A stretch of DNA of 26,892 nucleotides from a virus. Position 1 is the stretch's first letter. Every line of letters begins with the position of its first letter. The stretch spans positions 1 to 26,892 of the IMG/VR virus record IMGVR_UViG_3300031720_000017; one strand, written 5' to 3'. A program made the position numbers and the translations under genes. The notes beneath the pieces are model-generated. The model was not told the DNA's origin. It ran no database searches and was given only the letters and a program-made list of their open reading frames with translations. Positions 1 through 26,892 of this stretch are shown one piece after another.

Positions 1-300
1 CCGCAGGTTTTCACGACCTACTCGAATAACTCCGCGTTCGTCGCCCCAAAGCTCGATCAGACCTACGCCTTCGATTTCGACGCGGTGCGCATCCCGCCTG
101 ACATCGTCGACGCGACCACCATCGAAGTAATCCCCGAGCCGTTCGTGGAGATGATCGCTTTCTACGCGGCCTACCTCCTGAAGCTGAAAGAGCAGTCCTG
201 GGGCGAGGCGGATGCCTTCGAGGCGCAGTATCGCAAGCAAGGCCTCGCCGCGATCAACAGCTCGTTCACGCGCCGGTTGATAAACCCCTACAAGGCCTAG
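1..300 (+). CDS. Virion neck/connector-like protein, C-terminal part (5' partial)
   Basis: The frame is open from the first base to the TAG at 298-300, so this is the C-terminal 99 residues of a longer protein; the internal ATG at 85 is probably not the start. The visible part holds an IVDATTIEVIPEPFVEMIAF stretch and then a helix with AAYLLKLKEQSW and AEAFEAQ-like spacing. This pattern fits small head-tail connector or adaptor proteins, which pair a beta element with a helical dimer. It lies 3 bases before the large tail protein, where a neck protein would be expected in a rightward structural operon. Function is inferred mainly from position; no family was firmly recognised. Confidence 0.7.
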   Translation, partial: PQVFTTYSNNSAFVAPKLDQTYAFDFDAVRIPPDIVDATTIEVIPEPFVEMIAFYAAYLLKLKEQSWGEADAFEAQYRKQGLAAINSSFTRRLINPYKA

Positions 301-303
301 ACC

Positions 304-2394
304 GTGAGCTCGAAAGCGATCGCCCAGTACGAGGACACGAAGCAGGACATCGTCATCAAGGAATTCGGTGGCGTGAACCTGTCGGCGCACCGAACGCAAA
401 TCGGGAAAGAGGAATTCGGCTGGCTTGAGAACGTGGTGCCCCTCGGGTACGCGAACATGCCGGTCGTTCCGGCGGCCGGGTCCAGTCTCACAACGTCCTA
501 TCCCGTTCCGAACGCGGCGTTCATGTTCTACGCGAACCTGACGAACGCGCTCACTCCGTTCACGAACCAAGACTACCTGTTCGTCATCAAGACTGACGGG
601 TCTATGTCGTACATCCTTCTAGGAACAGCCGGTTTTGCTGGCGTGTTCCCGCCGGGCACGTTCGACGTTGCTACCGTCGCGATGGCACAGTGGAAGAACG
701 AGCGAGTCATCATCGTCGACAAGAACAACTACCGGAGCTGGGACACGTTTTTCGCGACGAGCAACGGCGCGGTCATTCAGTACAACCTCACCTCCGGTGG
801 CGCGGGTTACACGTCCATTCCGACCGTGACGACTACGGGCGGCGGTGGGCTTGGCGCTACCGGGTCAGCCAACATGCAACTGAACGGCGCCCAGGCTGTC
901 GCGGCCGGCGGCGCTGGCTATACCGTAGGGGACATCCTCACGCTCGTCGGGGGTACGCGCGACACAGCCGCTCAGGTCCGCGTCGAAACGCTGGGCGGTG
1001 GCGGCGCGGTTGCTACCGTTTCGATCTACAACTCGGGCCACTACACCGTGCTCACCGCTTCGCCAGCGGCAACTACGGGCGGGACCGGAACGAACGCCAC
1101 GATCACGCCGCTGTGGAACGTGTCCGATGTTTCCGTGTTGACCACCGGCACCGTTCCGTACATCTCGGCACCGACCGTGGTGTTCACGGGAGGCGGATTC
1201 AGTGCGACCGCGACGGCGACCTCGAGCATACAGCTCGGCCCAGTCCCTAGCGTCAGGTCATTTGCAGCAGCGCAGGCGGTAGCGACGTTCGCCGGCCGCG
1301 TGTGGGTCGCGAACAATCGTACCGTCAGCTACTCGGCACCTGACTCCTGGTTTGACTTTAGCGCCGCGACCGCAGGCGGAAGTTTCGTCATAGACGACGA
1401 GACGCTGGAGGGCAGCGTCACTCAACTCCTCGCCGCGAACGGCTTCCTGTACATCGTGGGGAACACGTCAGTCGACACCTTGAGCGACGTTCGCGTGATT
1501 GCTGGTTCGCCTCCGATTACCGCGTTCTCGCGCGTGAACATCTCCCCTCAAATCGGCTCGCAGTTCACGCAGAAGAACCCGATTATACCCTTCGGGAAGT
1601 CGCTGCTTTGGTCGGCACGCTTCGGCATGTACTCGCTCCTCGGCTCTACGACCCGCAAGATCAGCGACAAGCTCGACTTGCTGATGAAGGCCGTCACGGA
1701 TAGCGGATCACTCTTGGGTGCGGGGGTTTGCAAGCTCTACGGTTCGCTGTGCCCGGCGTTTCTTGTGTCGTACCCGGACGGTAGCGTGAGCGGAACTCGA
1801 ACGCTCATCATCCTGCTCTACGCTGGGCGATGGTTCTTCGTGACGCAAGGAACTCCTACGAGGCTAGTCGGTACAACCGTCGCTGGGGATCAGCGCATCT
1901 ACGCCTCCGACGGCACGACCATCTACCAGGTGTTCGGAGAACTCACGAACACATCGACGATTTCGTGGAAGATCACGACCGCGCTGTGGCCGGCAAAGAC
2001 CCCGGTGAGCGACAAGCAGGTTTTGAAGTGCGCGGTAGAGATGTCGCCACTGGACAATTCACTGGTCAAGTTGCCAGACGCGAACACGGATATTCCAGTT
2101 GTCATCAACGTGAACCTGGAGAACGAGCGTGGCATCCTCATCCCTCCGGTAGTCCTCAGTTCGATCACCGGGCAGTGGACAAACGCTGCCGGAGTGCTCG
2201 GGGATTGGGTCAACGCACTTGGAATCGTGGGCGACTTCATGCTTCCGGGCTTCAACATCTTGCAGGCGGACGCATCGACCAAGGGCCGCTACGTCGGATA
2301 CACGCTTACCGGGTCCACGCGCGGCTTCACCGTCAACGGCATCCTCGGTCAGTACGAGGAGCGCGCGAAGTGGAACGCTTCAGGAGTTTCGTAA
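304..2394 (+). CDS. Large tail/neck protein, beta-propeller-like with glycine-rich insertion
   Basis: A 696-residue protein from GTG 304, 3 bases after the preceding stop. The N-terminus (KEFGGVNLSAHRTQIG, residues about 19-34) and the C-terminal half (RVWVANNRTVSYSAPDSWFDF, then repeated beta-strand blocks such as SLLWSARFGMYSLLGS) resemble the podovirus packaged-DNA stabilisation or tail-hub proteins of the P22 gp10 type, which are beta-propeller-rich. Residues about 158-305 form a glycine-rich insertion with repeated GGAGYT motifs (GGAGYTSIP, GGAGYTVGD), a repeat known from adhesin-like phage structural proteins. It directly precedes the tailspike, which fits a tail-hub or plug role. The family call is from remembered resemblance, so the exact tail position is uncertain. 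Confidence 0.72.
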   Translation: MSSKAIAQYEDTKQDIVIKEFGGVNLSAHRTQIGKEEFGWLENVVPLGYANMPVVPAAGSSLTTSYPVPNAAFMFYANLTNALTPFTNQDYLFVIKTDGSMSYILLGTAGFAGVFPPGTFDVATVAMAQWKNERVIIVDKNNYRSWDTFFATSNGAVIQYNLTSGGAGYTSIPTVTTTGGGGLGATGSANMQLNGAQAVAAGGAGYTVGDILTLVGGTRDTAAQVRVETLGGGGAVATVSIYNSGHYTVLTASPAATTGGTGTNATITPLWNVSDVSVLTTGTVPYISAPTVVFTGGGFSATATATSSIQLGPVPSVRSFAAAQAVATFAGRVWVANNRTVSYSAPDSWFDFSAATAGGSFVIDDETLEGSVTQLLAANGFLYIVGNTSVDTLSDVRVIAGSPPITAFSRVNISPQIGSQFTQKNPIIPFGKSLLWSARFGMYSLLGSTTRKISDKLDLLMKAVTDSGSLLGAGVCKLYGSLCPAFLVSYPDGSVSGTRTLIILLYAGRWFFVTQGTPTRLVGTTVAGDQRIYASDGTTIYQVFGELTNTSTISWKITTALWPAKTPVSDKQVLKCAVEMSPLDNSLVKLPDANTDIPVVINVNLENERGILIPPVVLSSITGQWTNAAGVLGDWVNALGIVGDFMLPGFNILQADASTKGRYVGYTLTGSTRGFTVNGILGQYEERAKWNASGVS

Positions 2395-4032
2395 ATGGCC
2401 TTCAACACCTTCACTGATAAGTCCCCGCCGTGGAGCTTGACGGCGCTCGACCAGAATTTTTCGTTCCTCGGCAGCTTGACGGACGCTTTCTCTGGTACGG
2501 CTCTAATTGGCTACAAGTCCTCTGCTACAGGAGCCGTCGGGCGCTTGTTGTCTGCGAAACTTGGCGACATCGTCTCCGTCAAGGACTTCGGAGCCAAGGG
2601 CGACGGAGTAACCGATGATTGGACGGCGATACAAGCGGCGTTGAATGGCGGCGGAAAGATTGTAATTCCAGGCGCAGGAAACCCCACTTATCTTGTTTCT
2701 TCGGCCAATCTTACCTTCGTTTCCAACACAGAATTATGGATAGAGCGTGGAGCAACACTATTATTGAGCACTCGCAGACTCTCGGCAATCAACGTCAACG
2801 ACGTTCAGATACATCTCGATGGAAATATAAGTAGCACCAACATAAATAACACGGATAGTTTCCCCACAGATTGGGCTATGCGAGGGATTGTTGAATTTGG
2901 GGGGACTATTGCCTCTAAATCTAACAGGGTAGGAATAGAGGGGCCGGGGAGGATTTTTGGTGATTTTGTTGGAACACCAAGCGGTGCAGGGACAAACAAC
3001 TTCAACAAAGGCATCGTTTTGACTCACGTCCAAAATGCTTGGGCAAAAAATCTAGATGTGAGTGGGGTCAAAGGCGAGGCCATCATCCACAATGGGTCTG
3101 CTGATTTTGCTATAGATATCGTCGGCAATAAAATTCATGATTCAAACCATGACGCAATTTCTGGACAAGATACATTAGGCTCAAGCACTCTAAGAATAAT
3201 GGGCAATACCGGATGGAATTGCCTGAACGGTGTCGAATCGCCATGTGGCGAAGTACAAAACAATTATATGTTCAACATGGTCAACAACGGTTATAGGTTC
3301 GGGGGGAATACACCAGCTGACGGGAACCCGGTCATCTATAGGAACAACACCGGATTCAACAACGGGAATACGGGGTCAGGATTTGCTGACTTTGATCTTG
3401 AGGGGGCTGGTGGAGGAACAACTGGATTATTGATATGCGACGGCAATGCCTCGTATAACGCAGGCGCTAATGCGTTCGTGTTTCAGTCCATGAAAACGGC
3501 GATAGTTACTGGAAATAAAGCATTTGGTTGGGCAACAACAGCTCTAGGTAATGCGTTTGGCTCGGGAAGCATTGCTAATGTTCATGTTCATGGGAATAGC
3601 GCTCAAAGCGAAGGAGCATTTAGCAACGGCGGTTACAACATGAACGGAACCACAGTCTCTTGGGGAGTCAACACTTATTTAGGAGTCACGCTTCCATATC
3701 TGGCTACGGGTTCCGTTTTCGGTCAAGTCCTTCGTACATCCATTCCGGCGACTATAACAGCGGCGACTTACTCCGTTCTTCAGACCGACACGTCAATTAT
3801 TGCTAATCGTGCTGGAACAGTGACGCTCACTCTTGAGGCAGCCGCAAACGTTCCTGGGAAAATAATAGTTGTACGAACGATCCAAGCTCAAACAGTCGTT
3901 TCTGCTTCGTCGAATGTCGTCCCCCGAGCTGGCGGCGCTGCCGGAACACCAATACTCGCTGCTGCCGCTGGTAATTGGGCTCTATTACAAAGTGATGGAA
4001 CTAATTGGCAGAACATGGCTGGCACCCCATGA
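2395..4032 (+). CDS. Tailspike with pectate-lyase (right-handed beta-helix) fold
   Basis: A 545-residue protein starting immediately after the preceding TAA. Residues 1-60 look like a short head- or tail-binding domain. Residues 62-80 (SVKDFGAKGDGVTDDWTAI) are the signature of the pectate-lyase superfamily domain that opens phage tailspike beta-helices. Many Asn/Gly-rich rungs follow (NGNTGSGFADFDLEG, VHGNSAQSEG). The last ~95 residues (GTVTLTLEAAANVPGKIIVV, VVPRAGGAAGTPILAAAAGN) form the small C-terminal beta domain common in such proteins. The expected role is host surface polysaccharide binding and cleavage. From about 2640 to 4020 the DNA is clearly AT-richer than the flanks (24 of 60 bases are G or C from 2821), a sign that the receptor-binding part was acquired separately. 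Confidence 0.92.
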   Translation: MAFNTFTDKSPPWSLTALDQNFSFLGSLTDAFSGTALIGYKSSATGAVGRLLSAKLGDIVSVKDFGAKGDGVTDDWTAIQAALNGGGKIVIPGAGNPTYLVSSANLTFVSNTELWIERGATLLLSTRRLSAINVNDVQIHLDGNISSTNINNTDSFPTDWAMRGIVEFGGTIASKSNRVGIEGPGRIFGDFVGTPSGAGTNNFNKGIVLTHVQNAWAKNLDVSGVKGEAIIHNGSADFAIDIVGNKIHDSNHDAISGQDTLGSSTLRIMGNTGWNCLNGVESPCGEVQNNYMFNMVNNGYRFGGNTPADGNPVIYRNNTGFNNGNTGSGFADFDLEGAGGGTTGLLICDGNASYNAGANAFVFQSMKTAIVTGNKAFGWATTALGNAFGSGSIANVHVHGNSAQSEGAFSNGGYNMNGTTVSWGVNTYLGVTLPYLATGSVFGQVLRTSIPATITAATYSVLQTDTSIIANRAGTVTLTLEAAANVPGKIIVVRTIQAQTVVSASSNVVPRAGGAAGTPILAAAAGNWALLQSDGTNWQNMAGTP

Positions 4033-4100
4033 ACTTGAGCAATAGTTTTACGCTCGAATCTCTCACCTTCAGCGAAACCGGCGTGGACGTGCCGAACTGA
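4029..4100 (+). CDS. Micro-gene, 23 residues, bridging tailspike and next gene
   Basis: A 23-codon frame whose ATG (4029-4031) overlaps the tailspike stop as ATGA, and whose TGA (4098-4100) overlaps the next start as TGATG. It encodes a small polar peptide beginning MNLSNSFTLESLTF. Both junctions have the same coupling geometry as the confirmed genes around it, and without it the 67 bases between 4033 and 4099 would be an unusually long gap in this operon. It may be a real small protein or only a coupling device that carries ribosomes into the 4100 gene. No function can be assigned. Confidence 0.4.
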   Translation: MNLSNSFTLESLTFSETGVDVPN

Positions 4101-4414
4101 TGGACCTCTCTGCTTTCCTTTTCGACCCGGACGACGATGGGCAGCTTGCGCTGTTCGGCGATCTGAACTACCTCGCGCACGAGTCGATTGTGTCGGCGCT
4201 TTCAACCGTGATTGACCACCGCCCGCTGTTCGGCGAGATGGACGCTGCCTGGGCGTTCGAGCACGACCGCGAGCACCGCGCGATTGCTACGGCCTTGGGT
4301 ATCGCCGCACCTCCCGATCTGTCCGTAGTGGACTTCGAGGACGATTCGGCAGAAACTTGGCTCCTTTACCACAAGCAGCACCACGACCTCATCAACTTGG
4401 CCCTTGGATTGTGA
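4100..4414 (+). CDS. Small acidic phage protein of unknown function
   Basis: A 104-residue acidic protein rich in Asp, His and Trp (FLFDPDDDGQLALFGD near the N-terminus; YHKQHHDLINLALGL at the C-terminus). Its ATG overlaps the upstream micro-gene stop by one base and its TGA overlaps the GTG of the downstream ejection-type gene, so it is translationally coupled on both sides. Helical content seems high and no membrane segment is present. It lies between the tailspike and the internal virion proteins, so a virion accessory or assembly role is plausible but unproven. No family was recognised. Confidence 0.75.
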   Translation: MDLSAFLFDPDDDGQLALFGDLNYLAHESIVSALSTVIDHRPLFGEMDAAWAFEHDREHRAIATALGIAAPPDLSVVDFEDDSAETWLLYHKQHHDLINLALGL

Positions 4415-5373
4415 GCCTATTCACCAAGATCAGGAACGCGGTAGAGGGCGCTACCCTAATTCCCGCTGCGGTACAAGTGGGCGGGGCGAGTCTTGGGAAC
4501 GTCGCCAAGAACGCGCTCTCCGGCGACCGACTCACGAAACACGCTGGGGGTGCTGCTGCCGCCGACGTGGCTGGACTCACTGCCGGCTTCGCCCTTGGCC
4601 CTACTGGTATTGCACAAACAGCATGGGGTGCTCCCGCCGCCTACGGTGGGGAAGAAGCGGCTGCGGCGTTGCCGGAACAACTTGGCGGCCCTACGGCGCT
4701 AGAGGAAGCCGCTGCGGTCGGCGGTCCAGACGTTGGTGCGACGGGCGAGGTTCCTGGCGGTGTCGTCTACGGTGGTGAAAACGTAGTCGGTCAAGAGACC
4801 GCGGACACCGCTGGTCTCGCTGGCTATCCGCCGGGTTCTGCGGAGGCGGGTGGTGCCGCCGCTCCGAGTGCGGCAGGAGGCGTCGGGAACGCTGTAGCAC
4901 GATACGGCCCGCTCGCGCTCGGCGCCGCAGGTCTTGCATCGAACGCGCTCGCGGGTCGCGCCGCAGCGAAGCGTATCGGGCAAATCGGCCAAGCGCAGCG
5001 CGACGCCGGGAATCAACTCATCAACCAGTACAACAGCGGACAGCTCACCGTTGCCGACGCTCACGCTATCGACCAGTACGAGGCGAGCGCCACGGCTCAG
5101 GCGAAGCAGTATTTCGCGCGCTCCGGACAGTCGACCAGCACGGCGGCGAATTCCACGCTCGCAACGATCCAGGGTAACGTCGCCGCGATGAAGTCGCAGG
5201 CGCTTCAGAACTACCTGAAGCTCGGAACCTCGATGTTGAACGTCACCGATCAGTACCAGCTCGCCGCGATCGAGCAAGAGATGGCGAACGACCGGGCGAT
5301 GTGGAACCAGCTTTTCAATTTCGGGGCGACCTACGGGCAGTGGAACCGCTCTCTCGCGCAGATGACGGCGTAA
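4411..5373 (+). CDS. Internal virion / DNA-ejection protein, T7 gp14-like in type
   Basis: A 320-residue protein from GTG 4411, chosen because it overlaps the previous TGA as GTGA; an in-frame upstream start at 4357 would lie inside the preceding gene. Residues about 1-165 are Ala/Gly-rich with long hydrophobic low-complexity stretches. The C-terminal half is helical and Gln/Ala-rich: residues about 190-320 include AAKRIGQIGQAQRDAGNQLI and end NQLFNFGATYGQWNRS. This design (Gly/Ala-rich hydrophobic part, then Gln-rich helices) is typical of the small ejection protein of short-tailed phages, which enters the host envelope. It is followed by two larger ejection-type proteins, as in the gp14-gp15-gp16 order. 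The assignment rests on composition and order. Confidence 0.65.
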   Translation: MSLFTKIRNAVEGATLIPAAVQVGGASLGNVAKNALSGDRLTKHAGGAAAADVAGLTAGFALGPTGIAQTAWGAPAAYGGEEAAAALPEQLGGPTALEEAAAVGGPDVGATGEVPGGVVYGGENVVGQETADTAGLAGYPPGSAEAGGAAAPSAAGGVGNAVARYGPLALGAAGLASNALAGRAAAKRIGQIGQAQRDAGNQLINQYNSGQLTVADAHAIDQYEASATAQAKQYFARSGQSTSTAANSTLATIQGNVAAMKSQALQNYLKLGTSMLNVTDQYQLAAIEQEMANDRAMWNQLFNFGATYGQWNRSLAQMTA

Positions 5374-5376
5374 CCC

Positions 5377-6540
5377 ATGGCTGAAATCGACCAAGCAACA
5401 GCGGACGCCGCGATCAACTCCTACGGTCCGCAGATTCGCGCGCGCTCCAAGCGTCGTGACGAACTGGCGACGGAAGTGGGCGACCTCGGGAAGAAGGAAG
5501 TCGCCGAACGAGAGAAAGAGGCTGGGATGATCGAGGAGCGCGGAAAGACGATCAAGCCGAAGCTCGGAGAAATCGAGAAGAAACTCGGCCAGCGCCCGAG
5601 CGCAGCGGTCAGCGAGGAGCAGATTCCGAACTACGTGCGCCCCAAAGGGGACAACAAGGAACTGGAACGCGGTATGTCGGCGCTCGCCGTGGCCTCGATG
5701 TTGGTCGGCGTCGCAACGCGCCAGCCTTTCTACGGTGCCGCGCAGGCGATGACGGGGTTCATGAAGGGTTACATGGACGCCGACGAGAAGGCGGTCAACG
5801 AGTCGATGCGCGTGTACGACAAGAATCTCCAGGCGATCAAGGAGCGCAATGCCTCCAAGCGCCGCGCGATCGAGGGCGCGATCAAGAACTACGAGAACGA
5901 CCTCCTCGGGATGCAGCAGCAGTTGAAAATCATCTCGGCGCAGTACGACGACCCGATCCTCGCGCAGAAGGTGCGAGTCGGTTCCATCTCCGACCAGCGC
6001 GATATTGCGCTGAAGCAGTTGACCGCCGAAGGGAACGCGATCGACCACCTGATTCGCGCGCAGGAAACTATGCTCTACCACCAGGCGATGCTGCGTGACC
6101 GTGTCGCGAAACGCACGAGCGGCGGCGCAGGGGTTTCGCCCTCCTCGACCGACAAGATGACCGCGCTTCAGATCCTCAAGTCCGACCCGCGCGTGTCGAA
6201 GATGGATGACGACAGTCGTGTGGCGCTCTCGGCCGAAGTCGCCTCGCGCGCCAAGAGTCTCGTGAAGGCGAACGAGGTGGCGGACTTCGCGGCGGGTGTC
6301 GATCAGGCGATGGACGACCTGGAAGCCGAAGGGATGCTCAAGCCGGGCGTGAAACAGCCATGGTATCGACCCGACACCCCTGCGAGTTTCCAACGTCCGG
6401 GCGGGGGCGCGAGCGCACCCGAGAAGGACGAGCTTGCAGATCAGGCCCGCGCCGCGATCGCTGGCGGGAAAGACCCGGAAGCCGTGAAGCAGCGCTACCG
6501 GCAGATGACCGGGAAGGACTTGCCCGATGGGGGCGTTTGA
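5377..6540 (+). CDS. Internal virion / ejection protein, coiled-coil rich
   Basis: A 387-residue protein starting 3 bases after the preceding stop. Residues about 20-75 are highly charged and coiled-coil-like (KRRDELATEVGDLGKKEVAE). A short hydrophobic stretch at about 103-130 (ALAVASMLVGVATRQPFYGA) is followed by a second long helical region (LQAIKERNASKRRAIEGAI) and a disordered C-terminus. Middle position between a gp14-like and a very large gp16-like protein suggests the second ejection protein of a podovirus. Its stop overlaps the next gene's start by 14 bases. No catalytic motif is visible. Confidence 0.62.
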   Translation: MAEIDQATADAAINSYGPQIRARSKRRDELATEVGDLGKKEVAEREKEAGMIEERGKTIKPKLGEIEKKLGQRPSAAVSEEQIPNYVRPKGDNKELERGMSALAVASMLVGVATRQPFYGAAQAMTGFMKGYMDADEKAVNESMRVYDKNLQAIKERNASKRRAIEGAIKNYENDLLGMQQQLKIISAQYDDPILAQKVRVGSISDQRDIALKQLTAEGNAIDHLIRAQETMLYHQAMLRDRVAKRTSGGAGVSPSSTDKMTALQILKSDPRVSKMDDDSRVALSAEVASRAKSLVKANEVADFAAGVDQAMDDLEAEGMLKPGVKQPWYRPDTPASFQRPGGGASAPEKDELADQARAAIAGGKDPEAVKQRYRQMTGKDLPDGGV

Positions 6541-9500
6541 CGATCTTCCGACAGTCAAGGGGAAAGACCCGTTTGCGGACCTCCCCGACAAGAAGCAGCC
6601 CGGCGTCGCCGATCGCGTCACCGACGCGCTGAAGTTCTCCACCTTCCCCGAAGCAGAAGCGGCCACTCACATCGCGAGCAGCGCCTTCGGGGCGGCCGCT
6701 GGCGGCATCACTGCCCTCGCCACGGGCGACCCCGACGCCGTTGAGCCTGTCGCCGAGTCCCTGACCTACGAACCGCGCACCGGCCGCGGGAAGGCCTACG
6801 CCGGCTCGGTCCAGAAGGCGTTCCAGGCCATCGACGAGTTCGGGGACTGGTCCGGGGAGAAGCTGCGCGAACTGGCGCCACGCGACCCGCGCGCCGTCGC
6901 CCTTGCAACCGCCTGGAGGACGCTCGTCAACCTGGTGCCCGGGTTCGTGCTGCCCGAGGCCTTGCGAGGACGCGCCAGGAGCGCCGAGCGTCCGCCCCCT
7001 CGTCCTGAGCCGAGCGCAGAGCCAAGCGCCCAGCCCGCGCCCACGGCGGCCCCGCCCGCGCGCGATTTTCCCATCACCGAGGAAACGCCCGCCGTACGAC
7101 CCGAGGGCAAGGTTACGCGCACGAAATCGGCACCGGGCGCGCTCTCGACCGACAATCCGTTCGCCGACCTTCCAGACCTCCCCAAAGAGCCTAGCCCGGA
7201 TGTCCCAGGCGCGCCGAGCGCGGCGCAACTGCTCGCTCGCGAGCCGCTGAAGGAGCTTGTCCCCACCGGCACGCCCGAGGGCCTTGCTAGGCTGAAGGAG
7301 CGCACCGCGCAGACCGAGCAGGAGTTCCGGCTCGAAGGCGAGTCCGAGGACCAGTTCCGCGCCCGGATGCTCGCCGAGAACCGCGAGCGCGAGGCGGCGA
7401 AGGCACGCGAGTCCGCCCCGCCCGCCGAGGAATTCACCCTCGCCGGGAGCGACCGGGCGACCGACCAGGCGGCGGCGCGCGGGCAGATGGAGTTGGCACC
7501 CCCTCCAGAATCTATTACCGGCGAGGGTATGACTACGGAGGTAAAGCCAACCGCGTTCGAGAAGTTCGATGCGGCCCGTCAAGCGTATAGGGCGCGCAAG
7601 ATCGGAGACGACGAATTTCTCGCGGCCAAGCGTGAGTGGGAACAGAATCAACGGGAGTTCGACGCTTCTCGCGGAGAACTTCCGCCAGAGCCGGAGAAAC
7701 CCAAGCCCCGCGCGCGCAAGGAAGGCCCGCCCGCCTCCATCTTGACGGCCATCAAAGGAAAGGGCGGCATCGACATCCGCGAGATTCTGGACCTGACGGG
7801 CGAGGGGCGCACCGGCAAGAAGGGAATTTCGCCGGGCTTGTTCACGAAGAAGGGTACGGGCTTGGACGATCTGGCGACTCGCCTACGCTCCGACGGCTTC
7901 GACATCCCGGAGGACGCGGCTGACGGCGGGGTGCAGGCGCTCCGGGACATGATCCAGGACGAGCTGGCCGGCCGCCGCAAGCATTATTCCGCCTACGACC
8001 AGGACCGCGTCGCCGCCCTGGAAGCCCAGCGGCGCGCGAAAGAGGTATCTGACGAAGTCTCGACAATCGGCGAGGACGAGTTCCTGACCGATGAGCAGGC
8101 CTTGGAGAAGTTCGGCCCGGGCACGCTCGGGATGAACCTCGCGTTGAACCCGGAGAACATCCGCCAGGCGGCGCGCGACATGAAGGCGGGCGCGAAGGTG
8201 GTCATCGAGGAGATGTTCGGAGTGCCGGGGCAGCACCGGAACCTCTACGGCCCGATCCGCGACCTCGAGCAGACGAACGTCGCGCGCATCGACCGCTGGG
8301 CGGCCGGAGAGTCGCACCGGATCAAGCAGGCGTTCCCGGAGAAGGCGGCGCGCGAGGATCTGACGCGGCGCCTGGTGCGCGGCGACCTTCGCGGCTTGAC
8401 CGGATTGCAACTGGAAGTCGCGCAAAAGCTCCAGCAGAACTACAAGCAGATGGGCGACTACGCGGTGAACGCCGAGCGCCTGGACGGGCTTCGCCAGAAC
8501 TACTCCCCGCAGATTTGGGACTTGAGCGACAAGCGCACGCGCGCCCTGATCCAGATGTGGCGCGACGCGCGCGAGGCCGGTCCGGTCAGGGAAACTTCGC
8601 CCCTGCTTCGCGACCCGAGCGGTTCGGGATCGTTCTCGCCCTTCACGCTCCAGCGCGCAATCTCCGACGTGTTCGAGGGGATGCAGATGGGGCTGAAACC
8701 GGCGTCCCTCGATGCCTCCGAACTGTTCACCACCTACGCGCGCTCGATGGGGCGGGCGGTCGAGCGCTCCAAGGCGATGACCTCGCTTCACGAATTGCTC
8801 TCCCAGGATGGCGACCCGATGGTGATGCCGGTTAAGCAGGCGCCGCGCGGGTACGTTCCGATTCGCTACCCTGAGCTCGAAGGCTACGCGGTTCACCCGG
8901 ACATCGCGCCCGCGGTGCGCGTGGTGTTGGAGTCGGATACGCCCGGCGCCATCGGGATTGCGCTCCAGTCGGCGGCCTACGCTTCCAAGCGCGGACTTGT
9001 TTCCTACTCGTTCTTTCACCCGATGTCGCTGTTCCTCGCGTGGGAGGGCAGTTTCCCGAAGGGTTCGATGCTCAATCCGAAGGGCGCGATCGACTCGGCG
9101 CTCAAGAAGTACCGCGAGGGCGGGCCGGGGGATGCCGTCGACAAGCTCCTGGAAGGCGGGTTGAAGCTCGGGGCGCCGCTTGAGGACTTGATGGGGCGCG
9201 AGCGCTTCGGGCGCGTCATGGACAAGGTTGAGCGCATGGCTGACCGGATCAAGCTCGGGGGTCTGGTGCGTGTGCCGCGGCGCATCGACCGCGGGCTTCA
9301 GCACGCGACCTGGGACTACGTCCAGACGGGATTCAAGCTCGACATCGCGACGCGCTTCTTCGAGGACCAGCTCGTGAAGAACGCAAAAGACATCGCGAGC
9401 GGCAAGATCACGGAGAAGGAAATCGCGCGCCAGGCGGCGGAAGCCGCGAACGGAATCCAGGGTGGTCTGAACTGGGAGCGCATGATCGACAAATTCGACA

Positions 9501-10192
9501 CGCCTGTCGGCCGCCGGGTCATGGCCGACATCCTCTCGAAGAACGGCCGGCGCTGGGCGCAGACCTTCGCCTTCGCCCCGGACTGGCTCGTGTCGACGGT
9601 CTCGACCTGGACGAACGCGGTGACGGGCGGGGAGCGCGCCGCGGTGCGCCGTTCGCTCGCCCGGCGCTACCTCATCACTTCGGCCATCATCACCTACAGC
9701 TACGGGAACGCGCTCAACTACTACTTCACCGGGCACTCGATGTTCGAGAATCGCTCGAACAAGAAGGGCGCGACCTGGATGGACGACATGAAGGCGAAAA
9801 CGGAGGTGCAGCTCGGGGGTGGTCTGCGGATCAACCCGAACAAGCACTTTCTGGAAGTGCCGCACATGGCGGCGGATCCCGTGCAGTTCATGTTGAACAA
9901 GGCAAACCCGCTCACCGTCGGCGAACCGCTCGAGCAGTTGTTCAACCAGCAGTGGCTCTCGACGGGCTACACGCCGCCGATCACGGAAAAGGGTGACAAG
10001 CCCGGCACCCGTGTGGCGAAGCGCATCGGCCACGTCGCGGGCAAGGTGCTACCGATCACCGGGCGCTCAGTCATGGAGCACGGAGCGCTCGGTGCGGGCG
10101 GGTTCCTTGGCTTCCCCGTGTCGGGTGTGTCCGAGGAGGAAAAGGAGCGCGAGCGCGTGCGGCGCACGATTCAACGGAGTGCTCGTCCGTGA
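6527..10192 (+). CDS. Very large internal virion / ejection protein
   Basis: A 1221-residue protein, the largest in the window, from ATG 6527 inside the end of the preceding gene. The N-terminal ~300 residues are disordered and Pro/Ala/Glu-rich and contain the short motif DPFADLPD, repeated as NPFADLPD about 190 residues later, beside FDDLP at residues 4-8. The central region is helical and charged. The C-terminal ~250 residues (RRWAQTFAFAPDWLVSTVST, then a hydrophobic stretch, then FLEVPHMAADPVQFMLN) resemble the C-terminal region of large phage internal proteins carrying an LPD38-type polyvalent-protein domain. No lytic transglycosylase motif was seen. Expected role: DNA ejection and envelope crossing. 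Its end overlaps the next GTG by four bases. Confidence 0.68.
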   Translation: MGAFDDLPTVKGKDPFADLPDKKQPGVADRVTDALKFSTFPEAEAATHIASSAFGAAAGGITALATGDPDAVEPVAESLTYEPRTGRGKAYAGSVQKAFQAIDEFGDWSGEKLRELAPRDPRAVALATAWRTLVNLVPGFVLPEALRGRARSAERPPPRPEPSAEPSAQPAPTAAPPARDFPITEETPAVRPEGKVTRTKSAPGALSTDNPFADLPDLPKEPSPDVPGAPSAAQLLAREPLKELVPTGTPEGLARLKERTAQTEQEFRLEGESEDQFRARMLAENREREAAKARESAPPAEEFTLAGSDRATDQAAARGQMELAPPPESITGEGMTTEVKPTAFEKFDAARQAYRARKIGDDEFLAAKREWEQNQREFDASRGELPPEPEKPKPRARKEGPPASILTAIKGKGGIDIREILDLTGEGRTGKKGISPGLFTKKGTGLDDLATRLRSDGFDIPEDAADGGVQALRDMIQDELAGRRKHYSAYDQDRVAALEAQRRAKEVSDEVSTIGEDEFLTDEQALEKFGPGTLGMNLALNPENIRQAARDMKAGAKVVIEEMFGVPGQHRNLYGPIRDLEQTNVARIDRWAAGESHRIKQAFPEKAAREDLTRRLVRGDLRGLTGLQLEVAQKLQQNYKQMGDYAVNAERLDGLRQNYSPQIWDLSDKRTRALIQMWRDAREAGPVRETSPLLRDPSGSGSFSPFTLQRAISDVFEGMQMGLKPASLDASELFTTYARSMGRAVERSKAMTSLHELLSQDGDPMVMPVKQAPRGYVPIRYPELEGYAVHPDIAPAVRVVLESDTPGAIGIALQSAAYASKRGLVSYSFFHPMSLFLAWEGSFPKGSMLNPKGAIDSALKKYREGGPGDAVDKLLEGGLKLGAPLEDLMGRERFGRVMDKVERMADRIKLGGLVRVPRRIDRGLQHATWDYVQTGFKLDIATRFFEDQLVKNAKDIASGKITEKEIARQAAEAANGIQGGLNWERMIDKFDTPVGRRVMADILSKNGRRWAQTFAFAPDWLVSTVSTWTNAVTGGERAAVRRSLARRYLITSAIITYSYGNALNYYFTGHSMFENRSNKKGATWMDDMKAKTEVQLGGGLRINPNKHFLEVPHMAADPVQFMLNKANPLTVGEPLEQLFNQQWLSTGYTPPITEKGDKPGTRVAKRIGHVAGKVLPITGRSVMEHGALGAGGFLGFPVSGVSEEEKERERVRRTIQRSARP

Positions 10193-10443
10193 AGAAAGAA
10201 AATCTCTCCTCTCTCGGGAAGCAGGCGGAAAAGCTGCTCTCGGCGATCATGGACGATATGGAGAAGGACGCAAAATCGGCCAAGAAGAACAAGGACCACA
10301 AGCCGAAGTATTCGCTTACCGATCACATGAAGGTGCTGGACCGAGTAGGCAAGTTCGAGGCTATCCGGGCGAAACTTGACACGCCAGAGGGTAGCTTTTT
10401 CAACAACGGCGGGGCAAAAGGAGACGACGATGGAGATGAATGA
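10189..10443 (+). CDS. Small charged phage protein
   Basis: An 84-residue lysine-rich protein from GTG 10189 (GTGA overlap with the ejection gene). It has a helical, highly charged N-terminal half (EKLLSAIMDDMEKDAKSAKK), a SLTDHMKVLDRVGKFEAIRA helix and a short acidic tail (KGDDDGDE). The composition resembles small nucleic-acid or packaging proteins, and a small-terminase-like role is conceivable given its place at the end of a virion module, but no diagnostic motif is visible. It overlaps the next gene by 14 bases. Confidence 0.75.
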   Translation: MKKENLSSLGKQAEKLLSAIMDDMEKDAKSAKKNKDHKPKYSLTDHMKVLDRVGKFEAIRAKLDTPEGSFFNNGGAKGDDDGDE

Positions 10444-10669
10444 CGTTCGTGTATTGATGGCGGTCGGTCGCGTCGGGTTCGCGCTCGCCGCGTCGCGGTT
10501 GATGTCGCTCGTGATGGGGTTCGGGACCGTGGCGCTCGCCGCCTACGTGATCCGCTCGCCATCCTGGGAGGCGGTTTCCGTGGTCGCGGTGGTCGGGCTG
10601 TGCGGGCTGCTCCCGGCGCTCGCCTTCGAAGCGCGCAACCGCAAAGTGCAGACACCGGATAACGAGTAA
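10430..10669 (+). CDS. Small membrane protein with two predicted transmembrane helices
   Basis: A 79-residue protein. ATG 10430 is chosen over the longer frame from 10376 because AAAGGAG (10417-10423) lies 6 bases before it. Two hydrophobic segments are visible: about residues 8-34 (VGFALAASRLMSLVMGFGTV) and 43-62 (VSVVAVVGLCGLLPALAF), followed by a polar charged tail (EARNRKVQTPDNE). The topology is like a small holin or antiholin, but the gene lies well before the recognisable lysis cassette, so it may act in ejection or exclusion. Function unknown. Confidence 0.72.
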   Translation: MEMNDVRVLMAVGRVGFALAASRLMSLVMGFGTVALAAYVIRSPSWEAVSVVAVVGLCGLLPALAFEARNRKVQTPDNE

Positions 10670-10670
10670 A

Positions 10671-10699
10671 TTGCCATTTTTCCGACAGGGGCATAGGAT
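10671..10699 (+). promoter_or_regulatory. Candidate sigma70-type promoter
   Basis: TTGCCA (10671-10676), a 17-base spacer and TAGGAT (10694-10699) match the sigma70 consensus at 5/6 and 4/6. It lies in the only sizeable gap of the rightward structural/lysis operon and points at the gene at 10724, which has a strong AAGGAGG site. It could boost late small-protein and lysis expression. Confidence 0.5.
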
Positions 10700-10723
10700 A
10701 GCCCCGGGGCAAGGAGGTACACC

Positions 10724-11005
10724 ATGCAGGCGATGAAGAAGAAGCGCAAGCCCGGCAAGGAGGAAGTGCTCGCCCCGACGGCGATCTTGATGGAGCCGTT
10801 GCCGGCGCCGCCCCTTGAGCGCCAGAGCCGCTACTCGCGCGAGCCGTGGAAGCCCGGCCAGACCCCGGCGAACCCGCTCATGCGCCTGAATCGGCCGCAC
10901 GACCTACCGGCTTCACCCTACGGACACGGCACGCTCGGGGTTGAAACGCCCACGCGCCGCGGGAAGCAGCATCCGACGAACCCGAAAGAGGGGCTGTTCA
11001 AATGA
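10724..11005 (+). CDS. Proline-rich basic protein of unknown function
   Basis: A 93-residue protein with a strong Shine-Dalgarno sequence (AAGGAGG, 10711-10717, 6 bases before ATG). It opens with a basic stretch (MQAMKKKRKPGKEE) and is otherwise rich in Pro, Arg and Gly, with no predicted secondary structure core (LMEPLPAPPLERQ, HDLPASPYGHGTLG). It looks like an intrinsically disordered linker or nucleic-acid-binding protein. It is the first gene after a candidate promoter and its TGA overlaps the next ATG as ATGA. Confidence 0.72.
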   Translation: MQAMKKKRKPGKEEVLAPTAILMEPLPAPPLERQSRYSREPWKPGQTPANPLMRLNRPHDLPASPYGHGTLGVETPTRRGKQHPTNPKEGLFK

Positions 11006-11340
11006 GCCTGAACGCTTTCGCCCCGCAGGGCAACACGGTTCTGATCACCGCGGCCGTTTCGCCTCCTACGGGGGTCCAGGCTCCAACCTTCGGCACGAAT
11101 ACGCTGAACGCGCAGCAATTCAGGATCAAGAATTCCGCGACCGCTGACGTAGCGATCGGTTACGGCGCCACGGCTTCCGCTGCCACGACGAATGCTGCGA
11201 TACCTGGCGCCGCGTCGCAGAGCGTGATCGTCGGTGCTGGTCAGACCGAAGTGTTCACCTTCCCGCCAGCGTCGTTCTTCTCGGCGGCGATCGGAGCAGC
11301 GACCGGCGCGGTCTATATCACCCCAGGCGACGGCGTATGA
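11002..11340 (+). CDS. Probable small beta-rich structural protein
   Basis: A 112-residue protein composed of short Ala/Thr/Val strands (NTVLITAAVSPPTGVQ, FRIKNSATADVAIGYG, SVIVGAGQTEVFTFPP, AVYITPGDGV), giving an immunoglobulin- or jelly-roll-like pattern of beta strands. Such proteins in late phage operons are usually decoration or minor tail proteins. It has ATGA overlaps with both neighbours, so stoichiometric co-expression with the next beta-rich protein is likely. The role is inferred from composition and context only. Confidence 0.72.
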   Translation: MSLNAFAPQGNTVLITAAVSPPTGVQAPTFGTNTLNAQQFRIKNSATADVAIGYGATASAATTNAAIPGAASQSVIVGAGQTEVFTFPPASFFSAAIGAATGAVYITPGDGV

Positions 11341-11810
11341 GCTTGAAGGGCGGACAGTCCACCTCGCTCGAGACGATCGAGGCGCAACCGATTGGGATTG
11401 ACCCGACGTCGATCGGCGCGTGCCCGAGATGGGTGAAGGTCGGAGTCGCGATTTCGCACGTCGCGTTCCAAGCCGCGGCGCTCACGAACAGCATCAACCT
11501 GTTCGTACTGCCAGCGGGTGCCGACATTCACGAAGTGAAGATCAAGCACTCAACAGCCTTTGCTGGGGGTGCTATCGCTTCCTACACAATCTCGGTGGGT
11601 ATTTCTGGAACACTCGCGAAGTACGCCGCAGCGTTCGACGTGTTTCAAGCGGTGAGTGGCACCGCGTTCCAGCTCTCGCACCTCGTCGGCGGGGAGAATC
11701 AGGGAGCGACTACGCAAATTCTCGCCACGGCCACCTCCACGGTCGGAAACCTGAACGCCTCGACCCAGGGCACCGTGGATATTTGGGCGCTTCTTAGCAA
11801 AACGCCGTGA
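11337..11810 (+). CDS. Probable structural protein, beta-rich
   Basis: A 157-residue protein coupled by ATGA to the preceding beta-rich gene. Repeated amphipathic strands (WVKVGVAISHVAFQAAALTN, NLFVLPAGADIHEVKIKHS, ASYTISVGISGTLAKYAAAF, GTVDIWALLSKTP) give the look of a phage decoration, fibre or minor head protein. No enzyme motif, signal peptide or membrane segment is seen. It is the last virion-like gene before the lysis cassette and its stop overlaps the GTG of the DUF5675 gene. Confidence 0.75.
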   Translation: MSLKGGQSTSLETIEAQPIGIDPTSIGACPRWVKVGVAISHVAFQAAALTNSINLFVLPAGADIHEVKIKHSTAFAGGAIASYTISVGISGTLAKYAAAFDVFQAVSGTAFQLSHLVGGENQGATTQILATATSTVGNLNASTQGTVDIWALLSKTP

Positions 11811-12244
11811 AGCTCCGAATCGGACGCGGCCCTTCAACCGACGAGGGCACGTTCGGGAGGATGATTCTCGAAGGCGGTCAAGAGTGGGACTGCCTCGAGC
11901 TTCCTTGGCGCAACAATCAGAACGGTCTCTCGTGCGTGTCGCTCGGGAACTACACCGCCGCGCTCGCGTGGTCGGACCACTTCGGGCGCTACCTGTACCA
12001 CCTTCGGGACGCGAACGGCCGGCACGCAATCGAAATCCACAACGCGAACTTTGCCGGCGACGTCACACTCGGCTGGAAGTCGCAACTTCATGGGTGCGTC
12101 GCGCCTGGGCTTGGTATCGGCGAGCTCAACCGCGGAGACGGGGTCAAGCAGAAGGCGGTACTGCGTTCGATCGACGCGCTGAATCAGTTTATGGCTGCTA
12201 CAGGTGGAGCGGACCTCGACATCGAAATCGGGGCTGCTTCGTGA
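11807..12244 (+). CDS. DUF5675-family protein in endolysin position
   Basis: A 145-residue protein from GTG 11807 (GTGA overlap). The opening TDEGTFGRM, the CLELPWRNNQNGLSC block (29-43), the SLGNYT block (45-50) and the EIHNANFAGD...LHGCVAPG pattern (76-100; His78, Asn81, Asp85, His95, Gly96, Cys97) match the DUF5675 family of phage lysis regions. The late His/Gly-Cys arrangement is reminiscent of L,D-transpeptidase-like active sites. It is the first gene of the lysis block, upstream of holin and spanins, and no other endolysin is present, so a peptidoglycan-acting role is plausible. The biochemical activity of the family is not something I can confirm from sequence. Confidence 0.82.
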   Translation: MKLRIGRGPSTDEGTFGRMILEGGQEWDCLELPWRNNQNGLSCVSLGNYTAALAWSDHFGRYLYHLRDANGRHAIEIHNANFAGDVTLGWKSQLHGCVAPGLGIGELNRGDGVKQKAVLRSIDALNQFMAATGGADLDIEIGAAS

Positions 12245-12630
12245 ATTGGCAGTTCGGCTCTGGTCCAAAAGGGGCATTGCTGGAAAGGCAAAGAATGCAA
12301 GAAAAACGTGTTATTCACCCGGTCGATTCCAACGGAGACGAGCTCTCCAGAAGGAGCGACGACGTGACAATCAAATTTCCCTTCGGTGGCGAGATTCGGG
12401 CGCACGGGCGTTCGGTCATTCTCACCATCATTTGCTTCGCTCTGATCGCCGTGCTGATCTGGCACGACTTCAAGACGACGCAGCAGAACACGGCAGTCGT
12501 TGAATCGTTGCAGGCGGTCGCGTTCGTGCTGACCTTGTCTGAGCGCGAGCGCAAGCAGTTGAACCTCGTGATGCCGGAATCCCTTCGGCACAAGCTAGAG
12601 AAGGAGAGTCGAAATGATCCACCTCGTTGA
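12241..12630 (+). CDS. Single-span membrane protein of the lysis region
   Basis: The frame gives 129 residues from GTG 12241 (GTGA overlap with DUF5675). Two internal starts are credible: ATG 12295 with AAAGG 6 bases upstream, and GTG 12364 with AGAAGGAG about 7 bases upstream. The 12241-12363 stretch uses several rare AGA/AGG codons, so the shorter forms may be the true product. All forms share one membrane helix (SVILTIICFALIAVLIWHDF) and a C-terminal helical domain (SERERKQLNLVMPESLRHKL). Between a putative endolysin and the holin, it may be an antiholin or second holin. Its end overlaps the holin start by 17 bases. Confidence 0.7.
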   Translation: MNWQFGSGPKGALLERQRMQEKRVIHPVDSNGDELSRRSDDVTIKFPFGGEIRAHGRSVILTIICFALIAVLIWHDFKTTQQNTAVVESLQAVAFVLTLSERERKQLNLVMPESLRHKLEKESRNDPPR

Positions 12631-12835
12631 CGACTGGAAAAAGTGGTGGAAGTGGCTCTCGACGTGGCTGCTTGCCATGAACGGAACTTTCATCGTGGCC
12701 TACGAACAGTTCGAGACGGTGAAGGCCTACATCCCGGACAAGTGGGCGCATGTGATCGTCGGGACGCTCCTGATCCTCACGTTCCTTGGTCGGATCATCA
12801 AGCAGGGTCAAAATGTTCAGCCTCCTGCTCAGTAG
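12614..12835 (+). CDS. Holin
   Basis: A 73-residue protein with AAGGAG (12601-12606) 7 bases before ATG. It opens with MIHLVDDWKKWWKWLSTWLL, the Trp-rich VDDWK...W start typical of a class II phage holin family, followed by two membrane segments (about 14-31 and 46-61, HVIVGTLLILTFLGRII) and a short polar tail. Holins form inner-membrane lesions that time lysis and release endolysin. It is followed at once by spanins, as in standard lysis cassettes. Its 3' end overlaps the i-spanin start by 23 bases. Confidence 0.88.
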   Translation: MIHLVDDWKKWWKWLSTWLLAMNGTFIVAYEQFETVKAYIPDKWAHVIVGTLLILTFLGRIIKQGQNVQPPAQ

Positions 12836-13052
12836 GATCGGCGGTTACCTAGCCGCCGCGGTCGGGATCCTGGTTGCCGTCCTCGCGGCCCTAGGGCTTG
12901 CGAAGCGCGCCGGTCGCAAAGAGGAACAGGACAAGGAACTCGAACAGTCTTTCAAGCAGTCGAAGGAAGCCAATGAAATCGACAGCCAAGTACGCGCTAT
13001 GCCTGATTCTGAGCTTGACAAGCGGCTGCGGGACGTTCAACGCAAAGACTGA
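12813..13052 (+). CDS. i-spanin (Rz-like inner-membrane spanin)
   Basis: A 79-residue protein; ATG 12813 is preferred to an in-frame start at 12786 because the latter lies deep in the holin gene. The N-terminal membrane anchor (residues about 7-28, GGYLAAAVGILVAVLAALGL) is followed by a basic patch and a long charged helix (KEEQDKELEQSFKQSKEANE), ending MPDSELDKRLRDVQRKD, typical of short Rz-like proteins. The o-spanin starts inside this gene in the +1 frame. Together they would fuse inner and outer membranes in the last step of lysis of a Gram-negative host. Confidence 0.85.
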   Translation: MFSLLLSRIGGYLAAAVGILVAVLAALGLAKRAGRKEEQDKELEQSFKQSKEANEIDSQVRAMPDSELDKRLRDVQRKD

Positions 13053-13161
13053 GTGCTCGTGGTCCAAGGTCATCACGGTGTCGAAGGACGATGTTCTGAC
13101 CCGACTGACCAAAGAGGAAATCGTAGCGCACAATGAAAAATTCGCTCGTTTTTGTAGGTGA
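12973..13161 (+). CDS. o-spanin (Rz1-like outer-membrane lipoprotein)
   Basis: A 62-residue protein whose ATG 12973 has AAGGA 5 bases upstream and lies inside the i-spanin gene in another frame, so 80 bases are read in two frames. A lipoprotein signal is visible: basic start, hydrophobic core (YALCLILSLTSGCG), lipidated Cys19. The lipobox is imperfect (Thr-Ser-Gly-Cys, Thr at -3). The mature part ECSWSKVITVSKDDVLTRLT...IVAHNEKFARFC matches the Rz1-like group with a conserved Cys-x-Trp, Asp-x-Leu-Thr and His-Asn pattern. Cys29 and Cys61 could form a disulfide. The nested arrangement with Rz is classic. Confidence 0.88.
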   Translation: MKSTAKYALCLILSLTSGCGTFNAKTECSWSKVITVSKDDVLTRLTKEEIVAHNEKFARFCR

Positions 13162-13376
13162 ATGCTCCCGAGAAACGACTTGGACGACCCAAGGGCTCGA
13201 AGAACCGTCCCTTTAAGTACAAGGAGGTACGAGTCAATGAAATCATTCTGCACAGAATCGCCTACTATGGGTTCAAGTGTCCCTGCGGCGGAACGTTGGT
13301 CCGCTCATATAAGAGGCGGTCTTTCTACACTTGTACTTGTGGGGTTGAGTATCTTCTGGTGTCCCGGTGTTTCTGA
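13158..13376 (+). CDS. Small AT-hook-like / zinc-ribbon-like protein
   Basis: A 72-residue basic protein from GTG 13158 (GTGA overlap with the o-spanin). It carries an AT-hook-like core (GRPKGSKN, residues 9-16) and two Cys pairs, CPCGG at about 41-45 and CTCG at about 59-62, spaced like a zinc ribbon. It may be a small DNA-binding protein. Its last 140 bases are shared with the next gene in another frame, which has a much stronger ribosome site, so one of the two may be decaying or they may be true overlapping genes. Confidence 0.55.
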   Translation: MNAPEKRLGRPKGSKNRPFKYKEVRVNEIILHRIAYYGFKCPCGGTLVRSYKRRSFYTCTCGVEYLLVSRCF

Positions 13377-13785
13377 AGCTCAAACCTTCGCCGATAGAGT
13401 CACAGCGGCTAACCAGACGATCAACGACCTGTGGACGACTCTCCAACAGACCCAAGGGCTTCTAGCGACAGCACAACAGCAAAACTCGACTGACGCCGCG
13501 ACGATCCTGAGTCTCCGGAATCAGGTTGCTGCTCTACAAGCGCAGTCGGTTTTCCATGTCTCCCACGCTCGGCTGACCGCTCCTGTCCCTGGAAATAGGT
13601 CGATCAGTTCATCGGTTGGTTCCATGCCCAGCATTTCAAACGCCCAGCGGCATACGCGCTCAGGCTTCACCCCAGTTAGGCCACGTTTCAAGGTGATGCC
13701 TTCCGCGATCCAATCCCGCATTACTTCTCGCTGGGTTACTATGGGTTTTCTGCACGCCTTCACAATGACCGGCTCCCAAGCATAG
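13237..13785 (+). CDS. Membrane-anchored or secreted coiled-coil protein with antisense tail
   Basis: ATG 13237 has a very strong AAGGAGG (13221-13227). The 182-residue product has a hydrophobic signal/anchor segment (GLSTLVLVGLSIFWCPGVSE, about residues 28-47) and then a Gln-rich coiled coil (NDLWTTLQQTQGLLATAQQQ, SLRNQVAALQAQ) to about residue 95. After about position 13523 the frame runs antisense to the methyltransferase gene and the sequence loses coiled-coil character, so the natural gene may once have ended there. The frame closes at TAG 13783-13785. It could be a periplasmic or virion-surface factor; no family recognised. Confidence is higher for the first 95 residues than for the tail. 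Confidence 0.55.
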   Translation: MKSFCTESPTMGSSVPAAERWSAHIRGGLSTLVLVGLSIFWCPGVSEAQTFADRVTAANQTINDLWTTLQQTQGLLATAQQQNSTDAATILSLRNQVAALQAQSVFHVSHARLTAPVPGNRSISSSVGSMPSISNAQRHTRSGFTPVRPRFKVMPSAIQSRITSRWVTMGFLHAFTMTGSQA

Positions 13786-14030
13786 GCCACTGACACATTC
13801 CGCTTGAACGCGGCGAACGGCTTGACCCATGCCATGAAGCGAGCTCCTTCAGGAACAAGAGGGGCAATCTCCCGAAGGGCAACGGAGGATGTGTGCAGCA
13901 ACCAGCCGTCATATTTCGCTTCGAGCTCAAGAAGAAGCGCGCGATGATCCACTTCCCCAGCGAAATCCTCGTGCTCCCGGTAAAGGTGGGCACAGCCAGG
14001 GTAAGGAGGATCGGCGTAGCCAACTCTCAT
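13521..14030 (-). CDS. DNA methyltransferase, beta-class motif order, adenine-type
   Basis: A 169-residue protein whose ATG 14030 overlaps the upstream gene's stop as ATGA. The catalytic motif DPPY (residues 7-10) is near the N-terminus and the S-adenosylmethionine-binding DLFPGTG (144-150) near the C-terminus, the order of beta-class amino-methyltransferases. The DPPY form suggests N6-adenine or N4-cytosine methylation. At 169 residues it is short and probably lacks a full target-recognition domain. It ends the leftward recombination operon and may shield phage DNA from restriction or mark it for regulation. No restriction enzyme partner is visible. Its last ~88 codons overlap a rightward frame. 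Confidence 0.85.
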   Translation of the reverse strand: MRVGYADPPYPGCAHLYREHEDFAGEVDHRALLLELEAKYDGWLLHTSSVALREIAPLVPEGARFMAWVKPFAAFKRNVSVAYAWEPVIVKACRKPIVTQREVMRDWIAEGITLKRGLTGVKPERVCRWAFEMLGMEPTDELIDLFPGTGAVSRAWETWKTDCACRAAT

Positions 14031-14242
14031 TTCCGTCCCTTTCGTTGGCGGGCGAGGGTGTCAGCAGCAACAGCCCAAGCTCTAAAGTAATGCCCACGGT
14101 GCCAGCCGAGAACAACTCCTAAGACCTTCACGCGCCCATAAGGAAGCGGCGTTACAACTTGAACGTATTCGCCGTTTTCTTCGCAGAATGCTTTCGGGTA
14201 CTGTTTCAGCACCATTTGTCTCGGCGTCCCCGCTCGGGTCAT
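14027..14242 (-). CDS. Small phage protein of unknown function
   Basis: A 71-residue protein. The frame is open further upstream, but ATG 14242 is chosen because it lies just after the end of the next gene upstream (14262) and gives a compact beta-rich product: FCEENGEYVQVVTPLPYGRV, then VKVLGVVLGWHRGHYFRAWA and a basic tail. This looks like a small SH3-like or Tudor-like beta barrel. It is coupled by ATGA to the methyltransferase, so the two may work together. No family recognised. Confidence 0.62.
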   Translation of the reverse strand: MTRAGTPRQMVLKQYPKAFCEENGEYVQVVTPLPYGRVKVLGVVLGWHRGHYFRAWAVAADTLARQRKGRK

Positions 14243-14261
14243 GGCTCTAGCTCGCGTTCGG

Positions 14262-14498
14262 TCATGGTTTCCACTCGATGCGGTAGCTGTTCGTGCAGCC
14301 ATTGACCCAAGTGCCGCGTCGCCAGATCGTGCCCTCGTCATGGCGCTGTGAGATGGTAGCTACCCAATTCGAAGGGCACATGACCGCGAGATAGGCCACG
14401 CGACGTTCGGAGCGGGAGAAGGCGGCGAAGCAGGTAGAAACGGCGAGTAGCAGCGCCACCGCGAAGAAACACAGAGCGAGCTTGCGTTCCCAGGTCAC
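14262..14498 (-). CDS. Small single-span membrane or secreted protein
   Basis: A 78-residue protein from GTG 14498, which overlaps the stop of the upstream zinc protein as GTGA; the longer frame from 14675 would run through that gene. An N-terminal hydrophobic helix (LALCFFAVALLLAVSTCFAA, residues 6-25) is followed by a polar domain (CPSNWVATISQRHDEGTIWR) with two Cys residues. It could be a membrane-anchored or exported small protein. Function unknown. Confidence 0.7.
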   Translation of the reverse strand: MTWERKLALCFFAVALLLAVSTCFAAFSRSERRVAYLAVMCPSNWVATISQRHDEGTIWRRGTWVNGCTNSYRIEWKP

Positions 14499-14779
14499 GG
14501 CTTGTACCCCGAGCAAGCGTCGATACGGCAGATGGGCTGATACCGCTTTGCCTTGTCCGCATAATCGGGATGGAAATGCTCGGCAAGCGGCTTGTATCCA
14601 AAGCCGGTGATGATTTCCACTCCGCACTTCGGACATTCGGCCAGATCGCAGGACCAGAGCTTGTACGGCCCCCAAGGACCATCAAGCTCGCGAGTGAGCG
14701 GCATTCCCTCCTCTACGTACGTACCGGACTTTTTCGGCGTGAGGAACACCTTGCACTTCAGACACGCTAGACCGCTCAT
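14495..14779 (-). CDS. Zinc-ribbon phage protein
   Basis: A 94-residue protein; ATG 14779 is chosen because it overlaps the recT stop as ATGA. CLKC (residues 6-9) and CPKC (about 49-52) are the expected zinc ligands, and a VEEGMPLTRELDGPWGPYKL block lies between them. Proteins of this form (CLxCKxFLxPKKxGxxVEEG) are common in phage early regions beside recombination genes; no activity is established to my knowledge. It is the first gene after recT in a tightly coupled leftward operon. Confidence 0.75.
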   Translation of the reverse strand: MSGLACLKCKVFLTPKKSGTYVEEGMPLTRELDGPWGPYKLWSCDLAECPKCGVEIITGFGYKPLAEHFHPDYADKAKRYQPICRIDACSGYKP

Positions 14780-15717
14780 GATTTCTCCGGCGGACACAGA
14801 TCCAGCACGAGCTTGCGCTTCGCCTCTGGCAGCTTCGCTGCGTACTCGCGCGCGAGCTTGAAGTCCTTGGAGCGCGCGGCGTCGTAGGCGAGCGCCATCA
14901 CTTCCTCGATTTCGTCGGCCGTCATCGGCATGGTTTCCGTCGACGGCGCGACGAGCTTTTCCTGCGGCTCCTCGTAGGGCGTGAGCACGGTTCCCTCGAT
15001 CGCCTCGCGCAGTTCGACGCTCCTCGAGCTGTCGGCGGCGCCCTCGAGCGCGACCAGTTGCCCAATTTCAACCGACGCGGGGAGGTACTTCACGACTTGC
15101 AGGAGCGCGATCTTGCGCGCGTACATCTCGAAATTCGCGTGCGCGTAGTGCTTCTCGCCGACGCGGTTGTAGCGCTTCAGGTGGCGCTCGATCTTCACCC
15201 GCGGGAACACTTCGATGATCGGCCACTCTAGGCCCTTCACGCGCCCGACGGCGTAGGTGTGCGTCAACTTCGCGACGTCGTCCTCACCGTGCGGCTTGTG
15301 CTTCACGTAGGGCGCATCCCCCATCGCGTACTCGAAGTCGTCGCCCTCGAACACGGCTCCGGTCCAACACACGGCGCGGCCGGCGCGGTGGACGAGGTCC
15401 ACGTAGCCCCGCCAGCCGGGCACGAACGTCGCCTCGCCCTTGTAGGGCACTAGGTAGGCGTGGCCCATGACGCCGAGCTCCAGGCCGAGTTGGCTGGAAA
15501 GGATCACGGCGGCGAATACGCTGCGCGGGTCGCACTCCGCGAGCTTGGGGTTCAGGCGAAAGCACGTCAGCGCGAGGCGCGTGTAGCGCTCGATGTTCGA
15601 GCGAAGGTGCTCGGGTAGCGCGCGCGCCACCTCGCCCTTGTAGGCGTCCAGCAGCGCCGGGAAGCCCTTCGGTTTGTCGTCCTGCTTTGCGTCCTTGAAG
15701 TCGGTTAGATTAGCCAC
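14776..15717 (-). CDS. recT: RecT-family single-strand annealing protein
   Basis: A 313-residue protein from GTG 15717, eight bases inside the upstream gene's end. Core RecT features are visible: ERYTRLALTCFRLNPKLAEC, the SVFAAVILSSQLGLELGVMG helix, the YLVPYKGEATFVPGWRGYVD block and ARKIALLQVVKYLP near residue 210. RecT binds single-stranded DNA exposed by a 5'-3' exonuclease and anneals complementary strands for phage recombination and concatemer formation. The YqaJ-type exonuclease two genes upstream is its natural partner. The C-terminal ~70 residues (VAPSTETMPMTADEIEEVMA) look like a separate accessory segment. Length is within the usual RecT range. Confidence 0.95.
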   Translation of the reverse strand: MANLTDFKDAKQDDKPKGFPALLDAYKGEVARALPEHLRSNIERYTRLALTCFRLNPKLAECDPRSVFAAVILSSQLGLELGVMGHAYLVPYKGEATFVPGWRGYVDLVHRAGRAVCWTGAVFEGDDFEYAMGDAPYVKHKPHGEDDVAKLTHTYAVGRVKGLEWPIIEVFPRVKIERHLKRYNRVGEKHYAHANFEMYARKIALLQVVKYLPASVEIGQLVALEGAADSSRSVELREAIEGTVLTPYEEPQEKLVAPSTETMPMTADEIEEVMALAYDAARSKDFKLAREYAAKLPEAKRKLVLDLCPPEKS

Positions 15718-15988
15718 TGATGGTCTCCAGTAGATGTCGCGGGAAAGGACAGTCTTTGTACGCTTGCTGTTTGATGTGCTCGATGTACTCGTCGCACTGG
15801 TCGAGAATTTTCCGCTGCTCGGGCGTGAAATCGTATTCGACTTCGGTGCGTCCGTCGGGATAAATCAGCATGCGCGGTAAGGTGATTGAGTAGACCCGCA
15901 TCTTGATTTCGATGGTTGGCTGGATTGCTTCCATGAACAGCCGATGCTGTTCTTCGTACCAGCGCCTTTCGTATTCCACGCGGTTCAC
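15710..15988 (-). CDS. Small protein between exonuclease and RecT genes
   Basis: A 92-residue protein from GTG 15988 with AGGGGAAAG about 5 bases upstream. It is rich in charged and aromatic residues (YERRWYEEQHRLFMEAIQPT, then YPDGRTEVEYDFTPEQRKIL) and appears mixed alpha/beta. Its TAA lies inside the recT start region (8-base overlap), so it is coupled to recT. A recombination accessory role is likely from position. Family not recognised. Confidence 0.72.
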   Translation of the reverse strand: MNRVEYERRWYEEQHRLFMEAIQPTIEIKMRVYSITLPRMLIYPDGRTEVEYDFTPEQRKILDQCDEYIEHIKQQAYKDCPFPRHLLETISG

Positions 15989-15997
15989 GGCTTTCCC

Positions 15998-16270
15998 CTA
16001 AGCTGCGTAGGGCAGCGAATCGAATTCGGGGAACAGAACACGCGCGAACGGCTCTGCGATCTGATCGCCATGCCGCAACACGGCGTCCACCTCTTGCTGG
16101 TGGTCGTATCCTGGGACGGCGTCGCAATACGCCTTCCAGGTTCCTTCGACCCGCGTCGTAGCCACTACGAGCACCTTGGTTGCAAGCGCTCGGCGGCGGA
16201 TGACTGGTCGAAACGTATCGTCGTACACGGTTACCTCCGGGAAATGGCGTATGTATTGGGGCGTTCTCAT
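15998..16270 (-). CDS. Small protein of the recombination operon
   Basis: A 90-residue protein; ATG 16270 is chosen because it overlaps the exonuclease stop as ATGA, whereas the longer frame from 16576 is a shadow of the exonuclease gene. The sequence (FPEVTVYDDTFRPVIRRRAL, TTRVEGTWKAYCDAVPGYDH, then VLRHGDQIAEPFARVLFPEF) suggests a compact alpha/beta fold. It lies between the exonuclease and recT with the next small gene. Function unknown. Confidence 0.72.
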   Translation of the reverse strand: MRTPQYIRHFPEVTVYDDTFRPVIRRRALATKVLVVATTRVEGTWKAYCDAVPGYDHQQEVDAVLRHGDQIAEPFARVLFPEFDSLPYAA

Positions 16271-17193
16271 TTCAGCAAAAACCTTCTCGTCGCCTCTCCC
16301 ACCTTCGCGCACTCCTCCGCAATCTGCGGGTACTTCTCGCGCAGCTTGTCGAGGTCGATGCGCTGCGCGGGCTTCGCGGCATTCCACGTTGCAAGCCGCT
16401 TGCCGTCGGGTGCGACGAGGATCGAAGCCTCGGCCATGTAGCTTTGGATCGAAGCGCTGATCGCGTCGGCGGCGCTCTCCGCTGCCTTGATGTTCTCGCG
16501 AATCGCGCGCAACTGGCTGTGACCCAGTACCACCTCGGGCGTCGCGACCTTGGTGCTCCCGTCCGTCCTCGCCCAAATCCTACGCGCATCTTCGGGCGAG
16601 CGCGCGACGGGCGGGATACCGGACTGCACCAGTTGCCAGAACTCGCGCTCCTGCGCGATCAGCTTGTCGATCGCCGCCTGGTCCCAGGGCACGACGTACA
16701 GGTGCCGCGCCTCGTTCCCGAACAACACGTTGATTTCCACGCCCGCGATCTGCTGGCGCTGGGCGCCGTATACCACCATTTCGTGAAGGCACTGCACGAG
16801 CACGTCCCAGGGCACGTCCCCGGATCCCGGTTCCCCGAACTCGCGCAGGCGCCCGGGCGAGAAGAACTTGACCTCGTGCAAGCGCTCGGTCTTGTAGTTG
16901 ATGCCGTCGAAGTGCGAACCCATGGTGAGGCCTTCGATGCGGTGCTTCAGCTCGAGCGCAGGCAGGCGCGTGATGTTCTCGCCCGTGTCCTGCTCGTGCA
17001 TCATGATGATCGCGTCTTGGAAGTGCAGGCCGGCGCGCACCTCGAACTTGTCGGAGATGTCCTCCGGCTCCATCAGGCCGCGCTTGGTGGCCCACACCTT
17101 CGCGGGCGTGGAATACTTGGACAGCCCAAGCGCGGGCGCGGCCTCGGTCGAGTAGAGCGCGCCGCGGCGCTGGGTGGAATCGAATTCAGGCAC
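16267..17193 (-). CDS. YqaJ-type viral recombinase exonuclease
   Basis: A 308-residue protein from GTG 17193 with AGGAGG about 7 bases upstream. It carries PD-(D/E)XK nuclease landmarks of the YqaJ/lambda-exonuclease family: the GLHFQDAIIM helix (55-64), MGSHFDG (91-97, Asp96), HEVKFF (106-111, Glu107 and Lys109) and QCLHEMVVYGAQ. It would resect double-stranded ends 5' to 3' to load RecT, encoded downstream. The C-terminal third (EVVLGHSQLRAIRENIKAAE and onward) is the helical extension often present in this group. It overlaps the small gene upstream by eight bases and the gene downstream by four. Confidence 0.93.
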   Translation of the reverse strand: MPEFDSTQRRGALYSTEAAPALGLSKYSTPAKVWATKRGLMEPEDISDKFEVRAGLHFQDAIIMMHEQDTGENITRLPALELKHRIEGLTMGSHFDGINYKTERLHEVKFFSPGRLREFGEPGSGDVPWDVLVQCLHEMVVYGAQRQQIAGVEINVLFGNEARHLYVVPWDQAAIDKLIAQEREFWQLVQSGIPPVARSPEDARRIWARTDGSTKVATPEVVLGHSQLRAIRENIKAAESAADAISASIQSYMAEASILVAPDGKRLATWNAAKPAQRIDLDKLREKYPQIAEECAKVGEATRRFLLK

Positions 17194-17380
17194 GGTTCGC
17201 CTCCTCTCGTATCGCTTGCGCGCGGTCGAGCCCGTCGATGCGGCCCTGCGCTCGCCCGAGTCGGTAGACCGCGAGCAGCACGTCTTTCACCCCGCGGGTA
17301 GGCGTGAGCATGAGCGTGTACGCCTCAAGTGCTGAAGCGTCGCTCGGTACGAGCGGGTCGTTGTGGTTCAATTCAGCCAT
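17186..17380 (-). CDS. First gene of the leftward recombination operon, unknown
   Basis: A 64-residue protein whose ATG 17380 follows a strong AGGAAGGA site and a clear promoter (17405-17433). It is mostly helical (DASALEAYTLMLTPTRGVKD, VLLAVYRLGRAQGRIDGLDR) and ends with an Arg/Glu-rich helix. Being first behind an operator-bearing promoter, it would be among the earliest products. It overlaps the exonuclease start by eight bases. No family recognised. Confidence 0.72.
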   Translation of the reverse strand: MAELNHNDPLVPSDASALEAYTLMLTPTRGVKDVLLAVYRLGRAQGRIDGLDRAQAIREEANRA

Positions 17381-17404
17381 GTCGTTCCTTCCTGTTAGTG
17401 GATA

Positions 17405-17433
17405 ATTGTCACGCTATTGAGTTGCGAAGTCAA
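17405..17433 (-). promoter_or_regulatory. Leftward early promoter for the recombination operon
   Basis: On the minus strand TTGACT (17428-17433) and GACAAT (17405-17410) are separated by 17 bases, matching the sigma70 boxes at 5/6 and 4/6. It lies just upstream of the strong ribosome site of the 17380 gene. Its -35 box overlaps a palindromic operator candidate. Confidence 0.65.
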
Positions 17434-17441
17434 TTCACTTC
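17426..17441. promoter_or_regulatory. Candidate repressor operator overlapping the -35 box
   Basis: The 16-base GAAGTCAATTCACTTC is symmetric at 14 of 16 positions (arms GAAGT/ACTTC, AATT centre). It covers the -35 box of the leftward promoter and lies 15 bases from the ATG of a divergent Cro/CI-like gene, the expected place for that protein's binding site. Confidence 0.55.
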
Positions 17442-17456
17442 GTGCATCATGACGAA
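17439..17456. promoter_or_regulatory. Second inverted repeat, abutting the HTH gene start
   Basis: TTCGT (17439-17443) and ACGAA (17452-17456) flank an 8-base spacer and end directly before ATG 17457. It overlaps the first palindrome by three bases. It may be a second, weaker operator or a leader hairpin covering the start of the regulator gene. Confidence 0.38.
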
Positions 17457-17735
17457 ATGCCGACAATCAACGGTCAGACCCCGCTCGCGCGGTTGCTCGC
17501 CGCTCGCGGTCTCACGCAGCAAGCCCTCGCCAAGCTCGTAGGCTGCGGCCAGGCGAGCGTTTCCAGGCTCGTGAACGGTAAGACCTCGGACCCGGCGCTC
17601 GCCTACCGCGTCGTCGACGTCCTGGACCCGGCCCGCCAGCACTTCAACGAACTCTTTCTGCTCTACCCCGAGCGCTTCCCGGACTGGCAACCTTGGGACC
17701 AAACGGCGAGCGTACCAAGCGAATCGCAAGGGTAA
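17457..17735 (+). CDS. Cro/CI-like helix-turn-helix regulator
   Basis: A 92-residue protein with an XRE/Cro-type helix-turn-helix at residues about 10-42 (LARLLAARGLTQQALAKLVG, then CGQASVSRLVNGKTS). The C-terminal part is short (YRVVDVLDPARQHFNELFLL), so there is no CI-type cleavage or large dimer domain, which favours a Cro-like role. GTG 17442 is an alternative start five codons upstream; neither has a clear Shine-Dalgarno, and the ATG abuts an inverted repeat. It is the only rightward gene between two leftward operons, divergent from the recombination operon it probably represses. Confidence 0.88.
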   Translation: MPTINGQTPLARLLAARGLTQQALAKLVGCGQASVSRLVNGKTSDPALAYRVVDVLDPARQHFNELFLLYPERFPDWQPWDQTASVPSESQG

Positions 17736-17752
17736 GTAACCACTCACGTTCG

Positions 17753-18199
17753 TCATTTGTCGGTTTGCGTCCGCGTTTTCTGCGTCAAGTAGGCCCGGAC
17801 CTTCGCCCTTACGTCCTCGGGCATCGGGCGCTTCGGGGAGCGCGGCTCGGCGGCCTTGGCGCGTTCTTCAAGGCGCGCCCGGACCCTGCGGTGCAGCGCT
17901 TCCCCTAACTGCATGAAGCGGTCGACGTGCTCGGCGTCCCGGCAGATGAGGCCTAGCCCGTCGTACACGGTCGCGCGGTCGTTCTTGCCGCGGTGCCACT
18001 CGGAGCCCGCGCACCCGTCGATCGCGAGCTTCAGATCGTCCACCGAGTAGCCGGCCTCTAGCATCGCCCGGACGGTTCGGCTGCGGCCCGCGTCCAGGCG
18101 CGAGCGCTCGTGACCCATCACCTCGCGCCAATAGTCGAACACTTCCCGGATCTGATCGCCCGGACGGTCGCCTTGCGAAAGTTGTAGCACTTCTCCCAT
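17753..18199 (-). CDS. Replication-protein-like helical protein
   Basis: A 148-residue protein; ATG 18199 with GAGGAGAG just upstream is preferred to the longer frame. The sequence EVFDYWREVMGHERSRLD (about 20-37), VRAMLEAGYSVDDLKLAIDG, then WHRGKNDRATVYDGLGLICR and DAEHVDRFM matches a small helical domain seen in the C-terminal part of many phage replication initiator or helicase-loader proteins. The usual N-terminal winged-helix part is absent, so this is either a stand-alone version or a truncated one. A strong terminator precedes it, which would make its expression depend on read-through. Confidence 0.78.
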   Translation of the reverse strand: MGEVLQLSQGDRPGDQIREVFDYWREVMGHERSRLDAGRSRTVRAMLEAGYSVDDLKLAIDGCAGSEWHRGKNDRATVYDGLGLICRDAEHVDRFMQLGEALHRRVRARLEERAKAAEPRSPKRPMPEDVRAKVRAYLTQKTRTQTDK

Positions 18200-18213
18200 G
18201 GCTCTCCTCGGAA

Positions 18214-18255
18214 GAAAAAGCCCCGCGGCCGGCACAGGGTCCGGGCGCGCGGGGC
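18214..18255 (-). terminator. Strong rho-independent terminator / attenuator
   Basis: On the minus strand an 8-bp stem (GCCCCGCG with CGCGGGGC; 18248-18255 with 18220-18227) with a 20-base loop that can pair further is followed at once by TTTTT (18215-18219). This is a textbook terminator for leftward transcription. The ribosome site of the next gene (start 18199) begins right after it, so it is placed to control that gene. Confidence 0.8.
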
Positions 18256-18310
18256 GAAAACCGCCCGCCGTGCGGAAAGGGAGGAATACGCACGGGTAGG
18301 TCGGGCGGGT

Positions 18311-18508
18311 CTAGGCGTCGCGCACCTTGCAGTGCGGCGACAGGTCGGACAGTTCGAGCGGCTTCTGCGCTTCGAGCGCTTCCCCTACGCGCGCGGTGGC
18401 GTCGGCGAGCTCGGCGTCCGTGAAGCGCCGTTTGAAGGCGATTCCCTCGTGCACCAGGTAGGCCTCGGTCACTTTGGCGAGCGTGTCTTCAAGATCGAAT
18501 TGCGGCAT
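18311..18508 (-). CDS. Small acidic helical protein of unknown function
   Basis: A 65-residue protein; ATG 18508 follows GGGAGGGAA. It is helical and charged (FDLEDTLAKVTEAYLVHEGI, then FTDAELADATARVGEALEAQ) and ends with SDLSPHCKVRDA. It is the last gene before the terminator at 18214-18255. The longer frame upstream overlaps the zinc protein gene and is rejected. No family recognised. Confidence 0.65.
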   Translation of the reverse strand: MPQFDLEDTLAKVTEAYLVHEGIAFKRRFTDAELADATARVGEALEAQKPLELSDLSPHCKVRDA

Positions 18509-18510
18509 GG

Positions 18511-18741
18511 CTATTCCCTCCCTCGGTTGTCGCGGTTCAAGCTGGCGGCTTGCCCGTGGCGCGGATCGTCGAGCCGTTGGTCCTCGTCGTCGAAGTCCTC
18601 CGGGTCGTAGCCTTCGGCGCAAAAGCCCGGAGTCGGGGCGCCGCAACTCTGGCACACAAGCTCATCGGTGCCGAGCACGTCCCCGCACTCCGCGCAGTAG
18701 TCGAGGCCGGGGTCTGGCGTAGTCGTCTTGGGCGTGGTCAT
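18511..18741 (-). CDS. Zinc-ribbon protein
   Basis: A 76-residue acidic protein whose ATG 18741 overlaps the upstream stop as ATGA. Two Cys pairs, CAEC (16-19) and CQSC (30-33), form a zinc ribbon; the C-terminal half is disordered and Asp/Glu/Arg-rich (GYDPEDFDDEDQRLDDPRHG). It may be a small nucleic-acid- or protein-binding adapter. Similar small double-CxxC proteins recur in this phage, but this one is not clearly related to the others. Confidence 0.72.
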   Translation of the reverse strand: MTTPKTTTPDPGLDYCAECGDVLGTDELVCQSCGAPTPGFCAEGYDPEDFDDEDQRLDDPRHGQAASLNRDNRGRE

Positions 18742-19214
18742 TGGAGCCTCGGCGCGGGTGGGTTTTCTCGAATGTACCTGCCGACCATGGTCTCGTTTCC
18801 TCCCGCATTGACTTCGACGAGGGGCGACTCCTCGATGCTCTCGCCGTGGATTTTTGCGGTCATGAGGTACTGGCGTTGCGCTGTGAGCACGTTGACGATG
18901 AGCACCTCCTCGCGGTCCGGTCGCGCCTTTACGCTCTCGGGGATTTCCTCACCAGGCGCGAGCGTGCAGATCCACGCCTCGATCACGAGGACCGCGGCGG
19001 CGATGTTCGGCAGCGTAGCGGCGCCCTGGTGCATCGCGGCTTGAGCGTCCTTGCTCAGGTGCATCATCGTAACCAGTTCGGGCTCGGACAGCGTCCCGTC
19101 TGGTTTGCCCGAGAACAAGAGGAGCGCGGCCGGCACTTCGAGTCCGTGCGCGCGGATTCGGCGCGCGGCGCGCAACGTGGTGGTGCGGATGGTTTCGAGG
19201 TTTTGCGGTGTCAT
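18738..19214 (-). CDS. Conserved-type phage protein, unknown function
   Basis: A 158-residue protein with AAAGGAAAACC directly before ATG 19214, one of several genes in this operon sharing that leader. Helical N-terminus (LETIRTTTLRAARRIRAHGL), a central segment (NIAAAVLVIEAWICTLAPGE) and a beta-rich part (REEVLIVNVLTAQRQYLMTA) suggest a compact alpha/beta fold. The last residues overlap the zinc protein start by four bases. No catalytic motif recognised. Confidence 0.75.
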   Translation of the reverse strand: MTPQNLETIRTTTLRAARRIRAHGLEVPAALLLFSGKPDGTLSEPELVTMMHLSKDAQAAMHQGAATLPNIAAAVLVIEAWICTLAPGEEIPESVKARPDREEVLIVNVLTAQRQYLMTAKIHGESIEESPLVEVNAGGNETMVGRYIRENPPAPRLQ

Positions 19215-19303
19215 GGTTTTCCTTTCGGTTTGTTGAGTCGTTCAATCCACAGGCGCAACAGCTCCACGAGCTCGGAGAGACGATCGCGGAGCCAGGCGCG
19301 CAT
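19211..19303 (-). CDS. Micro-gene, 30 residues, amphipathic
   Basis: A 30-codon frame from ATG 19303 to TGA 19211-19213. It starts 3 bases after the upstream stop (19307) and its TGA overlaps the next ATG as ATGA, so it fits exactly into a gap of about 90 bases. The peptide alternates Arg/Glu with Leu/Trp (MRAWLRDRLSELVELLRLWI) and would form one strongly amphipathic helix, then a basic tail. It may be a small membrane-surface or regulatory peptide. Junction geometry and composition support it; no homology is known to me. Confidence 0.5.
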   Translation of the reverse strand: MRAWLRDRLSELVELLRLWIERLNKPKGKP

Positions 19304-19306
19304 GGT

Positions 19307-19471
19307 CTAGTCCAGGTCGAGCGCGCACTGCTGCTCGCCCGGACGGTTAGGCTTACGAGGTGCGCTCGCCCGCTCGGGCGCGCTCGGGGGCGGGGTGAGT
19401 GCAAAGTCCGCCTCGAGCACGTCGAGCAGTTCGGCAAGCGCCCGGGCCTCGCGTGAGGTGGGCTGCGGCAT
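19307..19471 (-). CDS. Small protein of unknown function
   Basis: A 54-residue protein; ATG 19471 overlaps the upstream TGA by one base (TGATG). It has a helical first half (SREARALAELLDVLEADFAL) and a Pro/Arg-rich second half ending QCALDLD. The longer frame in the same phase overlaps the upstream gene and is rejected. No function assignable. Confidence 0.6.
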   Translation of the reverse strand: MPQPTSREARALAELLDVLEADFALTPPPSAPERASAPRKPNRPGEQQCALDLD

Positions 19472-19794
19472 CAGTGCGTCCCCCAGGTTGCGCCCGCGTC
19501 GTGCGAGTGCACGCCCGCCGTGAGCGCTTGCGGGTTGAGCTTGCGCCCGCTCGTCGCTTCGGCGCGCGCGATCGCACGGCGCAGGCTGGGGCTCCCGCTC
19601 GCGGCGAGCGCTCGGTACGCGCACAGGTCCGACACCCCGCGCGAGTCGGTCCATCCCTTGAAGGCGATGGATCCGGCCGGCCCGATGACGACGGAAGCCT
19701 GTCCGCTTGCGAGCGCGCTCCCTAGCCGCGCGATTGCGTCTTTCATGCGGTCGCGCTGCTGGGCGGTGAGGTTCTGAGCAGTTGTGCAGGGCAT
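19471..19794 (-). CDS. Phage protein of unknown function
   Basis: A 107-residue protein with a helical start (AQQRDRMKDAIARLGSALAS), a strand pair (ASVVIGPAGSIAFKGWTD) and a distinctive C-terminus (AEATSGRKLNPQALTAGVHS then HDAGATWGTH). I recall similar small proteins in early operons of proteobacterial phages without an assigned activity. The His/Asp-rich C-terminus could bind metal. It is packed 3 bases after the 264-residue gene. Confidence 0.73.
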   Translation of the reverse strand: MPCTTAQNLTAQQRDRMKDAIARLGSALASGQASVVIGPAGSIAFKGWTDSRGVSDLCAYRALAASGSPSLRRAIARAEATSGRKLNPQALTAGVHSHDAGATWGTH

Positions 19795-19797
19795 GGC

Positions 19798-20592
19798 TCA
19801 GAACTCCAGCGCGGGTTGAGCGGAAACCGGCGCAGCTCGCACCGATTCCGCAGGGGGCGCCAGGTCGATGCCGCGCGCGGGCGCTGGCGTCACCTCCGCC
19901 CCTTGCTGCTCCTCGAGGTCCAGGAACGCGAAGCGCGCGGAGTCGATGCGGGAGACGCTGCACTGCGCGACGACGGCCGCCGCCTGCTCGCCTGCCTTTG
20001 CGACGCGCGAGGTGATGTCACGCGCGGCCTTGCGCGCCTCCGCGATCGCCTCCGACACCTTGCCGGCGACGTCCGGGGAGAGCATGGCGCCAAGTTGCCG
20101 CGCCTTGGATGCCGCCTCGCGGATCGCCTCCGGGTCGGCCGCCGCGATGCCAGCGCGCATGGCATCCAGCAGCTCGCGAATCTCCGCGCCGATCGCGCGC
20201 GCGGCTTCCGCGTCATCCTGGGCGACACGGCCCACGAGCACGAAAACGTCAACCTGGGAGCGCTGCGAGGTGGCGTTGTGCTCGCGAGCGATCAGGCGTG
20301 CGGCGGTGATCGCCTCCTGCAGCTCGGCCTCTTTCGTGAGCGGGCAGAGCAGCCCGAACGAGGAAGCGCAGCACACGCCCGAGACGGCCGAGCGGGCCTT
20401 TCCGCGGGCGACGGTCGCGCGCTCGAACTCCTCGGGGTCAGGAATCTCGCGCGTGGTCTCCCAGCGCGCGAGGCGCGCGCCTTCTTCGGTGGTGTGGTCG
20501 GATTCGAGGTCGACGCGCTGGTACTGCACGCCGCCGCGAATGCTCGTCTTGAGGCTGACCAGAAAGCCGGGTTTCAGAACTGAGGTTTGCAT
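19798..20592 (-). CDS. AAA+ partner candidate, unknown function
   Basis: A 264-residue protein behind AAAGGGAAACC. The N-terminal ~75 residues look beta-rich (PGFLVSLKTSIRGGVQYQRV). The middle is a long Ala-rich helical region (RAIGAEIRELLDAMRAGIAA, EAIAEARKAARDITSRVAKA) likely to form a bundle or coiled coil. The C-terminus is a Pro/Ala-rich tail (EVTPAPARGIDLAPPAESVR). It follows the AAA+ ATPase gene directly, so an ATPase substrate or adapter role is reasonable. No catalytic motif is visible. Confidence 0.78.
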   Translation of the reverse strand: MQTSVLKPGFLVSLKTSIRGGVQYQRVDLESDHTTEEGARLARWETTREIPDPEEFERATVARGKARSAVSGVCCASSFGLLCPLTKEAELQEAITAARLIAREHNATSQRSQVDVFVLVGRVAQDDAEAARAIGAEIRELLDAMRAGIAAADPEAIREAASKARQLGAMLSPDVAGKVSEAIAEARKAARDITSRVAKAGEQAAAVVAQCSVSRIDSARFAFLDLEEQQGAEVTPAPARGIDLAPPAESVRAAPVSAQPALEF

Positions 20593-20613
20593 GGTTTCCC
20601 TTTCGTTGTGGTG

Positions 20614-22176
20614 TCAAACGTCGATGGTACGCGCGGTGGCGCTGCGCGTGGTAGCGGTGATGCTGGCGGGGCGCGCCCGCCCTTTCGCCCAGCGGCGCAA
20701 GGCTTCGACCTTCTCCGAAGCCGTACGCGCCAGGGGAACCGTGAGAGCGGCCGCGGTTTTCAGGTCGGCCGTCGTGATCGCCCGCTCCCCGTCCGCGAAG
20801 GCTGCAAAAAGCGCGTCAGGAACAAGCGCGGCCAGCTCGGCGCCTGTGAAGTCGGCCGTTGCGTCGGCGCACTCCGCGAGGTTGATCCCCTCGAGCGCTC
20901 GCCCGTGCTGTTTGAGGGCGGTGCCCAGGATCGCGGAGCGCTCGGCCGGCGAGGGCAGGTCGACGAAAAACAGCTCATCGAATCGGCCCTTGCGTAGCAG
21001 TTCGGGCGGGAGGGCGCTCACGTCGTTCGCGGTCGCGACGACAAACACGGAACCCGCGCGGTCCTGCATCCAGGAGAGCACGGCCCCGAGGGCGTCCGCT
21101 GAGGTGCCGCCGTCGGCCGCGCCCTGGGTTGCGCCCGCGAGGGCCTTCTCGATTTCGTCCAGCCAGAGCACGCACGGCGCGACGGTTTCCGCCACGCGCA
21201 GGGCCTTCCTGATGTTCTGCTCGGATTCCCCGACGTATTTCGAGCGCAGCGCGCCCATGTCCAGGCGCAGGAGCGGCATCGACCAGGCGGCCGCGATCGC
21301 CTTCGCGGTGAGGGATTTCCCGCAGCCGGGCACACCCACGAGCAAGGCGCCCTTGGGTGCCGGCAGGCCGTAGGCGCGCGCCTTCGGGCCGTACGCGGCG
21401 CGGCGGGAGACAAGCCAGGCCTTCAGGGCTTCCAGGCCTCCGACGGCGTCCAGGCCTCCCGCGATGGGATCAACCCACTCGAGCACCTTCTCCCGTGCGA
21501 TGACGCGCTTTTTCTCGGCGGCCACGGCGGCCGGGTCGATCTTGCGCGAGCTAACCAGGCTCTTGGCGTAGCACGCCTGGGCTTCCTCGGCCGTGAGCCC
21601 GACGGCGGCGTCGATGGCAGCGTCGCGCATGCCGTTCGGGGCTGCCTGGGCGCGGATGTCGTCGGGGAGCGCAGCGATGGCGGCGTCCAAGATCGCGGCC
21701 ACCTCGGCGCGGTCCGGGAGCGGGAACTCAACCGCTACCGCGTGCCCGGAGAGCTCGGGCGGAATCTCGCTTGAGGGCGTGAGCACGATGACGGCGCGCG
21801 CCTCCTCTCGGGGCGCTAGGGTGAGCTGGCGCGCGAGGGAGCGCAGGCCTCGGCACACGGTCGGATCGCGAAGCCAAGCCGGCATGTCGCGCAGGATCCA
21901 CACTTGCCGGCGCTTTGAGTCGCGGATCGTGGCGAGCACCTGGGCGGGGTCCGTGGCGCCCGTGCCGGCATCCTGGGGCGTGCCGGCGAAGTCGGCGATG
22001 CCCGAGGCGCAGTCCCAAAAGCGCGGCTCGTACTGAGCAGCCTGGGCGGCCTCGAGCAGAAGGCGCTCGGCGCGGGCCTCCTCTCGCGTGGTGATCCAGA
22101 TGAGCGGGTTCCTGGCCCGTAGCAGCGCGGCGATGTCTGCCGCGGCGCGAGAGCCGGCGTTGAGTGTGGCGGTCAT
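20614..22176 (-). CDS. AAA+ ATPase (FtsH/CDC48-like module)
   Basis: A 520-residue protein; ATG 22176 (ATGA overlap, AAAGGGA upstream) is preferred over the much longer open frame. Walker A GVPGCGKS is at about 280-287, a pore-loop-like YVGESEQN follows, Walker B CVLWLDEIEKAL is at about 333-344, sensor-1 VFVVATAND follows, and LRKGRFDELFFVDLP carries the arginine-finger region. The lid helices follow. The N-terminal ~250 residues hold a RecA-like fold remnant (LIWITTREEARAERLLLEAA) without an intact Walker A. There is no protease domain. It is probably an unfoldase or remodelling ATPase acting on protein complexes; a replication or host-takeover role is inferred from operon context. Confidence 0.9.
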   Translation of the reverse strand: MTATLNAGSRAAADIAALLRARNPLIWITTREEARAERLLLEAAQAAQYEPRFWDCASGIADFAGTPQDAGTGATDPAQVLATIRDSKRRQVWILRDMPAWLRDPTVCRGLRSLARQLTLAPREEARAVIVLTPSSEIPPELSGHAVAVEFPLPDRAEVAAILDAAIAALPDDIRAQAAPNGMRDAAIDAAVGLTAEEAQACYAKSLVSSRKIDPAAVAAEKKRVIAREKVLEWVDPIAGGLDAVGGLEALKAWLVSRRAAYGPKARAYGLPAPKGALLVGVPGCGKSLTAKAIAAAWSMPLLRLDMGALRSKYVGESEQNIRKALRVAETVAPCVLWLDEIEKALAGATQGAADGGTSADALGAVLSWMQDRAGSVFVVATANDVSALPPELLRKGRFDELFFVDLPSPAERSAILGTALKQHGRALEGINLAECADATADFTGAELAALVPDALFAAFADGERAITTADLKTAAALTVPLARTASEKVEALRRWAKGRARPASITATTRSATARTIDV

Positions 22177-22508
22177 GGCTGTGTCCCTTTGAGAATGTCG
22201 CGGATTGCCTCCTCGGTCAGCATGCGTTGGCCTTCGAGGTAGTAGCTGAACGTATTTCCGGCGCGTGTCCAGCGCTGCACGATGACGAGGTGCGAGCGCT
22301 CGTTCGAGCCGACGGCCCAGAACTCGAGCTCGCTCGCGGTCGGCCCGGTGGTGTTCGGCCCGTCGACGATTGCCAGGCAGCGGGCGCCTGCGTCGATGAG
22401 AGCGGCGTGCAGTTCCGAGGTCGGCGAAGTGCGGATCGCGTGCTCGTGTTCGCGCTGGGCTTTCGCCGCGGCGTCTATTCGGTCCATCTCTGTCGTGCGG
22501 TGTGGCAT
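22173..22508 (-). CDS. First gene of the leftward early operon, unknown
   Basis: A 111-residue protein; ATG 22508 is chosen because the conserved leader AAAGGGAACCC directly precedes it. A charged helical N-terminus (MDRIDAAAKAQREHEHAIRT) is followed by a beta-rich part (CLAIVDGPNTTG, LEFWAVGSNERSHLVIVQRW, AGNTFSYYLEGQRMLTEEAI). Its stop overlaps the AAA+ start as ATGA. It faces the central non-coding region and may be read from a promoter there. No family recognised. Confidence 0.75.
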   Translation of the reverse strand: MPHRTTEMDRIDAAAKAQREHEHAIRTSPTSELHAALIDAGARCLAIVDGPNTTGPTASELEFWAVGSNERSHLVIVQRWTRAGNTFSYYLEGQRMLTEEAIRDILKGTQP

Positions 22509-22560
22509 GGGTTCCCTTTCGTGGTCGTTTGGTTTGGACGCAAATCCAGAGAGCATACAA

Positions 22561-22573
22561 GCACGGGCCGTGC
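22561..22573. repeat. Perfect palindrome GCACGGGCCGTGC
   Basis: Six-base arms around one central base, in the leader side of the leftward early operon. Neither strand shows a following T-run, so it is not a terminator. It may be a protein-binding site. Confidence 0.55.
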
Positions 22574-22615
22574 CTGATTATTCCCTATGCGAATCAATGT
22601 ACGAAATCCCGACGG

Positions 22616-22630
22616 GCCGCAATTTGCGGC
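22616..22630. repeat. Perfect palindrome GCCGCAATTTGCGGC
   Basis: Seven-base arms around one central base. It lies between the GCACGGGCCGTGC palindrome and the parS-like site at regular-looking spacing (about 40 to 55 bases). No T-run follows; a protein-binding role is more likely than termination. Confidence 0.6.
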
Positions 22631-22651
22631 AGTAAGTGACGCGCTGCGTCA

Positions 22652-22665
22652 GTTCCACGTGGAAC
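22652..22665. promoter_or_regulatory. parS-like perfect palindrome GTTCCACGTGGAAC
   Basis: A perfect 14-base palindrome identical in layout to chromosomal parS (GTTTCACGTGAAAC), differing by one symmetric substitution; from memory the CC/GG form is used by Pseudomonas-type ParB. It could be bound by host ParB or a phage ParB outside the window. A chance palindrome or another CACGTG-binding factor cannot be excluded. Confidence 0.5.
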
Positions 22666-22696
22666 ATGCGCGTCAGCTCGAGGGGTTGTTGAGGAC

Positions 22697-22727
22697 TTGA
22701 CAGGGCGCCTCGGTGTCGTGGTAGGAT
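22697..22727 (+). promoter_or_regulatory. Candidate rightward promoter
   Basis: A perfect -35 TTGACA (22697-22702) is followed by TAGGAT (22722-22727), the same -10 as at 10694. The spacer is 19 bases, longer than optimal. It would transcribe the hairpin-rich non-coding region towards the HNH gene. Confidence 0.38.
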
Positions 22728-22815
22728 TCGCCCCGCTGCTCCTCCTCGGGAGCTGTGTTTCGCCCGCGCGCCTGGTCGAGCTCATCCTCGGCCGGGCCGC
22801 ATCCACCTGATGAGA

Positions 22816-22836
22816 GGTGCCCTTGGTTTTTGCACC
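22816..22836 (+). repeat. Alternative-pairing hairpin
   Basis: GGTGC (22816-22820) pairs with GCACC (22832-22836). A competing pair TTGGT (22823-22827) with ACCAA (22834-22838) shares ACC, so the two stems exclude each other. Such a switch is possible in an RNA from the promoter at 22697. Confidence 0.35.
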
Positions 22837-22853
22837 AACAAGGCCTCACTTCC

Positions 22854-22870
22854 GCCGGCAGCGCGCCGGC
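22854..22870. repeat. GC-rich hairpin
   Basis: GCCGGC (22854-22859) and GCCGGC (22865-22870) form a six-bp all-GC stem with a five-base loop. No T-run follows on either strand, so it is structural rather than a terminator. Confidence 0.5.
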
Positions 22871-22988
22871 CTCGAGGTGCGCCCCTGATCGTCGCGTAGT
22901 CTCAGCGTTCGCGTACGCAAGCCGGGCGGACTGCCGAACAGGAACCGGCGCTGGGTCTGATGTACGGGGCGCTGCCTCGAGCGCGTAA

Positions 22989-23008
22989 GGGGAGGGGGAG
23001 GGGAGGGG
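22989..23008 (+). other. Four-tract G-quadruplex motif
   Basis: Four runs of 4, 5, 4 and 4 guanines separated by single A residues. This fits a very stable parallel G-quadruplex with one-base loops on the plus strand (C-rich on the minus). It lies in the non-coding region about 30 bases before the large hairpin. Confidence 0.75.
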
Positions 23009-23027
23009 ATTGGTCATGCGTCGGGAT

Positions 23028-23068
23028 GGTAGAGGCAGAGGTGAGTGATTGCTCACCCTCCTTCTACC
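23028..23068. repeat. Long imperfect hairpin
   Basis: Outer arms GGTAGA (23028-23033) and TCTACC (23063-23068) and inner arms GGTGAG (23040-23045) and CTCACC (23052-23057) are all perfect, with additional pairs between them and a six-base loop TGATTG. No T-run follows. It is the strongest secondary structure of the region. Confidence 0.6.
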
Positions 23069-23243
23069 AAGCGCAGTGGATTTCTCCTATGGGAATCGGT
23101 GCACGGAGTCGCGGATTCTGTCCGCGCTCTTGCCTGAGCTGTACCACGCGAGTAACGGTGTACGGTGCCACAAGGGACAGCGTGCATCGGGTTTCGTTTG
23201 CGTTCCTCGAGTGAGAATTCGAAGCACGCTGCCTCATCGTTCC

Positions 23244-23257
23244 ACCGATCAATCGGT
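23244..23257. repeat. Inverted repeat ACCGATCAATCGGT
   Basis: Six-base arms around a two-base centre. Nearby two imperfect direct repeats (GGGACTGGCAC and GGGATTGGCAC, about 23280-23314) occur. It is a possible protein-binding site; no gene association is clear. Confidence 0.4.
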
Positions 23258-23390
23258 CGGGGTTCGGGCACGATGCTCGGGACTGGCACTGGGTTTCGGT
23301 GATCGGGATTGGCACGCTGGTGGAGTGGTGGCATCACTCTATCCCCACAAAAATAGAACCCGGTCTTTTGCCACGTGGTAATATTCCGGA

Positions 23391-23924
23391 GTGGAAGAAA
23401 AACACTGTCCGAGATGCGACCGAGACAAACACGAATCCGACTTCCATGAATCAGACGGCTGGTGCCGCGACTGCCGGCGGGAGTACAACAAGGAATGGCG
23501 GGCCGCCAACCCTGAGCGCGTCCGAGCTTCACAGAAAGCCTTTCACGCCCGGAACCCTGAAAAACACAAAGAGTACGAGCGCAGAAGGAGAAAAACGCCC
23601 GAATACCGCGAGCGCCGACGCGCCTACGAACGAAAGCGCTACGCGAAACTCCGCGTCGCGAACGGCCATCTTCCGAAGGAGCAACGAGTGGCGCGCGCCC
23701 GGATACGCTCGACCAGGTTTCAGTTGCGCCTGCTACTTCAGCAAGGGTTCCGGTGCGCGCTGTGTGGCGAGCTCATGCTCGAAGGCTTCGAGATGGACCA
23801 CATCATCCCACTCGCCCGCGGCGGCACGAACGATCGCGAGAACTTCCAACTCGCTTGCCAAGGGTGCAACGCGGAGAAGTGCGCGAAGATCATGAAGGTT
23901 GATATACCGCTAGAGCCGGCCTGA
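23391..23924 (+). CDS. HNH endonuclease with N-terminal zinc ribbon
   Basis: A 177-residue protein from GTG 23391. Residues 6-28 hold two CxxC pairs (CPRC, CRDC) forming a zinc ribbon. Residues 40-110 are an extremely basic helical linker (KEYERRRRKTPEYRERRRAY). The HNH domain is at about 120-165: CALC (122-125), the DH pair (136-137) in EMDHIIPLARGG, Asn151 and CQGCN (156-160). This is the full catalytic set. Such proteins nick or cut DNA and may be free-standing homing endonucleases or packaging/early nucleases. It borders the non-coding control region and is the first gene of the rightward early block. Confidence 0.9.
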   Translation: MEEKHCPRCDRDKHESDFHESDGWCRDCRREYNKEWRAANPERVRASQKAFHARNPEKHKEYERRRRKTPEYRERRRAYERKRYAKLRVANGHLPKEQRVARARIRSTRFQLRLLLQQGFRCALCGELMLEGFEMDHIIPLARGGTNDRENFQLACQGCNAEKCAKIMKVDIPLEPA

Positions 23925-24035
23925 GTAGACCAGGAAAAAAACGCTGTTTTCGCGTAGACTCTATCCATCGCCCACCCGCAGCGCGCGACCCGCGGGGAAC
24001 ACGGGCTTGAAGTCGCGCTTGTACTGGAGGTCACT

Positions 24036-24323
24036 ATGTCCTGGTCGATCAGCAAGCTCTACCGCAGTCCCGACGATGTCGCCGAGTCAATCCAGAAAGA
24101 GTCCCTGCCGAAAACGGTGCACGAGTACATCGTGACCGCGTGCGCGGAGTTGAAGCGCTTGAATGCAGCAGCGCCCGAGCAGCCGATGGTGCTCGTGCAT
24201 GGCCACGGGCACCTGTGCCACGAGGGGCCGGGCGGCGGGAACTACGAGGTGAGCACGGCGAAGTTGATCGTCACGCCGCTTCGCTTCGGGCAGACGCTCT
24301 CGCTGCCGCTTGCGGTGGTGTAG
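24036..24323 (+). CDS. Small early phage protein of unknown function
   Basis: A 95-residue protein with TGGAGG about 5 bases before ATG 24036. N-terminal helix (SPDDVAESIQKESLPKTVHE), then VLVHGHGHLCHEGPGGGNYE with several His and a Cys, then TAKLIVTPLRFGQTLSLPLA, a beta-rich end. The His/Cys/Glu cluster could bind a metal. The 111-base gap before it contains an A7 tract and no clear promoter. No family recognised. Confidence 0.72.
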   Translation: MSWSISKLYRSPDDVAESIQKESLPKTVHEYIVTACAELKRLNAAAPEQPMVLVHGHGHLCHEGPGGGNYEVSTAKLIVTPLRFGQTLSLPLAVV

Positions 24324-24324
24324 C

Positions 24325-24510
24325 GTGATCGCGCCCAAGCGGTGTCCTTGGTGCGGGGACGTTGTCTTTCGCTTGGAGGACCACGAACAAACGCGCTGCC
24401 TTGTGAAAGCGCTCGAGCGCGCGTTCGCAGTCACCAACCACATCACCCAAGCGGAGAAGCACAACACCCTGTACAACCCGTTTGGGCCGATACCGCCGTT
24501 CCTGCTGTGA
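24325..24510 (+). CDS. Small C2HC zinc-finger protein
   Basis: A 61-residue protein from GTG 24325, one base after the preceding TAG. CPWC (residues 7-10), His at about 20 and Cys at about 25 form a C-x2-C-x9-H-x4-C zinc finger, followed by a helix (LVKALERAFAVTNHITQAEK) and a hydrophobic C-terminus. It may bind nucleic acid or a host protein. Its stop overlaps the next GTG as GTGA. Confidence 0.7.
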   Translation: MIAPKRCPWCGDVVFRLEDHEQTRCLVKALERAFAVTNHITQAEKHNTLYNPFGPIPPFLL

Positions 24511-24671
24511 AGAACCTCAACTACGACCGCGAACACAAGCGCCGGTTGATCGCGAAGGCCCGAGCTCGCGAAGGGGCGCCGGGCTGGAAGCTCCCGGCCT
24601 TGTGGGAGAGGCGCGCCGCGCGCCTGCGGCGTTCGGCCTCGGGCGTGCTCCTTCGGATCCCGCGCTCGTGA
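24507..24671 (+). CDS. Small, very basic protein
   Basis: A 54-residue protein from GTG 24507 (GTGA overlap), rich in Arg and Lys (LNYDREHKRRLIAKARAREG, LWERRAARLRRSASGVLLRI). It would bind nucleic acid or an acidic partner. Its TGA overlaps the GTG of the next gene as GTGA, so it is embedded in a coupled chain. Function unknown. Confidence 0.6.
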   Translation: MKNLNYDREHKRRLIAKARAREGAPGWKLPALWERRAARLRRSASGVLLRIPRS

Positions 24672-24883
24672 ATCATCCCAGGTCGTATATATACTTCCTG
24701 GGACTGCTCGCGGGGTGCGCCTCCGCGGACAACCTGCGCGTGGTGCATCCGATCACCTGGCATGCCGTAGATCGCGCCGACTTGGTCATCGAGTGCCGCG
24801 ATGCCGATCCCGAGCTCCGGGGCTGCGTCGTCTCGAGGTCCGACGGTGATCACATCTACACGCTCCCCGTGTGCCGGCCTTGA
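24668..24883 (+). CDS. Small lipoprotein
   Basis: A 71-residue protein from GTG 24668 (GTGA overlap). The N-terminus has a short basic part, a hydrophobic core (SYIYFLGLLAGC) and a perfect lipobox Leu14-Ala15-Gly16-Cys17. The mature 55 residues carry ITWHAVDRADLVIECRDADP and three Cys residues that could form disulfides. Small phage lipoproteins made early often block superinfection at the outer membrane; that role is an inference here. It is the last gene before the strong promoter at 24907. Confidence 0.72.
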   Translation: MNHPRSYIYFLGLLAGCASADNLRVVHPITWHAVDRADLVIECRDADPELRGCVVSRSDGDHIYTLPVCRP

Positions 24884-24906
24884 ACACCGCCGGATGACGA
24901 TTCCCC

Positions 24907-24934
24907 TTGACGGATAATCCAAGGCGTGCATAAT
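24907..24934 (+). promoter_or_regulatory. Strong sigma70-type promoter with palindromic spacer
   Basis: TTGACG (24907-24912) and CATAAT (24929-24934), 5/6 each, with a 16-base spacer. The spacer region contains the palindrome GGATAATCC (24912-24920), and CCTTG/CAAGG arms flank it, an operator candidate. It drives the Acb2-containing operon. Confidence 0.68.
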
Positions 24935-24939
24935 AGAGG

Positions 24940-25080
24940 GGTGTCATAGATACCTGAGAGAGGGGAGGCCGTTGAAGCCATCCAGCACTCCCCGTGCGAG
25001 CAAGGCCGCTCGACGGAGCGGGCAACACCGGGACCGATTCGGCTAAGGCCCCGGGTTTCCAACAACACGAGGGGCAGACG
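24940..25080 (+). promoter_or_regulatory. Structured 5' leader of the Acb2-containing operon
   Basis: About 140 untranslated bases between the promoter and ATG 25081. Three hairpins are visible: GGGGAG/CTCCCC (24962-24967 with 24988-24993), CCGCTC-GACG-GAGCGG (25006-25021, tetraloop) and CCGGG/CCCGG (25028-25032 with 25050-25054) enclosing a short CCG/CGG stem. The ribosome site GAGGGG (25069-25074) follows, unpaired in this fold. It may be a riboswitch, a protein-binding leader or a processed RNA; I do not recognise a known class. Confidence 0.5.
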
Positions 25081-25374
25081 ATGACCAAGGACGAGGAAGC
25101 ACGTCGGCGACGCGCGGCGCGTAGGGCGAAAGCGCAAGCGGCACTGAATCACGAAATTGCGAGGCGCGAACAAGCCGCCCGCGAAGCCGGGTTCCAGTCG
25201 GGCAGAGTGTCGGGCGCCTCCGACATGCGCCACCAGGTGCTCGAGCACTCGGCCAAGCTCTACAAGCTCGGGCAGGATACCGAGGCGAACGCGGTGCGCG
25301 AGGTGTACCGCAAACTCTCCTCGACGCACTTGTCTACGGTTACCACTACGAACGAGGAGCCGCGGCGTGGATAA
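25081..25374 (+). CDS. Basic helical protein encoded before the Acb2-like gene
   Basis: A 97-residue protein; ATG 25081 with GAGGGG upstream is chosen over a longer frame running into the leader. A highly charged helix (EEARRRRAARRAKAQAALNH) is followed by GRVSGASDMRHQVLEHSAKL and a Thr/Ser-rich tail. It could bind nucleic acid. Its end overlaps the Acb2-like start by eight bases, so the two are co-translated and might act in the same counter-defence function. No family recognised. Confidence 0.75.
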   Translation: MTKDEEARRRRAARRAKAQAALNHEIARREQAAREAGFQSGRVSGASDMRHQVLEHSAKLYKLGQDTEANAVREVYRKLSSTHLSTVTTTNEEPRRG

Positions 25375-25591
25375 CCAGCACCGGCACATCACGGGATACC
25401 GGGATCTTTCGGCTCAGGAAATCGAGGCGATGAACATGGTGAAGGCTGCGGCCACCGACATCTCGCAGTTGGTCGAGGCGGTCTCCGCGATCGACGGCGT
25501 CGACCAGCGCTGGGTGGCGATCGCGCGCACCGGGTTGCAACAGGCGTTCATGGCTCTCACGCGGGCCATCGCGAAGCCGACGAGTTTCTGA
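25367..25591 (+). CDS. acb2: Acb2-like anti-CBASS protein (Acb2/Tad1 hairpin-domain family)
   Basis: A 74-residue helical protein from GTG 25367. GYRDLSAQEIEAMNMVKA at 10-27 and DQRWVAIARTGLQQAFMALT, RAIAKPTSF at the C-terminus match the small phage family whose characterised member Acb2 sequesters cyclic di- and trinucleotide signals of CBASS immunity. As I recall, Tyr11 and Lys26 of the PaMx33 protein bind the nucleotide; here Tyr is residue 11 and Lys residue 26 in this start numbering. Acb2 works as a homohexamer in the cytoplasm, soaking up the alarm signal so that effectors stay off. The family match is strong; activity and ligand range are inferred. Confidence 0.85.
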   Translation: MDNQHRHITGYRDLSAQEIEAMNMVKAAATDISQLVEAVSAIDGVDQRWVAIARTGLQQAFMALTRAIAKPTSF

Positions 25592-25592
25592 T

Positions 25593-25790
25593 ATGACGCG
25601 CGCCTGGCAACTACCTATCAGCGGGATGCACGCGGCCTATCGCTTGCACTGGTTCGAGGTGAGCGAGTCGACCGCGGTGCTCGTGCGCGCGGCTTGCGGG
25701 AGGAAGTTCAACCCGGGGTTCGCCGAGCGCAGAGGCTCCCTCCCCAGGTGTTCGACCTGCGCTCGAGCGGCCGGCCGGGTGGCATCGTGA
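25593..25790 (+). CDS. Small zinc-binding protein of unknown function
   Basis: A 65-residue protein, ATG 25593 two bases after the Acb2-like stop. A beta-rich start (MHAAYRLHWFEVSESTAVLV) is followed by RAACGRKFNPGF and CSTCARAAG, giving three Cys ligands of a likely zinc site. The form (query strand pair, ACG..., CxxC) recurs in small phage proteins. Its stop overlaps the exonuclease GTG as GTGA. Confidence 0.72.
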   Translation: MTRAWQLPISGMHAAYRLHWFEVSESTAVLVRAACGRKFNPGFAERRGSLPRCSTCARAAGRVAS

Positions 25791-26455
25791 ACGCGCTCAT
25801 CCTAGACACGGAAACCACCGGTATCGAGGATCCTCATCCTGTGGAGATTGCCTGGTTGCGGCTTCAAGGCCCGAACGACTTGAGCGCCGAGCAGATGTTC
25901 TCGTGTCGTTTCAAACCCGGAAAACCGATCACGCTCGGCGCGATGGCGACGCACCATATCCGAGACGAGGACGTCACCGACTGCGAGTCGCACACTACTT
26001 TTCGCTTGCCCGATGGCGTGGAGTATTTGATCGGGCACAACATCGACTACGACTGGTCCGCGATCGGAAAGCCCGATGTCAAGCGCATCGACACCTGTGC
26101 GTTCAGCAGGAAACTCTGGCCGCAAGCAGACTCCCATACGCAAAGCGCGATGCTGTACCTGCTTGAGCGCTCGCGGGCGCGCGAGTGGTTGCGTGGTGCT
26201 CACTGTGCGAGCGTCGACGCCTACAACTGCTTTCGCCTGCTCAAGCACATCCTGAAGGCGCTCGGTGACCCGACGACCTGGGAAGCCGTGTACGCGCTAT
26301 CGGAGGCGGCGCGAATTCCCGAGGTCATGCCTTTCGGGAAGCACAAAGGCGTTCGCATCGCAGACGTGCCGCCGGATTACAAGGCGTGGCTGCTCGGGCA
26401 GCCCGGCATTGACCCCTATCTCGCTACTGCGCTTCGCGCTCGGGCGGTCTCGTGA
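25787..26455 (+). CDS. DnaQ/ExoX-type 3'-5' exonuclease with DUF3820-like C-terminus
   Basis: A 222-residue protein from GTG 25787 (GTGA overlap). DEDDh catalytic residues are present: Asp7 and Glu9 in LDTETTG, Asp87/Asp89 region in HNIDYDW (84-90), and His139 with Asp144 in GAHCASVDAY. The C-terminal ~45 residues (MPFGKHKGVRIADVPPDYKA) match the DUF3820-type tail often fused to exonuclease X-like enzymes. It would degrade or proofread DNA or RNA from 3' ends with two metal ions. Carrying it beside an Acb2-like gene suggests an early takeover or nucleotide-handling role. A complete enzyme, not truncated. Confidence 0.92.
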   Translation: MNALILDTETTGIEDPHPVEIAWLRLQGPNDLSAEQMFSCRFKPGKPITLGAMATHHIRDEDVTDCESHTTFRLPDGVEYLIGHNIDYDWSAIGKPDVKRIDTCAFSRKLWPQADSHTQSAMLYLLERSRAREWLRGAHCASVDAYNCFRLLKHILKALGDPTTWEAVYALSEAARIPEVMPFGKHKGVRIADVPPDYKAWLLGQPGIDPYLATALRARAVS

Positions 26456-26661
26456 AGCCCCTCGGAGCGCTCGTGTGCTGGTGGACTGGGAAGCACAAGC
26501 GCGGGAAACGAGTCCATAACGTCCGCACAGACACGGAGCCGATGATGGTGACGTTCGCTTGTCCCCGCTGCGGCCGCGAAACCCGCTACAAAGTGAAGCC
26601 CGACCCTGTCAACGAGGGGATGCCGACCGACGGTTCTCCGAGCTTGAGGGAGGTGGCGTGA
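26452..26661 (+). CDS. Small zinc-binding protein
   Basis: A 69-residue protein from GTG 26452 (GTGA overlap with the exonuclease). It has a beta-rich, basic first half (LGALVCWWTGKHKRGKRVHN) and one CPRC pair (about 37-40) in VTFACPRCGRETRYKVK, with Cys9 as a further possible ligand. Its stop overlaps the next GTG. Function unknown. Confidence 0.72.
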   Translation: MKPLGALVCWWTGKHKRGKRVHNVRTDTEPMMVTFACPRCGRETRYKVKPDPVNEGMPTDGSPSLREVA

Positions 26662-26892
26662 ACATTGAGGTCGGCGACCTCGTGATGGTCGTTCGCTGGC
26701 CGCACGAGCATAAGGCGGCTCGATTGGGTGCGGTGTTTCGCGTTGGGATCATATGGGGAAGTTCCCGCTGCCCGATCTGTAGCGAGATTATCCAAGAGCT
26801 TTCCGCTGGAGACGAGCGAGGCTGCGTGCCATTCTCCTGGCTGAAGAAGATCCCGCCGCTGTCGGAACTGGAAGGCAAACTCGATCTCGCCG
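26658..26892 (+). CDS. Small zinc-ribbon protein, 3' partial
   Basis: From GTG 26658 (GTGA overlap), open to the window end, so 78 codons are visible. It holds an SH3-like start (VGDLVMVVRWPHEHKAARLG), a CPIC pair (about 37-40) and WLKKIPPLSELEGK at the end. Phage proteins with this GDLV...C-x2-C...IPPLSELEG layout are common in early regions, with no known activity to my knowledge. The C-terminus is missing. Confidence 0.72.
   Translation, partial: MNIEVGDLVMVVRWPHEHKAARLGAVFRVGIIWGSSRCPICSEIIQELSAGDERGCVPFSWLKKIPPLSELEGKLDLA

Follow-up and report, generated by a model that had tools for sequence, protein, structure and literature searches.

DUF5675 as a probable phage endolysin with a predicted L,D-transpeptidase fold

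We propose that a DUF5675 protein encoded in the lysis cassette of an IMG/VR viral record is most likely the endolysin of its phage, a cysteine-dependent enzyme with the L,D-transpeptidase fold that would be released by a holin. The initial annotation had suggested DUF5675 as the probable endolysin, and the suggestion stands, still worded as probable, because DUF5675 replaces the canonical endolysin in a conserved slot of Mu-like phages, canonical endolysins are nearly absent from phages that carry it, small transmembrane (TM) proteins are encoded next to it, it is found fused to an SLT domain, and its predicted fold is that of L,D-transpeptidases.

The DUF5675 gene lies in a lysis cassette

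The window, by which we mean the whole stretch of DNA that was analyzed, is the entire linear IMG/VR record of 26,892 bases; it has no end repeats and is probably a fragment, with part of the phage missing. The open reading frame (ORF) at positions 11807-12244 (plus strand) starts with GTG and encodes 145 amino acids (aa). It matched the Pfam family DUF5675 (PF18925) with an E-value of 5.2e-20 and 71.9 bits, exceeding the gathering cut-off of 26.7, and thus is a member of this family. PHROG_1501, a PHROG to which no function is assigned, matched it as well. The upstream ORF (11337-11810, plus strand), for which the Pfam scan gave no match, ends in a TGA that overlaps the GTG of the DUF5675 gene (GTGA).

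Downstream, also on the plus strand, lies a gene for a 111-aa protein (12295-12630) that has one hydrophobic, TM-like stretch, as judged by eye, and no match in the Pfam scan; it is possibly a second holin or an antiholin. It is followed by a holin gene (12614-12835, plus strand; phrog_1356, 1.3e-14) and by the gene of an i-spanin with an N-terminal TM segment (12786-13052, plus strand; Rz-like spanin phrog_1026, 3.9e-14), for which an ATG at 12813 is a more likely start than 12786. Nested in the i-spanin gene is the start of a putative o-spanin gene (12973-13161, plus strand), whose product reads as an Rz1-like lipoprotein from its lipobox, LTSGC, and from the overlap, and has no Pfam match. 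With a holin and a spanin encoded close downstream, the DUF5675 gene is part of a lysis cassette, as the initial annotation had it.

That annotation had also noted no recognizable lysozyme, amidase or peptidase in the cassette. We scanned 28 ORFs of the window, itself probably a fragment, and no lysozyme, amidase, peptidase or transglycosylase domain scored over the Pfam cut-off; the holin and the i-spanin lie outside this set and were scanned with PHROGs only. The closest lysin-like Pfam match below threshold was a PdaC deacetylase (E 0.11, ORF 10189-10443), and a tail-lysozyme PHROG matched the ORF at 304-2394 below threshold (0.092). Because records of this type are often fragments, the absence of an endolysin from the window proves little by itself, and thus relatives were tested instead. 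The objection that the protein should not be called an endolysin since the window is a fragment was rejected; the relatives answer it in part. In the window phage, the DUF5675 protein would be the sole endolysin.

DUF5675 replaces the canonical endolysin in Mu-like phages

Two Vibrio Mu-like phages, martha 12B12 and ZX4290, carry DUF5675 between the late activator and the DksA/DUF2730/terminase block, and the records of both have no annotated endolysin. A scan with the TerL of these phages yielded 80 Mu-like loci, nine of which had DUF5675 in the fetched stretch. Of the remaining 71, whose fetched stretch (the part that was screened) had no DUF5675, we took 22 as controls; all were from records of at least 34 kb, with some long ones left out. 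The DUF5675 set (n = 28) was made up of 12 of 16 fetched isolates and 16 viral contigs, a mixture of phages of which eight were known to be Mu-like by TerL. The records were selected by the analyst, the choice preceding every lysin search, and a lysin family was counted at E≤0.001.

GH24 (PF00959) was found in 0/28 DUF5675 records and 6/22 controls, GH108 (PF05838) in 0/28 and 12/22 (with one broken copy among the 12), Amidase_2 (PF01510) in 0/28 and 3/22, and SLT (PF01464) in 1/28 and 1/22. One control, G033, had GH24 and also, at a distance, a piece of GH108 that contains two stops. Taken together, one of the 28 DUF5675 records had any canonical endolysin vs. 21 of the 22 controls (Fisher, 7e-12), the families searched being not an exhaustive list. 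Because the controls were all Mu-like and the 28 DUF5675 records were mixed, the like-for-like test is the one confined to Mu-like phages, in which a canonical endolysin was present in 0/8 with DUF5675 vs. 21/22 controls (p = 1.5e-6), where related phages are not independent. Three further families, PF13539, PF08291 and PF01520, whose models did match in control genomes, were found in none of the 28 DUF5675 records and none of the 22 Mu-like controls. PF00182 and PF11860 had no match anywhere, control genomes included, and are therefore uninformative.

The canonical endolysins of the controls (n = 21) were located 2.27-3.60 kb upstream of the TerL match, and DUF5675 in the nine Mu-like loci was located 2.57-3.18 kb upstream of it (by subtraction, 2.84 and 2.62 kb in L301 and L304); in martha and ZX4290, the distance was 3.03 and 2.69 kb. 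All distances were taken to the start of the TerL match, from where the domain match begins in the controls and from where the ORF begins for DUF5675, and that of L330, which has a shorter flank, was corrected by hand. One locus with DUF5675 (L259) and two with GH108 (L260 and L261) have Mor, two small ORFs, DksA, DUF2730, TerS and TerL in common around the slot. These results show, for Mu-like phages and not for close relatives of the window phage, that DUF5675 stands in for the canonical endolysin. To extend the slot test to that lineage, we searched with four proteins of the window; no relatives of the upstream gene product, the holin or the i-spanin were found, and the 1,221-aa protein had one weak match.

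The sole control without a canonical endolysin match, L321, has in its slot a 177-aa ORF (3627-4160) with no Pfam match and a match to the function-less PHROG_3108 (3e-26), which makes it a second candidate for an unrecognized endolysin family.

Canonical lysin domains in other DUF5675 phages

A search for another endolysin, by which the proposal could be checked, found none in the 28 ORFs of the window, a probable fragment, and an SLT domain in a single one of the 28 DUF5675 records, L224, where the ORF that holds it is 514 aa long and about 10 kb away from DUF5675. In a further 50 DUF5675 records, Amidase_2 was found in none (0/50) and GH24 in three (3/50), none of them an intact stand-alone gene. 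In two large phages of this set, GH24 is within ORFs of 809 and 812 aa, a size that suggests a tail lysozyme. In L202, a broken C-terminal piece of GH24 (L202:5942-6117), in two frames and with one TAG, follows directly on DUF5675 and a gene for GTA_holin_3TM, and may be the relic of a displaced lysozyme. Five DUF5675 phages contributed another 116 proteins to a Pfam scan, a set that excluded very short genes, the initial 1.1 kb of phi39:1 and many genes whose annotation clearly points to something other than a lysin; no lysin domain was among the best 25 of the 39 Pfam families matched.

These counts bear on the most serious alternative, that DUF5675 is a peptidoglycan-editing enzyme of the L,D-transpeptidase fold, acting by L,D-carboxypeptidase activity and D-amino-acid exchange like Tlde1a or by lipoprotein detachment like DpaA, which aids lysis or blocks superinfection while an unrecognized protein is the true endolysin. 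The two large phages (2/50 records) in which DUF5675 stands alongside a GH24 ORF of about 810 aa are consistent with such a role, as is phage JC1, which has a DUF2778 (Tlde1-type) gene plus a separate lysozyme gene (PMC9144972). In the Mu slot, however, DUF5675 is found instead of an endolysin and not beside one (the like-for-like counts above), and the scan of 116 proteins also argues against a hidden endolysin. We therefore consider an editing role unlikely.

DUF5675 also occurs within larger proteins. In two phage proteins of about 1,970 aa (L242:18-5915 and L220:6-5936), SLT is followed by DUF5675, and a 1,251-aa protein of Ralstonia phage RP31 contains DUF5675. Proteins of this kind would suit a virion-associated lysin that serves entry and not release, but the window protein stands alone, is 145 aa long and is encoded directly upstream of the holin and spanin genes, and it is stand-alone DUF5675 that occupies the endolysin slot of Mu-like phages, so that a role in entry seems very improbable.

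Small TM proteins are often encoded next to DUF5675

We then asked what the neighbors of DUF5675 encode, calling ORFs by a greedy procedure and TM proteins by hydropathy. A small TM protein was encoded at offset +1 from DUF5675 in 60/136 cases, at -1 in 35/131 and at +2 in 29/128, vs. 3-12% from an offset of 3 outward. Either -1 or +1 was occupied by a small TM protein in 76/127 loci, as compared with 12/97 for +4 and +5 (Fisher, p = 2e-13) and 9/95 for -5 and -4 (p = 2e-15). When stretches of five genes were considered, a small TM protein was present in 76/105 around DUF5675, 18/42 at +4 to +8 and 8/40 at -8 to -4, a contrast that is smaller on one side. By hydropathy, none of 140 DUF5675 proteins had a TM segment itself (0/140), as expected for a holin-dependent endolysin.

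Pfam identified GTA_holin_3TM in 2/10 flanking genes of one set and in one more, that of L202; ten other flanking genes, from nine isolates, had no match over the cut-off. A PHROG scan of 147 near genes (49 loci) gave two matches each to the holin phrog_3427 and the spanins phrog_89 and phrog_5151 (members may overlap), and likewise two members each of tail-lysozyme and baseplate families, all among the best 25 of 122 families. Among 147 far genes, no lysis family was in the best 25 of 166 PHROG families. The PHROG data are only suggestive of a lysis context. Some DUF5675 genes lie outside any evident lysis cassette; in Slickus01, for example, DUF5675 adjoins a thymidylate synthase gene.

Predicted fold and conserved residues

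The AlphaFold2 model of the window protein, built from a 104-member alignment, had a pLDDT of 97.1 and a pTM of 0.90. When it was compared with 993 chains by VIA-align, six rows had Z≥2, and all six were of the L,D-transpeptidase fold (Z 7.7-9.2): LdtMt5 (Z 9.2, rmsd 2.9, 101 aligned), LdtMt1 (Z 9.1, rmsd 2.4, 94 aligned), Csd6 (Z 8.9, rmsd 2.9, 111 aligned), Tlde1a (7uma; Z 8.7, rmsd 2.9, 103 aligned), LdtMab2 (Z 8.1, rmsd 3.3, 100 aligned) and DpaA (Z 7.7, rmsd 2.7, 106 aligned). A second AlphaFold model, of a martha-like DUF5675 member (pLDDT 97.3), was compared with 994 chains in the same way; the top 15 rows were of the L,D-transpeptidase fold, with Z from 6.4 to 10.4, and the next row had a Z of 2.7. 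The best rows were Pgp2 (Z 10.4), Csd6 (9.5) and Tlde1a (7uma; 8.9), and several Ldt enzymes (6.4-8.8) and a B. subtilis enzyme (6.4) were also among them. We take Pgp2, Bd1075 and 1zat to be members of this fold. Plain Foldseek against the PDB returned nothing below E 0.2 for both models, with L,D-transpeptidase-fold enzymes absent from the best rows, and the fold assignment depends on the second look of VIA-align. The comparison with L,D-transpeptidase-like folds, which the initial annotation had put forward as a check, thus came out positive by VIA-align in two models, and we assign DUF5675 this fold as a prediction.

Matches at the sequence level were weaker. Neither phmmer nor profile searches against PDB sequences gave a relevant match. 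The Tlde1_dom model (PF10908) matched 28 of 104 members at E≤0.1 (best, 7.8e-5), the window protein not being among them, and YkuD (PF03734) matched one of 104, with an E-value of 0.085. Alignment by hhalign to LdtB, LdtE and DpaA of E. coli was weak (probability 1.5%), yet the catalytic motifs were paired, IHNAN..LHGCV of the window protein with IHGTN..SHGCV of LdtB. Among predicted viral structures, the matches at E≤0.001 included, besides proteins that carry the name DUF5675, a crAss-like 'L,D-carboxypeptidase/transpeptidase' (8.3e-6); a Nodularia phage 'Endolysin' matched weakly (0.083).

We aligned 104 DUF5675 relatives, which are 24-46% identical to the window protein. Residues E31, N37, S42, Y49, R72, H78, G96, C97 and S121 were invariant, and N81 was conserved in at least 90%; the conserved His, Asn and Gly-Cys positions that had been pointed out as compatible with catalysis are therefore borne out across the family. 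C43 varies among the 104 relatives and was rejected as the catalytic cysteine. His78 and Cys97 are the candidate catalytic residues of the window protein, and Arg72 is invariant too. By motif and predicted fold, His78 and Cys97 would be equivalent to the known catalytic pair of L,D-transpeptidases. The class motif published for these enzymes is HXX14-17-[S/T]HGCh (PMC9638812). In 136 of 140 sequences that could be fitted to a pattern (4/140 could not), the spacing from H to C was 11 in 77 and 19 in 50. The window protein has LHGC; S or T is found at that place in 20/136 and H before GC in 16/136, so that most DUF5675 proteins retain H, G and C without the preceding S/T-H and lack the full [S/T]HGC signature of the YkuD family. 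This incomplete signature might suggest a non-catalytic or regulatory lysis protein with a retained fold, but the invariance of Cys97, His78, Gly96 and Arg72 in 104 relatives at 24-46% identity makes this the least credible alternative of all.

Proposed mechanism

We suggest the following mechanism for DUF5675 as an endolysin. Being soluble and without a signal or anchor, the protein would accumulate in the cytoplasm until the holin encoded downstream lets it out, and the spanin pair would then remove the outer membrane. In the YkuD/Tlde1-like fold, Cys97 would be the nucleophile and His78 the base, and an acyl-enzyme would probably be formed at meso-DAP(3)-D-Ala(4) of the stem peptide and be resolved by water. 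Lysis would need stems with a cross-linked D-Ala4 to be accepted (L,D-endopeptidase), by which cross-links would be undone. A pure carboxypeptidase like Csd6 would not explain lysis, because lysis must break cross-links. Many characterized enzymes of the L,D-transpeptidase fold cross-link or trim the wall network and do not break it.

On this point, the editing alternative gains some ground, given that Pgp2, Csd6 and Tlde1a head the structural matches to the second model, and that Csd6 is reported with LD-carboxypeptidase activity only and Tlde1a with carboxypeptidase and exchange activities (PMC9638812). Against it, a review reports LD-endopeptidase activity for LdtCd2 and LdtCd3, and not for other YkuD-type enzymes (PMC12729407), so that the chemistry we propose for DUF5675 has a precedent. 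More broadly, DUF5675 may be a distinct class of endolysin, a cysteine L,D-endopeptidase with the L,D-transpeptidase fold that lyses Gram-negative hosts by cutting meso-DAP(3)-D-Ala(4) in their cross-linked stems, and that replaces lysozymes, amidases and transglycosylases in tailed phages, being also present in a 5-kb ssDNA microvirus and, fused to a lytic transglycosylase, in giant phage proteins. We advance this wider reading tentatively, as a real possibility that falls somewhat short of being probable.

Relation to known systems

A partial precedent exists for one phage. In the available text of an mBio 2022 report (PMC9239132), a soluble protein of Vibrio phage Martha 12B12 with weak similarity to L,D-transpeptidase was suggested as the endolysin on the basis of synteny and HHpred, without an assay and without DUF5675 being named. 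The record of this phage (the same as our L003) annotates DUF5675 (VPCG_00031) in the slot of the putative endolysin, and VPCG_00031 is presumably the gene that was meant. That suggestion concerns one phage, whereas the present analysis is family-wide and adds the fold, the residues, the controls and the domain fusion. In the parts of the open-licence literature that were available, DUF5675 appears as a gene label only, and no family-wide endolysin claim for DUF5675 was found in the literature searched.

Tlde1a, a T6SS antibacterial effector (PF10908, formerly DUF2778), resembles DUF5675 in fold (Z 8.7 and 8.9) and has a Cys-dependent active site, but it belongs to another Pfam family and is no phage lysis protein; it is delivered into competing bacteria, where its activities are those of a carboxypeptidase and of exchange (PMC9638812). 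Csd6, Pgp2 and the YkuD L,D-transpeptidases are also similar in fold, but they are bacterial enzymes of wall maintenance, several of them multidomain. In phages, PhaLP includes YkuD among its classes of lytic domains, with 10 cases, one of which is PF10908 (PMC8310338), and a gut-phage survey describes one 15-domain endolysin with GH25 and YkuD (PMC13284279). As far as the available text of these sources goes, such proteins are rare, were assigned by YkuD or PF10908 models and have no link to DUF5675 (PF18925). The endolysins of Mu-like phages (GH108, GH24, Amidase_2 and SLT) share the slot, the neighbors and the presumed role with DUF5675 but are of other Pfam families. Mu gp22 is a SAR endolysin (PMC9239132), whereas DUF5675 proteins have no TM segment (the 0/140 above).

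If our reading is correct, a function would be given to a family that is labelled unknown in both Pfam and PHROGs and that is present in 124 phage records and several hundred viral contigs, and many phages seemingly without an endolysin would have one. Unlike the usual phage lysins, this one would be built on the fold of the bacterial enzymes that cross-link the wall. If the activity were that of an L,D-endopeptidase, the choice of bond would be one not met for phages in the literature searched, which would be relevant to enzybiotics and to the question of how a transpeptidase fold turns lytic.

Spread of the family and other genes of the window

A tblastn search (E≤0.01) of 50,697 phage records found DUF5675 relatives in 124, all of them below 60% identity; they are phages of Vibrio, Cellulophaga, Salinibacter, Rheinheimera, Alteromonas, Pseudomonas and others. 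Three small-alignment scans of viral contigs gave at least 479, at least 496 and at least 416 relatives, in overlapping sets, and 80 loci were retained per scan (240 loci). A DUF5675 ORF was found by profile in 241 of 242 loci (the 240 loci, L002 and the window); 230 of the 241 ORFs were 90-220 aa long and gave 140 representatives at 80% identity. A Microviridae genome of 5,035 bases has a DUF5675 gene as well (L016:7-384), whose product is a candidate lysis enzyme in this small ssDNA phage group.

Elsewhere in the window, positions 6527-10192 encode a 1,221-aa protein that has no Pfam match over the cut-off and one weak relative among the 50,697 phage records; by its position, it is probably a large virion protein. 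The product of 2395-4032 resembles a tail spike: it contains a domain of the pectate-lyase type (Pfam, 4.5e-7) and matches several tail-spike PHROGs. On the minus strand, at 14776-22560, RecT, a YqaJ-type exonuclease and an AAA ATPase make up a replication and recombination block.
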